In this document: piece after piece, positions 1 to 64,000 of the stretch
Layout: every line of letters begins with the position of its first letter
Position numbering within the stretch: the stretch's first letter is position 1
Assembly: GCF_028561335.1 (NCBI RefSeq)
Contig: NZ_JAQQTG010000007.1
Location: 1-64,000, forward strand
Reading direction: 5' to 3'
Source: Aequorivita todarodis
GTDB lineage: Bacteria; Bacteroidota; Bacteroidia; Flavobacteriales; Flavobacteriaceae
DNA: 64,000 nucleotides
Translations under genes and position numbers: made by a program
The notes under the pieces: model-generated
The model's input: only the letters and a program-made list of their open reading frames with translations
Databases searched by the model: none
Told to the model about the DNA's origin: nothing

Positions 1-92
1 ATTTAAGAAAGAAAAGTGCCTAAGAAAGGCCAACTTTGCGTCTAAATTTAAAATTACCAAAAAATCATCGCCATCAACCAAAAAATAAAAAA

Positions 93-127
93 CCGTCCCA
101 ATTAGATTATTGAGACGGCTTCTTTTT
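93..127 (+). terminator. Intrinsic terminator of a gene left of the window
   Basis: Arms 93-102 and 109-118 pair over 10 positions with one internal C-A mismatch, leaving a 6-nt loop, and are followed by a T-rich tract at 120-127. This is the form of a rho-independent terminator on the plus strand. It probably ends a gene lying before the window, since no coding region is visible in bases 1-203. Confidence 0.7.
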
Positions 128-203
128 GTCAGCTCATCCATTGGTATTGCCAAGCTTTTCGTATCTTGTATAGCAAATAAACCAAAAACAAAATTGTAGC
201 GAA

Positions 204-542
204 ATGGAAGATTTCACCACCGACTGGACACACGACGAGTTAAAAGCCTATATGTTGTTATACTGCGCTCACGCAGATTTTAATGTTTCAAAAGAAGAAA
301 AAGAATATATAAAGTCTAGGGTGGGAGAGGAAAAATACCGAAAAATCCATAAAGAATTTGAAAACGATAATGATTACCAGCAGATTCAGAAAATAAATGC
401 CGCCATAGAAAGGTTTGAATATTCCAAAGAAGAAATAGACGAAGCCTTCCAAAGTATAAAAAAGTTATTTTTAGCAGATGGCGAAATGGACATTTTGGAA
501 CAAAACCTATATCGCGGGCTGAAGCATTTGCTGAAAAAATAG
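204..542 (+). CDS. TerB-like small acidic helical protein
   Basis: A 112-residue, highly charged, probably all-helical cytoplasmic protein. It carries the layout of TerB/DjlA-N-like domains: an N-terminal helix, an acidic stretch starting DFNVSKEE, then a second one with LADGEMDILEQ near residues 90-100, which matches the usual position of the paired acidic metal-binding motifs. TerB-like domains occur in tellurite-resistance and stress contexts and are thought to bind metal, but no ter genes are nearby, so a tellurite role is not supported. It stands alone: a terminator lies upstream and the next gene is convergent. The family call is by pattern only. Confidence 0.6.
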   Translation: MEDFTTDWTHDELKAYMLLYCAHADFNVSKEEKEYIKSRVGEEKYRKIHKEFENDNDYQQIQKINAAIERFEYSKEEIDEAFQSIKKLFLADGEMDILEQNLYRGLKHLLKK

Positions 543-620
543 GAAAAGTTGATTGAATTCATCATTTGCTTATTGTGAAACTTTTTCACAAGAAATTAAA
601 AACGCGAGCTTCCCTGTATT

Positions 621-1238
621 TTACAACTCCAAACTTCCCTTCCCTTCACGTATTACCAAGGGTTCATCGCCGGTAAGATCAATTACCGTTGAAGGAATGT
701 TTCCGCCATATCCACCATCAATTACGAGATCGACCAAGTTGTCCCATTTCTCTAAAATAAGTTCGGGATCGGTGGTGTACTCAATAACCTCATCCTCATC
801 TTTTATTGAAGTTGAAATAATCGGATTGCCCAATTCCTGAACAATAGCAAGGGTTATGGAATTGTCAGGAACACGAATCCCCACCTCCTTTTTCTTTTTA
901 AACACCGAGGGAAGATTGTTGTTTCCCGGAAGAATAAAAGTATAGGGGCCGGGCAGGTTTCGTTTCAGCAATTTAAAGGTGGGCGTATCAATTTGTTTCA
1001 CATAATCGCTAAGGTTGCTCAAATCCTCACAAACAAAGGAAAAATTGGCCTTTTCAAGTTTCACGCCCCGCAACTGGGCCACACGTTCCATGGCGCGGGT
1101 ATTTTTTATATCACAGCCCAAGGCATAAACGGTATCACTCGGATAAATAATAACCCCGCCATCGCGAAGTATTTTCACAACACGCTTAATTTCCCTTGGG
1201 TTTGGGTTTTCCTCGTAAATCTTTATAAACTCGGCCAT
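621..1238 (-). CDS. yciO: YciO-type Sua5/YciO/YrdC family protein
   Basis: 205 residues using the ATG at 1238. Upstream in-frame codons exist but encode an unlikely leader, while MAEFIKIYEEN is the usual family beginning. The YrdC fold signature YPSDTVYALGCD is present near residues 32-43. The KxR triad seen in true threonylcarbamoyl-AMP synthases is absent; the region reads QLRGVKLEKANFSFVC, as in E. coli YciO, followed by PGPYTFIL and GIRVPD, also YciO-like. YciO proteins bind RNA or nucleotides, and their role in tRNA t6A formation is doubtful. A better TsaC candidate lies at the other end of the window (63104-63667). It is divergent from the esterase gene at 1354. Confidence 0.8.
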   Translation of the reverse strand: MAEFIKIYEENPNPREIKRVVKILRDGGVIIYPSDTVYALGCDIKNTRAMERVAQLRGVKLEKANFSFVCEDLSNLSDYVKQIDTPTFKLLKRNLPGPYTFILPGNNNLPSVFKKKKEVGIRVPDNSITLAIVQELGNPIISTSIKDEDEVIEYTTDPELILEKWDNLVDLVIDGGYGGNIPSTVIDLTGDEPLVIREGKGSLEL

Positions 1239-1353
1239 AGCGCAATTATTTTTTTTAAATATAAACCATTTTATAGGAATTAACAACTTCAAGAATATCG
1301 CCGTAACATAAAAATCATATTTCTTCGTTACAGCTTGTAGCAAAGCTTAATTT

Positions 1354-2223
1354 ATGAAAAAACTCCTCATTCTAATTTTATTCTTCGGAATCCAATTTTC
1401 TTATATTTCCTGCTCAAAAGACTCTGATGCCAACGAAGAGCAATCTTTGCCGGCCGAAACATTCTTGAATGTTTCCTACGGAAGTAACGCCCAAGAAAAA
1501 TACGATCTTTATTTGCCCGAAAACCGTTCCGCGGAAAGGACAAAAGTAATTGTACTGGTACACGGCGGAGGCTGGATTGAAGGCGACAAAGCAGATATGG
1601 ATTTTCTGATACCGTACATAAAATTGAGACATCCCGACCACGCAATTGTCAATATAAATTATGTTTTGGCAGATGCAAACACGCCAGCTTTCCCCAACCA
1701 ATTTTTAAATTTGGATGCCGTCATCAACAAGCTGACCAGTGAAAAGGATGAATTGCATATTTTGCCGCAATTTGCACTGGTTGGTGTTAGTGCTGGCGCA
1801 CATATTTCCTTAATGTACGATTATGTTTATGACACAGACGATCAGGTAAAAATAGTAGGCGATATTGTGGGGCCGACTGATTTTACGGATCCGTTCTATA
1901 GCGACAACCCCAATTTTCCGGTTTTGATGGCAGCCTTGGTGGACGAGAGTGCCTATCCTGCCGGAACAAATTATGCCGAGGTTTTGAGTCCTGCATTTCA
2001 AGTCTCGAATGCCAGCAGCCCTACCCTACTTTTCTACGGAAACGCCGATCCTTTGGTGCCGCTTTCAAATGCCACAACCTTAAATTCGGCGCTCAACATT
2101 GCGCAAATAGACCATACTTTGAATGTTTATGAAGGTGGCCACGGCGATTGGTCAAACGTGGATATTGAAAATATGAAAGCACAGATAAGTACGTATGTTG
2201 ATATGTATTTGGAAGTGAATTAA
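1354..2223 (+). CDS. Lipoprotein alpha/beta hydrolase (BD-FAE/esterase-lipase type)
   Basis: A 289-residue exported esterase-like protein. The N-terminus is a lipoprotein signal with Cys20 as the likely lipidation site (FSYISC). HGGGW at about residues 70-74 is the oxyanion-hole motif of the hormone-sensitive-lipase/BD-FAE group. GVSAG at about 144-148 holds the nucleophile Ser. An Asp in GNADPLVP and a His in GGHGDW complete the triad. It probably cleaves carboxylic esters in the cell envelope; the substrate cannot be deduced. The 115-bp gap to the divergent yciO-type gene must hold both promoters. Its 3' flank runs directly into short tandem repeats. Confidence 0.82.
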   Translation: MKKLLILILFFGIQFSYISCSKDSDANEEQSLPAETFLNVSYGSNAQEKYDLYLPENRSAERTKVIVLVHGGGWIEGDKADMDFLIPYIKLRHPDHAIVNINYVLADANTPAFPNQFLNLDAVINKLTSEKDELHILPQFALVGVSAGAHISLMYDYVYDTDDQVKIVGDIVGPTDFTDPFYSDNPNFPVLMAALVDESAYPAGTNYAEVLSPAFQVSNASSPTLLFYGNADPLVPLSNATTLNSALNIAQIDHTLNVYEGGHGDWSNVDIENMKAQISTYVDMYLEVN

Positions 2224-2230
2224 AAAAGAG

Positions 2231-2276
2231 ATGCGGGATGCGGGATGCGGGATGCAGGATGCGGGATGCAGGATGC
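2231..2276. repeat. 7-bp tandem repeat (GGGATGC/AGGATGC)
   Basis: Six full 7-bp units, GGGATGC or AGGATGC, follow a partial unit beginning at 2231. They start just after the esterase stop codon. No coding role is likely; the short reading frame through the repeat has no counterpart I recognise. Confidence 0.95.
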
Positions 2277-2310
2277 AAAAAAACTATTTTTTTTTTGATT
2301 ATAGAACCTT

Positions 2311-2449
2311 CGAATTCACGAATCCCGTATCCCGAATCCACGAATCGCAAATCCACGAATTTACCCCCGACCCCTAAAGGGGTGTATGAAATTATTTTTC
2401 AACTGAATCCCTTTACGTAGTAACAAATCCCGAATTCACGAATTCACGA
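2311..2449. repeat. CACGAAT-rich repeat block with one C-rich REP-like unit
   Basis: Several copies of CACGAAT and near variants occur at about 2311-2360 and again at 2431-2449, where the block overlaps the end of uvrD. Between them, at 2364-2384, lies a unit with a C-rich head and the palindrome CCCCTAAAGGGG, a member of the second repeat family of this window. Both families recur elsewhere (see findings). No gene is visible in 2224-2435. Confidence 0.8.
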
Positions 2450-4757
2450 CTTTCAGTTTTGCAAAACGAAGGAGCAGTTTTTTCAAGCCTCCATTCTCAA
2501 AATCTATTTCGGCCTTAGTGTCTGCGCCTACCCCTTCAATTTTAACGATTTTTCCTTTTCCGAAGCGAACGTGCTCCACCATGGTTCCCACCTCCAGATT
2601 TGCATCCTTCGCGCTGAAATTTTTATTCGTTTCACTGGAGACGGGCCTCAATCTTCGCAGTTTCTTAAGTTGCTCTTCCGTCGGACCCATTGGTGCTTTG
2701 CCGGCAACAGGCTTTTTTAATCTAAGCTTGCTGTGGTCCACCTCATCAAAAATATCGGCATCCAAAAGGGGTTTGTAGCGGTTTTCGGTAATTGGCGTTA
2801 AATATTCCAAAAAACTTTCGTCAATTTCCTCGATAAAGCGGCTGGGTTCGGCATCAATTAATTTTCCCCAACGGTAACGGGACTGGGTATAGGTTATATA
2901 CGCCTGCTTTTCGGCACGGGTAAGGGCAACGTAAAACAGTCTGCGCTCCTCTTCCAGTTCGCTGCGGGAATTCATATTCATCCCGCTGGGAAAAAGGTCT
3001 TCTTCCATCCCCACGATATATACGTACGGAAATTCCAACCCTTTGGCCAAATGCACCGTCATCAAAGCTACACGGTCGCTATCGCCCTTGTCGTTATCCA
3101 AATCGGTTGCGAGGGCTACATCTTCCATAAATTCAGCAAGCGAGCCCGTGGCATCGGCAATTTCCTTTTGCTCTTCCACAAAATCGCGCATCCCGTTCAG
3201 TAATTCCTCAATGTTTTCTATCCGGGCAATTCCTTCGGGCGTGCCGTCTTTCTTTAATTCCTGAAGTAAACCTGTTTTTTTGGCAACGTGTTCTGTAATG
3301 GTAAACGCGTCGTAATTTTGGTTCAAGACCTGAAAACTTTCAATCATCGTTACAAAATCCCGCAACTTGTTTTTGGTCCCGGAATTTATTTTTAGATCAA
3401 TTTTATCGATGTTTTTCATCACTTCAAAAATCGAACGGTTGTAATGGTTGGCGGCAACGATCAAACGTTCAATGGTCGTTTCACCAATTCCACGAGCGGG
3501 ATAATTGATTACGCGTTTCAGCGCCTCTTCATCTTTCGGGTTTAACACCAATCGCAAATACGCCAACACGTCTTTTATTTCCTTTCGTTGGTAAAAACTG
3601 AGCCCACCGTAGATTCTGTACGGAATATCCTTTTTCCGAAGCGCATCCTCAATGGCACGGCTTTGGGCATTGGTTCGGTATAAAACCGCAAAATCACCAT
3701 CCTTCAATTGGTGGTTCATTTTATTCTCAAAAATGGAACTCGCCACAAATCGGCCTTCATCCCCATCGGTCATGGTACGGTTTACGAGGATTTTGTTGCC
3801 TTCATCATTTGCGGTCCAGACTACTTTTTCAAGTCTCGTCTTATTTTTTTCGATGATATTGTTCGCGGCATTTACGATGTTTTTGGTGGAGCGGTAATTC
3901 TGTTCCAACCGAAACACCTTTACATCGTCATAATCCTTTTGAAAATTTAAAATATTGTTGATGTTCGCGCCGCGAAAGGCGTAAATACTCTGCGCATCAT
4001 CGCCCACTACGCAGATATTTTGGAACCTATCGGAAAGTGCGCGTACAATTAGATACTGGCTGTGGTTGGTATCCTGGTACTCGTCCACCAAAATGTAGCG
4101 GAAACGGTTTTGGTATTTTGCCAATACTTCCGGGAAACGGGTCAACAGCTCGTTGGTTTTCAGCAACAGGTCGTCAAAATCCATCGCGCCGGCCTTAAAG
4201 CATTTGTCCACATATGCTTTGTAAATATCGCCGAGTCGTGGCATTTTGGCCATGGCATCGGCTTCCATCAATTCGGGGTTGTTGAAATATGCCTTAACGG
4301 TTATCAAACTATTTTTATAGGAAGAAATGCGCGAATAAACCTGCTTGTATTTATACACATCCTTGTCCAGGTTCATTTCCTTTATCACCGCGCGGATCAC
4401 GCTTTGCGAATCCTGGGTATCGTAAATGGTAAAATTGGAAGGATAGCCCAGTTTATCGGCCTCAAACCGAAGGATTTTCGCAAAAATACTATGGAAGGTC
4501 CCCATCCAAAGGTTTTTTGCCTCGCTGGCGCCAACGATTTTTGCGATGCGGTTTTTCATCTCGCGCGCAGCCTTGTTGGTAAAGGTGAGCGCCAAAATAT
4601 TGAACGGGTCCACCCCTTGCGACATCAGGTATGCAATACGAAAGGTAAGCACCCGGGTCTTGCCCGAACCCGCTCCGGCAATAACGATCATGGCCCCATC
4701 CTTTTGCAGTACGGGCGCACGCTGGGCATCGTTGAGTTGTTCTAAATATGCTTCCAA
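2436..4757 (-). CDS. uvrD: ATP-dependent DNA helicase UvrD/PcrA
   Basis: A 773-residue SF1A 3'-5' helicase acting in nucleotide-excision and mismatch repair and replication restart. Walker A AGAGSGKT lies near residues 27-34. Motif II VDEYQDTN, motif III GDDAQSIYAFRGA, motif IV QNYRSTKNI, motif V TVHLAKGLEFPYV and motif VI EERRLFYVALTRA all follow in order. The last 50 or so residues form the usual PcrA C-terminal Tudor-like domain (VEHVRFGKGKIV). Length is normal for the family. The final codons and the TGA stop lie inside a CACGAAT-type repeat, so the C-terminal residues were probably supplied by the repeat. Confidence 0.97.
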   Translation of the reverse strand: MEAYLEQLNDAQRAPVLQKDGAMIVIAGAGSGKTRVLTFRIAYLMSQGVDPFNILALTFTNKAAREMKNRIAKIVGASEAKNLWMGTFHSIFAKILRFEADKLGYPSNFTIYDTQDSQSVIRAVIKEMNLDKDVYKYKQVYSRISSYKNSLITVKAYFNNPELMEADAMAKMPRLGDIYKAYVDKCFKAGAMDFDDLLLKTNELLTRFPEVLAKYQNRFRYILVDEYQDTNHSQYLIVRALSDRFQNICVVGDDAQSIYAFRGANINNILNFQKDYDDVKVFRLEQNYRSTKNIVNAANNIIEKNKTRLEKVVWTANDEGNKILVNRTMTDGDEGRFVASSIFENKMNHQLKDGDFAVLYRTNAQSRAIEDALRKKDIPYRIYGGLSFYQRKEIKDVLAYLRLVLNPKDEEALKRVINYPARGIGETTIERLIVAANHYNRSIFEVMKNIDKIDLKINSGTKNKLRDFVTMIESFQVLNQNYDAFTITEHVAKKTGLLQELKKDGTPEGIARIENIEELLNGMRDFVEEQKEIADATGSLAEFMEDVALATDLDNDKGDSDRVALMTVHLAKGLEFPYVYIVGMEEDLFPSGMNMNSRSELEEERRLFYVALTRAEKQAYITYTQSRYRWGKLIDAEPSRFIEEIDESFLEYLTPITENRYKPLLDADIFDEVDHSKLRLKKPVAGKAPMGPTEEQLKKLRRLRPVSSETNKNFSAKDANLEVGTMVEHVRFGKGKIVKIEGVGADTKAEIDFENGGLKKLLLRFAKLKVVNS

Positions 4758-4904
4758 AACTTCATTTTCTTCAGGTTGTGAAAATAGCCATTATGAAACT
4801 TTTTTGCGAAGGGTTTTTAAGGAAATTATAAACAACAAGAATAGAATGTAGCATGAAGAATTTTAAAAATATTGTAAATTAATTTTGCTATTTACGGCGG
4901 GGAA

Positions 4905-4964
4905 GGGAACGCGATGCAATTGCGCCCAGCAGCGGGGAACGCGATGCAACCGCCCACCAGCGGC
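4905..4964. repeat. Direct repeat, about 30-bp period, two copies
   Basis: Two imperfect copies of a G+C-rich unit starting GGGAACGCGATGCAA lie at 4905 and 4935. They stand out from the A+T-rich gap 4758-5050 between the divergent uvrD and glutamate-synthase-like genes. Apart from this repeat and the presumed promoters I see nothing else in the gap. Confidence 0.85.
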
Positions 4965-5050
4965 AGGGAAATTATAAACAATGGCCTACTTCAACAATAA
5001 TTCTTTAGAAACAATATTTTTTTTAAATATCTTTATCAAAAATTGATTCT

Positions 5051-6667
5051 ATGGACGAGTTTCTATCTTTCTTGGGGCAAGTGCCTTGGTGGGCCTGGGT
5101 GCTTATTTTCCTTTTAATTGTCGCCATTCGCGATGTATTTTTCAATAAGCACCACACGGTGAGCCACAACTTTCCCATTGTTGGCCATATACGTTATATG
5201 CTGGAAAGTATTGGGCCGGAACTTCGGCAGTACATTGTTGCCAACAACCGCGAAGAGCTTCCCTTTAATAGAATTGAGCGCGGCTGGATCTATGCGTCCG
5301 CGAAGAACGAAAACAACTACGAAGGTTTTGGGACGGACCGCGATATTTATGAGCCGAACTATATTTTTATAAACAATTCCCTGCTTCCGTATAAAGTGGA
5401 AAAGGACAACCCCAACTATAAAAACCCTTATTTTCTGCCCTGTGCCAAGGTTATGGGCGAATATCACAAACGTCGCCGTCCGTACCGGCCCGCTTCGGTA
5501 ATAAACGTTTCGGCCATGAGCTTTGGGTCGCTTTCAGCAAGGGCTGTGGAATCTTTAAATAGAGGATGTGGACACGCCTATGCCTATCATAATACAGGGG
5601 AAGGGGGGCTCTCTCCATACCATAAAACCGGGGCAGACGTTGTTTTTCATTTTGGAACAGGCTACTTTGGCGTGCGCGATGAGCACGGTAATTTCTCCAT
5701 GGAGAAAATCGTGAAACTTGTAAATGACAATCCGCAGGTTCGGGCCATAGAGGTAAAACTTTCACAAGGTGCAAAACCTGGAAAGGGAGGTGTTTTGCCC
5801 GGTTCAAAAATTACTCAGGAAATTGCCGAAATTAGACATGTTCCCTTGGGAAAAGATGTGCTGTCGCCACCAAACCATACCGCTTTTGAAGGGGTTAAAG
5901 GCTTAGTTGAATTTGTGGAAAGCATTGCCGAAGCAACTGGACTACCGGTTGGAATAAAATCTGCCGTGGGCCGTTTAAATGAATGGGAAGAGTTGGCGAA
6001 AGTCATGAAAGAAACCGGCAAAGGACCGGACTTTATTACTATTGACGGTGGCGAGGGCGGAACGGGTGCAGCGCCCCCCAGTTTTGCGGACCACGTTTCG
6101 CTACCATGGCTTTTCGGGTTTGCGGAGGTCTATAAAATCTTTAAAAAGAACGACATCTGCGACCAGATAGTCTTTATTGGCAGCGGTAAGTTAGGCTTTC
6201 CCGCAAAGGCGGCCATGGCTTTCTCTATGGGTGCCGATTTAGTGAATGTGGCCCGCGAAGCCATGATGAGTATCGGTTGCATACAAGCACAGCAATGCCA
6301 TACAAACAAATGCCCCAGTGGGGTTGCCACCCAAAACAAATGGCTGCAGCGGGGTATCAATATAGAAGACAAATCGGTACGGGCACATTTCTATTTCAAA
6401 AACTTCAGAAAGGAATTATTGGAGATGACCCATGCCTGCGGTTATGAGCATCCGTGCCAGTTTACCATGGACGATGTGGATTTGACCGTGGGCGACAAAA
6501 ACCTCATCAAAACCTTGGCGCAATCGTTTATGTACCACAAATGTGCCGTGCCTTTTGAAAGTATGAAAGCCTTGTCGAAATGTGAATACCTGGGAGGAAA
6601 CTATCACGAAAAAGAGGCCAAGAAAGAAGTGAAGGAGATGCGGAAAAAGAATAAGGTAAGGTATTAG
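5051..6667 (+). CDS. FMN-binding glutamate synthase family protein (membrane-anchored)
   Basis: 538 residues corresponding to the FMN/TIM-barrel part of GltB. The glutaminase domain is missing and no gltD lies nearby. One transmembrane helix occupies about residues 12-29 (WWAWVLIFLLIVAI). Barrel motifs seen are SQGAKPGKGG, GGEGGTGAAP and MGADLVNVAREAMMSIGC. Cysteines at about 410, 416 and 421 (C-x5-C-x4-C, ending CPSGVATQ) match the 3Fe-4S ligands of GltB. It is therefore likely an FMN and iron-sulfur oxidoreductase, but its ammonia source, electron donor and product are unknown. Such stand-alone proteins are common in Bacteroidota. Its TAG stop overlaps a REP-like repeat. Confidence 0.9.
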   Translation: MDEFLSFLGQVPWWAWVLIFLLIVAIRDVFFNKHHTVSHNFPIVGHIRYMLESIGPELRQYIVANNREELPFNRIERGWIYASAKNENNYEGFGTDRDIYEPNYIFINNSLLPYKVEKDNPNYKNPYFLPCAKVMGEYHKRRRPYRPASVINVSAMSFGSLSARAVESLNRGCGHAYAYHNTGEGGLSPYHKTGADVVFHFGTGYFGVRDEHGNFSMEKIVKLVNDNPQVRAIEVKLSQGAKPGKGGVLPGSKITQEIAEIRHVPLGKDVLSPPNHTAFEGVKGLVEFVESIAEATGLPVGIKSAVGRLNEWEELAKVMKETGKGPDFITIDGGEGGTGAAPPSFADHVSLPWLFGFAEVYKIFKKNDICDQIVFIGSGKLGFPAKAAMAFSMGADLVNVAREAMMSIGCIQAQQCHTNKCPSGVATQNKWLQRGINIEDKSVRAHFYFKNFRKELLEMTHACGYEHPCQFTMDDVDLTVGDKNLIKTLAQSFMYHKCAVPFESMKALSKCEYLGGNYHEKEAKKEVKEMRKKNKVRY

Positions 6668-6690
6668 CCCCCTAACCCCCGAAGGAGGAA
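6666..6690 (+). repeat. C-rich REP-like repeat at a stop codon
   Basis: The head AGCCCCCTAA is followed by a CCCCC/GGAGG-type imperfect palindrome and AA. The first two bases are part of the TAG stop of the preceding gene, so the element begins exactly at the end of the coding region. It belongs to the same family as the repeats at 21875, 52253, 56071 and elsewhere. Confidence 0.85.
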
Positions 6691-6739
6691 CTGTTAAGGT
6701 GTGCTGCATTGCCGAATACTGAACACTGAATAAAAAACC

Positions 6740-7480
6740 TCAACGGAACATTTCCAAAAATGCTTTTCGGTTGGTTTTTGAAATGGGCACGCGGTTGCCG
6801 TTTTCCAGTACCAAATAGCCTTCGTTTTCAAAACTGCGCACTTTTTCGAGGTTCACGATATGCGATTTGTGGCATTTGAAAAATATTCGCCCCAAGGAAG
6901 GTTCAAATTTCCCGAGGTTATAACTGCTTAAAAGTTCTGTATTGTTGCTTAAATGAAATTTAGTATAACCCTGAAAACCTTCCAAATGCAGTACCTCGTC
7001 TTGAGGAATAAAGGATAGCCCTTTTTCGGTAGGAACGATAATCTTGTTTCTTTTTGAAATGGTTTCCGTGAGAACTTCTATGAGTTTGTTGCTGCTTTCC
7101 AATTGTTGTTTTTCCCGTATTGTGGTTATGGCTTTTGTAATTGCATGTTTCAGATCGTCATCATCCACAGGTTTTAAAATGTATCCAATTGCCGATTTTT
7201 TTAACGCTGCCACGGCGTATTCGTTGTAGGCGGTTACAAAAATGACCTGAAAATCCAATCCGTCCAGTTCCGAAAGCAGTTCGAAGCCATTCAAACGTGG
7301 CATTTGTATATCGAGAAAAAGAATTTCGGGAGGATCCTTTTTTATATACGCTATGGCGTCCTCGGGTTTTTGGAAGGTAGCGGTTATTGAAATCTCGGGA
7401 AAAAACTTTTCCACCTTTTGTTGCAGTCCCTTTAGGGCAGAAAATTCATCGTCTATCAATATGGCCGTTATAGTCGTCAT
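6740..7480 (-). CDS. LytR/AlgR-family response regulator (LytTR DNA-binding)
   Basis: A 246-residue two-domain regulator. The N-terminal receiver has the acidic DDE near residues 10-12, the phospho-acceptor Asp57 in LFLDIQMP, and a Lys in the ILKPVDDDDL stretch. The C-terminal LytTR domain starts near residue 145 and contains FFKCHKSHIVNLEKV and NGNRVPISKTNR, typical DNA-contact segments. Its start codon overlaps the stop of the upstream sensor kinase by 4 bp (ATGA), so the pair is translationally coupled and is expected to form a cognate two-component system. The target promoter is unknown. Confidence 0.95.
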   Translation of the reverse strand: MTTITAILIDDEFSALKGLQQKVEKFFPEISITATFQKPEDAIAYIKKDPPEILFLDIQMPRLNGFELLSELDGLDFQVIFVTAYNEYAVAALKKSAIGYILKPVDDDDLKHAITKAITTIREKQQLESSNKLIEVLTETISKRNKIIVPTEKGLSFIPQDEVLHLEGFQGYTKFHLSNNTELLSSYNLGKFEPSLGRIFFKCHKSHIVNLEKVRSFENEGYLVLENGNRVPISKTNRKAFLEMFR

Positions 7481-10257
7481 CGCACTTTCTTAATTTTAAA
7501 GGTAGTAATATTGCCTGTATCGATCTTCTCCGGAAATGCTTCCGCATTAAAAAATTGTATTTCCCATTGTTTGGAACGGTTTAAGACCGCAATTCTATTT
7601 TCAAGAACTGCGGAAGAATTTACCTTGCCGTTGGGTTTCTTTCTTGAGTTTGAAAAGCCCACGCCGTCATCCATAATTTCCACCATAAATTCCTGCTCGT
7701 CAATGCTACGAAAATACAGATTGATATTGCCCTCTTTTTCTTTATTGAAGATACCGTGGTTCACAGCGTTCTCTACAATGGGCTGGAGCAGCATACTGGG
7801 AATGGTGGTTTCGGGTAAATTTAACGTAGAATCTATATGTATCTGATAGTCCAATTTCTCCTTAAAACGGAGCTTTTCAATATCCAAATAGTTTTTCAGC
7901 AATTTAATTTCAGTTTCCAGCGGAATTTCACTTTCTTTTGAAAGCTCAAAAAACTGGCGTATCAATTTTGAGAATTTCACCAGATATTTTTCTGAAGTTT
8001 CAAAGTCGTTATTGTTGATATAATACTGGATAGCAGCAAGCGAGTTGAAAACAAAATGCGGGTTCATCTGGGCGCGCAGGGCATATAACTCATATTCAGC
8101 CATCTTTTTCTGTGCGGTAATCTTGGCGGTTTTTTTTGAAACTTCCTTGTTTCTGAAATAAAAGAGCATTCCGCCTAAGAGCGAAATGCCCGCCAGCCAA
8201 AACACGGCTTTTGCCAAAGGCCTTTGCCACCATAATGGCAAAATAGTGAAATTGGCGGTTTCCATTAGGTTTCCGGTTTTCAATTGCAGGGCGTACTTGT
8301 CTGGTGGCAGATTTGAAAAATTAAGGTTTGAAGCGGTTGTAGTTGTCCAATCTTTTTGAATGGGCAGCAAACGGTACCTGTAGCTCAGTTGGTTTTGGGC
8401 GGACGAAAAGTCTATGGTGGCAATGGAAAAATCTACACTATTGTCGGTGGTGTAGCGCATTGCAGGTTCGGAGGCTGGGATAGGACTTTGATTGAACAGT
8501 GCCCTTTCAACGTAAATTTTCAAAAGTTGGGGCTGCTTATAAAGGGCTCTCGGAAGAATGGCAACCCCATCGTCCGTTGATACAAGCAAATCATCGCCCA
8601 CCGGCAGAATAGCGTTAACCTTTTTCGAAGGCAGTCCGTCGTTTTCGTTTAAAGTGCCTGTATATTGATAATCGGGACCTGCTTTTTTATATTGTAAAAT
8701 TCCGCTTTCAGAAGCCAGCCAGATAAAATCCTTGTTTGCAACAGCGCTTTCAACACTCAAAAATTCTGAATTCGGCAATTGTGATACCTCCTTGAGGTCT
8801 GTGAGATAAGAACCGTGCCCGTCAGTATTGACCAAAAATTGGGAGTCCGTAACCTTAGTGAGGCTCAAGATAGGTTTCTTTAAAAGATTATCGGCAAGGG
8901 TTACGGAGGTTATGGTCCCGTCCGATAGTATTTTTAAACCATCAGAAGTTGCCAAGAGCAGGGAATCGCGAAACCTCAACAAATCCCTTACGCCATAATA
9001 ATCGTAGGTTTTGATTCGCTCAAAGGTTTCTGGGTCTATTTTTATTACCCCTGAGGATATATTTCCGTATAAAAAACCGTTGAGATAGACCAAGCTCCTT
9101 ACGCCACCAATTTTATTGAAATGATCGACTTGGTGCCGGCTGGCTGCTTCATTCGCAATTTGTATGGTTTTCTTTTCAGAACAGAAAAATGAACTTTCAA
9201 GGGAATCTAAATATACCGCGTTGAAAACAAAACTTTTATCCGTTATAAACGGCCTAAACTTTTTTTGAAGTGAATCGTATTCATAAAATCCTTTATTGTA
9301 CACATTGGCCACTATCCGTTTACCCACTCTGGCCAGTTGATCTACTTTTTGATGAGGAAGTACGTAGGTACACTGGCGCTTTACCTGTGGCAACATAAAG
9401 ATTCCACGCGAAAAGGTGGCGCACCAAATGTTCTCACTTCTGTCTATCATTGAAAAATAGGCCTTTAGATTGGGGGGTATCTTAACCACCTTTTCCATCT
9501 CAAAATTCTCGTCCAGTATGCCCACAAAGTCAAATCCCGTTATCTGGATTTGATCGTTCACAAAATGGTTGCGAATAAAATTGGGGTTTTGGTGACTGGC
9601 GTATTTTTTAAACTCCCTTTCATAAATTTTCCCGCTAAGCAGGTTTATTACGCTAAAACCTTCGTTATAGAGCATTACCATGATAGAATCGCGGTTTCTG
9701 AACCGTGTTACGGACTTTTCTTTAAAAACAGGAAGCTCTGCCAATTGTACCGCTTTTTTATGAAGCTTTTTAAAATGGTATTTTGAGGTATCCTGTACCT
9801 CTGAAAATGTGAGGTTTTTCCAACATCCGTTTTCCAGATAAAACCATTGCCCGCTATTTCCGACTATTAAGGTGTTACCATAAACATTGGTAGATGCCGG
9901 AAACATTACGACTCCCGCCTGGCAATTGGGAAAGGTATGTACCTTCCCATTTTCAATATACCCCAGCAAAGTTGATTTTGAAAAGAACCAAATCCTATTT
10001 TCGGCATCAACCCGTAGGTCCCAAATATCGTTGGTTGGCAATCCATTACGGGTATTGAAAACCTTAAATTCCCTTCCGTTGAATTTTGCCATACCCTTAT
10101 CGGTAATGACCCAAATAAAGCCTTCGTTATCTTGGGTCAATCGGTAGATTCGGTTGCTGGGTAGGCCATCCTTTATGGTGTAATTCACAAATTCCTGTGC
10201 AGCACAAAAATTCCACATCACAATAAATACAATGATATGGAATTTTGTTCTGCTCAT
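7477..10257 (-). CDS. Propeller-sensor histidine kinase (LytS-type His_kinase)
   Basis: 926 residues from the ATG at 10257, which is directly followed by a signal peptide (MSRTKFHIIVFIVMW); an upstream codon would add an improbable 20-residue leader. Two-component propeller (Reg_prop) repeats fill most of the periplasmic part, beginning YTIKDGLPSNRIYRLTQD. A Y_Y_Y-like domain follows, then one transmembrane helix (KAVFWLAGISLLGGMLFYF). The cytoplasmic kinase is the LytS/YehU type, with the phospho-His in QMNPHFVFNS and an ATPase domain with MDDGVGFSN. This architecture senses periplasmic signals, often polysaccharides or proteins. The partner is the overlapping LytTR regulator. Confidence 0.93.
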   Translation of the reverse strand: MSRTKFHIIVFIVMWNFCAAQEFVNYTIKDGLPSNRIYRLTQDNEGFIWVITDKGMAKFNGREFKVFNTRNGLPTNDIWDLRVDAENRIWFFSKSTLLGYIENGKVHTFPNCQAGVVMFPASTNVYGNTLIVGNSGQWFYLENGCWKNLTFSEVQDTSKYHFKKLHKKAVQLAELPVFKEKSVTRFRNRDSIMVMLYNEGFSVINLLSGKIYEREFKKYASHQNPNFIRNHFVNDQIQITGFDFVGILDENFEMEKVVKIPPNLKAYFSMIDRSENIWCATFSRGIFMLPQVKRQCTYVLPHQKVDQLARVGKRIVANVYNKGFYEYDSLQKKFRPFITDKSFVFNAVYLDSLESSFFCSEKKTIQIANEAASRHQVDHFNKIGGVRSLVYLNGFLYGNISSGVIKIDPETFERIKTYDYYGVRDLLRFRDSLLLATSDGLKILSDGTITSVTLADNLLKKPILSLTKVTDSQFLVNTDGHGSYLTDLKEVSQLPNSEFLSVESAVANKDFIWLASESGILQYKKAGPDYQYTGTLNENDGLPSKKVNAILPVGDDLLVSTDDGVAILPRALYKQPQLLKIYVERALFNQSPIPASEPAMRYTTDNSVDFSIATIDFSSAQNQLSYRYRLLPIQKDWTTTTASNLNFSNLPPDKYALQLKTGNLMETANFTILPLWWQRPLAKAVFWLAGISLLGGMLFYFRNKEVSKKTAKITAQKKMAEYELYALRAQMNPHFVFNSLAAIQYYINNNDFETSEKYLVKFSKLIRQFFELSKESEIPLETEIKLLKNYLDIEKLRFKEKLDYQIHIDSTLNLPETTIPSMLLQPIVENAVNHGIFNKEKEGNINLYFRSIDEQEFMVEIMDDGVGFSNSRKKPNGKVNSSAVLENRIAVLNRSKQWEIQFFNAEAFPEKIDTGNITTFKIKKVR

Positions 10258-10328
10258 ATTAAAAGGGAGAGTATTAATCTTTTTTCCAATAACTAAGGTA
10301 AGGAAAATATGGCGCAAGAAGGAGGGTG

Positions 10329-12083
10329 CTACTCTTTAATGAGCTTAAAGGTGGTAGTATTTTTTCCGTTGGAAATTTCAACAAAGTACAGGCCAGCCGC
10401 AAGCTCAGAAACGTCCATTTGCCGTTCATTATTAAGGTATTGTTGCGATACAATTTTCCCAGAAGCATCCATAATAGTAACGTCAAGGGCATCAACTCCG
10501 GTAAATGAAATTTGCTGTATGGCTGGGTTTGGAAACATTTTTATTTTTTCCATCGAATGTTCTTCGACAGCCAATTCGCGTACGCAGAAATCCTCGGTAT
10601 AGGGCATTGCCGTTGCCGTAAGATTTATAGGAAAAGCATTAGTCGGCACGTGTGCCGAGGTAACCGGCACCGACTGCTTGGTCAAGGACAAATGGTTGGG
10701 ATTGATAATCTTGCTGTCGCAGGTATTGCGTTTTGCGGGATCTACTTTAAAAAGTTCCAGACTTACATCGGTCACCGTAGGATCAATAGCACGGTAGCCC
10801 GCCAAATAATAGTGGTTATTGTTGCTGTTGTCTGTTTTTGGAAAGGCCATATCGGGGTAATAGATGGTGGGCATCTGAAAATCCCAAAGGTTAAAATCCT
10901 CGGTACCGGGCTCTACGTTTGGCACAAGGTATTGATAGTTCGTCGCAACAGGATTTCCAGTGTTTTTGTCAAATTCATAAAAAAAGACATTGCTTTCGCC
11001 ATAATATGAATTGGCACCAATGTTCCAGCTTTCATCTCTATCATAGCCTGCAATTACAAGGTTATTCGCACTGTTGAAGGATGGCATCAGAGCAAAACCG
11101 TACATGTTCAGGTTGTTGGGATCGTCGGCATACCAGGAGCGGGCACTATCATAGGTTCCATTATTATCAAAAACCGTTATTCCAAAGTAATGCGAGAAGG
11201 AATAATTGGTAAGCATATAGATTTTACTGGTCGTACTATCAAAATAGGCATCGACACTTACATCATTGGCATTTCCAAACACATAGCTTTGGTCCCATTG
11301 CATAGTTCCCTGAAAGTCCAATTTGTGCGCCAATACTATTTGTTGGGCCGTATTGTTCGATAGGTCTTGCCAGGTTGCGCTTCCGGTAAGAAAAAATCCA
11401 TCACTGGTTTCGGCCACACCATTTACAAAGTCGTATTCTAAGGTATTTACCGTATTGGGAGCATCGGTTTCTGCGGCCCATAACACGTTTAAACCCGAAT
11501 CAGTACGTAGCACAAAACCAATGTTGTTAAAAACACAATTGATATCAAGGCTGTAACAATCACTGAAATACCCGGCAATTACGAAGCCAGGATCGGCAAT
11601 ACTATCGCCATTGGCATCGCTGTTTGAAAAACTGATGTGCAGGCCGGTGCTATTAAAATTGGGGCCCACCACATCATAATAATTGGCTTGGAGAAAGTTT
11701 CCGCTCAGTGCCTCAAATTGTGCCACGAATACTTTTCGTTTACCGCCAATGTCTATATAGCCCGTAGCGAAAATAAGATCCAAATGGCTCACTATATCCA
11801 GAATACGCAAATGGGGTGAAGTTGGTTCCTGATAGACGATATTCCAAATTACGGCGCCATTTTCATCCACTTTTTTTAGAAACGCTCGTTCAGATTGCAG
11901 GGCCGTGTCAAAGAGATTGCCAGCCACAATATAATCTGTAGTTGGCGGACTATTAAATGAGAGGGGCTCGATACATACATCGTGATAGACCATAGTAGCT
12001 ACCGAAACATTTGTTTGAAATTGACACCAACCGGATATGGCAAAGGTCAAAAAAAACAGGGTTATTAGTAATTTTGTTTTCAT
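10329..12083 (-). CDS. Secreted T9SS type A sorting-domain protein, function unknown
   Basis: 584 residues with a Sec signal peptide (MKTKLLITLFFLTFAISG, cleavage near GWCQ) and a C-terminal T9SS type A sorting domain over the last 70 or so residues: MFPNPAIQQISF, then a beta-rich module ending GLYFVEISNGKNTTTFKLIKE. The middle is a beta-rich region with repeating segments of the form 'VIAGYFSD', 'LTGSATW', 'VIAGYDRD' and 'YLAGYRA', suggesting a propeller-like or delta-60-type repeat fold. No catalytic motif is recognisable. It is exported across the outer membrane and probably surface-anchored. It lies 71 bp upstream of the propeller kinase on the same strand and may be its sensing partner, which is inference. 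Confidence 0.85.
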   Translation of the reverse strand: MKTKLLITLFFLTFAISGWCQFQTNVSVATMVYHDVCIEPLSFNSPPTTDYIVAGNLFDTALQSERAFLKKVDENGAVIWNIVYQEPTSPHLRILDIVSHLDLIFATGYIDIGGKRKVFVAQFEALSGNFLQANYYDVVGPNFNSTGLHISFSNSDANGDSIADPGFVIAGYFSDCYSLDINCVFNNIGFVLRTDSGLNVLWAAETDAPNTVNTLEYDFVNGVAETSDGFFLTGSATWQDLSNNTAQQIVLAHKLDFQGTMQWDQSYVFGNANDVSVDAYFDSTTSKIYMLTNYSFSHYFGITVFDNNGTYDSARSWYADDPNNLNMYGFALMPSFNSANNLVIAGYDRDESWNIGANSYYGESNVFFYEFDKNTGNPVATNYQYLVPNVEPGTEDFNLWDFQMPTIYYPDMAFPKTDNSNNNHYYLAGYRAIDPTVTDVSLELFKVDPAKRNTCDSKIINPNHLSLTKQSVPVTSAHVPTNAFPINLTATAMPYTEDFCVRELAVEEHSMEKIKMFPNPAIQQISFTGVDALDVTIMDASGKIVSQQYLNNERQMDVSELAAGLYFVEISNGKNTTTFKLIKE

Positions 12084-12221
12084 TGGTGAAATATTTAATA
12101 ATTAATACGTAGTTGAAATTTCTTCCCTAAGGTCAAGGCTTTTAGTTAATTTTAAAACCTCCATTTATTGGCACGAGGGTTTGAGCCGATCTATTATGGG
12201 TTTGATGCAAGGAACTAATAG

Positions 12222-12252
12222 TTGTACAACTATTAAAAACGACTTAAGTTTG
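12222..12252 (+). promoter_or_regulatory. Bacteroidetes-type promoter (TTG - 20 nt - TAAGTTTG)
   Basis: TTG at 12222-12224 and TAAGTTTG at 12245-12252 are 20 nt apart. This fits the flavobacterial consensus TTG-N(17-23)-TAnnTTTG and lies just ahead of the ATG at 12270. It implies a very short leader. Confidence 0.65.
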
Positions 12253-12269
12253 TCAATAAATTAAATTCT

Positions 12270-12794
12270 ATGGAAGAAGCATCCCAAGTTATTAGCTATG
12301 TAGCCTACTTATTGCCCGCAATTGTTGTGGGGCTGGTCGCCTATTTTTTCTTTAAGGGCCATACCGCCAATGAAGAAGGGCGCCGAAGGTATTTGGTCCA
12401 AAAAGAGGCACAAAAACAAGTGTTGCCCCTTCGATTACAGGCGTATGAACGTATTACTTTATTTCTGGAGCGCATAGACCCCAATAAGTTATTGGTTCGG
12501 GTAAGGCCTTTTTCCGATTCAAAGGACGATTATGAAAACCTGCTCGTGAAGAATATTGAGCAGGAATTTGACCATAATTTAACGCAGCAAATCTATGTTT
12601 CTCCCGAATGTTGGAACCTGGTGAATGCCGCCAAAAATGCGACAATCCACGTTATCCGTCAGGGGGCGATGCACGAAAAGGAAGGAAATGTAGATAAAAT
12701 GCGGGAGTGGTTGTTACAGAACTTTATGGAAGAGGTTACCCCATCCCAGAAAGCGCTGGGATACGTAAAAAAAGAGGTGAGCGAACTTTTCTGA
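12270..12794 (+). CDS. Conserved membrane-anchored protein, function unknown
   Basis: 174 residues. One N-terminal transmembrane helix (about residues 8-28, SYVAYLLPAIVVGLVAYFFF) is followed by a cytoplasmic, mainly helical domain beginning EEGRRRYLVQKEAQKQVLPLRLQAYERI. The layout matches an uncharacterised protein widespread in Flavobacteriia and Cytophagia (I believe DUF7935). A conserved stretch is VSPECWNLVNAAKNATIHVIRQ. No enzyme motif is visible. It is transcribed alone, with a good promoter immediately upstream and a convergent operon downstream. Confidence 0.75.
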   Translation: MEEASQVISYVAYLLPAIVVGLVAYFFFKGHTANEEGRRRYLVQKEAQKQVLPLRLQAYERITLFLERIDPNKLLVRVRPFSDSKDDYENLLVKNIEQEFDHNLTQQIYVSPECWNLVNAAKNATIHVIRQGAMHEKEGNVDKMREWLLQNFMEEVTPSQKALGYVKKEVSELF

Positions 12795-12904
12795 GTTTTT
12801 AATAGCACAGGTTAAGACGAGCTCGTGGACAATTATTTTTCAGAGGGCTTTATATTCTTTATATGTTATATGTCATATATCCTATCATCAAAAATCAACT
12901 TTTT

Positions 12905-13537
12905 TTAAGGGGTAAATATATTGTGGTGAATGGCGAAAAGCATAAGCCCAATCCTGTTCTTTATTCCGAGTTTTTTGTATAGTGAATCCCTGTAACCTTC
13001 AACCGTTTTGTAGCTGCAGAACATAGTTTCGGCAATTTCCTTATAGCTCATATCGGTACAGGCCAATTTTATGAATTCCAGTTCCTTGTCCTTTATTTCG
13101 GTATCAAGGTTTTTTTCTATTGAATCCATAAGTATTTGCGAAACGGTATTCGTGTAATATTGGCCGTTTTTAATTACTTCCAACAAAGCTTGTTCAAGGA
13201 TATCCTTTTTGGTATCTTTCATAAGATACCCCTTGGCTCCAGCGCGGAGCATCTTCAAAATGGTGTATTCATCCTCTTCAATGGAAAGGGCCAGCACTTT
13301 TACCTCTGGGTAATTCTGTTTAAGCTTTTCGGTAGTTTCTATACCGTTCAAAATGGGCATTTTAATATCCATCAGCACCAAATCGGGAATGTTTTGTGGG
13401 TTTTCAAATTTATCTAGCAGTTCCCTTCCATTTTTGCATAAATAAAGCACATCAAAATTTTCAAAATCCTGGACGAGCCCACCAATAGCCTGGGAAAGCA
13501 AAAAATGATCGTCAACTACTACTACTGAATACTTCAT
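12905..13537 (-). CDS. NarL/FixJ-family response regulator
   Basis: 210 residues. The receiver domain has the phospho-acceptor Asp57 (LVLMDIKMP), an acidic pair VVDDH at the start, and Lys near 105 in YLMKDTKK. The C-terminal LuxR-type helix-turn-helix begins about residue 145 (KELEFIKLACTDMSYKEIAETMFCSYKTVEGYRDSLYKKLG, read in segments). It is the last gene of a minus-strand operon with a HisKA_3-type kinase 41 bp upstream, its expected partner. Confidence 0.95.
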   Translation of the reverse strand: MKYSVVVVDDHFLLSQAIGGLVQDFENFDVLYLCKNGRELLDKFENPQNIPDLVLMDIKMPILNGIETTEKLKQNYPEVKVLALSIEEDEYTILKMLRAGAKGYLMKDTKKDILEQALLEVIKNGQYYTNTVSQILMDSIEKNLDTEIKDKELEFIKLACTDMSYKEIAETMFCSYKTVEGYRDSLYKKLGIKNRIGLMLFAIHHNIFTP

Positions 13538-13578
13538 TGTATAATTCCTTTTAAATGTTTTTATATCTAAAGAATGCC

Positions 13579-14331
13579 CTAAGCAAATTTATATTTTAAG
13601 AGCAGAGCAGTGCCCTCGCCTTTTACCGAATCTATTCTCAAAGTTGAATTGATAAGCTTTGCCCGGGTTTTCATATTTTTCAATCCAATGCCCATGAAAT
13701 CGTCATCCTTTTCAAACCCCACTCCGTTATCCGCGGCTGTAATGGTCAATTTCTCCTCGGTGTAATTCAGTACTACCTTGAGTGAGGATGCCTTTGAATG
13801 TTTTATGGTGTTTGAAAAAAATTCCTGCAAAATCCGAAAAAGAATTATCTGTGTATTTGCTTCAATCGGCACCACTGTTCCCTCTACTGTTAATTTTGCG
13901 GCTATGAATTTCAATCTATTGAAACGCTCAATCTCCAACCTAACGGCTTCCCGCAAACTAAGGCTCTTTAGAGCTTCGGGGTTTATCAGCTTTGAAAGCG
14001 CCCGCAACTCGTCAATCCCTGTGCCTATGGTTTCTGAAACCTCGATCATCATCTCTGGCTTTTCCAAGGCCATTTGTGCCTGTATTTTTGCCAAGGTCAT
14101 CAACTGCCCAATGTTGTCGTGCAGTTCCCAACTTATGTTGCGCAAGGTTTCTTCCCTAATTTCTATCTGCGATTCTGCCAATTCGCGCTCAAAAGCTTTT
14201 TTGGCTTCTGCCTGTTCCCGCAACAAGCGGTTCTTTCTTCGGGTAAAAACGGAGAACAATACAATAACAATAATGACCAAGGATATTGGAATAGCTATTG
14301 CCGCTATTATTATGATCTCTTTTTCATCCAT
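13579..14331 (-). CDS. NarX/DesK-like sensor histidine kinase (HisKA_3)
   Basis: 250 residues. It has a single N-terminal transmembrane helix (about residues 5-29), a short coiled coil (LLREQAEAKKAFERELAESQ), then the HisKA_3 dimerisation domain with phospho-His near residue 71 in SWELHDNIGQ. The ATPase domain contains LFRILQEFFSNTIKHSKAS (N box), ADNGVGF (G1) and GIGLKNMKTRA (G2). There is no extracellular sensor domain of its own. The membrane protein overlapping it by 22 bp could supply sensing. Confidence 0.93.
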   Translation of the reverse strand: MDEKEIIIIAAIAIPISLVIIVIVLFSVFTRRKNRLLREQAEAKKAFERELAESQIEIREETLRNISWELHDNIGQLMTLAKIQAQMALEKPEMMIEVSETIGTGIDELRALSKLINPEALKSLSLREAVRLEIERFNRLKFIAAKLTVEGTVVPIEANTQIILFRILQEFFSNTIKHSKASSLKVVLNYTEEKLTITAADNGVGFEKDDDFMGIGLKNMKTRAKLINSTLRIDSVKGEGTALLLKYKFA

Positions 14332-14963
14332 AGAAAGCCCGTCAAAAAGAACAAATACATTAGTATTATGAGCGAAAACTGTATTATTAGCAATAGGTCA
14401 AAAAAACTATCCGGCTTATAGAACCATGTTTTAATAATTTTTATTGGCAAATAACCAATATAAAACAAGAATAGCCCAACACTTACCCAAAACAACAGGT
14501 CGTTCTTAACTACCAATACCAATGAGGACTGTAAGATACTTATATAATATAGAATTATACAAAATATTAAAATACTCGCTCCAGCAATATAGGTTCTCGT
14601 GAAAGAATCCTTAAAAAAGCCGGTAAACACTATATCGCTCAAAAAAAATAACAAAAAAATACCGAAACCTATTTGAATGTTTTTTTTGAATCTTTCATTT
14701 TCAATCATCTTCATAAAAATATAGAAGAATATGGAAAAATGAATCAGATAATACCCATTGAAAATGGTAAAAATAAGTTGTGTATTCCCTGAATTTTTTA
14801 GGTAAGTGCCCAAAAATTCCGTAACCATGGTAACAAACAATACAATGGGCAAAAACTTTAAAGCAGTATTTTTATAAAGTGGAAATCTTATTAATGAAAT
14901 TACAAAAACAATGGCGTATAGTACCAAATAAGTATTTTGAAGAATGGTTAATGCTGTTTCCAC
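14310..14963 (-). CDS. Multi-pass membrane protein, possible sensor for the adjacent kinase
   Basis: 217 residues, with six or seven predicted transmembrane helices spread over the entire length, beginning TYLVLYAIVFVISLIRFPLY and ending LIILMYLFFLTGFLWMKKRS. There is no recognised domain. It overlaps the kinase gene by 22 bp, so the two are probably made together. Small multi-helix proteins of this kind are frequently encoded next to HisKA_3 kinases that lack a sensor domain; calling it the sensor is inference from context. Confidence 0.75.
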   Translation of the reverse strand: METALTILQNTYLVLYAIVFVISLIRFPLYKNTALKFLPIVLFVTMVTEFLGTYLKNSGNTQLIFTIFNGYYLIHFSIFFYIFMKMIENERFKKNIQIGFGIFLLFFLSDIVFTGFFKDSFTRTYIAGASILIFCIILYYISILQSSLVLVVKNDLLFWVSVGLFLFYIGYLPIKIIKTWFYKPDSFFDLLLIIQFSLIILMYLFFLTGFLWMKKRS

Positions 14964-14978
14964 TAAATGAACGAGTTT

Positions 14979-15662
14979 TTAATCATTCCCAAAATCATTT
15001 GTACCAGGTGGCGGGATTATGGATCCGTCATTCAAAATCAAACTGCTTTCAGTACCTCCGACCGTTGCATTGTTCGACATAAAAAATCCAGCCTCATTCA
15101 TCTGGCCTGTAGAATCGGCCTGGCGCTTATCTTGGTTTCCTTCCTGCTGCAGCGTACGTCTATTGATGGGTACCGCCGTATATCTACCATCCACTTCCTC
15201 CACTGAAAAACCTACGTTTTTTCCTTCATAAGCCATTGTTGGCAATACAAAAAGGCTATTCCTTCTGGGATATCTAACGGCATCGCCATTTGGAAAGGTG
15301 TCGCTATTCGGGTAATTGGAAAGGTAGAAACGCAAGGTCTGTATATCTACATTGGCCTCTTTGGCTTCGTGCTCTATATAGGCAATGTATTGTTTTATGG
15401 TTTTAAGATCGTATTCCGCATAACGTGTGGGCGTAAATTTATCGCCCCCCGGAACTATGCTGTCCTCATATTTTTGGATAATCGGCACGCGTCTTTGCGC
15501 ATAGGCATCATACATTTCCTGGGCGCGCTCCACAGAGATTATATGGTCTTTCGGCGGACCTTCATAAGGTGGCTCTGTGTGTGTAGTTGGCTCTTGGCAG
15601 CCAACAAGCATCAAATTGACGAAAATCAATACGAATAAACGGTTTGTCATTTTTGCTGTCAT
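14979..15662 (-). CDS. Predicted lipoprotein, function unknown
   Basis: 227 residues (223 if the second ATG, at 15650, is used). The N-terminus NRLFVLIFVNLMLVGCQEP is a lipoprotein signal with LVGC as lipobox. The mature part starts with a Pro-rich linker and continues with a mixed fold: RAQEMYDAYAQRRVPIIQKYED, then YDLKTIKQYIAYIEHEAKEANV and LRFYLSNYPNSDTFPNGD. I do not recognise a family. It is the first gene of the operon with the membrane protein, kinase and response regulator (15 bp gap), so it may be an envelope partner of that signalling system. Confidence 0.7.
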   Translation of the reverse strand: MTAKMTNRLFVLIFVNLMLVGCQEPTTHTEPPYEGPPKDHIISVERAQEMYDAYAQRRVPIIQKYEDSIVPGGDKFTPTRYAEYDLKTIKQYIAYIEHEAKEANVDIQTLRFYLSNYPNSDTFPNGDAVRYPRRNSLFVLPTMAYEGKNVGFSVEEVDGRYTAVPINRRTLQQEGNQDKRQADSTGQMNEAGFFMSNNATVGGTESSLILNDGSIIPPPGTNDFGND

Positions 15663-15816
15663 AATAAAAGGTTTTTACAGTTGTGGGATAAATGTAATTA
15701 CTAAAGAACACATTAAAAAATGTGGTTTTATAATCTAAAAGTGAAGATACACCATTAAGTCTGATTATTAATTACTTAAATAAAATTTCACAAAAAAATA
15801 CGGGGAAAACACTTAA

Positions 15817-15836
15817 AAAAAGGGGGATTTCCCCCT
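15817..15836 (-). terminator. Intrinsic terminator after the patatin gene
   Basis: Read on the minus strand, GGGGG-AAAT-CCCCC is followed by seven T residues, 16 bp past the patatin stop codon. The same 16-nt palindrome, AGGGGGATTTCCCCCT, occurs again after recG at 23252-23267, there with only a weak T tract. No gene lies in 15663-15852; the rest of that gap is A+T-rich and must hold the promoter of the lipoprotein operon. Confidence 0.75.
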
Positions 15837-15852
15837 ATAAAATGTAGGAAGA

Positions 15853-16767
15853 TTAATCGTCTTTAGTACGAATTTCGTTCAATTCCTCGTTCTTTTGGTG
15901 TGCGTATTCATACCCGCGCTCCCACCATTTGCTCATCATTTTCTTGTCGAAAATCAAGGAATTGGTGGTCAGCACCGTAGGGGTATAATAAAGATTGATG
16001 ATTACGTTATTGTTGGTAGCCACAAATTTCCCAATACGGATGTTCTGCTTTTCAATACGGTCTGCCATATAACTGTGCATATTGGTAAGTAAGGAAAACA
16101 CATTTTTTGAGGGAAGCCGATTGTAATAGGTAATCTCCGTTTCCAAAATAATAACGTCAATGCTCTTTGCACCGCGGTTGATGGCCTCTTCAATGGGGAC
16201 CATGCTGCCAAAACCCCCATCGGCATATTCACAGCCGTCCTTTTTAACAAGACTCATAAAAGGGGTGAAATTTGATGAAATCCAAATCCAGTCCAAGAAA
16301 TCCTGGTACTCAAAATCATTGACCGATTTGTATTCCACTTGATTTAGCGAAAGATTGGAAACCGTTACCACCACCTCTTTTTTCGAAGCCTTTAAAGTAT
16401 TGAACTCTGTTTCGGTTACCGACTTTTCTATCAATTTTCGCAAATTCAGACTTTCGCCGAAGGTCTTTTTCCCTTTCAAAAAATTCAGGAGCACGGTATA
16501 ATGGTCAATACCAATTTGTTTTCCGCCGAATTTGTCTTCCTTGATAACAAAGGGGCAACTGTTGAAAATGCTCTTTTGATTGACCGAAGTATAGATTTCC
16601 TTGATTTTTTCAACCTTGTCCAGTGCCAAATGCGAAATGAGCAAACTGCCCGTAGAGGTGCCCACAAAAAGATCGTAATTATGGTGCAGCGTATCAATTA
16701 AGTATTGCGCCACGCCTCCCGCAAATGCGCCCTTGCTCCCACCGCCAGATATTACCAATGCTCTCAT
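15853..16767 (-). CDS. Patatin-like phospholipase
   Basis: A 304-residue single-domain patatin. The glycine-rich oxyanion loop GGGSKGAF lies at residues 8-15, the nucleophile Ser38 lies in GTSTGS, and the catalytic Asp is in the ADGGFG stretch near residue 180. This Ser-Asp dyad hydrolyses acyl esters of lipids. There is no signal peptide, so it is cytoplasmic or peripheral. Its start overlaps the M1 peptidase stop by 4 bp (ATGA), meaning coupled translation, and a strong hairpin terminator follows it. Confidence 0.95.
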   Translation of the reverse strand: MRALVISGGGSKGAFAGGVAQYLIDTLHHNYDLFVGTSTGSLLISHLALDKVEKIKEIYTSVNQKSIFNSCPFVIKEDKFGGKQIGIDHYTVLLNFLKGKKTFGESLNLRKLIEKSVTETEFNTLKASKKEVVVTVSNLSLNQVEYKSVNDFEYQDFLDWIWISSNFTPFMSLVKKDGCEYADGGFGSMVPIEEAINRGAKSIDVIILETEITYYNRLPSKNVFSLLTNMHSYMADRIEKQNIRIGKFVATNNNVIINLYYTPTVLTTNSLIFDKKMMSKWWERGYEYAHQKNEELNEIRTKDD

Positions 16768-18872
16768 TCCTTTATGATTGAATTTAAATAATTTGCCGCC
16801 TTTTCTGAAACCTGCCTGCCCAAAACTTTTACCTGTTCGTGGTATTTTTTGTCCTGAAGCAACTTATTCAACATTTCTTTTGAAGGCTTTGAAAAGCGCC
16901 ACGTAGGATGCACACAGGCTTCTGCCAGATTTTTAAGCGTTTGCAGGTCCCAGAGTTGAAGCTCGTTTACATATTCAAAAGCCTTTTCGCGGATTTCGAA
17001 ACTGTAATCTGTTGAAGTGTAATGTTTAAGTTCGCTTACATAATTTTCCTTTTCCGGATTGTCATATCCCTCCGTCAGCAAGGCCAGAGCAAGCCACAAC
17101 TGCCGAATGTTTTTATTTTGAAAACCTTCAATTCCCTTCGTTTTGTTTAAATATTCTGTTCTTTTTTTAGGAAATTGCGTCCATAATTGATACAGCGCAG
17201 ATTCCATCGTTACATAGGAATCATCTTGCAGCAAACTTTCATATTCGGTTCGAAGTTCCTTTGGAATAATTTCCAGCGAAAGCGCCATAGCCTGCCGAAC
17301 GTATAGATTATTGCTTTCAAAAGCAGTTTTATAAAGTGGAAGCGTTTCAGCAAGTGGTTCATCCGCCAATTGATATACCGCTTCCTGCCCAATAAAATCG
17401 TTCGGGAAGGTAAGCGCGGTTTTCAACTGATTTTTTTTATCTGAAAATGGAACGGCCCGAAGCGCGGAAATTTCAAAATATTTATGGATGAAGGCCGATT
17501 TCAGCAAGGATTGGTACGCATCTTCACTTTGAAATGCCGTTTGTTGCAGCCAATCCTTTTCAAAGGTCGAAATATCCGCATCGGAAACCTTTTTCACTTC
17601 ATTTAAAAAATCTTCCGTGGCAACATTTTTGAATTTATATTTTTCCAGATAATTTTTAATAGCCAATTTAAAAGCATCCTCCCCCATTCGCTCGCGTAAA
17701 ATGTGCAGCGCCCATGCCCCTTTTTGATAAAAGGTAAGCGAGCTTGCCTTTGGGTTTAAAAGTGATTCGCCTTTGCCTTCATCGCTCGCAGCCTTTAATT
17801 GCTCGGCGGTTTGGTATAATTGCCAGTAATAATAATCTTCGCCGAAAATTTCCTTTTCAGCCAGTAACGCATAATAGGTTGCGAAACCTTCCTGCAGCCA
17901 ATGATCTTCATTAGCCTTTTCGGTAACCATATCGCCAAACCATTGGTGGGCCAGCTCGTGGGCGTTTACGTTTACGTAGTTTCTGTCGTTAAAACCCGTG
18001 GAATCTACCACAAACGCTTCGGAAAAAATGGTGAGGGTCGTATTTTCCATCCCGGCATACAGAAAATCGCGGACGGGAACCTGTTTGTAGTTTTGCCACG
18101 GATACGGCACGCCGATTTCGGTTTCCAGAAAATCGAATATTCGTTTACTGTAACGATACGTAGGTTCTACTTTTAGGGAATCTTTCGGTTTGAAATACAA
18201 TTCGATAGGAATTCCTGAGTTTGAAACGAGGTTTTTTTTGTTGAAATCGCCGATGGCGAAAGCCACGAGATAGCTGGACATGGGTTCATTCATATCAAAG
18301 CGCCAGCCGTTTATTTCGTGTACATTTTCCACATTCAATAATTTTCCATTGGCAACCACCGTTTTTTCCTTTGACGCAATTATCTGTAAATCGAATTCAA
18401 TTTTATCATTTACGTCATCGATGCTGGGCAACCAATTTGAAGTGTATTTCCCCTGGCCTTGCGTCCAAATTTCAGTGTCGAAGAAGTAGAGTGTCTGCTT
18501 TGGTTTCATACTGTACCACAAATCTGCCTTATAGGTTTTTCCTGCTTCAAAATTACCTGAAAACCACAGTTTTTTTTCGTCAGAAGAAATTTTGAAATCT
18601 TTCGTAATTATGTCCAACAATTCAATGTTTACGGCATTTAAGAATACAGAATCGGTGTTTTTTAAAACTTTAAAAGTGACCGTAAAACGTCCTTCTATTT
18701 TCTTTTCAAAAACATTGGGGCCAATAGAAGCCTCAATCCTCAAAAAATCCACAACATCGGTCTGTTGGGCTTGCAATTCCGCACATCCCCCAAATATTAT
18801 GAATAGCAGAAATACTATCGACGAAAACCTTCGCAACAAATTAGTTGGCTTCAATTTCAAAAAATAAAACAT
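16764..18872 (-). CDS. M1-family metallopeptidase (aminopeptidase N-like)
   Basis: 702 residues with a Sec signal (FSSIVFLLFIIFGG, cleaved near AQA; the Cys inside leaves a lipoprotein signal possible). The M1 substrate motif AGMEN is at about 273-277. The zinc site is HELAH at 305-309 with the third ligand Glu328 in LQEG. A helical C-terminal domain follows. It is expected to trim N-terminal residues from peptides outside the cytoplasm. It is followed by the overlapping patatin gene; a hairpin terminator of the upstream T9SS gene ends 3 bp before its start codon. Confidence 0.95.
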   Translation of the reverse strand: MFYFLKLKPTNLLRRFSSIVFLLFIIFGGCAELQAQQTDVVDFLRIEASIGPNVFEKKIEGRFTVTFKVLKNTDSVFLNAVNIELLDIITKDFKISSDEKKLWFSGNFEAGKTYKADLWYSMKPKQTLYFFDTEIWTQGQGKYTSNWLPSIDDVNDKIEFDLQIIASKEKTVVANGKLLNVENVHEINGWRFDMNEPMSSYLVAFAIGDFNKKNLVSNSGIPIELYFKPKDSLKVEPTYRYSKRIFDFLETEIGVPYPWQNYKQVPVRDFLYAGMENTTLTIFSEAFVVDSTGFNDRNYVNVNAHELAHQWFGDMVTEKANEDHWLQEGFATYYALLAEKEIFGEDYYYWQLYQTAEQLKAASDEGKGESLLNPKASSLTFYQKGAWALHILRERMGEDAFKLAIKNYLEKYKFKNVATEDFLNEVKKVSDADISTFEKDWLQQTAFQSEDAYQSLLKSAFIHKYFEISALRAVPFSDKKNQLKTALTFPNDFIGQEAVYQLADEPLAETLPLYKTAFESNNLYVRQAMALSLEIIPKELRTEYESLLQDDSYVTMESALYQLWTQFPKKRTEYLNKTKGIEGFQNKNIRQLWLALALLTEGYDNPEKENYVSELKHYTSTDYSFEIREKAFEYVNELQLWDLQTLKNLAEACVHPTWRFSKPSKEMLNKLLQDKKYHEQVKVLGRQVSEKAANYLNSIIKE

Positions 18873-18874
18873 AA

Positions 18875-18911
18875 AAAAAGGTTATTCGTGTTTACCAAAA
18901 ATAACCTTTTT
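18875..18911 (-). terminator. Perfect 12-bp-stem terminator
   Basis: Arms 18875-18886 and 18900-18911 are perfectly complementary over 12 bp with a 13-nt loop. Read on the minus strand the structure ends in a run of T, so it terminates the PNGase F-like gene just before the M1 peptidase ATG at 18872. The peptidase therefore has very little room for a promoter of its own and may depend partly on read-through. Confidence 0.75.
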
Positions 18912-18932
18912 AAAAGTTTGTGAAGTAATTTT

Positions 18933-20510
18933 CTATTCTAAAATGATTCTTTTCGCGCCTGTTCCGTAAGAATTTTCAAGGTTGATGAAATAAACTCCTT
19001 TTGAAAGGTCAGTAAGATCAAAAGAATAGTTGTTCAATTCAGCAACTGATTTAAAATAATATGACTTTACCGATTTTCCGTCCACAGTGTTGATGGTCAT
19101 GCGTGAAACGGATTCTGGATATTGGGTCTTTATTTGAAAAACACCATTTGAGGGGTTTGGATATATTGTAATATCATACACCGCGGTATTGTCTATTGCC
19201 GTTATTCCGAGTGTGTTTCCATAAACCATCGGGTTATTGCTGTGGTTTATAATGTGCGTATCTACATAATAAATTGGGTTATACCCGTCATTGCAATCTG
19301 CACAGGTCTGGCCCGAAACGCAATTTGGATTGTTCGGGTGGCAATTATCCTGATACCCCGGATGGAAACGGTAGTCGAGGTTAAAAGTAGTGCCCGCGTA
19401 TTGGGTTAAGTCGTAAACATGCGGCGGCGAAATAGCTCCGGGACACCAACCCGCCCTGCTGTACTGCCAAGTTCCCTGCTGACCGGTACAGCCATCGGGG
19501 TTCGGATTGCATTGGTTCCACAGGTGCTGCGTAAAAGTTTCGGTACCATTAATATCAAAATAGTGTGTAGCATTAAAAAATTCCGCGGCATTTGCCGTGT
19601 TGTTGCCTCCCCAGCCGTGCCCCGTGTTTGAAACACGCAAATGGGAAGCCTGCACTCCTTCCGGAATTTCCACACTAAAAGTTTCAACAGGCTGCAAATT
19701 GGCAGGATCGCCAAAGGCATAACCGTCGTCCCAAACTTCTACAACATTGCTATAAGCGTACTGCGGTGCACCGGCAGTATATTCGGTGTCTAAGGTAAGT
19801 TGCCAGCCTCCCGTGCCCCAAGTGTCAATAAACACACGGATTTCCACCTCGCCTTGCAGCAACGACATATAATCGGTAACATCCAACTCGTGATTGCACC
19901 CCACGCCATAGGGAGTAATGTATCTAATTAATTGAATCCAATTGCCGTCCGGTGCCTTTACATCTATAAATGCCCAGCGGTCCCAATCATCACATCCTCC
20001 TGGAATATTTGGGCATTCCACTTCCAAAAACGCGTTCATATCGTTATAGGCACCCACGAATTGCGGAAAGGTATGGGTTCCGTAGTACCAGCGGTCGTTT
20101 TGGCCCGTAAATTCAATAACCACATCTTCCAAACTTCGCACTACTTGGGTGTTGGCGGTCTGGTTTACCGTAATATTACGGGTGAGGGAAGTTTCATCGC
20201 CATCCGTGGTTTTGGCGGTAATAACAATGGTGTGCGCTCCGTAATTGGCGGGCGTCCACAAATAGTAATAAAAACCGGTTTCTGCCACGGCTGGGTAATC
20301 TGTGCCGTTTATGTTTACAATTACTTCTGAAATGCTATCGGGCGAATCTACCGAAGCATTCATATAAATAGGGTACGGTTTTAAAACGGGCATTTCAAGC
20401 GGATAATCTTCCGTGAGTCGCGTAGTAAGTTCGGGAGTGGCAAGATTTTCAGCAAACACTGAAAGTTGCAGAAAAAATGCCAATGCAAATAAAAGGTAGT
20501 TTTTTTTCAT
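18933..20510 (-). CDS. PNGase F-like T9SS-secreted protein
   Basis: 525 residues. It has a signal peptide (MKKNYLLFALAFFLQLSVFA), a beta domain, then a region resembling the two jelly-roll domains of peptide-N-glycosidase F, and a T9SS type A domain from about residue 450 (YPNPSNGVFQIKT ... GVYFINLENSYG). From my memory of the PNGase F sequence, Asp60 corresponds to Asp177 here (DDWDRW), Glu206 to Glu310 (NAAEFF), while Glu118 is replaced by Asp229 (VFIDTW). AGWCPG at 353-358 is also shared. It may remove N-glycans from glycoproteins outside the cell, or bind glycans if the substitution matters. Confidence 0.8.
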   Translation of the reverse strand: MKKNYLLFALAFFLQLSVFAENLATPELTTRLTEDYPLEMPVLKPYPIYMNASVDSPDSISEVIVNINGTDYPAVAETGFYYYLWTPANYGAHTIVITAKTTDGDETSLTRNITVNQTANTQVVRSLEDVVIEFTGQNDRWYYGTHTFPQFVGAYNDMNAFLEVECPNIPGGCDDWDRWAFIDVKAPDGNWIQLIRYITPYGVGCNHELDVTDYMSLLQGEVEIRVFIDTWGTGGWQLTLDTEYTAGAPQYAYSNVVEVWDDGYAFGDPANLQPVETFSVEIPEGVQASHLRVSNTGHGWGGNNTANAAEFFNATHYFDINGTETFTQHLWNQCNPNPDGCTGQQGTWQYSRAGWCPGAISPPHVYDLTQYAGTTFNLDYRFHPGYQDNCHPNNPNCVSGQTCADCNDGYNPIYYVDTHIINHSNNPMVYGNTLGITAIDNTAVYDITIYPNPSNGVFQIKTQYPESVSRMTINTVDGKSVKSYYFKSVAELNNYSFDLTDLSKGVYFINLENSYGTGAKRIILE

Positions 20511-20626
20511 CTGTAAATACTATTTGAATGATTAAATTAGCCAAGATATACCAACAAATATATCATTTAAAACTTCAGAGGAAGTAAGCCAGGGATTTTT
20601 TTTTCTTAAAATGGAAGCCTAATTAT

Positions 20627-23185
20627 ATGAATGCCAATTTTCTGCAAACCCCGATAGATTACCTAAAAGGCGTTGGGCCCAACCGGGCCGATTTGCTGAA
20701 AAAGGAACTCGGCATCCATACCTTTCAGGATTTGCTGAATCTTTTTCCGAATAGATATTTGGACCGTACCCAGTATTACAAAATCGCGCAGTTGCAACAG
20801 ACCAATGCCGAGGTACAGATTATCGGAAAAATCACCCACATTAAAACCGTAGAACAAAAACGAGGGAAGCGATTAGTTGCAACTTTTATTGACGAAACGG
20901 GAACGATGGAATTGGTTTGGTTCCGTGGCCAAAAATGGATTCGTGAAAATTTAAAGCTGAATGTTCCGTACGTAATTTTCGGAAAGACGAATTATTTCAA
21001 CGGTAGTTTTTCCATGCCGCACCCTGAAATGGAATTGCTCGATGCGCACGAAAAAAGTATTCGTTCCGCAATGCAACCCGTGTATCCTTCCTCTGAAAAA
21101 TTAAGCAACAGTGGCATCACAAATAGGGTGATAAATGGACTGATGCAGCAGCTGTTTTTAGAGAGCAAAAATAACTTCGCCGAGACCCTCTCAAAACCAC
21201 TTTTGGAACAGCTGAAATTGGTCTCGAAAAAGGAGGCACTTTTCAACATACATTTTCCGAAAAGTCAGGGGCATTTGGCACGGGCACAATACCGATTAAA
21301 GTTTGAGGAATTGTTTTATATTCAGTTGCAATTAATCCGAAAAAACCTCATCCATAAATCGAAAATCAAGGGCCATATGTTTGATAAAATAGGCCATAAC
21401 TTCAACACCTTTTATTCGCAACATTTGCCCTTTGAATTGACCGAGGCACAGAAGCGCGTCATCAAGGAAATCCGCAACGATTTGGGAAGCAATGCGCAGA
21501 TGAACCGACTTTTGCAGGGCGATGTGGGTTCGGGGAAAACCATAGTAGCGTTCATGTCAATGTTAATAGCACTTGACAACGGTTTTCAGGCCTGTTTAAT
21601 GGCGCCGACTGAAATTTTGTCAGTTCAACATTACAATGGTTTAGCTGAAATGTGTAAAAGCCTGAACACCAGTATTGAATTATTGACCGGCTCAACCAAA
21701 ACTTCAAAAAGAAAAGAAATTCACGAAAAACTTGAAAATGGCGAGTTAGACATCTTAATTGGCACCCACGCCTTGCTCGAAGATAAGGTAAAATTTAAAA
21801 ATTTAGGGCTTGCAATTGTGGATGAGCAACACCGTTTTGGAGTGGAACAACGGAGCAAATTATGGCATAAGGGAGGCCCACCTCAATCCTCCCTGAGGGA
21901 GGAAGCAGCAAGAGTGCGTAAAAAATATATGACGGCTAGGCCATCTGCTTATAAATTACTAAAAGAGCTCCAGCAAAAAAACAAAAAACAACCCACCCAA
22001 GCCGAAGCAATTTTATGGGAATGTTTACGAACCAAAAAACTTGATTATAAATTTAGACGACAACATATTATTGATGAGTTTATTGTCGATTTTGTCTGTC
22101 TCGAAAAAAAGCTGATAATTGAAGTAGATGGGGGATATCACAACCATCCACAGCAAAAAGAAGCTGATGAGCTGAGAACGCAGATTTTAAAAGAACTGAA
22201 GTTTAAAGTACTACGGTTCCCAAATGAAGAAATAATAGGCAATATCGATGCCTCGCTAAAAACAATTGAAACAGCTTTAAAAAGCCTCCCCTCCGGGGAG
22301 GTTGGAGGGGCCGGGGCCATTCCCCCCCACATCCTCGTTATGACCGCCACCCCCATCCCCCGCACCCTCGCCATGAGTGTGTATGGCGACCTGGATATCA
22401 GTGTGATTGACGAGTTGCCGCCAGGCCGAAAAAACATCAAAACTGTCCACCGTTTTGACGCCAATAGACTAAAGGTTTTTCGCTTTATAAAGGACGAAAT
22501 TTCGAAGGGACGGCAGGTGTATTTTGTCTATCCATTGATACAGGAAAGTGAGGCGATGGATTACAAGGATTTGATGGATGGATACGAAAGCATCGTGCGC
22601 GAATTTCCTCCCGACGGTTCGGGACCGAAATATCAAGTTTCCATCGTTCACGGACAGATGAAACCAGCCGATAAGGATTATGAAATGAACCGTTTTATAA
22701 AAGGCGAAACCCAAATTATGGTCGCCACAACGGTTATAGAAGTTGGCGTAAATGTGCCAAATGCCAGTGTGATGATTATTGAAAGTGCGGAACGTTTTGG
22801 ACTATCACAATTACATCAATTGCGCGGCAGAGTTGGTCGCGGTGCCGAACAGAGTTACTGCATTTTAATGACCGGCCACAACCTTTCGGCAGATGCCAAA
22901 ACCCGCTTGGAAACTATGGTACGCACTAGCGACGGTTTTGAAATTGCCGAAGTGGATTTAAAACTTCGCGGCCCCGGCGATTTGATGGGCACCCAGCAAA
23001 GCGGCGTGCTGAACCTTCGCATTGCAGACCTCGTAAAAGATTCGGAAATATTGAAGATTGCCCGGAGCTATGCCTCACAGACCCTAAAAGCAGACCCCAA
23101 CCTTTCTTCCGAAGAAAATATTCCTATAAAAAACACATTCGAGCAGCTTGTAAAGTACCGAAATATCTGGAATTACATTTCTTAG
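20627..23185 (+). CDS. recG: ATP-dependent DNA helicase RecG with an in-frame DUF559 nuclease insertion
   Basis: 852 residues; without the insertion it would be 703, the usual RecG length. The wedge/OB region is followed by Walker A GDVGSGKT (298-305), DEQH (399-402), then the foreign segment (about 416-564), then TATP (573-576), the rest of the helicase and the conserved tail QLVKYRNIWNY. RecG reverses stalled forks and processes Holliday junctions. The normal sequence KLW-K..IPPHILVMTATPIPRT is split after KLWHK and resumes at IPPHIL. The reading frame is intact across both joints. Whether the helicase still works, or the extra domain alters it, cannot be told from sequence. Confidence 0.97.
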   Translation: MNANFLQTPIDYLKGVGPNRADLLKKELGIHTFQDLLNLFPNRYLDRTQYYKIAQLQQTNAEVQIIGKITHIKTVEQKRGKRLVATFIDETGTMELVWFRGQKWIRENLKLNVPYVIFGKTNYFNGSFSMPHPEMELLDAHEKSIRSAMQPVYPSSEKLSNSGITNRVINGLMQQLFLESKNNFAETLSKPLLEQLKLVSKKEALFNIHFPKSQGHLARAQYRLKFEELFYIQLQLIRKNLIHKSKIKGHMFDKIGHNFNTFYSQHLPFELTEAQKRVIKEIRNDLGSNAQMNRLLQGDVGSGKTIVAFMSMLIALDNGFQACLMAPTEILSVQHYNGLAEMCKSLNTSIELLTGSTKTSKRKEIHEKLENGELDILIGTHALLEDKVKFKNLGLAIVDEQHRFGVEQRSKLWHKGGPPQSSLREEAARVRKKYMTARPSAYKLLKELQQKNKKQPTQAEAILWECLRTKKLDYKFRRQHIIDEFIVDFVCLEKKLIIEVDGGYHNHPQQKEADELRTQILKELKFKVLRFPNEEIIGNIDASLKTIETALKSLPSGEVGGAGAIPPHILVMTATPIPRTLAMSVYGDLDISVIDELPPGRKNIKTVHRFDANRLKVFRFIKDEISKGRQVYFVYPLIQESEAMDYKDLMDGYESIVREFPPDGSGPKYQVSIVHGQMKPADKDYEMNRFIKGETQIMVATTVIEVGVNVPNASVMIIESAERFGLSQLHQLRGRVGRGAEQSYCILMTGHNLSADAKTRLETMVRTSDGFEIAEVDLKLRGPGDLMGTQQSGVLNLRIADLVKDSEILKIARSYASQTLKADPNLSSEENIPIKNTFEQLVKYRNIWNYIS
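21872..22318 (+). mobile_element. DUF559 nuclease cassette with palindromic ends, inside recG
   Basis: A 447-bp (149-codon) insertion. The core from the in-frame ATG at 21929 encodes a Vsr-like/DUF559 domain: TQAEAILWECLR, KFRRQHIIDEFIVDFVCL, KKLIIEVDGGYH, then DELRTQILKELKFKVLRF. Acidic residues in AEAILWE, VDF and IEVDG fit the nuclease fold. The ends (21875-21906 and 22284-22312) are inverted relative to each other, each with a GGCCC head and its own palindrome (TCCTCCCTGAGGGAGGA on the left, CTCCCCTCCGGGGAG on the right). There are no intein splice residues (no terminal His-Asn or Cys/Ser). Confidence 0.88.
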
Positions 23186-23225
23186 TTCTACTATAAAATT
23201 TTATATAATCACAACACTTCCATAT

Positions 23226-23267
23226 AGGGGGGAAAACCCCCATCAATTTAGGGGGATTTCCCCCTAA
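23226..23267 (+). terminator. Two G5/C5 hairpins after recG
   Basis: GGGGGGAAAACCCCC (from about 23227) and AGGGGGATTTCCCCCT (23252-23267) form two small hairpins between recG and the araC-type gene. The T tract after them is poor (TAAATAATT), so they may be a weak terminator or an operator for the downstream regulator. The second palindrome is identical to the one after the patatin gene. Confidence 0.5.
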
Positions 23268-23345
23268 ATAATTAAATCAATTTTTCGTATTTTGTTAGAT
23301 ATTAGAAAGATATGGGCCAAAACACCCAGTCTTAAAGTAAATGAA

Positions 23346-24176
23346 ATGTTTAAAACATTTATTCCATCCAAAATTCTTCAACCCTACGTTGCATTTTTTT
23401 ATACCATAAAATGTGAGAAAATAAATTACGACCAAATAATTAGTGAATACGCGCTACCAAGTGGATTTGGACATATGGGGTTTCACTATAGGGGTTCCTT
23501 TTACGTCCTTCAAAAAAACAAGAAGCAAGACCTTGCCAGGTTTTATGGGGTCGGGCAACAAACGCACCAATACTATATTAACTCAGATTCAGAACTGGTA
23601 GATTTTTATGGAGTAACATTTCACCCAACTGCAATGTGGCATCTATTTGGGTTGGATATGCCATCCATTACCGATAAAGCTTTTGCAAGCACCGCGCTCT
23701 TTAGCACTAATATCGAAAAATTTACAAAACAATTTAATGAAGATCAAGAGCCTGCTTTAAAAATAAAACTTATTGAGAATCTCTTGCTCGATGAAATATT
23801 ATCTGTACAACCGCAGTTGAATGTTATTGATACCGCTATCCAAAAGATAAATGAAACCTATGGCTGCGGTTCTATTGCAGCGCTTATTGATGAATTGGGA
23901 ATTAGTGCTCGGTACTTTCAAAAAAACTTTAAAAAAATGGTTGGTATTACCCCTACCACCTATAAACGGATAGTGCGTTTTAATTGTATGTTTTCCCAAT
24001 TAAAAATTGATGCCCCCATTGATTGCAAAGGCTTAAGTGCCTTTTATAATTATTACGACTTTCCCCATTTTACCAAGGATTTTAAAAGGTATTGTGGCAG
24101 CTGCCCATCAGCATTTCATATTGAAAAGTTCCATTTTCTTCGAGAAGTTGTGGCTTCAAAAGCGTTAATGGACTAG
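23346..24176 (+). CDS. AraC-family transcriptional regulator
   Basis: 276 residues from the ATG at 23346; an upstream TTG would add 18 unlikely residues. The N-terminal half resembles the cupin-like sensor region of AraC proteins common in Bacteroidota (FIPSKILQPYVAFFYTI, VDFYGVTFHPTAMWHLFG). The C-terminal HTH_18 region includes SIAALIDELGISARYFQKNFKKMVGITP and DFPHFTKDFKRYCGSCPSAF, read in segments. It opens the island between recG and the recG remnant. Its 3' end and downstream hairpin are duplicated twice further along, each time ahead of a secreted-peptidase gene, which suggests a regulatory link to those genes; that is inference. Confidence 0.9.
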   Translation: MFKTFIPSKILQPYVAFFYTIKCEKINYDQIISEYALPSGFGHMGFHYRGSFYVLQKNKKQDLARFYGVGQQTHQYYINSDSELVDFYGVTFHPTAMWHLFGLDMPSITDKAFASTALFSTNIEKFTKQFNEDQEPALKIKLIENLLLDEILSVQPQLNVIDTAIQKINETYGCGSIAALIDELGISARYFQKNFKKMVGITPTTYKRIVRFNCMFSQLKIDAPIDCKGLSAFYNYYDFPHFTKDFKRYCGSCPSAFHIEKFHFLREVVASKALMD

Positions 24177-24275
24177 TCTCCATAAAATACCTTTAAAACT
24201 TTATGCAATTGATTTCCAAAGCATAAAGGGCGGTTTTATACAACTCGTTATTAAGTGTTCCTATTACTTTTAGAG
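24018..24275 (+). repeat. Island repeat copy A (araC 3' end plus hairpin)
   Basis: Copy A of the island repeat. It covers the last 50 or so codons of the araC-type gene, its TAG stop and about 95 bp after it. The hairpin has perfect 8-bp arms CTTTATGC (24199-24206) and GCATAAAG (24221-24228). The first 100 bases after position 24061 are nearly identical to copy B, and the last 115 or so to copies B and C. Confidence 0.92.
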
Positions 24276-24354
24276 TTGTAAGTGGACGAAAAAGAAAATT
24301 AGGTCAATTACAAATGGGAAAAAGAAAATTTAAACAAATTTAAAAACAAATATC

Positions 24355-25869
24355 ATGAAATATTTGATCCTTACTACATTTTTCATTTATGGTTGCATAA
24401 GTTTTGGGCAAATCAAACCTAAAACAAATTCACCCGATAGATTCATTCCTGAAAATGTGATAGAAATTCCAACCAAAAACAATCAGGTTGAGATTCCAAA
24501 AAATACCACCCCAAAAAGAATAAACATTGTTCCAACACTTTATGGAAAATGGACAAATGCGAATAAGAATATGCTATATATTTATAAAGAAAATGATGTG
24601 AAATTCTTTTTCGTTTCCGAGGAAAAAGTCATTAATCCATTATGGACTATTATCGGAACAGCTAAAAAAAATCCCGACGGTACTTTTAAATTTGAATACG
24701 GTTATGCCTTCAATAAAAACAACACCGGTTTTGACAATTGGATTTTCGAGAAGGATTTAAAAGGAAGTTTTATGGATACACGTGGTACGAATGTTTGGAA
24801 AAAATATTCTGGACCATTGGTGCGAAGTAAAAAGGTATTTTCCCCCCCCACACCTAAAGCAGGAACCTCAGTCCTAGTTGGCCCCCTTTCCTTTTCGAAC
24901 ACTTACACAGATTCAAAAAGACAGATTATGTGGCATGTTAACAATGCTGGAGATAAAATATTTATGTTGGGTGAAACAGTAGATGGGGTAATACAATTTA
25001 TTGGCATTGGTACTCGAACAAAACAATTAAACACAAAATATGGTAATACTTATCAACTGGATATGAATTTAGTAAATACTATAGGACCAAATGACAAAAC
25101 AGTTAATTATAAATTTATGTGGGATAGCCGTGGAATATCTTATTTAAACAGTTCGGATTGCTATAATTTGGAAGCTGGATCATATCCTAGACCAGACGGG
25201 ATTACATTTGTTTGTCCAGATGGAATGGTTTCGGGAATGCAATATAGAATGATACCCCTTCATAAATATGATCTTAACCGTACAGCTAATGTGGCATCAA
25301 ACATACAGAAAAACCAAGCATATTTTAAATATACCCCACCCAGCTCTCCCTACAAGGACCCCAGACTCTCCGAAAATAATGACAAGGACAATGATGGCCA
25401 TGGATATATTGGGGCTTACAATTGCACTTTCTGTGATGATTGTGATGACAACGACCCCAATAGATTTCCAGGAAATTCGGAAGTTGCCGATATGAATGGC
25501 TATGACGAAGACTGTAATTATGAGACCATAGGTAAATTGGATCGTGATGGGGATGGGCACACCGATTATCGGGTAACTAACATAGATGAAAAAGGAAATA
25601 TTAGAAAAAGCGGAGACGACTGTAATGATAATGACCCAGACATATATGAAGGTAGAATCGAAACATGCGACGGTAAAGACAATAACTGTGACGGCAATAT
25701 AGATGAAGGCTTATTAAAAACACAATATTACAGAGATGAAGATGGTGATGGTTTGGGCAACCCTGATGTTTCCCGAGGTGTTAAGAATTGCTACCAGCCT
25801 GACGGTTATGTAAGCAACTCAATAGATTGCGACGATAGCGACAAGTCAAAAAAAACAAATTGTAACTAA
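24355..25869 (+). CDS. Secreted MopE-like protein with Asp-rich metal-binding motifs
   Basis: 504 residues. The signal peptide is MKYLILTTFFIYGCISFGQ. The middle (about 50-300) is a beta-rich region without recognised motifs. From about residue 340 come repeated Asp/Cys-rich segments of the MopE 'putative metal-binding' type: DNDKDNDGHGYIG, CDDCDDNDPNRFPG, LDRDGDGHTDY, GDDCNDNDPDIYEG, CDGKDNNCDGNIDEG, DEDGDGLGNP and IDCDDSDKS. Such repeats bind calcium, and copper in MopE itself. No T9SS domain is seen, so the export route beyond Sec is unclear. A segment at about residue 165 (SPPTPKAGT) resembles the in-frame REP-like insertions found in two other genes here. Confidence 0.8.
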   Translation: MKYLILTTFFIYGCISFGQIKPKTNSPDRFIPENVIEIPTKNNQVEIPKNTTPKRINIVPTLYGKWTNANKNMLYIYKENDVKFFFVSEEKVINPLWTIIGTAKKNPDGTFKFEYGYAFNKNNTGFDNWIFEKDLKGSFMDTRGTNVWKKYSGPLVRSKKVFSPPTPKAGTSVLVGPLSFSNTYTDSKRQIMWHVNNAGDKIFMLGETVDGVIQFIGIGTRTKQLNTKYGNTYQLDMNLVNTIGPNDKTVNYKFMWDSRGISYLNSSDCYNLEAGSYPRPDGITFVCPDGMVSGMQYRMIPLHKYDLNRTANVASNIQKNQAYFKYTPPSSPYKDPRLSENNDKDNDGHGYIGAYNCTFCDDCDDNDPNRFPGNSEVADMNGYDEDCNYETIGKLDRDGDGHTDYRVTNIDEKGNIRKSGDDCNDNDPDIYEGRIETCDGKDNNCDGNIDEGLLKTQYYRDEDGDGLGNPDVSRGVKNCYQPDGYVSNSIDCDDSDKSKKTNCN

Positions 25870-26219
25870 TTAAGGAAATACAAAAACAAATTGTTTTAAA
25901 ATAACACCCATGCAATTAATTGTTTTATTCGCTTTATAATTAACAACTTGTAGAGGCAGCTATCTTTTATCAAAAAAGTGAAAAGGCCGATATTATTTTT
26001 AATGTTCACCCCAATCAATTTCTAAACTCTTGCGCACGCAAAGATTGAGAGTGGCTTTAAATTTATTAAATACCAAATCGTTGGATGTAATTAAATCATT
26101 TGTTTTTTGATATTATTTATTGGTCTGCCAAATATAAATTTCTTGACATATTTAACAAATGTTAGAATCTATTAATAATCTATTGATTTAAAAAAAACAC
26201 TCATTAACGTATAGAAATC
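25870..26219. other. A+T-rich gap without a gene
   Basis: 350 bp, strongly A+T-rich. No open frame, RNA fold or member of the repeat families of this window was found in it. It presumably contains the promoter of the following gene. Confidence 0.6.
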
Positions 26220-26933
26220 ATGGAAAATAAAAATCAAAACTGAAGAAAATTTTTGACCAAACTTGGCGTCGCTGTGAGTACAGGAGTAGGATTGGGATTG
26301 ATGCCCAATACTGCACTGGCAAGTACGGCATTACCAACCGTACAAACCTGGGCTATGTGGATACATGGAAGCGCAGGAAGAATAGAGGGATGTGCACACG
26401 ATGGGCAGAAAAGCCCTATAACAATGGCCAAACTAAAAAAGAAAATGATGACCATCAGCTCAATGAACTATTTTAGATCTGGAAATAATGGTGGCATGCC
26501 TGGGACTACTGTAGCATTGGAAGGTGAAGCTGCAGGCACTATGATCCCAACTTCTGGTGGTGGTCAATTTATTATATGGGATCGTGGCACTAAAAATAAT
26601 GATAAAAACGGCGAGTTCTGGGTGCATTATGCTATTCCTACTCCTTTAATTGCAGCAGGAACAAGGGCGAAAGCAGGACTGTGCTTAGTTAGTTGTATGA
26701 GCACAGATATAAAAATGCATATTGGTCAAGTAGAGGTATGGCATGGAAATAAGAGTATCTTTAGCCAAGCAAATACACAATTGTGGGGGCCAGAAAAAAT
26801 GCACCGATTCAATATACCTACCACACCTTCCGTTATGGGGGCGCTTTGCATCTCCCTTAAAATAAAAGGAGAACGTGTAAATGCAACTAAAATTCTAGAA
26901 ATTAGCGGTGTAGGCATCGATTTTTATGTTTAA
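26220..26933 (+). pseudogene. Tat-exported protein gene with an in-frame TGA in the twin-arginine motif
   Basis: From the ATG at 26220 the frame reads M-E-N-K-N-Q-N, then TGA (26241-26243), then RKFLTKLGVAVSTGVGLGLM and an export-type cleavage region NTALAS. A CGA in place of TGA would give the twin-arginine signal RRKFLTK. The remaining 226 codons to 26933 are open and look coding: WAMWIHGSAGRIEG, FWVHYAIPTPLIAAGTRAKAG, QVEVWHGNKSIF. I do not recognise a characterised family, though the 'W-HG ... aiPTP' pattern resembles uncharacterised DUF6623-type proteins. It may be a recent pseudogene, a sequencing error, or translated from a TTG at 26253 without a Tat motif. Confidence 0.7.
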
Positions 26934-27027
26934 TGGAAATATTAGATTCCAATATGATGATAAGAAGAATCGCACTTCACTTAACACAACATTTTTGCTT
27001 GTAAACTAATGTTAACAATATTAATAT

Positions 27028-27294
27028 TTGAAAAGTTTCGTGGAGAACTTAATTGTCCATCGCAGTCATGGGCGCTTCATCAGTGTCTTTCGAGGTTTTA
27101 ATATTATTATTGATCAAATTCAACCAAATTCCCCTATAGATTATCAATCCTTAAGTGCGCTCTGCAATTATTATGACCTTCCCCATTTTACCAAGGATTT
27201 TAAAAGGTATTGTGGCAGCTGCCCATCAGCATTTCACATTGAAAAGTTCCATTTTCTTCGAGAAGTTGTGGCTTCAAAAGCGTTAATGGACTAG
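27028..27294 (+). pseudogene. Truncated araC-type gene (C-terminal part only)
   Basis: The last 53 codons are almost identical to the end of the complete regulator at 23346-24176 (LPHFTKDFKRYCGSCPSAFH and on to SKALMD). Before that the similarity falls off fast (GFNIIIDQIQPNSPIDYQSLSALCNYY against RFNCMFSQLKIDAPIDCKGLSAFYNYY) and the sensor domain is absent. It is a remnant of a second araC gene whose tail has been homogenised with the first, or a partial duplication that drifted. It is unlikely to bind DNA alone, since one of the two HTH helices is missing. Confidence 0.85.
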
Positions 27295-27366
27295 TCTCCA
27301 TAAAATACCTTTAAATCTTTATGCAATTGATTTCCAAAGCATAAAGGGCGGTTTTATACAACTCGC
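27136..27366 (+). repeat. Island repeat copy B (araC 3' end plus hairpin)
   Basis: Copy B includes the end of the araC fragment, its stop and the hairpin with arms CTTTATGC (27317-27324) and GCATAAAG (27339-27346). It differs from copy A by only a few bases over the 185 bp from about 27181. It lies directly upstream of the M4 peptidase gene. Confidence 0.92.
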
Positions 27367-27452
27367 TATAAAATTTCCATCTTACATTTAGACATCTCAA
27401 CTCCCCCATTATTTATTATTAAAAGAATATTAACCACTTTAAATTTAACATT

Positions 27453-30080
27453 ATGGGACATTTAAACTTTCTTAATTCAAGAGCACGATCAGCAGAGAGC
27501 TACTTTGCAATTCACGCCATTAAAACACATTATTCGAAGGCAACATCAAGAATATTAAAAAAAGTAATTTCAATGTTCGTATGTTTACTTCTAATGGGCA
27601 CATTGGCCTTAGCTCAAAACGTTCAAACATCTATTGATGCTTTAACCCAACAGACAGATGCGGTAATCACCGTAAACAAAAATTGTGGCATTGTCCAATT
27701 TATCAAATTTCCAGCTACGGAACCTTTAAACTTACAAGGCAATACTGCATATGAAAAAGCGATTTCATTTTTAAAAGACAACAAAGGCATTTACACTGTG
27801 GAAAACATAGATGAAGCCTTTATTCACAAAACAACCGAAACTGATCAATATGGGTTGAAACGAGTTGTGTTGACCCAAGTATATCACGGAGTTCCCATAT
27901 TTGACGGCAAATTATATTTCCATTTTAATACGGAGGAAAAGCTGACTGCCATCAACGGAAACTATATGGCTAACATTAAAGTAAATCCTGTTCCAAGTAT
28001 ACCCCAATCACGGGCTTCATCAATTGCTCTGGAAACAATACATAATCAAAACATTAATTTTTCAGGAGCTCCAATGCAGGTACTGGAAAAGACCCTCTAT
28101 ATATTCCAAAAAGGAATGACACAAGGCTATCGCGGGGCGCAACATTTGGTTTATAAAATTGAAGTGAGCAACCAAGTAGATGTTAGGGAGTTTCTTTTTA
28201 TAGACGCACATACCGGCATCGTAATAGAACAATATACTGGAATAGCCCATGCCATACACCGCACCATTTATGAGGTGAATACTTCAAATATTGTTTGGGA
28301 AGAAGGCGATCCATTTCCAGGAACACTTGACCAATGGCAACAAAATGAGGTAGTAGTGTCTGAGCATACCTATAATTTTTTTAAAAATGCTTTTGGGCAT
28401 GTGTCTTATAACGGTGCAGACATACAAATGAAAGTAATCAATAATGACCCAAATATCGTTTGTCCAAATGCCACCTGGAATGGCATCACTGCAAGTTTTT
28501 GTGATAACGTAGCATCAGATGATGTTATAGGGCACGAATGGGGACACGCATACATGGAATATACCGGTGGACTAATTTATAGCTGGCAATCGGGTGCACT
28601 TGATGAATCTTATGCAGATATTTGGGGAGAAACAATCGATTTATTGAATGGTTATGAAGATGACGGAGAAGATCTTTCGCTAAGAACCGGTTGCGGTAGC
28701 TCTGATCGTTGGATGCAAGGTGAAGATGCAAGCGGTTTTGGAGGCGCGATAAGAGATATGTGGAACCCTAATTGCAAAGGAGACCCAGGAAAAGTAAGTG
28801 ATCCCCAATTTTGGTGTTCAGGAGCCGATTGGGGTGGAGTGCATACAAATTCTGGTATATCCAACCATCTTTACGCATTATTGGTAGATGGCGGCACTTA
28901 TAATGGACAGACCATCACTGGTATTGGTTTTACAAAAGCTGCCCATATTTTTTGGAGAGCACAGAGCCAGTATTTAACACAAACAAGTGGCTTTATAACT
29001 TTTGCAGATGCTTTAGAAGCAGCCACTTCAGATTTAATGGGTATCAACCTGGAAGGCTTGTCCACGGCTTCTCCAGCAGGACCTTCTGGCGAAATAATTA
29101 CGGCAAATGACCTTACGCAAGTTACCAATACCATTCTTGCCGTAGAATTAAGAAACGATCCACCCGCTGCGTGTTTTGTAACCATTTTGCAACCTTTAAC
29201 TGATGAATTGTGCGAAGCCGCAATTTCTAACCCAATATTTTTCGAAGATTGGGAAGGTGGATTTGGCGATTGGACCCATGAAGAACTACCTGTACATCCA
29301 GCTTTATGGGTGCCCAGAGATTGGATGATTTATACGGGTCCTTTAGATAATAGAGATGGACTCATTGCTTACGGCCCCGCAGATTATTATGCCAATTGCA
29401 CCACGAACGGCCAAGAAGGTATTATTCGGTTAACAAGCCCCATTATTACCATGCCAAATGATCCTAATCCTACATTTGAAATGGCATTTAATCACACGAT
29501 TTCTTTAGAAACTGGATATGACGGCGCAAACATTAAGTACAGTTTAGATGGAGGCAATTGGAACTTAGTTGAGGCATCTTCATTTACTGAGAACACCTAT
29601 AACTATAGTGTTTTACCTAACAGTGATAACCCGTTATCTGGCGAGCCAGCTTTTACTGGTTTAGATGGTGCAGGTGCTTATCTAACCTGGGGAACCAGTG
29701 TTATAAATTTATCCACTCTTGGAGTAACAGCAAATTCAACCGTTCAATTCAGATTTGAAGTAGGTACAGATAAATGTGGTGGTGTATTGGGTTGGGCCTT
29801 GGATGAAATTATGATCTATAATTGTGAATCGCTTTCTATTGCCGATACAGATTTTGAAAACATCATTAAGGCATACCCAAATCCAACAGGTGGAATTGTA
29901 AACATAAAAACCACTACCCAAATAAGTGCTATTGAAGTCTATAATATATATGGACAATTGGTAGCATCTAACAATAATAGGGACCAAATTGATTTAACTG
30001 GGTTTAGCCAAGGAATATATATTTTAAAAGTTACTGCTATTGATGGCAGATTCAGTATGATTAAAGTATTAAAAGAATAA
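27453..30080 (+). CDS. M4 (thermolysin-type) metallopeptidase with T9SS sorting domain
   Basis: 875 residues. An unusual hydrophilic leader of about 40 residues beginning MGHLNFLNSRARS precedes the export signal (ISMFVCLLLMGTLALAQ). FTP and PepSY propeptide regions follow, then the catalytic zinc site HEWGH (361-365), with Glu385 in GALDESYADIWGE as third ligand and an M4 C-terminal helical domain (GVHTNSGISNHLYALL). A beta-sandwich domain (about 590-790) precedes the T9SS type A domain (AYPNPTGGIVNI ... GIYILKVTAIDGRF). It is probably an extracellular protease activated by propeptide removal. It is preceded by repeat copy B. Confidence 0.94.
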   Translation: MGHLNFLNSRARSAESYFAIHAIKTHYSKATSRILKKVISMFVCLLLMGTLALAQNVQTSIDALTQQTDAVITVNKNCGIVQFIKFPATEPLNLQGNTAYEKAISFLKDNKGIYTVENIDEAFIHKTTETDQYGLKRVVLTQVYHGVPIFDGKLYFHFNTEEKLTAINGNYMANIKVNPVPSIPQSRASSIALETIHNQNINFSGAPMQVLEKTLYIFQKGMTQGYRGAQHLVYKIEVSNQVDVREFLFIDAHTGIVIEQYTGIAHAIHRTIYEVNTSNIVWEEGDPFPGTLDQWQQNEVVVSEHTYNFFKNAFGHVSYNGADIQMKVINNDPNIVCPNATWNGITASFCDNVASDDVIGHEWGHAYMEYTGGLIYSWQSGALDESYADIWGETIDLLNGYEDDGEDLSLRTGCGSSDRWMQGEDASGFGGAIRDMWNPNCKGDPGKVSDPQFWCSGADWGGVHTNSGISNHLYALLVDGGTYNGQTITGIGFTKAAHIFWRAQSQYLTQTSGFITFADALEAATSDLMGINLEGLSTASPAGPSGEIITANDLTQVTNTILAVELRNDPPAACFVTILQPLTDELCEAAISNPIFFEDWEGGFGDWTHEELPVHPALWVPRDWMIYTGPLDNRDGLIAYGPADYYANCTTNGQEGIIRLTSPIITMPNDPNPTFEMAFNHTISLETGYDGANIKYSLDGGNWNLVEASSFTENTYNYSVLPNSDNPLSGEPAFTGLDGAGAYLTWGTSVINLSTLGVTANSTVQFRFEVGTDKCGGVLGWALDEIMIYNCESLSIADTDFENIIKAYPNPTGGIVNIKTTTQISAIEVYNIYGQLVASNNNRDQIDLTGFSQGIYILKVTAIDGRFSMIKVLKE

Positions 30081-30183
30081 TGATCATTTGCATTGTATGG
30101 GTAGCCAATTAGTTTAATAGATATTAAAATGAACTTAATAAATCAAGGCATAGAAGACTATAGCTAAAAGTCTGTGATTGTCA

Positions 30184-30300
30184 AGAAGTTGTGGCTTCAA
30201 AAGCGTTAATGGACTAGTCTCCATAAAATACCTTTAAAACTTTATACAATTGATTTCCAAAACATAAAGGGCGGTTTTATACAACTCGCTATTAAGTTTT
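30184..30300 (+). repeat. Island repeat copy C
   Basis: Copy C contains only the last codons of the araC gene (from AGAAGTTGTGG) and the following hairpin region. Two G-to-A changes at the inner stem (arms 30240-30247 and 30262-30269) remove its two loop-side base pairs. It lies in the 303-bp gap 30081-30383, which otherwise holds only the leader of the M28 gene. Confidence 0.9.
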
Positions 30301-30383
30301 CTAACTACTTTTAATCTTGATTCTACATATCAACTCCCACAATTGATTCAAAAACGAATATTAACCTTTTTAAATATATCATT

Positions 30384-32105
30384 ATGGGACATTTAAACAT
30401 TATCCATTCCGGAACAAAAACAACAGTGAACTATTTTGGCGATTCTGCCGAACCACTCCAATTAAAAGACAATAATACATCTGGTACACACAAAAATGGG
30501 TATCGGCGCAATAGAATGACTTATTTTCTAACATTAATTGTAGGTCTTTTCACTTTATTCAGTTTTGCACAAAATACTGCACCACAAATTGAAATTACAG
30601 ATATTGCGGCAGATGAAACCGCAAAAACCCTAACCGTTAATTACTCCTTAAGCGATGCCGAAAGTAATACTTGTGAGGTATGGCTCAAAATGTCGTTGGA
30701 CGACGGAATTTATTATGAAACTGTTCCAATCGCCAAAATTACCGGCGATATCGGTACAGGTATAAACCCTGATCCAACACTCTCTTTAACTTGGGATTAT
30801 TCAGACTTAACCGTGGAAATTAGAAGTGTAGATATAAAACTATTCGCTTCCGATAACCAAGCGGTTGATATTGCAGAAATGGTCAGCCAAGTAGATGAGG
30901 CAAACTTGTTGAGCAACTTACAATTTATTGAGGGGGAGCGCCATTACTTAACGGCCCCTGTACATCTGGAAGAAGTACGGACATTTATTGAAAATGCGTT
31001 TATGGAAGTAAATCTTCAGACCGAGCGCCATTTTTTCGTTCATTCCCATTTGATGATGCAGAATATTCTCGGTCGCAAGCCCGGTGCTAAAGATGAAGCC
31101 ATTACTTATATTATTGATGGCCATTTCGATGGTAGATCTAACAGTCCCTCTGCAGATGACAATGGCTCGGCAGTAGCAGGAACGCTTGAAGCGCTTCGCA
31201 TACTCTCGCAATATTCTTTTGAGCATTCCATTCGATTTATTGGTTTTGATGCTGAGGAAGTATATTCTCCAATCGGTTATCCTGGAAGTTACAATTACGT
31301 TCTGAATGGTATAAAACCATTTGAAGACTTACAAGGAACTCTAAATATGGAGATGATCGGTTTTTATTCTGATGCAATTAATTCGCAAACATTGCCGGCA
31401 GGCTTCGCGACACTCTTTCCAGAAGCGGCACAGCAAATTGAGGACGATGAATTTAGAGGCAATTTTCTATTTGGAGTTGGTAACACGATTTCAGATCCGC
31501 TATTATCAGCTTTTATTGCTGCTTCTGAAGATTATGTTCCTGATTTAAGGCTAATTACGGTTACTGTTGCTGGTACCGGTCAGAGCGTTCCGGACCTGCG
31601 CAGAAGTGATCACGCCATGTTTTGGGATGCCGGTTTACAGGCACTGATGCTAACAGATACTGCCGATTTTAGAAACCCAAACTATCATACCCCCGGTGAT
31701 AGCATTGGCACCTTAGATTTTGGTTTTATGAAAAATGTAGTGAAAGCAGTTTTGGCAACTGTCGCAGAACTTGCCATACCCATTAGTGTAGGTTCTGATG
31801 AAACTGATTTATCTACTTGGCTGAGCATTGGTGAACACGATCAGTTTGCTGCAGAAATATTTATTTTCCCCAATCCTTCCACTGGCCTCTTGACTTTACG
31901 GGTTGAGAATGCTAAGTCTGGATTTACATCGCTTGTTGAAGTTTATGATTTAGCAGGAAAAAAGGTTTATCAAGATCTTCGAGAATTTTCTACAGGTACC
32001 AGCAATTCTGAAATCAATCTACAGCATTTAACTAACGGCTCTTATATACTTAAGCTGAAATCTAAAAACATTACAACGTCTCTTGCATTTATTATCGCAT
32101 ATTAA
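30384..32105 (+). CDS. M28-family peptidase with T9SS sorting domain
   Basis: 573 residues. It has the same kind of leader as the M4 gene (MGHLNIIHSGTKTTVNYFG), then an export signal (YFLTLIVGLFTLFSFAQ). The peptidase zinc ligands are recognisable: His in IDGHFDG, Asp in SADDNGSA, Glu-Glu in GFDAEEVYS, Glu in NMEMIGFYSD where many relatives have Asp, and His in YHTPGDS. A T9SS type A domain follows from about residue 490 (IFPNPSTGLLTLRV, GSYILKLKSK). M28 enzymes are aminopeptidases or carboxypeptidases, so this one could finish peptides released by the M4 protease upstream. A strong terminator follows. Confidence 0.92.
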   Translation: MGHLNIIHSGTKTTVNYFGDSAEPLQLKDNNTSGTHKNGYRRNRMTYFLTLIVGLFTLFSFAQNTAPQIEITDIAADETAKTLTVNYSLSDAESNTCEVWLKMSLDDGIYYETVPIAKITGDIGTGINPDPTLSLTWDYSDLTVEIRSVDIKLFASDNQAVDIAEMVSQVDEANLLSNLQFIEGERHYLTAPVHLEEVRTFIENAFMEVNLQTERHFFVHSHLMMQNILGRKPGAKDEAITYIIDGHFDGRSNSPSADDNGSAVAGTLEALRILSQYSFEHSIRFIGFDAEEVYSPIGYPGSYNYVLNGIKPFEDLQGTLNMEMIGFYSDAINSQTLPAGFATLFPEAAQQIEDDEFRGNFLFGVGNTISDPLLSAFIAASEDYVPDLRLITVTVAGTGQSVPDLRRSDHAMFWDAGLQALMLTDTADFRNPNYHTPGDSIGTLDFGFMKNVVKAVLATVAELAIPISVGSDETDLSTWLSIGEHDQFAAEIFIFPNPSTGLLTLRVENAKSGFTSLVEVYDLAGKKVYQDLREFSTGTSNSEINLQHLTNGSYILKLKSKNITTSLAFIIAY

Positions 32106-32129
32106 TTTGCAAGTCCAAAATAAAGCCTT

Positions 32130-32170
32130 ATAGTCTTCTGCCACCATTATATGTAGCAGAAGACTATTTT
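32130..32170 (+). terminator. 12-bp-stem terminator at the right end of the island
   Basis: Arms 32130-32141 and 32156-32167 pair perfectly over 12 bp with a 14-nt loop, and TTTT follows. It ends the M28 gene and lies 20 bp before the recG remnant. Confidence 0.85.
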
Positions 32171-32189
32171 AATTAATAAATAAAACGAA

Positions 32190-32369
32190 ATGTTAAACCT
32201 TTCGCAATGTCTCTATTTTAAACGATAGCGAGCTATTGAAAATCATCCGCAGCTTTGCCCCCAAACTCTAAAAACTGACCCAAACCTTACTTCCGAAGAA
32301 AACATTCCAATTAAAAATACCTATGCCCAGCTTGTGAAGTACCGAAATATCTGGAATTATATTTCGTAA
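32190..32369 (+). pseudogene. Decayed copy of the recG 3' end
   Basis: The stretch aligns with the last 60 or so codons of recG. DSELLKIIRSFAPKL (from 32224) matches DSEILKIARSYAS, then after a frameshift KTDPNLTSEENIPIKN and YAQLVKYRNIWNYIS match the RecG tail at 28 of 32 residues, including the stop position. By eye the last 99 nt are about 80% identical. It is not expressed as a protein, having lost the rest of the gene. It marks the right edge of the island that begins after the intact recG stop at 23185. Confidence 0.9.
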
Positions 32370-32495
32370 AACACACCTGAGTAGTTTGATTCCCTTTTCT
32401 GAAACCGTCAATTTCCGAAGGTCCTTCACAAGCACAATGCCGTTCCCCAATTAATTTTCTTGCCAATTCGATTACTTTTCAATACTTTTAGGTTT

Positions 32496-34700
32496 ATGAC
32501 AGAAGCCGCTTTAGAAGAAGAGAAAAAGGAGCTCGCCAAGCAGTACAAACAGCTGCTCAAGATCAGTTACCGCACCCTTACCAAAGCAGATAAAAAACTG
32601 ATCCGCAGCGCATTTGACCTTGCCGTTGATGCCCACAAGGAGCAACGCCGCAAAAGTGGCGAGGCTTATATTTTTCACCCTATAGCGGTCGCAAAAATTG
32701 TTGCTTCGGAGATTGGACTGGACGCTACCAGCATCGCTGCCGCCCTTTTGCACGACGTGGTTGAGGATACTGAATATTCCTTAGAGGATATCGAGCGTAT
32801 GTTTGGCACTCCCGTGGCCCGCATTGTGGACGGGCTTACCAAGATTGCCCATATCAATATGTCTGAAGACGTTTCCATGCAGGCGGAAAATTTCAGAAAA
32901 ATGTTGCTTACCCTCAATGAGGACATTCGCGTAATCATCATAAAAATTGCGGACCGGCTGCACAATATGCAAACTATGGACAGCATGCCGCCGGACAAAC
33001 AGCGGAAAATCGCTTCGGAAACGCTTTACATTTACGCCCCGCTCGCCCACCGCATTGGGCTTTACAACATAAAAACCGAATTGGAGGACTTAGGACTGAA
33101 GTTTACCGAGCCAGATGTGTATGCAGATATTTTAGGCCGCATAAAGGAAAGCAAGGAAGAACAGGACGCTTATATAGAGGCTTTCAACAAAGTGATTAAA
33201 GACTCGTTGGATGCCGAAAATTTAGAATACGAAATAAAGGGAAGACCCAAATCCATCTTTTCCATCCGAAGAAAAATGCTTGCCCAGAACGTCACCTTTG
33301 ACGAGGTGTATGACAAATTCGCCGTTCGGATTATCTATAAAAGCAAGCCCGAAAACGAAAAATTCTTCGCGTGGAAGATTTATTCCATAGTTACCGACCA
33401 TTTCCGCCCCAACCCCATACGGCTTCGCGACTGGATTTCTTCCCCCAAATCAACGGGTTACGAAGCACTGCACATAACCGTGATGGGCCCGAAAGGCCGT
33501 TGGGTAGAAGTGCAGATTCGCAGCGAGCGGATGAACGAGATTGCCGAGAAAGGTTTTGCTGCCCACTACAAATACAAAAACAAGGAAAAAGACGACGGCG
33601 GCCTCGAAAACTGGCTGAACAAACTACAAGACACGCTGGAGAATTCAGAAATAAGTGCCGTGGATTTTGTAGAGGAATTCAAACTGAATCTTTATGCCAA
33701 GGAAATTTTTGTCTTTACCCCGAAAGGAGACCTGTATTCACTTCCGAAAGGAGCCACGGCTCTGGATTTCGCCTTTCACATTCACACCGAAATCGGGATG
33801 CACACCCGCGGTACAAAGGTGAATGGAAAACTCGTCCCGCTGAGCCATGAGCTCAAAAGTGGTGACCAAGTAGAGGTTATTACGTCAGATAACGCAAAAC
33901 CTACGGCCAACTGGCTCAATTACGCCACCACTGGCCGCGCGCGTTCAAAGATTAAATCGTCACTGAAGGACGAAAAGAAACAGCTCGCCGAAGAAGGAAA
34001 AGTAATCCTGGCCCGAAAATTAAAATCGCTGAAACTAAACCTCGATGAAAGCCTACTCAACCAATTGGTGGTTTTCTTTAAGGTGAAAACGAGTTTGGAT
34101 TTGTACTATCGCGTTGGCGCGGGAATCATCGACAACCAAAAATTGAAGGATTTTGCCGCTTCGCGAAGCAATGCTTTTATCAGTTTCTTCAAAAATAGAA
34201 TCCGAAAGCCCGACAAGCCCGAGGATGTTAACAAAGAAGAAATCACTGAAAAGTTTGATCAGCTTGTTTTCGGGAAAAACGAAGATAAGTTGGATTATAA
34301 AATGGCTAACTGCTGCAACCCCATTCCCGGGGATGATGTTTTCGGCTTCGTTACGGTGAATGAAGGCATAAAAGTACATAAGACCAACTGCCCGAATGCG
34401 TTGCAACTTCAGAGCAATTACAGCTACCGCATTATGCCCGCCAAGTGGATTGACAGCACGCAACGCGAGTTTAAAGCCGTCCTTAACATTTCGGGAATTG
34501 ACACGATTGGTTTGGTAAATGAAGTAACGAAAGTAATTTCAAACAACCTTCATATAGACATGAAGAGTGTCCACTTCGACAGTAATGACGGGGTTTTTAC
34601 AGGCAAAATAGTTGTGGTGGTAAAAAACAAATCGATTCTGAACAATCTTGTGGACAACATCAAAAAAATAAACGGAATTGATAAGGTTACCCGGGTTTAG
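32496..34700 (+). CDS. relA/spoT: Bifunctional (p)ppGpp synthetase/hydrolase RelA/SpoT
   Basis: 734 residues from the ATG at 32496; the earlier TTG would overlap a likely promoter. Order of domains: HD hydrolase with HPIAVAKI and LLHDVVEDTEYS, synthetase with RPKSIFSIRRKM and DKFAVRIIY, TGS (EIFVFTPKGDLYSLPKGATA), a helical/zinc region with ANCCNPIPGDDVFG, and ACT at the end. The hydrolase residues HD and ED are intact, so both making and breaking of the alarmone are expected. It is the single Rel-type enzyme in this window. TTG at 32460 and TACTTTTA at 32483 are a fair promoter match. Confidence 0.97.
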   Translation: MTEAALEEEKKELAKQYKQLLKISYRTLTKADKKLIRSAFDLAVDAHKEQRRKSGEAYIFHPIAVAKIVASEIGLDATSIAAALLHDVVEDTEYSLEDIERMFGTPVARIVDGLTKIAHINMSEDVSMQAENFRKMLLTLNEDIRVIIIKIADRLHNMQTMDSMPPDKQRKIASETLYIYAPLAHRIGLYNIKTELEDLGLKFTEPDVYADILGRIKESKEEQDAYIEAFNKVIKDSLDAENLEYEIKGRPKSIFSIRRKMLAQNVTFDEVYDKFAVRIIYKSKPENEKFFAWKIYSIVTDHFRPNPIRLRDWISSPKSTGYEALHITVMGPKGRWVEVQIRSERMNEIAEKGFAAHYKYKNKEKDDGGLENWLNKLQDTLENSEISAVDFVEEFKLNLYAKEIFVFTPKGDLYSLPKGATALDFAFHIHTEIGMHTRGTKVNGKLVPLSHELKSGDQVEVITSDNAKPTANWLNYATTGRARSKIKSSLKDEKKQLAEEGKVILARKLKSLKLNLDESLLNQLVVFFKVKTSLDLYYRVGAGIIDNQKLKDFAASRSNAFISFFKNRIRKPDKPEDVNKEEITEKFDQLVFGKNEDKLDYKMANCCNPIPGDDVFGFVTVNEGIKVHKTNCPNALQLQSNYSYRIMPAKWIDSTQREFKAVLNISGIDTIGLVNEVTKVISNNLHIDMKSVHFDSNDGVFTGKIVVVVKNKSILNNLVDNIKKINGIDKVTRV

Positions 34701-34840
34701 GATGAGGGATGATGAAAAAAAGGTTAGCGGTTTAACATTTTCGTAAAGAAGTCATTCGTCTTACGTCCTACCGTCTTAAGTCCATTTCACGGATGATTTC
34801 ATTTTCTACCATTTCGCCAATGCCACATCTAAAATTTGAG

Positions 34841-34848
34841 TAACTTTG
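34841..34848 (+). promoter_or_regulatory. TAACTTTG promoter element before fur
   Basis: A perfect TAnnTTTG hexad-plus element 11 bp before the fur ATG; no clear TTG element is found at the expected distance. Confidence 0.5.
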
Positions 34849-34859
34849 CACACTTAATT

Positions 34860-35333
34860 ATGAGTTCAAAAACAGACATAAATAATCAAGAAATTGTAAA
34901 GAACGTTTTCACGGGCTTTCTTGAGCAAAAGGGGCACCGCAAAACGCCGGAACGCTACGCAATTCTTCAGGAAATTTACGACCACGACGACCATTTTGAT
35001 ATTGAGTCGCTGTACATAAATATGAAGAACAAAAATTACCGCGTAAGCCGTGCCACGCTTTACAATACTATTGAGTTGCTTTTGGAATGCGGCTTGGTGC
35101 GCAAACACCAGTTTGGCCAAAACCAGGCGCATTACGAAAAATCGTATTTTGACCGCAACCACGACCACGTTATTCTCGCCGATGGCGAAGTGATTGAGTT
35201 TTGCGACCCGCGAATTCACAACATAAAAAAAACCATAGAAGAGGTTTTTAATATTGAAATAACCAACCATTCACTTTATTTCTACGGAAATAGAAAAAAT
35301 CCCGCCACTACCGATGACGGGAACAATCAATAA
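34860..35333 (+). CDS. fur: Fur-family transcriptional regulator
   Basis: 157 residues using the ATG at 34860. The winged-helix domain contains [28 protein letters not shown] and [23 protein letters not shown], read in segments. The dimerisation part has the metal-binding stretch [16 protein letters not shown]. The CxxC pairs of many Fur proteins are absent, as is common in Bacteroidota homologues. It senses Fe(II) or a similar metal and represses uptake genes. It lies 5 bp upstream of purA and is probably cotranscribed with it. Confidence 0.93.
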
Positions 35334-35338
35334 AAATT

Positions 35339-36613
35339 ATGGCAGTAGACTTACTACTTGGATTGCAATGGGGCGACGAAGGCAAAGGAAAAATTGTCGA
35401 TGTCCTAACAAAAAACTATGATATAATCGCGCGTTTTCAGGGCGGGCCGAATGCGGGCCACACTTTGGAATTTGATGGCCACAAGCACGTCTTGCACACC
35501 ATTCCCAGTGGAATTTTTCACGAGGGAACTATCAATTTGGTGGGGAACGGCGTGGTGATTGACCCCGTAATTTTCAAAAGGGAGCTCGATAATCTTGCAA
35601 AATTCAATTTAGACCTTAAAAAGAGCCTGCTTATTTCGCGAAAGGCGCATCTTATTTTGCCAACCCATCGTTTATTGGACGCTGCTTCCGAAGCTTCAAA
35701 AGGAAAAGCGAAGATTGGCTCAACGCTTAAGGGCATTGGCCCAACTTATATGGACAAGACCGGTCGCAACGGCATGCGTGTCGGCGATTTGGAAATGGAC
35801 AACTGGCAGGAGAAGTACCGCGCTCTGGCAGATAAGCACGAAGCGATGATTGATTTTTACAATGTGGATGTACAATACGATTTGGCAGACCTTGAAGCAG
35901 AATTCTTCAAAGCGGTTGAAGTATTAAAAAGCCTGACATTTATTGATAGCGAGGAATATTTGCACCAAGCCCAAAAAGATGGCAAAACCATTCTTGCCGA
36001 AGGCGCTCAGGGGTCTTTGCTCGATATAGATTTTGGCACCTATCCCTTCGTAACCTCATCAAACACTACGGCCGCAGGAGCGTGTACCGGTTTGGGAATA
36101 GCTCCCGGAAAAATAAAGGAAGTATTCGGAATTTTTAAGGCTTACACCACTCGCGTGGGCAGTGGCCCCTTCCCTACCGAACTTTTTGACGAAGATGGCG
36201 AAACCATGGGCCGTGTGGGCAATGAATTTGGCGCAACTACAGGCCGTCCGCGCCGTTGTGGCTGGTTGGATTTGGTAGCGCTTCGCTATGCAGTGCAAGT
36301 AAATGGCGTTACCCAATTGATTATGATGAAAGGCGACGTGTTGAGTGGTTTCGACACACTTAAAGTATGTACTGCCTATAACTATAAAGGTGAAACAATC
36401 CATCATTTTCCGTATAATATTGAGGCCGAAAACGTAACGCCCGTATATACTGAAATGAAGGGCTGGCAAGCAGACTTAACCAAAATGACAGAAGCCTCGC
36501 AAATGCCACAGGCCTTGAACGATTATATCGATTTCTTGGAAAAAGAGCTAAAAGTGCCGATTAAAATTGTTTCCGTAGGGCCGGACAGAAAGCAAACCAT
36601 TCATCGGGGTTAG
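35339..36613 (+). CDS. purA: Adenylosuccinate synthetase
   Basis: 424 residues. The GTP/IMP-binding start LLLGLQWGDEGKGKIVDVL, the catalytic His in GGPNAGHTLEFDGHKHVLHTIPSG, KGIGPTYMDKTGRNGMRVGDL and GATTGRPRRCGWLDLVALRY are all conserved. It joins IMP and aspartate with GTP hydrolysis in the first committed step to AMP. Length is normal. Confidence 0.98.
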   Translation: MAVDLLLGLQWGDEGKGKIVDVLTKNYDIIARFQGGPNAGHTLEFDGHKHVLHTIPSGIFHEGTINLVGNGVVIDPVIFKRELDNLAKFNLDLKKSLLISRKAHLILPTHRLLDAASEASKGKAKIGSTLKGIGPTYMDKTGRNGMRVGDLEMDNWQEKYRALADKHEAMIDFYNVDVQYDLADLEAEFFKAVEVLKSLTFIDSEEYLHQAQKDGKTILAEGAQGSLLDIDFGTYPFVTSSNTTAAGACTGLGIAPGKIKEVFGIFKAYTTRVGSGPFPTELFDEDGETMGRVGNEFGATTGRPRRCGWLDLVALRYAVQVNGVTQLIMMKGDVLSGFDTLKVCTAYNYKGETIHHFPYNIEAENVTPVYTEMKGWQADLTKMTEASQMPQALNDYIDFLEKELKVPIKIVSVGPDRKQTIHRG

Positions 36614-36639
36614 GGATTTGGGATTAGGGATTAGGGTCC

Positions 36640-36651
36640 CGATAGCTATCG
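36640..36651. repeat. Palindrome CGATAGCTATCG in a short-repeat gap
   Basis: A perfect 12-bp palindrome between purA and the OstA-like gene, set in repeats of GGGATTAGGGATT type (36610-36668). Confidence 0.7.
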
Positions 36652-36681
36652 AGATGGGATTTGGGATTTTAAAAATATCAT

Positions 36682-38442
36682 TTGAAAATAAATTCGATAT
36701 ATAGTTTTTTTCTTCTTTTTTTCCTCTTCTTCGGAATAAATGGTTCCGCACAGGAAAAACAAAAGGTGGATATACAGTCCGGTTACCTTGAAATAAGGCC
36801 CGAATTTCCCGATGCCGCCATTTACACCAAAGACGAAACCGGGCAGGTGTATATCGTACACGAAGGTGTGGAAATGTGGTGCGACCAAGCTTTTGTTTAC
36901 CTAAAAAATAATTTCGTAAAAGCCTATGGCGATGTGCGGATTACGCAAGGCGATACCGTCTCAATGAACAGCAAATACGCTGAATACAACGGAAACACGC
37001 AGTTTGCCTTTGCCAGCGGTGATGTAGTTTTAACAGAACCGAAAACCACCCTTAAAACAGATACGCTTTATTTCGACAGGATAAAACAACAGGCCTATTA
37101 CAGGACTGGTGGCACGGTGCAGGATACTTCCAGCGTTTTGACCAGCCGTTCGGGAAGGTATTTTGCCGAAAGTAAAAAGTACCAATTTCTTCAAAATGTT
37201 AAAATCGTAAACCCGAAATATACTGTAAACAGTAACCAACTCGATTTTTATTCCGAAACTGGCGATGCGTATCTTTACGGCCCTTCCACCATTGTGAGCG
37301 AAACCAGTACCGTTTATTGTGAACGTGGTTATTACGATACGCGCGGCGATACGGGCTATTTCGTAAAAAATTCAAAAGTAGATTACGAAAACCGAACGCT
37401 TTACGGCGACAGCATCTACTTTGACCGAAACAAAAGTTTTGCCTCTGCCACCAATAATATTCGTGTTTTGGATACCATCAACAAAAGTGTAATCCGCGGC
37501 CATTACGCCGAAGTTTACCGCGAAAAGGATTCGGTTTTTATTACGAAAAGAGCCGTGGCAATCACGGTTCGCGATGGCGATTCCATTTATGTGCACGCTG
37601 ATACGCTTCGGGTTACGGGCAAACCTGAGAATAGAATTGTAAAAGGATTTTATCGCGCCCGGCTTTTCAAACCCGGAAAAGAAGGCGACGACCCCACCAG
37701 CGGAAAATGTGACAGTATTTACGTCAACGAAAAAAGGGGAATTACAAAACTATTGCGAAACCCAGTTTTGTGGAGCGGCGAAAACCAAATGATTGGCGAT
37801 ACCATCCACATTCTTTCAGATACGATAACGGATAAACTGGATACGCTCAAGGTTTTCAACAATGCTTTTTTGGTGCAAAAAGACAGCATGGGCTTCAATC
37901 AGGTTAAGGGCGAACGGCTTATCGGACTTTTTACAAATAATGAACTGGACACGGTAAACATCAACAAAAACGCACAAGTAATCTATTATTCCCGAGATGA
38001 TAACGAGAAATTGGTCGGTATAAACAATACGGTTTCCAGTTCCATTCAAATGTATTTGGAAGAGCAGCAAATTACCGGAATCAGGTTTATAAAAAAGGCA
38101 GATGGGAAAGTGTATCCGCCGTCAATGCTGCCTGAGAATGCGAGAATTCTTCCCGGGTTTCAATGGCGGGGCGATGAACGATTGTATTCCGTGGAAGATT
38201 TATTTAAAGGAAAACCCGCACCCATACTCCCAAAAATTAAGGGAATCCCACTGCCGAAGGACGAGGGTGAATTTTTTGAGGATATTCCCGAAGACGAAAT
38301 TGAACTTCCCGAAGAGTCCAAACTTTCCCCAAAAGATTTACAAAACCGACCGGACGACCCCAAACCCGAAACTTTGGAAAGCGAGGCGAAGCGGGATTCC
38401 ATTCAGCAGAAAGCTAATGATTCCATTCAAACCGGGAACTAA
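36682..38442 (+). CDS. OstA-like LPS-transport-related protein
   Basis: 586 residues starting from a TTG at 36682; no ATG lies ahead of the signal peptide (KINSIYSFFLLFFLFFGINGSAQ). The body is a long chain of OstA/LptA-like beta repeats: VYIVHEGVEMWCDQAFVYLKNN, YGDVRITQGDTVSMNSKYAEY, ALYFDR-type strands and SGDVVLTEPKTTLKTDTLYFD. The acidic C-terminus (EDIPEDEIELPEESK) is low-complexity. LptA/LptC-like proteins bridge lipid A across the periplasm. In Bacteroidota this protein is regularly next to housekeeping genes. The stop overlaps the next ATG by 1 nt (TAATG). Confidence 0.82.
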   Translation: MKINSIYSFFLLFFLFFGINGSAQEKQKVDIQSGYLEIRPEFPDAAIYTKDETGQVYIVHEGVEMWCDQAFVYLKNNFVKAYGDVRITQGDTVSMNSKYAEYNGNTQFAFASGDVVLTEPKTTLKTDTLYFDRIKQQAYYRTGGTVQDTSSVLTSRSGRYFAESKKYQFLQNVKIVNPKYTVNSNQLDFYSETGDAYLYGPSTIVSETSTVYCERGYYDTRGDTGYFVKNSKVDYENRTLYGDSIYFDRNKSFASATNNIRVLDTINKSVIRGHYAEVYREKDSVFITKRAVAITVRDGDSIYVHADTLRVTGKPENRIVKGFYRARLFKPGKEGDDPTSGKCDSIYVNEKRGITKLLRNPVLWSGENQMIGDTIHILSDTITDKLDTLKVFNNAFLVQKDSMGFNQVKGERLIGLFTNNELDTVNINKNAQVIYYSRDDNEKLVGINNTVSSSIQMYLEEQQITGIRFIKKADGKVYPPSMLPENARILPGFQWRGDERLYSVEDLFKGKPAPILPKIKGIPLPKDEGEFFEDIPEDEIELPEESKLSPKDLQNRPDDPKPETLESEAKRDSIQQKANDSIQTGN

Positions 38443-39626
38443 TGACTGAGGATTTCTACAAATACCAAGCCCAGACCACGCCACATCCGCTGGCGCTGGA
38501 AATTTCGCACGCCGAAGGAAGTTACATTTACGATACTTCCGGCAAAAAGCATTTGGATTTTGTAGCGGGAGTTTCCGCCTGCACGCTGGGGCATTGCCAT
38601 CCGCGCGTTGTTTCGGCAATAAAAACGCAAGCTGAAAAATATCTGCACGTCATGGTTTATGGCGAATATATTCAAGAACCCGCCGTGGAACTTGCAAAAC
38701 TACTGGCCAATAATCTTCCGCAAAACCTAAACACAACTTATTTGGTAAACAGCGGCACCGAAGCTATCGAAGGCGCGTTAAAACTCGCCCGCCGCGCAAC
38801 GGGCAGAACGCAAATTCTTTACGCAAATAATGCCTACCACGGCAACACCATGGGCTCGATGAGCGTCATGGGCTATGAAGAGCGCAAAAATGCATTCAAA
38901 CCTTTAGTTCCGGATTGCTTCCCTGTAAATTTCAATGGTGAAGCAGACCTTCAAAAAATAACCACGGAAACGGCTGCTATTATTTTGGAAACCATCCAAG
39001 GCGGCGCAGGCTTTATCCAGCCCGAAAATGATTATCTGAAAAAAGTGCGAAAGCGTTGTGATGAAACCGGGACGCTTTTGATTTTGGACGAAATTCAACC
39101 CGGATTTGGAAGGACCGGCAAACTTTTCGCTTTTGAACATTTCGGCATCGTGCCCGATATTTTAGTGATGGGAAAAGGCATGGGCGGCGGCTTGCCCATC
39201 GGTGCTTTTACGGCTTCACACGAAGTGATGGCACTGCTTCAGGACAACCCAAAGCTGGGGCATATTACCACTTTTGGCGGAAATCCCGTGATTGCGGCTG
39301 CCGCTTTGGCAACCCTTCAGGAATTGACGGAAACTGATATTGTTCAGCAAACACTTCAAAAAGAAAAACTTTTAAGAAAATTGCTGGAACATTCGCTAAT
39401 AAAGGAAGTTCGGGGTCGAGGCCTGATGCTTGCCGCAATGGTTGAAAGTCCCGAAATCGCTTCCGAAGTAATCCTGGCTTGCAAAGAGCGCGGATTGGTG
39501 CTTTTTTGGCTTCTTTTTGAAGGTCGGGCCATCCGTATTACGCCGCCACTGACAATCAGCAATGACGAAATTGAGGAGGGCTGTAAAATACTGACAGACG
39601 TTCTAAACTCCCTTCAAAAGAGATAG
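38442..39626 (+). CDS. Class III PLP-dependent aminotransferase
   Basis: 394 residues. It shows the acetylornithine/ornithine-aminotransferase-like fold: YIYDTSGKKHLDFVAGVS, NSGTEAIEGALKLARRATGR, LILDEIQPGFGRTGKLFAFEHFGIVPDI, then the PLP Lys in VMGKGMGGGLPIGA, and TFGGNPVIAAAAL. It moves an amino group between an amino acid or polyamine and 2-oxoglutarate. The substrate is not decided by sequence alone; arginine-pathway genes are not nearby. It is translationally coupled to the OstA-like gene. Confidence 0.92.
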   Translation: MTEDFYKYQAQTTPHPLALEISHAEGSYIYDTSGKKHLDFVAGVSACTLGHCHPRVVSAIKTQAEKYLHVMVYGEYIQEPAVELAKLLANNLPQNLNTTYLVNSGTEAIEGALKLARRATGRTQILYANNAYHGNTMGSMSVMGYEERKNAFKPLVPDCFPVNFNGEADLQKITTETAAIILETIQGGAGFIQPENDYLKKVRKRCDETGTLLILDEIQPGFGRTGKLFAFEHFGIVPDILVMGKGMGGGLPIGAFTASHEVMALLQDNPKLGHITTFGGNPVIAAAALATLQELTETDIVQQTLQKEKLLRKLLEHSLIKEVRGRGLMLAAMVESPEIASEVILACKERGLVLFWLLFEGRAIRITPPLTISNDEIEEGCKILTDVLNSLQKR

Positions 39627-39767
39627 ATGTTGCGCAAAGCCTTTGTTTACAGAGGTTTACAAACAAACCTACTGTTGATAAGTCCGTTAACAATAAACGC
39701 GGCATAACAATTGAACTTATTTATACATTATTATCTTTAAAATAGAAGAAACCGTTAAACCGTGCGT

Positions 39768-41168
39768 ATGCAATTAAGTTCAAACGAGCATAACAACTTC
39801 TCGCTGGAAAGATTCGAATCTATGCTGAAAACCAACAGCGTTCTGTTTTTCGACTCAGAGGAATTTGAGGAAATAGTGCATCACTACCTTGAAAATGGAA
39901 AAATTGCACTTGCCAAAAAAGCGACCAAATTAGGGTTGGAACAACACCCATCCTCCACAAACCTTAAGCTTTTCCAAATAGAAATGTACATTTTTGAAAA
40001 CCAATTGGAAGTCGCCGAAGAACTTTTGGACGAACTATACCAATTGGAACAAAGCAACGAGGAAATCTACATCCAAAAGGCGAACATTTTCTCGCGCCGC
40101 GACATGCACAAAGAAGCCATTACCCTGCTGGAACAGGCCTTGGAGATTACTATGGATGAGGCTGATGTATTGTCGTTGCTGGGAATGGAATATTTATTTC
40201 TGGAAGATTACGAAAACGCCAAGCTCTATTTTATGAGATGTTTGGAAGAAGACGAGGAAGATTATTCTGCACTCTACAATATTATTTACTGCTTTGAATT
40301 CTTGGATGAATACGAAGCGGCCATCGATTATTTGAATGATTTTCTCAATAAAAACCCGTATTGCGAAGTTGCGTGGCACCAAGTAGGCAAACAGTATTAT
40401 GAACTGAAGGACTATAAAAAAGCCCTTGCCGCCTTTGATTTCGCCATAATCAGCGACGACCGTTTTATAGGCGCTTACCTTGAAAAAGGAAGAGTGCTCG
40501 AAAAACTGAAACGATATGAAGAAGCCATTGAAAGCTACTCCATTACCTTAGGACTCGACGACCCAACTTCCTACGCACTATTGCGAATAGGGAAATGCTA
40601 CGAAAAATTGGGCAACGCCGAAATGGCGATCCAGTTTTATACAAAATGTGTGGAGGAAGATTCCCTACTGGACAAAGGTTGGATAGCCATTACCGATTTT
40701 TACATAAAAAACAAACAATATCAAAAAGCGCTTTATTATATAGAAAAAGCCATCAATATTGACAGTGAAAACGTGCTTTATTGGAAGCGTTATGCCAAAA
40801 TAAACAATAAACTCAACCTATTTGAGGAAGCGGAAGTCGGTTTCAGAAAGGCGTTGGAATTGGGCAATTATGAATTGGAATCTTGGTTAACGCGCGGTGA
40901 TATTTTGACCAATCTCGGTGAATTTGAGGCTGCAGTGAACAATTTCAATCAATCTTTGGAATTCTATCCGGAACACGCCGAAATAGAATACCGTCTTTCA
41001 GGCCTTTATTTCACATTGAACGAAAATGACAAAGGCGCGTTCCACTTAAAAAATGCCCTAAAATCTGAGCCCGAATTCTTGATGATTATTGAGGAACTTT
41101 TTCCGCAGGTTTACCAAATGCCAGCGGTAGTGGAAATAATCAAACAACACAAAAATCCTTCGCTTTAA
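39768..41168 (+). CDS. Tetratricopeptide-repeat protein
   Basis: 466 residues from the ATG at 39768 (an in-frame GTG precedes it by two codons). The whole length is a solenoid of roughly a dozen TPR units, for example AVDYLNDFL-type, VAWHQVGKQYYELKDYKKALAAFD, AYLEKGRVLEKLKRYEEAIESY and VLYWKRYAKINNKLNLFEEAE, read in segments. There is no signal peptide, so it is a cytoplasmic scaffold. No partner is evident. A TTG and TATCTTTA pair in the preceding gap is a fair promoter match. Confidence 0.9.
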   Translation: MQLSSNEHNNFSLERFESMLKTNSVLFFDSEEFEEIVHHYLENGKIALAKKATKLGLEQHPSSTNLKLFQIEMYIFENQLEVAEELLDELYQLEQSNEEIYIQKANIFSRRDMHKEAITLLEQALEITMDEADVLSLLGMEYLFLEDYENAKLYFMRCLEEDEEDYSALYNIIYCFEFLDEYEAAIDYLNDFLNKNPYCEVAWHQVGKQYYELKDYKKALAAFDFAIISDDRFIGAYLEKGRVLEKLKRYEEAIESYSITLGLDDPTSYALLRIGKCYEKLGNAEMAIQFYTKCVEEDSLLDKGWIAITDFYIKNKQYQKALYYIEKAINIDSENVLYWKRYAKINNKLNLFEEAEVGFRKALELGNYELESWLTRGDILTNLGEFEAAVNNFNQSLEFYPEHAEIEYRLSGLYFTLNENDKGAFHLKNALKSEPEFLMIIEELFPQVYQMPAVVEIIKQHKNPSL

Positions 41169-41203
41169 TTTCTGTATTTTTGGGGTTTTAGCAAAATAGA
41201 CCT

Positions 41204-42199
41204 ATGCCTCAAAGGAATTTTTTTCAGTATTTAATTATTACCGCAAAAGGCCTCGCCATGGGCGCTGCCGATGTTGTCCCTGGCGTTTCGGGCGGTACCA
41301 TCGCCTTCATTTCCGGAATTTATGAAGAATTGATAGAAACCATCCATAAATTGGATCTCGGGTTCTTCAAAATCTGGAAAGCTGACGGTTTTTTAAAAGC
41401 GTGGAAACATTATAACCTCGGGTTTCTTTTGGCGCTGTTTTCGGGAGTTTTTATCAGTATCATTTCCTTGGCAAAATTGATTACTTGGCTTTTGGAGGTT
41501 TACCCAATTATGGTCTGGTCGTTCTTTTTCGGGTTGGTAATTGCCAGTATTGTTTACGTGGGCAAACAAATTACCAACTGGCGATTGGCGGTAATCGGCG
41601 CTCTTATTTTAGCTTCCTTTCTGTCCTATTTAATAACTATTGCAGATCCTATCGGTTCTCCGGAAAGCATTTGGTTTCTGTTTCTGGCCGGCTTTATTGC
41701 TATAATCGCAATGATACTTCCCGGAATCTCGGGTGCTTTTATTCTTTTGCTCTTGGGGGCTTACACAGCCGTTATCGGGATCGTGACCCAATTGGGCGAG
41801 GGAATAACAACATTAAATGGCTCGCTTTTTTTGAGCGCCCTTGGAAAACTTCTAATATTTGGAGTTGGAGCTATTTTAGGGTTAAAGATGTTTTCGCGGG
41901 TATTGAACTGGATGTTCAAGCACCACAAAAATTTAATACTTGCGGTACTTACCGGTTTTATGATTGGCGCGCTGAACAAGATTTGGCCATGGAAGGAAGT
42001 TTTGCAATACCGATTGAACCATGCCGGAGAACAAATTCCCTTTATTGAAAGAAGCATATTTCCGCAAAATTATGAGGGCAATCCACAAATTTTGTACGCT
42101 ATAATTTTTGCCGTTATAGGCTTTCTGACAATCTTTTTATTGGAAAGAATCGCCGTAAATAAAGTCGCAGTTTCCAGCACCAATAAACAACCCAATTAA
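41204..42199 (+). CDS. DUF368 membrane protein (undecaprenyl-phosphate flippase type)
   Basis: 331 residues, about nine transmembrane helices. The family opening GLAMGAADVVPGVSGGTIAFISGIYEELI and the second repeat PGISGAFILLLLGAY mark the DUF368 (PopT) inverted-repeat fold. Proteins of this family have been reported to return undecaprenyl phosphate across the membrane for reuse in cell-wall and glycan synthesis. It is followed by a second DUF368 gene after a 50-bp gap filled by a tandem repeat. Confidence 0.92.
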   Translation: MPQRNFFQYLIITAKGLAMGAADVVPGVSGGTIAFISGIYEELIETIHKLDLGFFKIWKADGFLKAWKHYNLGFLLALFSGVFISIISLAKLITWLLEVYPIMVWSFFFGLVIASIVYVGKQITNWRLAVIGALILASFLSYLITIADPIGSPESIWFLFLAGFIAIIAMILPGISGAFILLLLGAYTAVIGIVTQLGEGITTLNGSLFLSALGKLLIFGVGAILGLKMFSRVLNWMFKHHKNLILAVLTGFMIGALNKIWPWKEVLQYRLNHAGEQIPFIERSIFPQNYEGNPQILYAIIFAVIGFLTIFLLERIAVNKVAVSSTNKQPN

Positions 42200-42203
42200 C
42201 TCC

Positions 42204-42235
42204 TAACCCTTAACACTTAACCCTTAACACTTAAC
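42204..42235. repeat. 14-bp tandem repeat (TAACCCTTAACACT)
   Basis: Two complete units and a partial third fill most of the gap between the two DUF368 genes. Confidence 0.9.
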
Positions 42236-42249
42236 TTTCAAACCAACCC

Positions 42250-43272
42250 GTGTACGAAAATCGCTCCTTCTCCGATAAAGCTTGGCTGGTCCTAAAAGGG
42301 CTGGGAATGGGCGCGGCCAATAAGGTGCCCGGTGTGTCGGGGGGCGTTGTGGCTTTTGTGGCAGGTTTTTATGAGGAATTTATTTATTCGCTTCAAAAAA
42401 TTAACAGAAAAGCCTTCAAGCTGCTTATCGGCGGCCGTTATAAAAGCCTGTACCGCTACACGAACGGGCAATTCCTGAGTTTGTTGATCTTGGGAATGGT
42501 CGTCAGTTATTTCAGTATTTCCAAGGTTCTTGATTATTTAATTGACCATTACGAACTTTATGTTTGGAGCGCCTTTTTCGGTATGATAATAGGCTCCATT
42601 TATTTTATTGCAAAGGATTTTGGCGAATGGAACCGAAAATATGTAGCTTATCTGCTGTGCGGGGTCATAGCGGGTGTGGCAATAAGTTTTTTGGAACCCG
42701 CAAAGGAGAACAGCAATTTGTTTTTTGTGTTTTTCTGTGGAATTATCAGCGTTTCGGGAATGACCTTGCCCGGACTTTCGGGTTCTTTCATTTTGATCCT
42801 TTTGGGGAATTATGTATTGCTATTGGTAGATGCCGTAAATGCACTTTTTGACACGTTCGCCGATATTTTTCAGTGGGATTTCGTTTGGATTTACGATCCC
42901 GAAAGGATTGAACTTTTAAAGGTTTTGGCAGTTTTTTCCTTGGGCTCCTTGGTTGGTTTGGTTTCCCTTTCACATTTGTTGGCGTATGTTTTGAAACGGT
43001 TCAAAAAAGCTACTTATGCCGTTATCATCGGGTTTATCGCCGGTTCGCTGGGCGTGGTGTGGCCGTGGAAAGAAGAAAAATATGTCTTTGACAGCTTGGG
43101 AAAAATAAAACTTGACGCCAATGGAAGAGAAATAATAACAGGCTACACCCGCTATTTCCCTGAAAACTTTGGCACTGAAACCACCCTGGCCATCGTATTT
43201 ATGATCGTGGGAGCGGCTATTGTGCTAAGCCTGGACTGGTATGATAATTATAAAAAGAAACCGCGTGTCTAA
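42250..43272 (+). CDS. DUF368 membrane protein, second paralogue
   Basis: 340 residues from a GTG start. It is a multi-pass membrane protein with GLGMGAANKVPGVSGGVVAFVAGFYEEFI and SGMTLPGLSGSFILILLGNY, the same two marks as the previous gene, at moderate identity. It carries a longer loop (DIFQWDFVWIYDPERIELLK). Both members of the pair are retained, so they probably have separate lipid or condition preferences. The end overlaps the start of aroE. Confidence 0.92.
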   Translation: MYENRSFSDKAWLVLKGLGMGAANKVPGVSGGVVAFVAGFYEEFIYSLQKINRKAFKLLIGGRYKSLYRYTNGQFLSLLILGMVVSYFSISKVLDYLIDHYELYVWSAFFGMIIGSIYFIAKDFGEWNRKYVAYLLCGVIAGVAISFLEPAKENSNLFFVFFCGIISVSGMTLPGLSGSFILILLGNYVLLLVDAVNALFDTFADIFQWDFVWIYDPERIELLKVLAVFSLGSLVGLVSLSHLLAYVLKRFKKATYAVIIGFIAGSLGVVWPWKEEKYVFDSLGKIKLDANGREIITGYTRYFPENFGTETTLAIVFMIVGAAIVLSLDWYDNYKKKPRV

Positions 43273-43996
43273 ATTTGGATTGATCGGAAAAAACATCGGC
43301 TATTCTTTTTCAAAAACTTTCTTTTCCGAAAAATTTGAGAAGGAAAATCTGGATCACACATACGAGAATTTCGATATTCCTTCAATAGCATTTTTCCCGA
43401 GGATAATTTCCGAAACTCCTTCTTTAAAAGGCGTAAACGTTACCATTCCCTATAAAGAAGAAGTGATTAATTTTCTGGATGAACTGGATGAAGAGGCAAA
43501 AAAAATTGGCGCCGTAAACACTGTTAAAATTTCTGAAAAAGGAAAACGCATCGGCTATAATACGGACCATTTCGGTTTTCAGAAATCGTTGGAAGCCTTT
43601 TTACCACTTCAACAGAAAACCGCGCTTATATTGGGCACGGGCGGCGCTTCAAAAGCTGTTGCGTATGCTTTGGACAAGTTGGGTTTCGAATTCAAATTTG
43701 CAAGCAGGAAAAAAACAACTGCCGGTTTGCTATATTCTGAATTGGACCGATCAACCGTTGAAAACCATCTTTTAATAGTAAACTGCACCCCGCTTGGCAC
43801 CTTTCCGAATATCGCTGATTGTCCGCCACTTCCCTATCAATTTCTCACAAAAAACCATCTGCTTTTCGACCTAATCTACAATCCCGCCGAGACCGAATTT
43901 TTAAAACGTGGAAAACTTCAGGGCACAAAAACCAGCAATGGTTTGAGAATGTTGGAATTACAGGCCGAAAAAGCCTGGGAAATCTGGAATTCATAA
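43265..43996 (+). CDS. aroE: Shikimate dehydrogenase
   Basis: 243 residues using the GTG at 43265, which gives the normal start (V)SKFGLIGKNIGYSFS; an ATG at 43241 would add eight residues overlapping the DUF368 gene. The substrate motif SFSKTFF, GVNVTIPYKEEV with the catalytic Lys, the partner Asp in YNTDHFGF, and the NADP-binding GTGGASKAVAYAL are present. It reduces 3-dehydroshikimate to shikimate in aromatic amino-acid synthesis. Start and preceding stop overlap by 8 bp. Confidence 0.96.
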   Translation: MSKFGLIGKNIGYSFSKTFFSEKFEKENLDHTYENFDIPSIAFFPRIISETPSLKGVNVTIPYKEEVINFLDELDEEAKKIGAVNTVKISEKGKRIGYNTDHFGFQKSLEAFLPLQQKTALILGTGGASKAVAYALDKLGFEFKFASRKKTTAGLLYSELDRSTVENHLLIVNCTPLGTFPNIADCPPLPYQFLTKNHLLFDLIYNPAETEFLKRGKLQGTKTSNGLRMLELQAEKAWEIWNS

Positions 43997-44098
43997 AATT
44001 CGCATAAAAAAACCCAAAAAAAAGCTGTGTGCTTTGCCAATTGCGCAGTTGTTAGTATCTTGACCCTCCAAGAAAAACGAACCTAAACATTGAAACAA

Positions 44099-46237
44099 AT
44101 GTCTGACGAGAAAAATGGAAGCCCTCTAACCTCCAAAGGGGAAAATGATTCTGAAAAAATTTTAACGAATGAAACTTCGGAAGAAACAAACACTGCCTCA
44201 GCGCCTGTAGAAACCTCAAATGAGGAAAGTACTGTTGAAGCTGAAAAAGTTGCGGAAGAAAAAAATGCTTCCGAAGAAACTTCAAAAGAAGATGCTGTTG
44301 CCGAAGAAAATGCTGAGGAAGTAAACGCGGTGGAAGAAGCAATGGTTGCCGAAAAGGAATCTGTGAAAAAGAAAGAAGCTATTGAAGCATCTACCAATGA
44401 AAAGATTGAGGCTTCTGAAAAGATTGAGGCTTCCGAAGACGAGGAAATTGAGGACGAGGAAGAGGAAGTAGCTTCTTCGGAAGATGAAGAGGACGAAGAG
44501 GAACACGAGGCAAAAGCCCAAAAAGACTACAGCACCCTTTCAGAAAAAGAATTGGTTGCCGAACTTGACAAACTTCTGAAAACAAAAAAAATACAGGAGC
44601 TAAAGCACGATGTTGAGGAAATCCGTTCCGAGTTCAATAGTAAATTCAACGAGGAACTGGAGCACAAAAAGGAGGAATTTCTTGCAGAAGGCGGGAATAT
44701 CATCGACTTCCATTACACTACTCCGCTGAAAAAAGAATTCAATTCGCTTTATTTTGATTATAAAGAAAAGCGAAACAATCACTATAAAAATCTTAAAAAA
44801 GACCTTCAAGCCAATTTGGATAAGCGCTGGGAACTTATTGAAGAACTAAAGGGCCTATTGAGCGCCGAGGAAAATATCAACACTACCTATAACCATTTCA
44901 AGGAAATTCAGGAAAAATGGCACGTTGCGGGGGCAATTCCAAGGGACAAATACAACACCGTTTGGAACACCTACCACCACCATGTTGAGAATTTTTATGA
45001 TTTTCTTCATTTAAACCGTGAGTTCCGCGATTTGGATTTCAAGCACAATTTAGACAGCAAGCTGAAAATCATTACCCGTGCCGAAGAGTTAGGCCAGGAA
45101 GCAGATGTCAATAAGGCTTTTAGGGAATTGCAGATGCTCCACAAAATGTGGAAAGAAGATATTGGTCCCGTAGCAAAGGAGTATCGCGATGAAGTTTGGA
45201 ACAAGTTCAGCGAGGCCACAAAAGTAATCCACGATAAGCGCCAAGCACAGTTGGCCGAAATGGAAAAAGATTTTGAAGACAATCTGGAAAAGAAAAGGCA
45301 GATTGTTGAAGACATAAAAAAGGCGACCGAAGAAGCGAAGCCGAGCCACCAAGGCTGGCAAAACGCCATTAAAAAAGTACAGGAACTTCGGGATGCTTTT
45401 TTTAACACCGGTCGTGTTCCTCGGACCAACAATAAAGAAATCTGGAAGGCTTTCAAAGATGCCACAGCCAACTTTAACCACCAAAAAAATAGTTTCTATA
45501 AAAACCAGAAAAAAGAGCAGTACACCAATCTTGAAAAGAAACGCGAGCTCATAAAAATTGCAGAGGAAAACAAAGACAGCGACGATTTTGAAGCCACAAC
45601 TCCGCTGATGAAAAAAATCCAAAACGATTGGAAAAGTATTGGGCATGTGCCGAGAAAGGACAGCGACAAGATCTGGAAGCGGTTCAAAAAAGCTTGCAAC
45701 CATTATTTTGACAGGCTACACGCCCAGAAAAACGAGGCCAATAAAGAAGAAATGGTTCACTTTGAAGCCAAACAGGCAATGCTTGATAAATTAGCTTCTT
45801 TTGAATTAAGTGGCGACCATAAGGCCGACGTGAAAGCAATAAAGGAGCAAATTACCGCCTGGAAAGAAATTGGCCGTGTTCCCTACAATAAACGCAGTAT
45901 TGAACAAAAATTCAACAAAATCCTGGACGGCGTGTTTTCAAAACTCGATTTGGGCAAAAAGGAAACCGAGCTTATCAAGTTCGACAATAAATTGAACACG
46001 CTCGTAAACCGTGAAGACGATCGCAAACTGCAGAACGAGCACTTCTTTATTTCGAAAAAGATTGATGAAACCAAGGATGAAATCCGTCAATTGGAGAACA
46101 ATCTTGGCTTTTTCCACCACGTTGATGAAAACAATCCATTGGTAAAGGAAGTGCACAAAAACATAGCCCGCCACAAAGAACAACTTGAAGTTTGGAAGGC
46201 GAAACTTTCAAAAATCAAGGAAGTTCGGGAGGATTAA
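44099..46237 (+). CDS. DUF349 helical repeat protein
   Basis: 712 residues from the ATG at 44099. The first 130 residues are an acidic, low-complexity tail (Glu, Ala, Ser-rich, with DEEDEEEHEAK). The rest is made of several helical DUF349 repeats, each with a W and a short turn such as IQEKWHVAGAIPRDKYNTVW, RDAFFNTGRVPRTNNKEIWKAF, NDWKSIGHVPRKDSDKIWKRF and AWKEIGRVPYNKRSIEQKF, read in segments. It has no catalytic motif and is a cytoplasmic scaffold of unknown role. Residues 8-15 (SPLTSKGE) are encoded by an in-frame REP-like repeat (44120-44143). Confidence 0.88.
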   Translation: MSDEKNGSPLTSKGENDSEKILTNETSEETNTASAPVETSNEESTVEAEKVAEEKNASEETSKEDAVAEENAEEVNAVEEAMVAEKESVKKKEAIEASTNEKIEASEKIEASEDEEIEDEEEEVASSEDEEDEEEHEAKAQKDYSTLSEKELVAELDKLLKTKKIQELKHDVEEIRSEFNSKFNEELEHKKEEFLAEGGNIIDFHYTTPLKKEFNSLYFDYKEKRNNHYKNLKKDLQANLDKRWELIEELKGLLSAEENINTTYNHFKEIQEKWHVAGAIPRDKYNTVWNTYHHHVENFYDFLHLNREFRDLDFKHNLDSKLKIITRAEELGQEADVNKAFRELQMLHKMWKEDIGPVAKEYRDEVWNKFSEATKVIHDKRQAQLAEMEKDFEDNLEKKRQIVEDIKKATEEAKPSHQGWQNAIKKVQELRDAFFNTGRVPRTNNKEIWKAFKDATANFNHQKNSFYKNQKKEQYTNLEKKRELIKIAEENKDSDDFEATTPLMKKIQNDWKSIGHVPRKDSDKIWKRFKKACNHYFDRLHAQKNEANKEEMVHFEAKQAMLDKLASFELSGDHKADVKAIKEQITAWKEIGRVPYNKRSIEQKFNKILDGVFSKLDLGKKETELIKFDNKLNTLVNREDDRKLQNEHFFISKKIDETKDEIRQLENNLGFFHHVDENNPLVKEVHKNIARHKEQLEVWKAKLSKIKEVRED
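44120..44143 (+). repeat. In-frame REP-like repeat in the DUF349 gene
   Basis: A 24-nt element with head AGCCCTCTAA, then CCTCCAAAGGGG and AA. It is translated as S-P-L-T-S-K-G-E close to the start of the protein. Confidence 0.8.
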
Positions 46238-46253
46238 AATTCCACATAATTTT

Positions 46254-46730
46254 ATGATTGATATTCACAATTTCGATTTTCTTATTGGCAAATGGAATGT
46301 GTTAAACCGACGTTTAAATGAACGTTTAGCCGATTGTGATGAATGGACTGAATTCACTGCCGAAATGGAAACCAATCCAATTTTGAATGGTTTAGGAATT
46401 ATGGACGAAATGAAATCAGCGCATTTTGGCGATAACTTTATTGGCCTCAGCATCCGGATTTTAAATCCAGTTTCCCATGAATGGAAAATCTTTTGGGCAG
46501 ATACTGCAAACCCAGAAATTGGTTTGAAAAAACAAGTTGTTGGAAAATTTGAAAATGGTGTTGGAAAATTTTTCGGGAAAGAAGATTACAAAGGAAAGGA
46601 ATACAATTTAAGGTTTTTTTGGAAAAAGGAAACCGCAGACACAGCACAATGGGAACAAGCGTATTATAATGAAGCAAACCAAGTGTGGGAAACAAATTGG
46701 ACCATGCTTTTTACTTCAATAAAAAACTGA
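46254..46730 (+). CDS. DUF1579-like lipocalin-fold protein
   Basis: 158 residues from the ATG at 46254; the longer frame upstream runs inside the DUF349 gene. It opens FDFLIGKWNVLNRRLNERL, which fits small DUF1579-type beta-barrel proteins with an N-terminal FDFLIG(K)W motif. Further conserved positions are FWADTANPEIGLKKQVVGKF and WEQAYYNEANQVWETNWTM. It has no signal peptide. Its function is unknown; a ligand-binding barrel is the usual reading for this family. Confidence 0.7.
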   Translation: MIDIHNFDFLIGKWNVLNRRLNERLADCDEWTEFTAEMETNPILNGLGIMDEMKSAHFGDNFIGLSIRILNPVSHEWKIFWADTANPEIGLKKQVVGKFENGVGKFFGKEDYKGKEYNLRFFWKKETADTAQWEQAYYNEANQVWETNWTMLFTSIKN

Positions 46731-46737
46731 AAACTGC

Positions 46738-47514
46738 TTACTGAGATTTAGCTTCGTTCCAAAAAACGTCCATCTCGGTCAGCGTCATATCTTTTAAGGA
46801 TTTGTTCATCTCCGCGGCTTTGCTTTCCAAATACTGAAAACGTTTGATGAATTTTTTATTAGTTCGCTCCAATGCGTTTTCGGGATTTACCTTTAAGAAT
46901 CTTGCGTAGTTTATCATAGAGAAAAGTACATCGCCAAATTCGGCTTCTATCTTTTCTTGGTTGTTTGCGTTCACTTCGTGCTGCAGCTCGCCCAACTCTT
47001 CCTGCAATTTTTCAAAAACCTGTTGCGGTTCTTCCCAGTCAAAACCCACTCCGGCAACTTTTTCTTGAATTCTACTGGCCTTAACCAAAGCAGGCAACGA
47101 TTTTGGCACGCCTTCCAAAACGCTTTTTTTACCTTCCTTCAACTTTAAGTTTTCCCAATTTCGTTTTACTTCTTCTTCGTCAGCCACCTTTACGTCGCCA
47201 TAAATATGTGGGTGTCGTGAGATCAATTTTTCACAAATATCGTTGCATACATCAGCAACATCGAAAGCGTTTGTTTCACTGCCTATTTTGGCATAAAAAA
47301 CAATGTGAAGTAAAACATCGCCCAATTCCTTTTTTACCTCGTTTAAATCATTGTCAAGAATAGCATCGCCCAACTCGTAAGTTTCCTCAATGGTCAAATG
47401 CCGAAGTGTTTCCATGGTTTGTTTTTTGTCCCACGGACATTGCTCGCGCAGCTCGTCCATAATGGTCAAAAGTCTGTCGAAGGCTTTAAGTTGGTCTTTT
47501 CGGGAATTTTTCAT
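46738..47514 (-). CDS. mazG: Nucleoside triphosphate pyrophosphohydrolase MazG
   Basis: 258 residues with two MazG domains. The first contains CPWDKKQTMETLRHLTIEETYELGDAIL and the metal-site ELGDVLLH; the second ELGELQHEV and EFGDVLFSMINY. It hydrolyses (d)NTPs to monophosphates, cleaning damaged nucleotides and moderating stress signalling. It is the last gene of a loose minus-strand set ruvX-def-DUF5606-mazG, separated from the next gene by a terminator-like hairpin. Confidence 0.96.
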   Translation of the reverse strand: MKNSRKDQLKAFDRLLTIMDELREQCPWDKKQTMETLRHLTIEETYELGDAILDNDLNEVKKELGDVLLHIVFYAKIGSETNAFDVADVCNDICEKLISRHPHIYGDVKVADEEEVKRNWENLKLKEGKKSVLEGVPKSLPALVKASRIQEKVAGVGFDWEEPQQVFEKLQEELGELQHEVNANNQEKIEAEFGDVLFSMINYARFLKVNPENALERTNKKFIKRFQYLESKAAEMNKSLKDMTLTEMDVFWNEAKSQ

Positions 47515-47596
47515 TGTTTCTTATTTCTTGTTATGAATTTTGAACCTGTTACCCTGAGCGCAGGCTAAGGGTTGAATTTAAACGGAAAAAACAAAA

Positions 47597-47638
47597 AAAT
47601 CCCGAAAGTTTCGAAACCTGCGGGATTTATATTATTCT
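47597..47638 (-). terminator. Terminator after the DUF5606 gene
   Basis: AAATCCCG (47597-47604) and CGGGATTT (47631-47638) pair over 8 bp, and on the minus strand a T tract follows the stem. Confidence 0.75.
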
Positions 47639-47652
47639 ATTGCAACAAAATT

Positions 47653-48213
47653 CTATGTTTTTCGCGAAGCGGCATTTTTTGTTGCCCCTCCTTTTTTGGT
47701 TGAAGATGCCTTTGGAACATTTGTTTTTGTAACACTGGCTTTATTGGGCTTAGCGGCTATTTTTTCAACAGGGTTTTTATCCGTCGCAGTAGCTCCTTCG
47801 GGGGTTTGGGGGCTTTCCTCTTTGGCTTCGGAAAAGTCAGTCAAGCCATTTTTCACAAGAAGGTTATACCATTGCACCACTTTTTTAATATCGCTTGCAT
47901 ACACGCGGTCTTCATCATAATCTGGCATTACGCCGAAGAAAAATTCCTCAAGCTCCTCTTTTGAAGCTTTATGGCTTATGGTTTCCTTTCCCTCTGCTTT
48001 CTCAGCAATTTTCTGGAATACCTCGCGCAGCGGCACTTCTTCCGTTAGGGTGTAAACCGCTATTTCCGAAAGCAGGCTCACATTTTGGCGGCCGCTTACG
48101 TTTATGGTTTTCCCATCTAAAAGCGATTCAGCCAGAAAGCCAGTACGGGTTTGGGTTTTTAATTTGTAAAGTCCGGGTTTGCCGGTAATGGAAAGCACTT
48201 TTTCTAAGCTCAT
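47653..48213 (-). CDS. DUF5606 protein
   Basis: 186 residues. The N-terminal 130 residues are the DUF5606 core (MSLEKVLSITGKPGLYKLKTQTRTG, VPLREVFQKIAEK, ELEEFFFGVMPDYDEDRVYASDIKKVVQWYNLL, read in segments). The last 50 residues are a basic Lys/Ala/Thr-rich tail with KPNKASVTKTNVPKAS, which may bind nucleic acid. The core is restricted to Bacteroidota and has no known role. Between core and tail, residues SPQTPEGA are encoded by an in-frame REP-like repeat (47791-47814). Confidence 0.85.
   Translation of the reverse strand: MSLEKVLSITGKPGLYKLKTQTRTGFLAESLLDGKTINVSGRQNVSLLSEIAVYTLTEEVPLREVFQKIAEKAEGKETISHKASKEELEEFFFGVMPDYDEDRVYASDIKKVVQWYNLLVKNGLTDFSEAKEESPQTPEGATATDKNPVEKIAAKPNKASVTKTNVPKASSTKKGGATKNAASRKT
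47791..47814 (-). repeat. In-frame REP-like repeat in the DUF5606 gene
   Basis: On the coding strand it reads AGCCCCCAAA, CCCCCGAAGGAG, CT. It is in the same frame, relative to its head, as the copy in the DUF349 gene and is translated S-P-Q-T-P-E-G-A. Confidence 0.82.
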
Positions 48214-48278
48214 AAAATACTTTTAAAATGTTTTAACAGATACAAATATCCTTGGTTTGGTTTATATATACAAGCGCC

Positions 48279-48869
48279 TTAACGTTTCTTTTTTGCATTG
48301 GGAAATTTCATGCGGTAATCCACACTTACGTTTCCTTTTGAAATATTGGCCAACTTGCTTTTTATCAGTCTTTTCTTCAACGGTGAAAGCTTGTCGGTAA
48401 AAAGGATTCCTTCAATATGGTCGTATTCATGCTGGATAATCCGCGCCACGATTCCGCTGAAAGATTCTTTGTGCTTTTTGAAGTTTTCGTCTTCATATTC
48501 CATAACAATTTCAGGCTGGCGGAAAATATCCTCCCGAACCTCGGGAATGCTCAAGCAACCTTCGTTGAAAGCCCATTCGTCGCCGGTTTCATCAAGAATT
48601 CGGGCATTTATGAAAACTCGTTTAAAGGTAGCAACGAATTTCCGCTCTTCCTCACTTAGGTCTTCATCATCTTCAAACGGGGTAGCATCCACAATAAAAA
48701 GACGGATGGGCAGATTTACCTGCGGTGCGGCAAGGCCAATGCCTCGTGCTTCGTACATGGTCTCGAACATATTTTCGAGCACTTTATCCAAGTTTGGGTA
48801 ATCTTTCGTTATCTCTTCGGTTTCCTTTCTTAAAACGGGGTCGCCGTAGGCTACAATCGGTAAAATCAT
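48279..48869 (-). CDS. def: Peptide deformylase
   Basis: 196 residues. The three catalytic motifs are present in order: GIGLAAPQV, EGCLSIP with the metal-binding Cys, and HEYDHIEG with two His and the catalytic Glu. It removes the formyl group from new proteins in the cytoplasm. It lies in the ruvX-def-DUF5606-mazG order commonly seen in Flavobacteriia. Confidence 0.97.
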   Translation of the reverse strand: MILPIVAYGDPVLRKETEEITKDYPNLDKVLENMFETMYEARGIGLAAPQVNLPIRLFIVDATPFEDDEDLSEEERKFVATFKRVFINARILDETGDEWAFNEGCLSIPEVREDIFRQPEIVMEYEDENFKKHKESFSGIVARIIQHEYDHIEGILFTDKLSPLKKRLIKSKLANISKGNVSVDYRMKFPNAKKKR

Positions 48870-48998
48870 TGTTTATTTTCTATTATTATTTTTTATTGTT
48901 GTTTGAGATTTTATGGATACTTTGGAATCTATTGTTTCTATCGTTCCAAATTTTTTAAATCATTTGCACGGGATAAATCGCGAGACTACCTCTTTCCT

Positions 48999-49409
48999 CT
49001 ATTTATTATAAAGATATTCCTGAAGAATTATCGTCGCACTAATTTCATCAACCAACGCCTTGTTCTGTCGTTGTTTCCTTTTCAGGCCGCTATCGATCAT
49101 GGTTTGGAACGCCATTTTGCTGGTATAACGCTCATCAACGCGCTTCACTTCTAAGTCGGGAAAGACTTCGGAAAATTTCTTCAAAAATTGCTGAATTTCC
49201 GCTTCAATATTGGAATGGGTTCCATCCTTCTGTTTTGGTTCGCCTACCAATATTAGTTCCACTTTTTCCGAAGCGATATATTTTTTCAAGAAATCCATCA
49301 ATTCGGCAGTAGCCACCGTCGTTAAACCCGAAGCAATAAGCTGCAGCTCGTCCGTAATGGCGATGCCCGTGCGCTTGCTGCCGTAATCCAGTGCTAAAAT
49401 CCGTCCCAT
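48999..49409 (-). CDS. ruvX: Putative pre-16S rRNA nuclease / Holliday junction resolvase RuvX (YqgF)
   Basis: 136 residues with an RNase H-like fold: LALDYGSKRTGIAITDELQ contains the first catalytic Asp, VELILVGEPKQKDG the second strand, and VDERYTSKMAF the conserved D-E-R-x-T motif. In E. coli the protein matures the 5' end of 16S rRNA. Length is normal. It is divergent from dapD. Confidence 0.95.
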   Translation of the reverse strand: MGRILALDYGSKRTGIAITDELQLIASGLTTVATAELMDFLKKYIASEKVELILVGEPKQKDGTHSNIEAEIQQFLKKFSEVFPDLEVKRVDERYTSKMAFQTMIDSGLKRKQRQNKALVDEISATIILQEYLYNK

Positions 49410-49478
49410 ACCGGCTGCAAAAATAAGCGTTTCGGAAATAGTATGCTAAAAATGGGGCGTTAATTGGGATGGAGGTTT

Positions 49479-49486
49479 TATATTTG
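49479..49486 (+). promoter_or_regulatory. TATATTTG promoter element before dapD
   Basis: A perfect TAnnTTTG element about 97 bp before the dapD ATG. The nearest TTG is only 12 nt upstream, so the spacing of the second element is poor. Confidence 0.45.
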
Positions 49487-49582
49487 TATAACAGGAAACA
49501 GGACTAAAGGGAAACAGGACGAGTCTGTCGTGGTTGTTTGTCTGGGTTCTTGGTTCCCGTTCGTCTTGATTCCAAAAATAAT

Positions 49583-50398
49583 ATGACCGAACTACAACAA
49601 ACCATAGAAAAAGCCTGGGAAGACCGTTCCCTACTCACTGAAACCGAAACCATCGTCGCCATTCGCGAAGTGGTAAACCTTTGCGATGAAGGCACACTGC
49701 GGTGCGCCGAACCAACTGCTGACGGTTGGCGGATAAACGAATGGGTAAAAAAGGCAATCGTGCTCTACTTCCCCATCCAAAAAATGAAGACTTTGGAAGT
49801 GGGTATTTTCGAATATCACGATAAGATTCCCTTAAAATCTGGCTACGAAGCTAAGGGCATTCGCGTAGTACCACACGCGGTTGCGCGCCATGGCGCATAT
49901 ATTTCCAAGGGTGTAATCCTGATGCCAAGCTACGTAAACATTGGTGCCTACGTAGATGAAGGCACCATGGTGGACACGTGGGCCACGGTAGGCAGTTGCG
50001 CGCAGATTGGCAAAAACGTACACCTTAGCGGGGGCGTGGGCATTGGCGGCGTATTGGAACCCTTACAGGCAGCGCCCGTAATTATTGAAGATGGTGCTTT
50101 TATAGGTTCCCGTTGCATCGTTGTTGAAGGCGTTCGCGTGGGCAAGGAAGCCGTTTTGGGTGCCAATGTGGTGCTTACGGCTTCCACTAAAATAATTGAT
50201 GTTACGGGTGAAAATCCAGTGGAAGTTAAAGGTTTCGTCCCCGAACGCTCGGTGGTCATTCCCGGAAGCTATACCAAAAAATTCCCCGCAGGCGACTACC
50301 AAGTGCCGTGCGCGCTGATTATTGGGGTTCGAAAGGAAAGTACCAATCTTAAAACTTCCTTGAATGATGCTTTGCGGGAGTATGGGGTGGCGGTTTAG
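49583..50398 (+). CDS. dapD: Tetrahydrodipicolinate N-succinyltransferase
   Basis: 271 residues from the ATG at 49583. The N-terminal helical part is followed by the left-handed beta-helix of hexapeptide repeats (RVVPHAVARHGAYISKGVILM, GAYVDEGTMVDTWATVGSCAQIG, EPLQAAPVIIEDGAFIGSRC, read in segments). It uses succinyl-CoA in the lysine/diaminopimelate pathway. The start is chosen because the earlier frame has no conserved sequence. Nothing else of the pathway is adjacent. Confidence 0.96.
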   Translation: MTELQQTIEKAWEDRSLLTETETIVAIREVVNLCDEGTLRCAEPTADGWRINEWVKKAIVLYFPIQKMKTLEVGIFEYHDKIPLKSGYEAKGIRVVPHAVARHGAYISKGVILMPSYVNIGAYVDEGTMVDTWATVGSCAQIGKNVHLSGGVGIGGVLEPLQAAPVIIEDGAFIGSRCIVVEGVRVGKEAVLGANVVLTASTKIIDVTGENPVEVKGFVPERSVVIPGSYTKKFPAGDYQVPCALIIGVRKESTNLKTSLNDALREYGVAV

Positions 50399-50401
50399 TC
50401 C

Positions 50402-50466
50402 AGTCGCAGTTTTCAGTCGCAGTTTTCAGTTGCGGTGTTCAGTTGCAGTTTTCAGTTGCGGCGTTC
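50402..50466. repeat. 13-bp tandem repeat, five copies
   Basis: Five consecutive 13-bp units, variants of AGTCGCAGTTTTC and AGTTGCGGTGTTC, start 3 bp after the dapD stop. The remaining 250 bp up to 50719 hold two good promoter elements and no gene. Confidence 0.95.
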
Positions 50467-50579
50467 AGTGGGAGTTGGTATTCTTCTTTTTTCTTATGCT
50501 GTTTGGGATTCATTGAAGCTTTTTTTGTTCAATTGGATTTAGTTATGCCTCTAACGGGTCCGGGACGGTTTGGGAGGGG

Positions 50580-50595
50580 TAAATTTGTATATTTG
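50580..50595 (+). promoter_or_regulatory. Two adjoining TAnnTTTG promoter elements
   Basis: TAAATTTG (50580-50587) is immediately followed by TATATTTG (50588-50595). They lie about 125 bp upstream of the GTG start at 50720 and are the only promoter-like elements in this gap, implying a long leader. Confidence 0.45.
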
Positions 50596-50719
50596 AAGTT
50601 AAAAATATAATGTGGGTGGATGCTGCTGTTGCATTTATCTGTATATTGGTGGTAATGCAAGAAATATAGACCTCCAAGAAACATTAGTCCAACTTGACAA
50701 TTTATAGTAAATTAAACGA

Positions 50720-51256
50720 GTGAAAAAAAAAGAAAATATAGAACTCGATTTCTTAATTGATAAGCTGACAAATTCCATTGAAAATGTAGTAACTGGCGAT
50801 AGTTTTCAAACCGTTGTTTCCTTGGTTTCTAAAAACGACCTAAAAGCTGTAACGAAAAAAAACAATTGGCTTTTCGACTGGAAATTTGAGCACAGGCAAC
50901 CTGAAAGAGAGGTTTACAAATTGACGATTTCCGGAAATCCAACTGTAATCCAAGGACTAATGTGCTTGGAAATAAAAACAGACCACGTTTATATGCACTT
51001 GGTCGAAAATGCGCCGTTCAATAGAGGGAGTGAAAAAATGTATGCAGGTGTTCCTGGAAACCTTGTAGCCTTTGCTTGCAGACTGTCATTCCAACGAGGC
51101 AACGAAGGAAACGTATCTTTTCTATCAAAGTCACAACTGATAGAATATTACGAAAAAACTCTTGGTGCAAGACATTTTGGTGGACGTGTGATGATAATCG
51201 AAACCAAGTCTGCAATAAAATTGATAGACAGATATTTTAAAAATTTGGATTTATGA
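50720..51256 (+). CDS. Uncharacterised protein
   Basis: 178 residues from a GTG start; no better ATG lies in frame. It opens with Lys-rich KKKENIELDFLIDKLTNSIENVVTGDSFQT. Conserved-looking parts are DWKFEHRQPEREVYKLT, IQGLMCLEIKTDHVYMHLVENAPFN and YAGVPGNLVAFACRLSFQRGNEGNVSFLSKSQLIEYYEKTLGAR, read in segments. The middle resembles the acetyl-CoA-binding part of GNAT acetyltransferases (VPGNLVAFACRLSF-Q-GNEG) but the match is too weak to assign. Followed with a 4-bp overlap by a small gene, so the two form a pair. Confidence 0.7.
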   Translation: MKKKENIELDFLIDKLTNSIENVVTGDSFQTVVSLVSKNDLKAVTKKNNWLFDWKFEHRQPEREVYKLTISGNPTVIQGLMCLEIKTDHVYMHLVENAPFNRGSEKMYAGVPGNLVAFACRLSFQRGNEGNVSFLSKSQLIEYYEKTLGARHFGGRVMIIETKSAIKLIDRYFKNLDL

Positions 51257-51423
51257 AAAAGAAAATAAAAGAACCTGACTTCATAGGAGGACAAGGTCCA
51301 TTGACAAAAGAAGAAGAAATGGAGTTGCAAAAATACTTTACCGAAAAGAAAATGAAACTATCGGAACGGAAAACAAAAAAAGCAAACTCTACAAAAAAGA
51401 AAAGACCCTCAACGGCTGAATAA
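51253..51423 (+). CDS. Small basic protein of 56 residues
   Basis: 56 residues, overlapping the preceding gene by 4 bp (ATGA). The N-terminal KEPDFIGGQGPLTKEEEMEL looks conserved, and the C-terminal half is Lys-rich with no hydrophobic segment. I have no function for it. The overlap suggests it acts with the previous protein, as in small toxin-antitoxin-like or acetyltransferase-partner pairs, but this is only context. Confidence 0.65.
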   Translation: MKKKIKEPDFIGGQGPLTKEEEMELQKYFTEKKMKLSERKTKKANSTKKKRPSTAE

Positions 51424-51451
51424 ATGCACTACCGCCAACAAACTATAACCG

Positions 51452-52195
51452 TTACCGCCGCCGCAACTTCTTGCTATTGACCTTTTTCTGAAAAGCCCTG
51501 CTATGCTTCAATATCAGTGTATGGGTTTCTTCAAAACTTTTCCCATAAAGCACGGCATATTCCTGCGCCATAATTTTCACCATTGTCCTTGAAAGCCACA
51601 ACCTGCGGAAGTTGTGCATGCGCTTTTCAAAGTCCATCGGTTCAAAACGCATACGGTTCAAGTCTATCAAATAGAATTCGTAGCTATCGTTACCATTGTC
51701 CACAATCAACGTATTTCCCGGCGAATGGTCCAAAAAGTTCACCCCGTTTTCGTGAAGTTTAAAAGTGAATCGGGTAAACTGTCTCAATATTTCGTTGCGC
51801 TTCTTAAACCTCGGGTTGTGTATCAATTCCCGGAAATCAAAATCGTAATCAATGTGTTCGCTTATGTAGAAACTCTCCCGCAATCCGCCCGAAAATGTTT
51901 CCAAATACGCCACGGGAAAAGGTGTTTTTATTCCAAAACCGATCAATTTTGAGGCGTATTCAAAAGAGCGCTTCGCCTTACTTTTCCGAAGAAATTGATA
52001 CACCAGGGCCTGAAAAGCATTCGGCGTCCTAAACTTTTTGATGTTGAAGGAAGTTCCCTCAAGCTGCACCATTTTTATCACATTGCGCTCGCCTTGGGTC
52101 ACATATTCCCCTCTTACGGAAAAATTGTGCAGCACCTCCCTCAGGGTTTCGGCCAAGTGGGAATATTTTGGATTGATAACAAAATTCTCGCGCAT
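51452..52195 (-). CDS. WaaP/Kdo-type lipopolysaccharide kinase
   Basis: 247 residues. It has a protein-kinase-like fold: an N-terminal lobe with IKKFRTPN as the likely Lys site, FLDHSPGNTL with the HxD-like catalytic part (DHSPGN) and LIDLNRMRF, the DLN form of the metal-binding motif. It transfers phosphate onto a sugar of the LPS core (Kdo or heptose) on the cytoplasmic face. It opens the glycan locus that follows. A REP-like pair lies between it and the GT9 gene. Confidence 0.88.
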   Translation of the reverse strand: MRENFVINPKYSHLAETLREVLHNFSVRGEYVTQGERNVIKMVQLEGTSFNIKKFRTPNAFQALVYQFLRKSKAKRSFEYASKLIGFGIKTPFPVAYLETFSGGLRESFYISEHIDYDFDFRELIHNPRFKKRNEILRQFTRFTFKLHENGVNFLDHSPGNTLIVDNGNDSYEFYLIDLNRMRFEPMDFEKRMHNFRRLWLSRTMVKIMAQEYAVLYGKSFEETHTLILKHSRAFQKKVNSKKLRRR

Positions 52196-52252
52196 TTATA
52201 AAAAAATACTTTTAAAAAAGGTATTTTGCGAAGGTAATCCATTAAAATTCTT

Positions 52253-52318
52253 GTCCCAACCCTAAAGGTAGGAATTTTAAAAACGGCAATATTTCCCCCT
52301 TTAGGGGGCAGGGGGTTA
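52253..52318. repeat. Head-out inverted REP-like pair
   Basis: A forward unit (52253-52276) and an inverted unit (52292-52318) with a 15-bp spacer, in the gap between the divergent LPS kinase and the GT9 gene. The inverted unit reads, on the minus strand, TAACCCCCTGCCCCCTAAAG and continues GGGGGAAA. The forward unit is decayed (AACCCTAAAGGTAGGAA). Confidence 0.8.
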
Positions 52319-52344
52319 TCCTAAGTTTTGCGAAAGCAAGTTTT

Positions 52345-53418
52345 ATGAAGAAAATACTCGTAATACAAAACAAAAGAATTGGCGATGTGCTCATCAGCTC
52401 GGTCATTGCCAATAATATAAAGAAGGTTTTTCCCAAAAGCGAAGTAACCTATTTTGTATATGAATACACCGCGGGTGTTCTGGAAAACAATCCAAACATC
52501 GACCGTATTATTTCGGTAAAGGAAAAGGAACTAAAGAGCTATGCCAAGCTTTTTCAGACCATTTCCAGAATAAAAAAAGAGGAGTACGACATTATTTTTG
52601 ATCCGTATTCCAAATTGCAAAGCAGGCTGATCTGTCTTTTTTCCGGTGCCGAATACCGAATTGGTCTAAAACGCGCCCATAAGGATTTGAAGCTTCCCTT
52701 CTACACCCACCCCATAAGCCATTTGAAACACCGCACCAAAAACTGCGGCAAGGCAATTGAGGATAGAATCAATATGATTGCCTCGGTTTTTGAGCTGAAA
52801 GAGCCCGAATACGCCCCGAAAATATTCTTGACGGAAGTAGAAAAACAATACAACAGAATCGATTCCCTGCAAAAACCCGTAATTATGCTGGGTATTTTGG
52901 GCAGTACGCCCCAAAAATCCATGCCCTATACCTATATGGTTGAAATTATAGACTACATCACTGAAAACCATCTTGGTACTGTTCTTTTCAATTATGCTCC
53001 CAATCAAAAAGAAGAAGCGCAGAAGGTTTATGAAATGTGCAAAAACAAAAACCGGATAAACCTCGACATATACGAAGACTCCATCCGTGGATTTATAAAA
53101 CTTATGAACAAATGCGACCTCTTGGTTTCAAACGAAGGGGGAAGCGTTCACATTACCAAAGCATTGGATAAACCAACATTTACAATTTATTCGCCATATG
53201 TAAATAAAGAACACTGGTGCAGTTTTGAGGATGGCGACCATCACGATTCCATACATTTATTGGAAGAAAAACCCGACCTTTTCAGCAGTTTCACTTTGGA
53301 AGAACGAAGAACCATTGAAGAAGACCCAAATTCGCTCTACAAAGAACTGACGCCAGAAATGATCCTCTCAAAACTAAAACCCTTTTTGGAGCATCACCTC
53401 GCAGGATTTTCTTCCTAA
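52345..53418 (+). CDS. Glycosyltransferase family 9 (heptosyltransferase-like)
   Basis: 357 residues. The opening MKKILVIQNKRIGDVLISS and the C-terminal nucleotide-sugar-binding DLLVSNEGGSVHITKALDKPTFTIYSP are typical of GT9 enzymes such as WaaC/WaaF. It adds heptose or a similar ADP-sugar to the LPS core. The last 4 bp overlap the convergent GT2 gene. Confidence 0.92.
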   Translation: MKKILVIQNKRIGDVLISSVIANNIKKVFPKSEVTYFVYEYTAGVLENNPNIDRIISVKEKELKSYAKLFQTISRIKKEEYDIIFDPYSKLQSRLICLFSGAEYRIGLKRAHKDLKLPFYTHPISHLKHRTKNCGKAIEDRINMIASVFELKEPEYAPKIFLTEVEKQYNRIDSLQKPVIMLGILGSTPQKSMPYTYMVEIIDYITENHLGTVLFNYAPNQKEEAQKVYEMCKNKNRINLDIYEDSIRGFIKLMNKCDLLVSNEGGSVHITKALDKPTFTIYSPYVNKEHWCSFEDGDHHDSIHLLEEKPDLFSSFTLEERRTIEEDPNSLYKELTPEMILSKLKPFLEHHLAGFSS

Positions 53419-55100
53419 TTTTTTAGCGTTTCTTCCTTTGTAAGACTTACGGGATTTTTAGCCTTAACGATACCGTATTCTGTCCAAACGCGTTTTTCCT
53501 GCTTGGTAACTTTTCGGATGGCTTTGTTTTTCACAAACATTTCCTTGGTAACATAGCCGCGCTCGTGGTCCAAATGGAGCGTTACGGTACTATATCTAAT
53601 TTGTTGCGGCCTTATTCCGTAGTTCATAAGGCGCTCGCCCATTTCGCGGTCTTCGCCACCGTATTGCATGCGTTCGTCAAAACCGTTCACTGCCAGTATA
53701 TCCTTACGCCAACCCGAAGCATTGTTACCGTCCCAAGTGGCGCTTGTTGGGGTAAAATTATTCAGAATATCCTCCTTTAGGCCATAGGAAGTAAGTTTGT
53801 TGATCTTAAAAGTTTTTTTCAGGCCGTGTTTCAAGAGCCATTTCGCATTGAAACACCGCTGGGTTTCAATATCGTCTTTAGTTATCTGTTTAGAGATTTT
53901 CATGGAAAGCTTAAAATAACCTGCCGAAAGAAAACATCCCGGACGGCTCAGCCCCAAATGTGTTGAAACCAAATCGTTCCGCGGAATACAGTCGCCATCG
54001 GTAAAAATAAGATACTCCCCTTTTGAAGCAAGGATGGCCTTGTTGAGTATTTTCGTTTTCTGAAAACCGTGGTCTTCCTGCCAAACGTGGGTGATATTTA
54101 AAAACGAATTTTCCTTAAAGGAGTCTATCAGCCTTTTCGTTTCTTCCGTAGAACCGTCATCGGCTATTATTATTTCGAAATTCTTTTCCAATTGCTGCTC
54201 AAAACCCCAAAGTGCTTTTTGGAGCCAATCGGGTTGATTGTAGGTGCTCACGATAACGGAAACATAGGGTGTGGCATCTGTGTTTTTCACAATTCCGTAG
54301 GGCGTCCACTTCTTTTTTTGATCGCGGGTTTGTCTGCGAATGGCCAGATTTTTTTCTATGGACTGCTGGTTTTTGTAGCCGCGGGGATGGTCCAAATGCA
54401 GCACCACCGCATTGTAGCGAATCTGCTTGCTTTTTATGCCCAAGTTGGTCAAGCGCTCTCCAAGTTCGCGATCCTGCCCGCCGTATTGCATGCGTTCGTC
54501 AAACCCGTTTATGGCCAAAATATCCTTTTTCCACCCTGAAGCGTTATGGCCGTTCCAACTGGCGTTTGTGGGTGTGAGCGCATTCAAAAGATATGCCTTA
54601 AAAGGGCCCGAATGGAGTTTGTTGTTTTTAAACGACGGTTTTAAGCCGTGTTTTTTTAGCCATTTTAGGTCAAAACATCTTTCAGTATAGATATCTTCCT
54701 TGGTGATTTTTTCTGAAATATCCATTGGCAGCATAAAATAGCCTCCCGAGAGAAAGTAGCCCTCCTCTCTGTATTTTACGTGTTGCTCCACAAAATCCTT
54801 CCGAGGAATACAGTCGCCGTCGCTCATTATAATATATTCAGTACTGCACTGCTGAATGGCCTTATTGAGTATCTGCGATTTCTGAAACCCCTTGTCTTCC
54901 TGCCAAACATGGACTATCGGGTAAAAGACCTCGGCTTCCATCCTTTTGAGCAACTGCCGTGTTGCGTCATTGGAACCGTCGTCTGCAATTACCACTTCAA
55001 ACTGCCTATAGGTTTGATTGTTATAGCCATACAGCACTTTTTCCAGCCATTCCGTGGCATTGTAGGTGCTTATGATTATGGAAGTGTCCAGTTGTTTCAT
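53415..55100 (-). CDS. Duplicated two-domain GT2 glycosyltransferase
   Basis: 561 residues formed by two homologous halves (about 1-270 and 278-545). Each half is a GT-A enzyme: STYNATEWLEKVLYGYNNQT and ADDGSND in the first, STYNQPDWLQKALWGFEQQ and ADDGSTE in the second; SDGDCIPRKDF / TDGDCIPRNDL are the metal/DxD motifs; WKKDILAINGFDERMQYGGQDRE / WRKDILAVNGFDERMQYGGEDRE close each half. Both look catalytically complete, so it may add two sugars or alternate a repeating pair. A single-domain relative lies at 58187-58972. Confidence 0.92.
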   Translation of the reverse strand: MKQLDTSIIISTYNATEWLEKVLYGYNNQTYRQFEVVIADDGSNDATRQLLKRMEAEVFYPIVHVWQEDKGFQKSQILNKAIQQCSTEYIIMSDGDCIPRKDFVEQHVKYREEGYFLSGGYFMLPMDISEKITKEDIYTERCFDLKWLKKHGLKPSFKNNKLHSGPFKAYLLNALTPTNASWNGHNASGWKKDILAINGFDERMQYGGQDRELGERLTNLGIKSKQIRYNAVVLHLDHPRGYKNQQSIEKNLAIRRQTRDQKKKWTPYGIVKNTDATPYVSVIVSTYNQPDWLQKALWGFEQQLEKNFEIIIADDGSTEETKRLIDSFKENSFLNITHVWQEDHGFQKTKILNKAILASKGEYLIFTDGDCIPRNDLVSTHLGLSRPGCFLSAGYFKLSMKISKQITKDDIETQRCFNAKWLLKHGLKKTFKINKLTSYGLKEDILNNFTPTSATWDGNNASGWRKDILAVNGFDERMQYGGEDREMGERLMNYGIRPQQIRYSTVTLHLDHERGYVTKEMFVKNKAIRKVTKQEKRVWTEYGIVKAKNPVSLTKEETLKN

Positions 55101-55172
55101 CGGTACAAAGATAAAGTTATTTACCCAGTTGGCTCAGGAAACAAAAAGTTGTAATTTCGAAAAAAAGATAGA

Positions 55173-55221
55173 CCACGAATTCACGAATATTTTTCAGTTA
55201 CAATCATTCGTGCATTCATGG
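55173..55221. repeat. CACGAAT-family hairpin
   Basis: Left arm 55173-55188 (CCACGAATTCACGAAT) and right arm 55206-55221 are inverted copies matching at 14 of 16 positions, with a 17-nt loop. It lies 7 bp upstream of the ATG of the next gene and fills much of the 128-bp gap between divergent genes. Confidence 0.85.
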
Positions 55222-55228
55222 CAGAAAA

Positions 55229-55966
55229 ATGATCAAACTCACCGTAATCATACCCACATTTAATGAAGAAGCCTACATTGAAGATGCGCTTTTTTCCGTC
55301 GCATTTGCCGATGAAATAATCGTGGTTGATTCCTTCAGTACCGATAAAACTCCGGAAATAGCCAAAAAATACGCCACCAAATTCCTCCAGCGAAAGTTCG
55401 ATAATTTCTCAAACCAAAAAAACTTCGCCCTAAAAGAGGCAACTGGCGATTGGGTTCTCTTTGTGGATGCCGACGAACGCGTTACGCATTCATTGGAAGC
55501 CGAAATTAAGGAAACCCTCCAAAATCCAAAACACGGCGGCTATAAAATAAACTTCCCACATTTTTATATGAATCGCTTTTTGTACCATCACAGCGATGAT
55601 GTTCTGCGGTTGGTAAAACGCGAAGGTGCAGTATTTTCCGGCACCGTTCACGAAAAACTACATTGCGAGGGAAGTATCGGGAAACTTAAGAACAAAATGC
55701 TCCATTTTACCTACAAAGGTTTGGAAAACTATATTTCGAAAAAGGAATCCTATGCGTGGTTTCAGGCGCAGCAGCAATTTGATAAAGGCAAAAAGACCAC
55801 CTGGTTTCACTTATTATTTAAACCCAGCTATCGCTTTTTCCGTTCTTTCATTTTAAAAGGCGGTTTCCGCGATGGAGTTCCAGGAATGACCGTTGCAGCC
55901 GTTAACGCTTATGGTGTTTTTGAACGGTATGTGAAGTTGATGTTGTTGCATAAAAAATCCCGCTAA
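55229..55966 (+). CDS. GT2 glycosyltransferase (WaaE/KdtX-like)
   Basis: 245 residues. TVIIPTFNEEAYIEDALFS, VVDSFSTDKTPEIAKKYATKFLQRKFDNFSNQKNFAL and FVDADERV (metal-binding) are typical of LgtF/WaaE beta-1,4-glucosyltransferases acting on LPS core. The C-terminus carries the usual hydrophobic stretch VPGMTVAAVNAYGVFERYVKLMLL. A CACGAAT hairpin lies in the leader and a REP-like unit starts at its stop. Confidence 0.9.
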   Translation: MIKLTVIIPTFNEEAYIEDALFSVAFADEIIVVDSFSTDKTPEIAKKYATKFLQRKFDNFSNQKNFALKEATGDWVLFVDADERVTHSLEAEIKETLQNPKHGGYKINFPHFYMNRFLYHHSDDVLRLVKREGAVFSGTVHEKLHCEGSIGKLKNKMLHFTYKGLENYISKKESYAWFQAQQQFDKGKKTTWFHLLFKPSYRFFRSFILKGGFRDGVPGMTVAAVNAYGVFERYVKLMLLHKKSR

Positions 55967-56099
55967 CTCCCAAAAAGGGGAATTCCACTATTGTGAAAAA
56001 GGAAAAAACTCCAAAAGAAGTTTTTTATTAAGTCTGAGTAAGTGTTTCCCCTTTGGGGGCGGAGGGGGCTAATTCCCCCTTCGGGGGTTAGGGGGCTTA
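55962..56099. repeat. REP-like cluster: one forward and two inverted units
   Basis: A forward unit (55962-55984) overlaps the stop codon of the plus-strand GT2 gene. Two inverted units (56045-56070 and 56071-56099) follow; the last overlaps the stop codon of the minus-strand deacetylase gene. The heads point outward, as in the pairs at 52253 and inside recG. Confidence 0.9.
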
Positions 56100-56801
56100 G
56101 AACAGTTTCCCAAACCGAATCTTCTGTCTAAACTTCAACAATGAAAACTCTCCCTTCACATCAATACGCTCTATTTCGAAAGGTTTTTTAAACGGAAAGC
56201 GGTTTATTCGGTTGCCAATCCGCAAACCGTATTGTATTCCGTTATTTGAAAGTAACTTTTTGAAAATTTTATTTCGGGTTTTCTCTTTCGGGAACTTGCC
56301 ATACGGATATGCCAGAACGGGCGAAAAATTCAAGTTGTTTTCCGAAACGAATTCCACGCAACGCCGGGTATCGGCTTCAATTTCAGCATTGGAAAGTTCG
56401 GTGTATTTTTTATGGTAATAGGAATGAAAACCGAGTTCCACAATTTTAGGATCAAGGGATTTCAACTGCTCCAAAGTCATTATTTTTAGGGAAGAAGTAT
56501 TCCAGCTATCTGTTTTCCCAAGAAAATCAAGCGGGACAAAAAAAGTGGCTTTCAGTTTGTATTTTTTTAGCAAGGGAAGCGCGAGTTCTTTTTGGCTGAC
56601 GTAGCCATCATCAAAAGTGATGACAATATTTTTACCTTTTGGCAATTGCTTCATTTGCAACAATTCTTTTAAGTGATAGGTTTTGTAACCGTTTTCAGCC
56701 AAATGTTTGAATTGCTTTTCAAGCTTTTCCACAGAAATAGTCAAGTCCTTTCCCGCTTCAACGGTAACGTGATGGTACATTAAAATTGGCAGTTTCGTCA
56801 T
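56097..56801 (-). CDS. Polysaccharide deacetylase (NodB-type)
   Basis: 234 residues from the ATG at 56801; the longer frame would begin 3 bp from the divergent GT2 gene and is unlikely. PILMYHHVTVEAGKDL, IVITFDDGYVSQ (catalytic Asp-Asp), LGFHSYYHKKY (metal His) and PVLAYPYGKFPKEK are the NodB motifs. It removes acetyl groups from a surface or capsule sugar. No signal peptide is evident. Confidence 0.9.
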   Translation of the reverse strand: MTKLPILMYHHVTVEAGKDLTISVEKLEKQFKHLAENGYKTYHLKELLQMKQLPKGKNIVITFDDGYVSQKELALPLLKKYKLKATFFVPLDFLGKTDSWNTSSLKIMTLEQLKSLDPKIVELGFHSYYHKKYTELSNAEIEADTRRCVEFVSENNLNFSPVLAYPYGKFPKEKTRNKIFKKLLSNNGIQYGLRIGNRINRFPFKKPFEIERIDVKGEFSLLKFRQKIRFGKLF

Positions 56802-56860
56802 AACAGTTTTCAAATTTATACCTGTAAAATTATTACTTTTACGCAAACTACAGCCCATAT

Positions 56861-57622
56861 TTGGAAAACCCCGTAAAAATTACCGCCCTTGCCATCACGC
56901 TCAACGAGGCACACAATATTGAGGCTTATCTAAAAAGCCTCTGGTTTGCGGATGAAATTGTGATCGTGGATTCCTTTTCTACAGATGAAACGGTGGCATT
57001 GGCCTCAAAACACGAAAAGGTTACGGTTTACCAACGTACCTTCGATAATTTTTCAGCACAAAAAAACTTTGCCATTTCAAAAGCGAATAACGATTGGGTT
57101 ACCTTTTTTGATCTGGATGAAGTCATAACTGCTGATTTGGCAAAGGAAATTGTTGCAAAATCCAATGACCCAAAAGCAGTGGCCTATTTTGTAAAACGCG
57201 ACTTTTATTTTATGGGGAAACGCATAAAATACAGCGGCTTACAGAATGATTACGTCGTGCGTTTTTTCAATAAAAACCATTGCAAATACAACGCAAATCT
57301 GGTGCACGAAACCTTGGAAGTTGATGGCAAAAGCGAAAATTTAAAAAACACCTTGCCGCACCATACCTATAAATCCTTTGACGAATACACTGCAAAAGCA
57401 CACCGTTACAGCGCATTGCAGGCAGAAATGCTCTATAAAAAGGGAACGAAGCCGAACTATTACCATTTTCTTTTCCGCCCCTTTTACCGTTTTTGGAATC
57501 AGTTTATTTTTAGATTGGGAATTTTGGACGGCAAGGAAGGTTTTGTTCTGGCCTATGTGAGTGCCTTTTCGGTGTTTAAGCGATATGTGAATCTTTGGCT
57601 GCTGTATCGAAAGATTGAGTAA
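56861..57622 (+). CDS. GT2 glycosyltransferase (WaaE/KdtX-like)
   Basis: 253 residues from a TTG start; no ATG fits. ALAITLNEAHNIEAYLKSL, IVDSFSTDETVALASKHEKVTVYQRTFDNFSAQKNFAI and FFDLDEV (DxD-like) make it a close relative of the gene at 55229, with the same C-terminal arrangement (KEGFVLAYVSAFSVFKRYVNLWLLY). The two probably arose by duplication and add successive sugars. Confidence 0.88.
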   Translation: MENPVKITALAITLNEAHNIEAYLKSLWFADEIVIVDSFSTDETVALASKHEKVTVYQRTFDNFSAQKNFAISKANNDWVTFFDLDEVITADLAKEIVAKSNDPKAVAYFVKRDFYFMGKRIKYSGLQNDYVVRFFNKNHCKYNANLVHETLEVDGKSENLKNTLPHHTYKSFDEYTAKAHRYSALQAEMLYKKGTKPNYYHFLFRPFYRFWNQFIFRLGILDGKEGFVLAYVSAFSVFKRYVNLWLLYRKIE

Positions 57623-57654
57623 TAATACCCTTTAAAAACTACCAATATAGAATT

Positions 57655-58074
57655 ATGATTTTATCCATTTTATTAAGCCTCATCCTAATTGCACTTGGAA
57701 TAATTCATTTTAACTGGGCTATTGGAGGAAAATTCGGGTTTGCTGAATCGTTACCTACCAACGAAAATGGGGAAAGAGTATTAAACCCCAGGAAAATAGA
57801 CAGTGCCATAGTTGGCATTGGACTAACAACTTTCGGGATTTTCTATAGTATGAAATCTGGCTTGATAGACTACCATCCACCAGAATGGATTATAAATTTT
57901 GGAGGTTGGTTAATTCCAGCAATTTTCATACTAAGAGCAATCGGTGAGTTTAACTACGTCGGGTTTTTTAAAACCGTAAAAAATACAGCTTTTGGAAAGC
58001 TCGACACCAGATTATTCTCGCCTTTATGTCTGTTAATTGGAATACTTGGGATAATAATTCAGCTTAAGTATTAA
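57655..58074 (+). CDS. DUF3995 membrane protein
   Basis: 139 residues, four transmembrane helices. Start ILSILLSLILIALGIIHFNWAIGGKFGFAESLP has the family motif, including H-x-x-W-A-x-G-G. Function unknown. Lies within the glycan locus, 32 bp after the GT2 gene, and is followed by a strong terminator. Confidence 0.82.
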   Translation: MILSILLSLILIALGIIHFNWAIGGKFGFAESLPTNENGERVLNPRKIDSAIVGIGLTTFGIFYSMKSGLIDYHPPEWIINFGGWLIPAIFILRAIGEFNYVGFFKTVKNTAFGKLDTRLFSPLCLLIGILGIIIQLKY

Positions 58075-58162
58075 AGGACAGTATTTACGTCATTAATGCC
58101 AAATTATGCGACCCCCGACGGGGTCGTACCCACGTAATGAAAATCCTTTCTATAAATAACTT

Positions 58163-58185
58163 AGAACCCTTCGGGTTCTTTTTTT
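58163..58185 (+). terminator. Strong intrinsic terminator
   Basis: AGAACCC-TTC-GGGTTCT and seven T residues, located between the convergent DUF3995 and GT2 genes; the hairpin may serve both directions. Confidence 0.9.
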
Positions 58186-58186
58186 G

Positions 58187-58972
58187 CTACAAATATTTAT
58201 CAATGCCCTTTTCGCACCATTTGCTTTTTTCGGCAAGTGCCTTTTCCTGCAATGTATCGTTAATTTCAAACCGACTTTGGTCTTTTACCTTGTGCCAAAT
58301 GTGATAAACAATCCCGCGGTAACGAAGCCTTCTGCCCAAAACGCCATTGTGCATCATTCGAATAATCAATTCCGAATCCTCTCTGCCCCAGCCTTCAAAT
58401 TCTTCATTATACCCGTTTACGGCAATCACATCTTTTTTCCAAAAGGAAACGTTGCACCCGCGCATTTTGTCCGAAACTTGGTCGGTGGTCTTGTAAAGAC
58501 TGCTTAAAGCAGGAACGCGAAGGCTCCGGGTGCGCTTTTTGATGCCTTTATCAAAAAAGTTGAATTTTATTTTTTGTGAAGCGAATAACTTTGGAAGGAA
58601 TTTTTCCTGAATATTCACCCGGCTCCCAAAAAGATACACATTGGGTTGCGCCAAGGCTTTATGGTCCCTTACAAAATCCTTGTGCATAATGCAATCGCCA
58701 TCTACTTGAATAATGTAGTCGCTCTTTGCGGCAGCGATGGCTTTATTCAGAATAATTGCTTTTCGAAAACCTTTGTCCTCGTGCCAAAAATGGTGAATCG
58801 GCACTATTAATTTCTTTTTAAAATCTTCAATTAAGGTTTTTGTATCTTCGGAAGAACCGTCATCAGCAATGAGAACTTCGTCTGGTTTTTCAGTTTGGTT
58901 TTTCAAACTCAAAAGCACCAATTCCAATGCTTCGGGCCAATTATATGTTGAAATTAATAAGGAAGTCTTCAT
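58187..58972 (-). CDS. Single-domain GT2 glycosyltransferase
   Basis: 261 residues. STYNWPEALELVLLSLKNQTEKPDEVLIADDGSSEDTK and QVDGDCIMHKDFVRDH mark a GT-A enzyme of the same subfamily as each half of 53415-55100, ending in FWKKDVIAVNGYNEEFEGWGREDSELIIRM. It acts on a surface glycan. Its start overlaps the stop of the upstream gene by 4 bp. Confidence 0.9.
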   Translation of the reverse strand: MKTSLLISTYNWPEALELVLLSLKNQTEKPDEVLIADDGSSEDTKTLIEDFKKKLIVPIHHFWHEDKGFRKAIILNKAIAAAKSDYIIQVDGDCIMHKDFVRDHKALAQPNVYLFGSRVNIQEKFLPKLFASQKIKFNFFDKGIKKRTRSLRVPALSSLYKTTDQVSDKMRGCNVSFWKKDVIAVNGYNEEFEGWGREDSELIIRMMHNGVLGRRLRYRGIVYHIWHKVKDQSRFEINDTLQEKALAEKSKWCEKGIDKYL

Positions 58973-59835
58973 TTAAAAAGGTGTTTAAAATACTGCCCAA
59001 TGTTCTTTTTAAAAAGAAAAAATGACGACGGATGCAACTCCGGTTTCGCGTTCAGTTGTCTCTTTATTTCATCCATGTCTTTTGAACCAATATAATCCAG
59101 GGTCTTCCAACCTTCGGGCTGCAAGTAGAAAAAGTCCTGCATTTCCTTGTAATTATCCTTGTTCACCGAACGCCATTTTTCAACGTACTTTTCAATATCA
59201 AAATCCTTGGAATGGCCCCAATTGGTAAGCTTGGTCATCAAATCCTTTTCACTGCGCGAGATGCATTCGTGCATCAAAAGATTGTCCGTATAAATAATGC
59301 GTTTTCTATTTTGGCGCGCAAAAGTGTATTTAGGATAATTGGTTGCCAGCAAAACCTTGGTCGGATTGTCAACATACAGCAGCCCATCATCGGTGTATTT
59401 ATACATATTTATCAGAAAACCTGCAATCTGAACTGGCGTTTTCTGAGGGTTTTTCAAAAAGCGGTCGTACTTGCGCAGCGTTTTTACAAACCCTTTAAAA
59501 TCTATAAAATATTCGTCGGCATCTACTTGCACTAACCAGTTGCCAAGACCCATTTTCTCCGAAAGCAGGGTACGTTCCCGGGTTTCGTTTTCACTGGGGG
59601 AAAGTTCCGGAACATAAAAATCCTCTTTATATATCTGTATTTTATTATCGGTATCAAATTCTTTCAACCATTCGTAAAAAGATGGTAAAACCTCAAACCG
59701 TTCGCCAGACCAAGTTCGGTATTCCTTATCCTCTGCGATAAAGATGGCATCGGCATCGTCATAAACCGGGGGAATGGCCTTTTTAAGGTTTTCATAGTCA
59801 TAGGAAAGCAAAAACCCAACGTGTATTCTTTTCAT
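58969..59835 (-). CDS. Putative GT-A glycosyltransferase
   Basis: 288 residues from the ATG at 59835, giving the beginning MKRIHVGFLLSYDYENLKKAIP. NWLVQVDADEYFIDFKGFVKTLR carries a DxD motif, and HECISRSEKDL may hold the base His. It lacks the usual GT2 opening, and I read it as a divergent GT2-like transferase. It is coupled by a 4-bp overlap to the following GT2 gene. Confidence 0.72.
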   Translation of the reverse strand: MKRIHVGFLLSYDYENLKKAIPPVYDDADAIFIAEDKEYRTWSGERFEVLPSFYEWLKEFDTDNKIQIYKEDFYVPELSPSENETRERTLLSEKMGLGNWLVQVDADEYFIDFKGFVKTLRKYDRFLKNPQKTPVQIAGFLINMYKYTDDGLLYVDNPTKVLLATNYPKYTFARQNRKRIIYTDNLLMHECISRSEKDLMTKLTNWGHSKDFDIEKYVEKWRSVNKDNYKEMQDFFYLQPEGWKTLDYIGSKDMDEIKRQLNAKPELHPSSFFLFKKNIGQYFKHLFK

Positions 59836-60014
59836 CTGTTCAAAATATTTGAGGAGGCGGAATGCTTCAACTGCGCTCTGCACAGGAATGGAAGGCCCAG
59901 TTTGTTCATCATCGATTGGTTTTCAAAATTGTTCGTGCGCATTCCATAGATTAATTTTTACAAATATAGTTTAAGTCATATTAATACCTATTTTTGTACA
60001 TACAATCCCGTAAA

Positions 60015-61010
60015 ATGCCCGAATTAACCGTAATTATGCCCGTTTATAACGGAGAACTTTTTTTAGAGGAAGCTATAGAAAGTATCTTAGGCCAAACGTT
60101 CTCCAATTTCTCGTTAATTATTGTTAATGATAACTCTACTGATACTACCCAGAAGATTATTGATAAGTATATCAGTCTTGACAAGAGGGTTCAAAGTATA
60201 ACCAATAACACCAATTTTGGACCCGCCAAATCCCGTAATCTTGCAATAGATGCTGCAGATACAGAGTTTATAGCCTTGATGGATGCTGATGACAGGGCAG
60301 TGGCCACGCGGTTGGAAAAACAATTGGACTATTTAAAAACCCATTTAGAGGTAGGGGTTTGTGGCTCTTGGTTCACATTTTTTGGAAAAGAAAATAAAGT
60401 GGTAAAGCACGATACGGACCACGATAGGATTAAAGTGGGTTTTTTAAGAAGCTGTACCATTGGCAATCCTACCGTAATGTTGCGGAAATCGAGCTTGGGC
60501 AATTTACGGTTTGACGAAAGCATGAAAATCGCAGAGGATTATTCCTTATGGAGCCAATTGATCGCAAATACAAAATTCCACAACATTCCAGAGTCCTTAT
60601 TGTTTTATAGATGGCATTCGGATAATATGAGCCAGACCAAGATTGAGAATTTAGAAACCTCTGAATTTTCAATTAAGGCCAAACAATTGGAAAATCTCGG
60701 AATTCACCCCAATAATCCCGATTTGGAATATTATGTCCATGCGGTTTCATTAAAAAGAAATCAGCCAACAGAATCAATCATAAAAACCATAAAAGCTGCC
60801 AATAAACTCAAAGAAAGCAACAAAGAGATTCAATATTACAACCAAACCATTTTTGAGAACCATATAGATAAGACCATAGTTAGAACTATTAGGAATGCCA
60901 AAAACAATAACAGAGACTTTTACAAATACGTAAAAAAGGAATCTGGCTTTTTTTCTAAAATCCCAAAATTGGATGCCGCAATTTTCTTTTTAAAATCCTT
61001 TTTCAATTAA
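60015..61010 (+). CDS. GT2 glycosyltransferase
   Basis: 331 residues from the ATG at 60015 (an upstream TTG is possible). VIMPVYNGELFLEEAIESILGQT, VNDNSTDTT, LMDADDRA (DxD) and AEDYSLWSQL match GT2 chain-building enzymes. It is the first of three or four closely packed plus-strand glycan genes. Confidence 0.92.
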   Translation: MPELTVIMPVYNGELFLEEAIESILGQTFSNFSLIIVNDNSTDTTQKIIDKYISLDKRVQSITNNTNFGPAKSRNLAIDAADTEFIALMDADDRAVATRLEKQLDYLKTHLEVGVCGSWFTFFGKENKVVKHDTDHDRIKVGFLRSCTIGNPTVMLRKSSLGNLRFDESMKIAEDYSLWSQLIANTKFHNIPESLLFYRWHSDNMSQTKIENLETSEFSIKAKQLENLGIHPNNPDLEYYVHAVSLKRNQPTESIIKTIKAANKLKESNKEIQYYNQTIFENHIDKTIVRTIRNAKNNNRDFYKYVKKESGFFSKIPKLDAAIFFLKSFFN

Positions 61011-61014
61011 AGCT

Positions 61015-62088
61015 ATGAAAACGCCACTTATAAGCATTATCGTGCCCTGTTATAATGTTGAAAAATATATTGACAAATCATTTGAAAGCATAAAAAACCA
61101 ATCCTATGGAAATTGGGAATGTATCGCGGTCAATGACGGAAGTACGGATAATACTGAACGGAAAATAAAGCAATGGACACAGCGAGAGCCGAGATTTAGA
61201 TTAATTTCCCAAGAAAACACCGGGCCGTCCGGGGCAAGAAACGCGGGTTTGAAGGATGCTTCGGGCGACTGCATATTTTTTTTCGATTCAGATGATTTAT
61301 TGGATGCGGACTGCTTAAACAGTCTTGTAAGTCTATATCAGCCATCAATTGATATCGTTATTGGAAAAAATGCCGAAGTTCTAAATCAAACCACGGACAT
61401 CATAAAAACCTTGGAGCACTACCCAATTACCGATAAAGTATTAAGCGATCAGGATTTTTTGGAACTGTCGTTAAGATCTCCAATTAGTGTTGTGGCCTGG
61501 AACAAATTATACAGCAGAGAATTTATTGATTCGAACAGCTTGACTTTTAAGGATGGAATAATCCACGAAGATGAACTATGGTTTTTTGAAATAATGCATT
61601 TAGCCAAAAAGATTATTTTCAATTCAAAAGTGACCTACTACTATAATATTGGCAATCAAAATTCAATAACCAAAACATACAATTTAAATAATCTGGATAA
61701 TTATCTACAAGTTGTCGCGCATATTTTCACCGACCATTATGCCACCGAAAGGAATGATAAAAAGAAATTAATGGTAGGAACCTATATCCTTAACCAGCAG
61801 ATTATGATAATATCCGGCTTTTTCAGGTTTTTGAAAAAAAACAAGGTCCCTTATAAAGCTGAAGGGGTTTCTCTGATAAAAAAGCACCTCCAGAGGTATC
61901 CGATCAATGATTTTTTCCATCTTAGCGATAAAAAATCAAAACTATACCAGATCTTTATAAAATATGGTAAGGTAAATCCCGAAACTGCTTTTAAACTAAT
62001 GAGAAATACGGACAAAAGAAATATATTAAAGTTTTTTGAAAATATTTTTTTAAAATATCAATCAAGAAACGCGATAAAAAATCTTTAA
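61015..62088 (+). CDS. GT2 glycosyltransferase
   Basis: 357 residues, 4 bp after the previous gene. ISIIVPCYNVEKYIDKSFESIKNQS, AVNDGSTDN, FFDSDDLLD and HEDELWFFEIM are the GT-A marks. The C-terminal helical region is longer than in the previous enzyme, so the acceptor may differ. Confidence 0.92.
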   Translation: MKTPLISIIVPCYNVEKYIDKSFESIKNQSYGNWECIAVNDGSTDNTERKIKQWTQREPRFRLISQENTGPSGARNAGLKDASGDCIFFFDSDDLLDADCLNSLVSLYQPSIDIVIGKNAEVLNQTTDIIKTLEHYPITDKVLSDQDFLELSLRSPISVVAWNKLYSREFIDSNSLTFKDGIIHEDELWFFEIMHLAKKIIFNSKVTYYYNIGNQNSITKTYNLNNLDNYLQVVAHIFTDHYATERNDKKKLMVGTYILNQQIMIISGFFRFLKKNKVPYKAEGVSLIKKHLQRYPINDFFHLSDKKSKLYQIFIKYGKVNPETAFKLMRNTDKRNILKFFENIFLKYQSRNAIKNL

Positions 62089-62120
62089 AATTGAAGAGGA
62101 CAACCCCTTAAATACGTAGT

Positions 62121-63107
62121 ATGCACATTTTAATAGTAGATTGGTCGGGCCCAATTCCCGCGCTAAAATACGGCGGGACGGAACGCGTTATTTGGGGGCT
62201 AGGCAAATGTCTCCACGAACTTGGCCACAAAGTTACTTTTTTGGTGCCCGATGGCTTTACGGGCGATTTTGCCGAAAGTATCCCGCTGGACCAAACCAAG
62301 GATCTAAATGACCAAATTCCCGAAGATGTGGACGTGGTCCATCTCAACTATCCTCCCCATCAACCCATCCATAAGCCTTATATTATAACGATGCACGGCA
62401 ATCCATGGCCAGACGAGCACATAGACCCTAACACCGTTTTTATTTCAAGAAACCAAGCGGAGCGCCATAATTCTGATGTGTTTGTACACAACGGTTTGTA
62501 TTGGGACGACTATGGCACTCCCAATTTAGACAAGCCCCGCACCTATTTTCATTTCTTGGGAAAGGCTTCCCGAAGGGTGAAAAACGTATTCGGCGCCGCA
62601 AAAATCGTTTTAAAAGCCAAAGGAAAGCTGATGGTTATGGGCGGGGAACGATGGAACTCCAGAAATTTCACACGGGGGTTCAAGTATATTTTCAATCCAA
62701 ATATTACCTTTTTGGGAATGCTGGACGATGCCGAAAAAATGAAGGTTATGGAAAAATCGAAAGCGTTGGTCTTTCCGGTGGAATGGCACGAGCCCTTTGG
62801 TTTGGTAATTATTGAAAGCCTTTATGCGGGTTGCGCCGTGTTTTGCACCACAAACGGTTCGCTGCCTGAACTTTTAAGTCCCGAAGTTGGCATGGCCTCC
62901 AATGATTCCGATGCATTGGCGGAAGCCCTGCGCAATTTCAAATATGACCCGCAACGCTGTAATAGCTATGCAAAGGAACATTTCAATGCAAAAAAAATGA
63001 CTTTGGAATATTTAAAATTGTATAAAAAAGTAGCCAATGGCGAGAATTTGCACGCTGAAAATCCGCTTTACATACCAGAAAAGAACCAAGTAACCCCTTT
63101 GCTATGA
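62121..63107 (+). CDS. GT4 glycosyltransferase
   Basis: 328 residues. The start DWSGPIPALKYGGTERVIWGLGKCLHELGHKVT is the GT-B acceptor part, and FPVEWHEPFGLVIIESLYAGCAVFCTTNGSLPELL is the GT4 donor site (Glu-x7-Glu). It transfers a sugar to a glycan from a nucleotide-sugar donor. Its stop overlaps the tsaC start by 4 bp. Confidence 0.93.
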   Translation: MHILIVDWSGPIPALKYGGTERVIWGLGKCLHELGHKVTFLVPDGFTGDFAESIPLDQTKDLNDQIPEDVDVVHLNYPPHQPIHKPYIITMHGNPWPDEHIDPNTVFISRNQAERHNSDVFVHNGLYWDDYGTPNLDKPRTYFHFLGKASRRVKNVFGAAKIVLKAKGKLMVMGGERWNSRNFTRGFKYIFNPNITFLGMLDDAEKMKVMEKSKALVFPVEWHEPFGLVIIESLYAGCAVFCTTNGSLPELLSPEVGMASNDSDALAEALRNFKYDPQRCNSYAKEHFNAKKMTLEYLKLYKKVANGENLHAENPLYIPEKNQVTPLL

Positions 63108-63667
63108 TGAAAGAAGAAATTGAAAATGCACTGCTCGTTCTAAAAAAAGGCGGCCTCATCCTCTACCCTACGGACACGGTTTGGGGAATAGGCTGTGATG
63201 CCACCAACCCAGATGCCGTTGATAAAGTTTTTCAACTGAAAAAAAGAAGCGACGAAAAATCGCTGATCTGCTTGGTGAGCGATTTTAAAATGCTGAACGA
63301 ATACGTTGAAAATGTACCGGAAGTGGCGTATGATATTTTAAAATACGCAAGAAAACCCACGACCATCATTTACGATGACCCCATCCGGGTAGCAGAAAAT
63401 ATCATTGCCGCAGACAATTCACTGGCCATTCGCGTAACCAAGGACGAGTTCTGCAAAAAACTGATACAGCGGTTCCGCAGGCCATTGGTTTCCACATCCG
63501 CAAATATTTCGGGGGAAAAAACCCCGCAAAGCTATGCCGAAATAGACCCTTTAATTTTGGAGGGCGTGGACTATGTTGTAAATTTGCACCACGAAAAAAA
63601 ATCAGGAAAACCTTCGGCGATTATTAAGTTGAAGAATGATGGAAGCGTGAAGGTGATCCGGAAGTAA
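63104..63667 (+). CDS. tsaC: Threonylcarbamoyl-AMP synthase (TsaC/Sua5 family)
   Basis: 187 residues. YPTDTVWGIGCDATNPDAV, FQLKKRSDEKSL (the K-x-R site that the paralogue at 621-1238 lacks), IIYDDPIRV and STSANISGEKTP with the final R-K are typical of functional enzymes. It makes the t6A precursor of tRNAs reading ANN codons. It is coupled to the GT4 gene by 4 bp, but no functional link is implied. Confidence 0.95.
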   Translation: MMKEEIENALLVLKKGGLILYPTDTVWGIGCDATNPDAVDKVFQLKKRSDEKSLICLVSDFKMLNEYVENVPEVAYDILKYARKPTTIIYDDPIRVAENIIAADNSLAIRVTKDEFCKKLIQRFRRPLVSTSANISGEKTPQSYAEIDPLILEGVDYVVNLHHEKKSGKPSAIIKLKNDGSVKVIRK

Positions 63668-63672
63668 CTTTT

Positions 63673-63690
63673 GCCACGAATACACGAATG
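63673..63690 (+). repeat. CACGAAT-family half repeat
   Basis: GCCACGAATACACGAATG, matching the left arm of the hairpin at 55173, five bases after the tsaC stop. A shorter piece ACACGAATT recurs at 63778-63786, just before the GxxExxY gene. Confidence 0.8.
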
Positions 63691-63809
63691 ATTTTGTAGT
63701 ATGTGAAATTTAGAATGTGCACTAATGTTCAAGGATTATTTTATAAACGGTGGGGATAAACGTGGAAATATTAATAGACACGAATTTTCTGTAGTAAAAT
63801 TCAATAATT

Positions 63810-64000
63810 GTGGAAAACATAATTTATAAAGAAGAAAGTTATGCTATCGTAGGATGTTTGTTTGATGTGCATAATAATCTTGGAGGTGGATTTTCTGAAA
63901 TAGTTTATAAAGATGCGCTAGAATATGAATTCAAATTAAAAAGCATTGATTACGAAAGAGAAAAAATGTATTCCGTGAAATATAAGGATATAATTTTACC
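63810..64000 (+). CDS. GxxExxY protein (5' part only)
   Basis: The frame from the GTG at 63810 runs to the window end (63 codons so far). LGGGFSEIVYKDALEYEF gives the G-x-x-E-x-x-Y motif, and DYEREKMYSVKYKD is the next conserved stretch of this PD-(D/E)XK-like family (PF13366). These are small proteins of unknown function, possibly nucleases, often close to short repeats in Bacteroidota. The end and the catalytic part lie outside the window. Confidence 0.85.
   Translation, partial: MENIIYKEESYAIVGCLFDVHNNLGGGFSEIVYKDALEYEFKLKSIDYEREKMYSVKYKDIIL

Follow-up and report, generated by a model that had tools for sequence, protein, structure and literature searches.

How do two unrelated secreted enzymes come to share a beginning? 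In the 64,000-nucleotide stretch of Aequorivita todarodis DNA analysed here (the window), an M4 peptidase ORF at 27453 and an M28 peptidase ORF at 30384 both open with ATGGGACATTTAAAC, encoding MGHLN. The original prediction of such a start on two non-homologous secreted peptidases proved real. A degenerate pattern for MGHLN after ATG has exactly two sites in the 3.33-Mb genome, the M4 and M28 starts, the reversed control pattern has no match in the same genome, and the catalytic parts (Peptidase_M4/FTP versus Peptidase_M28) are not homologous. Both proteins end C-terminally in Por_Secre_tail, the type IX sorting domain.

One start region on two peptidases

Both genes lie in an island flanked by recG sequence, with the following features.

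20627-23185, + strand: recG (852 aa), left island flank
23340-24176, + strand: AraC-type regulator, DUF6597 and HTH_18
24140-24272, + strand: R1, final 37 nt of araC plus intergenic DNA; class I upstream region, preceding the MopE-motif gene
24355-25869, + strand: exported protein with MopE metal-binding motifs; R1 upstream, no MGHLN leader
27095-27294, + strand: truncated copy of the araC 3' end, 66 codons
27258-27390, + strand: R2, class I upstream region of M4, 124/133 identical to R1
27383-27390, + strand: TACATTTA, candidate -7 box assigned by eye (consensus TAnnTTTG)
27399-27452, + strand: common 5' UTR, M4 copy (AACTCCC ... AAAGAATATTAACC..TTTAAA ... ATT)
27453-27518, + strand: M4 leader codons 1-22, homologous to the M28 leader
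27519-27541, + strand: M4 junction stretch, matching neither partner
27542-27563, + strand: former 5' UTR of M4 and lost start codon (ATG in genome G001; here TTA, codon 35), now leader codons
27453-30080, + strand: secreted M4 peptidase of 875 aa; carries an FTP propeptide motif and a type IX sorting domain
30181-30313, + strand: R3, class I upstream region of M28, 125/133 identical to R1, starting within a former araC 3' end
30306-30313: TACTTTTA, candidate promoter counterpart of TACATTTA at M28
30314-30383, + strand: common 5' UTR, M28 copy; nearest to the UTRs after TPR-AraC in A. capsosiphonis (G025) and G001
30384-30518, + strand: M28 leader, 45 codons, of which 1-22 are common to M4
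30384-32105, + strand: secreted M28 peptidase, 573 aa, type IX sorting domain
32191-32368, + strand: recG 3'-end remnant, frame-shifted (by eye), right island flank

The 3' end of recG (23049-23184) recurs at 32234-32368. Within these flanks direct repeats are nested about the cargo: R1 and R2 enclose the MopE and DUF6623 genes, and R2 and R3 enclose M4.

Self-comparison aligned 27258-27507 with 30181-30438 at 81% identity over 260 nt (E 1.6e-66), which excludes chance as the source of the repeat. The upstream DNA is related, as had been predicted, but the proposed limit at the ATG does not hold, since the repeat crosses the start codon to about codon 18-22. What the two genes have in common is the 5' UTR, the start codon and about 22 codons (MGHLN...), together with an upstream 133-bp block that holds the 3' end of the DUF6597/AraC regulator gene. 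Beyond codon 22 the leaders are unrelated (codons 23-40/45). Ahead of the signal peptide they add about 33 polar residues in M4 and about 41 in M28.

Other readings of the shared DNA were dropped. A scan of 22500-33000 for an RNA element matched no Rfam family at E up to 1. A generic 5' UTR motif was discarded: exact copies of ATTAACCNNTTTAAA are limited to the window's two leader genes, and the 14 matches obtained with two mismatches do not exceed chance, 10 of 100 shuffles reaching that number. Weak UTR-query matches in G022, G019 and G050 were not counted as copies; in G022 and G019 they fall at the beginning of other genes, which do not have MGHLN. Integron attC-like sites were considered for the repeat, but no canonical ends could be made out by eye.

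Distribution of the leader

A profile of the leader matched strongly at seven places (54-62 bits), spread over 5 of 28 Aequorivita genomes; two weak matches (E 0.017 and 0.044) were discarded as chance. Among 397 genomes of the family it found none besides this genome's own two, the next best match being weak and partial at 21 bits. M28 orthologues occur in five of the 28 genomes of the genus and all five carry the leader. Orthologous M4 genes (at least 83% identity) occur in three, and two carry it; the M4 of G001 is leaderless and starts MKKIIS. Outside the genus, none of 22 M4 relatives examined begins with MGHLN, each having an ATG at its signal peptide (23 of 24 loci were checked, these 22 among them; L036, whose match begins at residue 175, was omitted). 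The leader is likewise absent from the 19 M28 relatives examined outside the genus, out of 30 matches in other genomes (L124 reaches residue 21 only across a stop codon). Its presence on 5/5 M28 but 2/3 M4 orthologues indicates that M28 owned the leader before M4 did. Few genomes bear on this order, since this M4 occurs in three species only.

A deletion as the probable route to M4

The array in G001 reads TPR-AraC, leader-M28, a 324-aa gene and leaderless M4. In A. capsosiphonis it reads TPR-AraC, leader-M4, collinear with G001 except for about 2.8 kb, which in G001 hold the body of M28 and the 324-aa gene. Positions 9545-12178 of A. capsosiphonis match G001 5660-8269 at 86.8%, the whole TPR-AraC gene included (2638 nt), and 12214-14751 match G001 11087-13624 at 81.6%, so that G001 8270-11086 is absent from A. 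capsosiphonis. This collinearity across a gap suggests that M4 was pulled to the start region of M28, most likely by deletion. The ancestral M4 ATG seen in G001 reads TTA in both fused M4 genes. Because 23-28 nt at the fusion point match neither partner, the exact breakpoint is not seen. M4 lies after the 324-aa gene in G001 but before that gene's relative in A. capsosiphonis; the rearrangement thus exceeded one deletion.

The shared start is probably explained by capture of an expression module, the M28 start region having come to M4 by deletion and the upstream DNA having been replaced afterwards. This module would extend from promoter-proximal DNA through the 5' UTR and start codon to codon 22, and its original owner would be the M28 gene of the recG-rel island. 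In a G001-like array, whose 324-aa gene encodes a type IX substrate, a deletion of about 2.8 kb would take out the body of M28 together with the 324-aa gene. The short 5' UTR of M4 would thereby be joined, in frame, to the promoter, UTR and codons 1-22 of M28, and the ATG of M4 itself would become redundant and decay to TTA. Farther upstream, DNA would then be replaced in the window lineage, M4, M28 and the MopE-motif gene receiving near-identical copies of the DUF6597-AraC 3' end and the DNA downstream of it. Translation would begin at MGHLN within an A-rich flavobacterial initiation region, and the 33-41 extra residues would be tolerated, not selected as a peptide. The sequences themselves show the sharing, the order of acquisition, the synteny of the deletion, the loss of the start codon, the exchange upstream and, for A. 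capsosiphonis, the absence of internal starts; we infer that the leader is removed together with the signal peptide. Gene fusion by deletion with promoter capture, in which intervening DNA is lost and a gene comes under the promoter and start codon of another, is alike; the present case differs in that the captured ORF has only 22 codons and continues across what used to be the 5' UTR of the downstream gene.

Alternatively, promoter, UTR and leader could have been copied onto M4 as a module, by insertion or gene conversion, without any move of M4. The nested repeats about each cargo (R1/R2, R2/R3) do resemble traces of insertion-duplication, and upstream regions were clearly swapped among genes. 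Copying is nevertheless unlikely, since A. capsosiphonis is collinear with G001 on both sides of the 2.8-kb gap, entire TPR-AraC gene included, and copying of a leader would not require the regulator gene to come along. The predicted unit of regulatory region and first codons on two genes therefore stands, while its simple travel to M4 does not agree with a synteny in which about 2.8 kb were lost.

Exchange of upstream regions

R1, R2 and R3 are identical at 121-125 of 133 positions, R1, the third copy, at 93-94%. Two classes of upstream region were distinguished, class I (DUF6597-AraC) and class II (TPR-AraC). M28 has class I in the window, A. capsosiphonis, G027 and G020 versus class II in G001 (identity 0.30-0.33 at -175 to -106), and M4 has class I in the window versus class II in A. 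capsosiphonis (0.39). For M28 and M4 alike, non-homologous upstream regions thus precede one orthologous gene in related genomes, and all four regulator-peptidase combinations are found among five genomes. These comparisons indicate that upstream regulatory DNA was exchanged separately from, and later than, the move of M4 to the M28 start region. The exchanged DNA is not confined to non-coding sequence: the repeat has at least 37 nt of araC coding sequence, and the separate start module about 22 peptidase codons.

The near-identical DUF6597-AraC-derived copies at three genes predict that the exported MopE-motif, M4 and M28 products form one AraC-controlled set; we infer AraC binding and co-expression of the genes behind R1, R2 and R3. 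With one start region common to all cargo genes, the UTR-leader block might even act as an exchange socket, with homologous recombination placing any peptidase under any neighbouring AraC-type regulator and a near-neutral leader staying in frame as an anchor for recombination and translation start, a reading that we regard as rather improbable.

Translation and evolution of the leader

In A. capsosiphonis neither M4 nor M28 has an in-frame ATG, GTG or TTG from codon 1 to the hydrophobic core. The leader frame is free of stops in 7/7 genes, 13 of the 15 nucleotides of codons 1-5 are invariant across the seven, and all have A at -3, -6 and -12, reported in PMC6847099 to favour initiation in F. 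johnsoniae. At -13 all seven have T instead of the favoured A. Neutral retention of the open frame has probabilities of 0.34 and 0.13 in two disjoint M28 pairs, modestly unlikely at most. Together the sequences indicate that the leader is translated. Initiation in this genome at Met41 (M4) and Met45 (M28), which would make MGHLN an accidental open frame within the 5' UTR, is very improbable. Internal ATGs are retained here and in G001, G020 and G027, where the almost neutral evolution of the leader would also fit non-translation. Such starts would, however, deprive the signal peptide n-region of its basic residues (RILKK, RRNR), and the invariance within codons 1-5, the open frames, the lost ancestral ATG of M4 and the two A. 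capsosiphonis genes devoid of internal starts all argue against an untranslated leader, the case that would have contradicted the original prediction.

Two independent M28 pairs gave pN/pS values of 0.95 and 0.92 for the leader, as compared with 0.12 and 0.25 in the rest of the protein (G020, near-identical to G027, was omitted from one conservation count). The leader residues evolve near-neutrally and the first five codons are kept as DNA. The suggestion that the leader delays or controls export was not borne out by these ratios. A functional extended signal peptide slowing export of both peptidases, by analogy with long autotransporter extensions, could draw on a translated leader directly ahead of the signal peptide in 7/7 copies, on the invariance of N5, S9 and Y17 beside M1 and G2, and on the clients being proteases for type IX secretion, for which delayed export could help. 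We consider it quite unlikely in view of the pN/pS values, the restriction of homology to codons 1-22 and the absence of the leader from the G001 M4 and 22/22 relatives examined outside the genus. The comparisons support a portable start region and leave export control by the leader unsupported.

Discussion

The locus offers a stepwise readable case of a secreted enzyme recruited to a new regulator, with genomes from before and after, a visibly lost start codon and a separate upstream switch, and so an example of how secreted enzymes acquire new switches. A PMC literature search turned up neither this leader nor an Aequorivita peptidase-AraC island. Horizontal regulatory transfer, or intergenic-region switching (PMC5890482), is alike in that the upstream region of an orthologous gene is replaced by a non-homologous one, here class I versus II at M28 and M4. 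In that source the term refers to intergenic DNA at one locus between strains; the unit described here adjoins or contains a regulator-gene 3' end, is multiplied to three genes in one genome and includes a module with coding codons.

The extended signal peptide region of autotransporters (PMC2805444) is alike in placing a charged or polar extension of 20-40 residues before an ordinary signal peptide; by eye on the translations, 33-41 residues precede the basic n-region and hydrophobic core in 7/7 leader genes. Unlike that extension, the leader has no residue pattern under selection and, by eye, no second hydrophobic region. Its clients are type IX (Por_Secre_tail), not type V, and it is confined to a few species within a single genus. 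The locus cautions that an N-terminal leader may look conserved and yet not function as a peptide; the conservation here lies in the translation-start DNA. Signal peptides in such proteins lie 33-41 residues in, and prediction programs that rely on the first residues may overlook them.

Origin and spread of the leader

The sequences point to a real and well documented capture of a start region, combined with promoter switching. As originally noticed, two ORFs of the window truly have a common MGHLN start: both open with ATGGGACATTTAAAC, at 27453 and 30384, the only two matches to a degenerate MGHLN pattern in the whole genome (3.33 Mb). Their products are an M4 metallopeptidase with an FTP propeptide motif and an M28 peptidase, respectively, both with a type IX sorting domain at the C-terminal end. 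Self-comparison of the window reveals a single 260-nt repeat (81%; 27258-27507 versus 30181-30438). It starts within the former 3'-terminal part of a regulator gene (AraC-type), continues across the intergenic region and ATG, and reaches about codon 18-22. A 133-bp block of araC end plus intergenic region occurs three times, with pairwise identities of 121-125/133.

Features of the window
23340-24176, intact AraC-type regulator gene (DUF6597 and HTH_18)
24140-24272, R1, block copy in place at the intact regulator gene; the gene downstream encodes MopE metal-binding motifs, without leader
27258-27390, R2, block copy upstream of M4
27453-30080, M4 gene with leader
30181-30313, R3, block copy upstream of M28
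30384-32105, M28 gene with leader

A 22-residue leader profile was searched against 28 genus and 397 family genomes. Seven strong copies (54-62 bits) were found in 5 of the 28 genus genomes; among the 397 family genomes, the only strong matches were the two copies of the own genome. The M28 orthologue is present in 5/28 genus genomes, always with the leader (5/5). Orthologous M4 is present in three (A. todarodis, A. capsosiphonis DSM 23843 and a further Aequorivita genome, G001), with the leader in the first two (2/3), while the G001 copy opens with MKKIISIVICLLL; the remaining genus M4 matches represent a distant paralogue and were not counted as orthologues. Outside the genus, MGHLN is absent from all 22 examined M4 relatives, which start at their own signal peptide, and the leader was seen in none of the 19 examined M28 relatives. 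This distribution argues for a gain of the leader inside Aequorivita, by M28 earlier than by M4.

Probable capture of the start region by M4

The G001 array has the order TPR-AraC, leader-M28, 324-aa type IX substrate, M4. In the second array of A. capsosiphonis, a broken TPR-AraC gene is followed directly by leader-M4. Positions 9545-12178 of A. capsosiphonis (locus L015) are 86.8% identical to 5660-8269 of G001 (reverse complement of locus L018), spanning the TPR-AraC gene, intergenic region, UTR and leader up to about codon 18. Positions 12214-14751 are 81.6% identical to 11087-13624, which is M4 from 13 nt before the G001 start codon. A. capsosiphonis lacks G001 8270-11086, which holds the 324-aa gene together with the M28 body. 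The simplest reading of this alignment is a deletion, which would have placed M4 behind the promoter, UTR and first codons of M28. The former 5' UTR of M4 is now translated as protein (SRI), and the old ATG has become TTA in both fused genes (window and A. capsosiphonis). At the junction, some 23-28 nt have no match on either side. M4 and the 324-aa relatives stand in a different order in G001 and A. capsosiphonis, so further rearrangements took place.

Paralogous type IX substrates of 322 and 324 aa (L015 8091-9350 and 14910-16168; 80.5% identity over 1272 nt) follow both leader-peptidase genes of A. capsosiphonis, which argues for duplication of entire regulator-peptidase-substrate units. 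An additional relic of araC 3' end and intergenic region lies at L015 9342-9492, before the broken TPR-AraC gene.

Translation and function of the leader

Judging by the sequence, translation must start at MGHLN in A. capsosiphonis, because its M4 and M28 genes have no in-frame ATG, GTG or TTG from codon 1 to the hydrophobic core; the first in-frame alternatives are codons 48 and 52. In the window, initiation at Met41 or Met45 would cost the basic n-region. All seven leader genes have A at -3, -6 and -12, with T at -13; PMC6847099 reports A at -3, -6, -12 and -13 as favourable to initiation in F. johnsoniae. None of the seven leaders contains an in-frame stop, but open-frame retention taken alone is a weak argument for translation, because the probability of retention by chance under neutrality is 0.34 and 0.13 for two disjoint M28 pairs. 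The case for translation is carried by start-codon loss and the absence of internal starts.

Substitution patterns speak against a function of the leader as a peptide. For M28, pN/pS is 0.95 in codons 2-45 versus 0.12 in codons 46-200 (window/G001), and 0.92 versus 0.25 (A. capsosiphonis/G027, another genus genome); for M4, it is 0.58 in codons 2-35 versus 0.28 in codons 56-230 (window/A. capsosiphonis). With such M28 values, the proposal that the leader delays or controls export is not supported. Across the seven genes 13/15 nucleotides are invariant in codons 1-5 and only 7/30 in codons 13-22; the conserved element is the translation-start region. Autotransporters have an extended signal peptide region (PMC2805444) that resembles the leader only in layout: neither its conserved pattern nor its client type is found here.

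Exchange of upstream regions

Upstream of -106, two unrelated region types are found; the class II regions share an identity of 0.79, and comparisons across the classes give 0.30-0.39.

Upstream region classes
Class I, adjoining a DUF6597-AraC gene or fragment: window M4, window M28, A. capsosiphonis M28, and the genus genomes G027 and G020
Class II, adjoining TPR-AraC: A. capsosiphonis M4, G001 M28

The UTR of window M28 is nearest to class II genes (0.91, 0.84, versus 0.73-0.76 to class I M28 genes), and that of window M4 to class I M28 genes (0.89-0.91, versus 0.80 to its own A. capsosiphonis orthologue). Because these affinities cross the classes, upstream regions appear to have switched independently of the genes, for which region assignments over such short lengths are moderate evidence. 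All four regulator-peptidase combinations exist: DUF6597-AraC with M28, DUF6597-AraC fragment with M4, and TPR-AraC with either peptidase. The candidate -7 boxes come from visual comparison with the consensus in PMC9723704. The upstream exchange fits intergenic-region switching, or horizontal regulatory transfer, as described in PMC5890482, whereas the coding part and the fusion fall outside that concept.

The DUF6597-AraC gene of the window and the TPR-AraC gene of G001 are preceded by related DNA (76.5% identity; window 23247-23344). As the regulators differ, the regulator body, too, seems to have been exchanged between conserved flanks.

The recG-rel island

The genes recG and rel border the island. 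In a close relative (G017), whose DNA beside rel is 95.9% identical to that of the window, they are adjacent, about 125 nt apart. Only 7 of 27 other genus genomes have recG at most 1.5 kb upstream of rel, so the gap is frequently filled; in G022 it contains another secreted M28 peptidase. In the window, another recG 3' end, this one frame-shifted, borders the island (32191-32368; 76% identity to the window's own recG). G001 likewise carries a recG 3' remnant (13917-14058 in the reverse complement of L018; 71% identity to its own recG), which resembles the window remnant no more than it does recG itself. The presence of such relics, displaced to the island's far side, in two species suggests that the recG-rel gap is a recurrent insertion place. 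Each cargo sits within nested direct repeats of 3' gene ends, a pattern that suggests growth of the island by insertion-duplication; we infer this mechanism.

The window recG (20627-23185) encodes 852 aa, whereas the recG genes read in other genus genomes encode 701-709. It contains an in-frame DUF559 endonuclease-like domain (residues 448-551, E 7.3e-30; about codons 415-560), which lies between the DEAD and Helicase_C domains of the helicase part.

Follow-up and report, generated by a model that had tools for sequence, protein, structure and literature searches.

Positions 52253-52318 of the window, the whole stretch of 64,000 nucleotides of Aequorivita todarodis analysed here, hold two short palindromes with outward-pointing heads. 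The pair lies between two divergent genes, which encode a Kdo/WaaP-type kinase (51452-52195, minus strand) and a glycosyltransferase of family 9 (52345-53418, plus strand). The locus raises the question of how such a pair reached this site and which enzyme could have moved it. The initial annotation likened it to the ends of an insertion in recG and proposed that it could be the non-autonomous form of an element whose autonomous form carries DUF559.

Layout of the pair and its insertion

The head-out pair was confirmed as a real feature. It consists of a CCC head (52255-52257), AA, the palindrome CCCTAAAGG(T) (52260-52269), a spacer, the palindrome CCCCCTTTAGGGGG (52295-52308), CA and a GGGGG head (52311-52315); the palindromes are inverted and the C/G-rich heads lie outermost. 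A tetranucleotide head of the GTAG type is absent from both units, and the terminal CGTC motif is absent at both ends of the pair. The left palindrome is slightly decayed (AGGT) in this genome (G000) and intact, as CCCTAAAGGGAGG, in the alleles of G001 and G012. The surroundings of the pair are organised as follows.

52224..52237, plus strand: left copy of the target-site duplication, TTTTGCGAAGGTAA; in the G012 allele GCGAAGGTAAT flanks the element as an exact 11-bp repeat
52238..52325, no strand: inserted element (pair and surrounding arms), missing from most relatives and found in G000, G001 and G012
52242..52250, plus strand: left arm TTAAAATTC of a longer palindrome around the left unit (inverted repeat I4, 9 nt, 100%)
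52255..52269, minus strand: left unit with an outward head, CCC-AA followed by palindrome CCCTAAAGG(T); G001/G012 have the intact form TTGCCCCAACCCTAAAGGGAG; the 23-bp match to a DUF559-flanking unit (locus L200) lies here
52272..52280, plus strand: right arm GAATTTTAA of the longer palindrome (inverted repeat I4)
52281..52294, plus strand: spacer separating the two units, varying among alleles
52295..52315, plus strand: right unit, palindrome CCCCCTTTAGGGGG, CA and head GGGGG, head outward (from sequence)
52326..52339, plus strand: right, decayed copy of the target-site duplication, TTTTGCGAAAGCAA (from allele comparison)

A strict pair pattern, CCCTAAAGGN{18,45}CCCTTTAGGGG, matches six places in the 3.33-Mb genome, including the present one, and none when read backwards; four of the six sit in an array around a stand-alone DUF559 gene (L001). 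With a less strict unit pattern 137 matches were obtained, overlapping variants included, compared with 8 for its backwards control. The close pairs among the listed places of this genome are all head-out (six, with no head-in pair).

When 1.9 kb around the site was used as query against relatives, most same-genus genomes proved to have an empty site that reads without interruption as GGTATTTTGCGAAGGTAATCTATATG / GGTATTTTGCGAAGGTAATCTATATGAAG, and within the genus only G000, G001 and G012 carry the pair. The inserted stretch runs from about 52238 to 52325, exceeding the pair itself, with edges TTTTGCGAAGGTAA / TTTTGCGAAAGCAA. In the G012 allele an exact 11-bp repeat stands on either side of the element (0/2000 shuffles); in G000 the two copies have decayed. 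The pair is thus a mobile insertion into an intergenic site that occurred after the genus had diversified. Target duplication does not serve as a signature of such pairs in general: nine of ten other pairs inspected in this genome have none, and the tenth (L014) has a 9-bp repeat that could also be a tandem duplication. In view of the exact repeat in G012 and its absence from these nine pairs, staggered, duplication-forming insertion took place at this site but is not general.

The units could also be host sites, acting as bidirectional terminators or RNA hairpins, their likeness to DUF559 flanks being due to convergence of GC-rich hairpins. Units do fold into hairpins, and gene ends are where many single copies are found. 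Yet the site is empty in most relatives, no terminator is required between divergent genes, and the element as a whole is predicted to fold no better than shuffled sequences. Convergence also sits poorly with the 23-bp identity to a DUF559 flank and with the low count of the backwards control, and we consider this explanation very improbable.

The intergenic point itself has received another insertion. A different palindromic sequence (TTTAAAATCTTTATCCCGTGCTT...) occupies exactly the same position in G023 (L033) and G014 (L034), which suggests that the site is an insertion hot spot.

DUF559 genes and the units around them

The genome has five DUF559 matches: two stand-alone genes in repeat arrays (L001 and L004), one in-frame domain each in LeuS and RecG, and a Vsr-like gene that lacks units. 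The RecG insertion lies in the same window.

21881..21905, minus strand: left unit (CCTCAATCCTCCCTGAGGGAGGAAG) of RecG's in-frame DUF559 insertion, of another unit family (from sequence)
21929..22282, plus strand: DUF559 (EDxHD/Vsr-like) nuclease domain, in frame in RecG (from profile, fold and alignment)
22285..22312, plus strand: right unit of the RecG insertion (CCTCCCCTCCGGGGAGG-TTGGAGGGG) (from sequence)

The likeness to the recG insertion ends holds for the head-out layout but not for the sequences, since the RecG units (CCTCCCTCAGGGAGG / CCTCCCCTCCGGGGAGG with TTGGAGGGG) form a different family. A target duplication was looked for at the RecG insertion and none was found. Five genomes of the genus carry the insert and at least ten lack it. 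Its dS is 0.058 when G000 is compared with G005, against 0.44-0.76 for the surrounding RecG, and in the comparison with G015 the values are 0.33 and 0.78-1.06; in the comparisons with G013 and G006 the insert does not differ from its surroundings. Because the dS values for G005 and G015 lie far below those of flanking RecG, the insert appears to have moved between species on its own, after they had split. Its dN/dS of about 0.05-0.15 in the older comparisons suggests maintenance by purifying selection, which fits the expectation for a homing gene.

The domain has a core of the form E...D...ExDGxxH...D in which E26, E65, H71 and D80 are invariant and D54 and D67 nearly so. Its predicted structure (pLDDT 84.5) has as relatives 3hrl and 3r3p (homing endonuclease I-Bth0305I, catalytic domain), followed by Vsr; the match to 3r3p has an E value of 1e-6 by profile and a TM score of about 0.6-0.75 by fold. 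I-Bth0305I belongs to the EDxHD family and dimerises on an exceptionally long target (review PMC3943268). The in-frame DUF559 copies of LeuS, RecG and MetH form one subfamily (32 rows, SH-aLRT 94); stand-alone and in-frame domains fall in different clades and have different unit types.

The association of DUF559 with such units was examined at 62 Bacteroidota loci taken from a survey of genomes, an outward hairpin plus G-rich head within 350 bp being required on both sides. Thirty of the 62 loci have both, whereas the identical test at distal control positions 1.0-1.8 kb further out gave 0/157. With a limit of 600 bp in the same genus, both-side units were found at 12 of the 32 strong DUF559 loci and at 0/15 Vsr-like matches of the same Pfam family. 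In other phyla 5/18 loci pass the both-side test. About half of the DUF559 loci lack units on both sides by the detector used. The initial annotation would have been contradicted had no other DUF559 gene been flanked by such units; many are.

Several further arrangements deserve mention. Four Chloroflexota DUF559 genes (L113, L124, L131, L133) have outward units of similar design, e.g. CCCCCTCTCC...GGAGAGGGGG-CCGGGGGGTG, so that the association extends beyond Bacteroidota. At an apparently identical genomic position in three species (L190, L191 and L192 in G001, G004 and G003, respectively) a DUF559 gene has complete double-hairpin pairs on both flanks (ACTCCCCGTC...CACCCCTC), a stable REPtron-like arrangement. 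In other Bacteroidota (L156, L157, L159, L162, L164, L174, L184) DUF559 is in frame in restriction-modification subunits, DNA methyltransferases and a helicase, with linkers that are encoded by units, e.g. PLPLGEDLGEGK and PSPTGRGAGGEG.

Bare and filled forms were found at one and the same site, the MetH linker between KKAVAYLLPYIE and ILMATVKGDVHDIG. The present genome has a bare in-frame pair there, SPQPPKGE-KAELV-PPLGARG (L250, G000:C11:64763-64818), and in G019, of the same genus, the corresponding units enclose a full DUF559 at the identical position (APLSPKGG ... PPLGGRG). Unit-flanked DUF559 also occupies the MetH site in G029, G072, G273, Chryseobacterium takakiae and Nonlabens antarcticus. 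The bare pair of the present genome may have arisen there by deletion or by an insertion of its own.

Unit sequence, copy number and the candidate enzyme

A sequence link between the pair and a nuclease gene is provided by the stand-alone DUF559 gene L200 of G012, which is flanked by TTGCCCCAACCCTAAAGGGAG and CTCCCTTTAGGGTTGGGGCAA: a 23-bp stretch of its units recurs exactly (23/23) in the G001 and G012 alleles of the target pair. An empty-site comparison for L200 was uninformative, since in many genomes about 500 bases of other sequence separate the ends of the two adjacent genes. The core type CCTTTAGG is common to the target pair and to L001, L188 and L200. When the presence of this core is placed on the DUF559 tree of 100 loci, four changes suffice, against a mean of 20.1 and a minimum of 16 after shuffling; the corresponding numbers for stand-alone DUF559 only are two and 18. 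The tree is built from 117 columns and many of its forks are weakly supported. Protein and unit distances are correlated at 85 non-redundant loci (Mantel r 0.29, p 0.0005), exceeding all 2000 permutations. In each of G000, G011, G012 and G017 one DUF559 clade has CCTTTAGG units, and units of another sequence stand at those remaining DUF559 genes for which units were detected; L231 in G020 is an outlier to this match of clade and unit. Kinship of species contributes to the co-variation of unit and nuclease, but does not account for the contrast within genomes. Judged by unit core and by co-variation with the DUF559 clade, the target pair groups with the stand-alone DUF559 genes of the CCTTTAGG family (the L001/L200 type) and apart from the unit family of the RecG insert. 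The proposal of a non-autonomous DUF559 element therefore survives in amended form: the insertion, the 23-bp match and the bare and filled MetH forms agree with it, but the element concerned is of the stand-alone family, not that in recG.

Among 24 same-genus genomes the correlation between unit count and number of DUF559 genes, which the initial annotation had named as a check, is moderate (rho 0.49, p 0.015), and the median is 21 units in genomes with DUF559 against 1 in those without. Exceptions are G022, with 39 units and no DUF559 of the relevant type, and G023, with three DUF559 genes and 0 strict units; G095, G110 and G123 also have many units without DUF559 of the relevant type. An advance forecast for the nine genomes tested last (G016 and G023 without DUF559, the others with it) was right in seven and wrong in G022 and G023. 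Across 247 Bacteroidota a generic unit pattern correlates weakly with DUF559, because unit sequence is lineage-specific and because chance matches occur in high-GC genomes.

These numbers leave room for the view that units spread by an unknown or general mechanism, such as replication slippage or single-strand annealing, and that DUF559 is a passenger that prefers to insert or persist in them. Genomes with many units and no DUF559, the weak phylum-wide correlation and the lack of a target duplication at most pairs are all compatible with it. Units without DUF559 could also be old ones that have survived the loss of their enzyme, but the passenger view predicts such genomes as well. It does not predict that unit sequence tracks the nuclease tree, that bare and filled forms occur in MetH, or that about half of the loci have outward units on both sides against none of the distal controls. 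We regard it as fairly unlikely.

A classical REPIN is the other candidate, with the pair moved by a RAYT (a Y1/HuH transposase, TnpA_REP) and DUF559 genes as passengers among REPs. Head-out inverted pairs, tandem arrays and intragenic copies are the layout described for RAYT-associated REPs and REPINs (PMC3733652, PMC6006769). The genome has three good Y1_Tnp genes and one weak match, and the repeats around one of them (L006, GCCCTTTCAGGGCTTGG) loosely resemble the unit. However, these units do not bracket any of the four Y1_Tnp loci, and the Y1 genes stand in other repeat families; the units have no GTAG head and their sequence follows the DUF559 phylogeny. An exact 11-bp target duplication, as seen in the G012 allele, is not expected from insertion of the IS200/IS605 type. 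This origin is quite unlikely in our view. The Y1-type transposase genes L006, L007 and L008 each lie amid a different repeat family of their own.

In view of the above, we favour the interpretation, with a probability of about 0.6, that the pair is a REPIN/MITE-like non-autonomous element of a repeat system whose dedicated enzyme is an EDxHD/Vsr-type DUF559 homing nuclease and not a RAYT. It builds on five observations: the insertion, the identity of the units, the co-variation, the occurrence of pairs with and without the nuclease gene at a single MetH site and the horizontal movement of the filled form. From these we infer that the pair was moved by DUF559, which would cleave the units. Counted against this interpretation are the moderate correlation in the genus and the weak one in the phylum, units without DUF559, DUF559 without strict units in G023, the DUF559 loci that lack units on both sides, the small number of duplications, the clade-specific units and the weak tree.

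A possible mechanism would start with recognition of the hairpin-plus-head ends in trans by the nuclease, perhaps as a dimer across two inverted units. The nuclease could then make a staggered cut in target and/or donor DNA, after which host repair would copy the end-bounded segment into the break, at times leaving a duplication of 11-13 bp. A copy with DUF559 between the ends would be autonomous, and one without it would be a pair that is served in trans. For the choice of a new target and the preference for in-frame linkers this scheme offers no account beyond the survival of harmless insertions.

Relation to known repeat systems

The layout recalls the REPtrons formed by REPINs or BIMEs and their RAYTs (TnpA_REP, Y1_Tnp) (PMC6006769, PMC3733652, PMC8266576). 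Shared features are short palindromes with a head, inverted head-out pairs, tandem arrays around the cognate enzyme gene, intragenic copies and co-variation of unit and enzyme. Unlike in REPtrons, the partner is a DUF559 (EDxHD/Vsr-like) nuclease instead of a HuH transposase, no GTAG head is present, a target-site duplication accompanies the insertion studied here, and DUF559 itself occurs in frame in host genes. Since the partner enzyme and the heads differ, the pair and DUF559 are not classed as a RAYT system.

CGTC-tagged REPs and the Rickettsia palindromic elements (PMC3733652) resemble the present units in being palindromes that form head-to-head dimers, have in-frame intragenic copies in repair genes and show no association with a transposase; they differ in that the head here is G-rich instead of CGTC and that a nuclease partner gene is identified. 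The same 2013 survey came to the conclusion that CGTC REPs have no dedicated transposase (PMC3733652). A nuclease that co-varies with its flanking palindromes is a candidate driver for a large set of repeats across Bacteroidota. For short palindromic repeats without a RAYT we know of no driver so far.

EDxHD homing endonucleases (I-Bth0305I, 3r3p) and Vsr have the identical catalytic fold, and the RecG insertion behaves like a homing gene in two of the four dS comparisons. In contrast to these enzymes, DUF559 lies outside introns and inteins and is bracketed by repeat units, cognate short non-autonomous pairs exist, and the in-frame copies appear to remain in the host protein. A nuclease that co-varies with its units would also explain the DUF559 domains within LeuS, MetH and RecG as mobile in-frame insertions, and DUF559 with its unit constitutes a directly testable protein-DNA pair. 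In the open-access literature searched, covering DUF559 with REP, REPIN and Vsr, no link between DUF559 and palindromic repeats was found.

The target pair points to a so far unrecognised class of jumping element in bacteria, which also occurs in frame within essential proteins. Such a class, for which we put the chances somewhat short of even, would comprise an EDxHD-fold DUF559 that is bounded by cognate units, enters linkers of LeuS, MetH, RecG and other essential proteins by in-frame homing and spreads nuclease-free pairs in trans to coding and non-coding DNA.

With the MITEs of DNA transposons the pair has in common that it is a non-autonomous, end-matched derivative with a target duplication at one site; its ends are hairpin-plus-head units and not the simple terminal inverted repeats of a DDE transposase, and duplication is not general. 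A separate repeat family of about 150 bp in G000, G001 and G012 (L302, L303, L305-L307) has nested palindromes that hold a unit-like core, ACCCTAACCCTAAAGGGAAATC. At least two of its copies (L303 and L307) end in GTAGAATAAT/ATTATTCTAC inverted repeats, and the family looks like a longer MITE.
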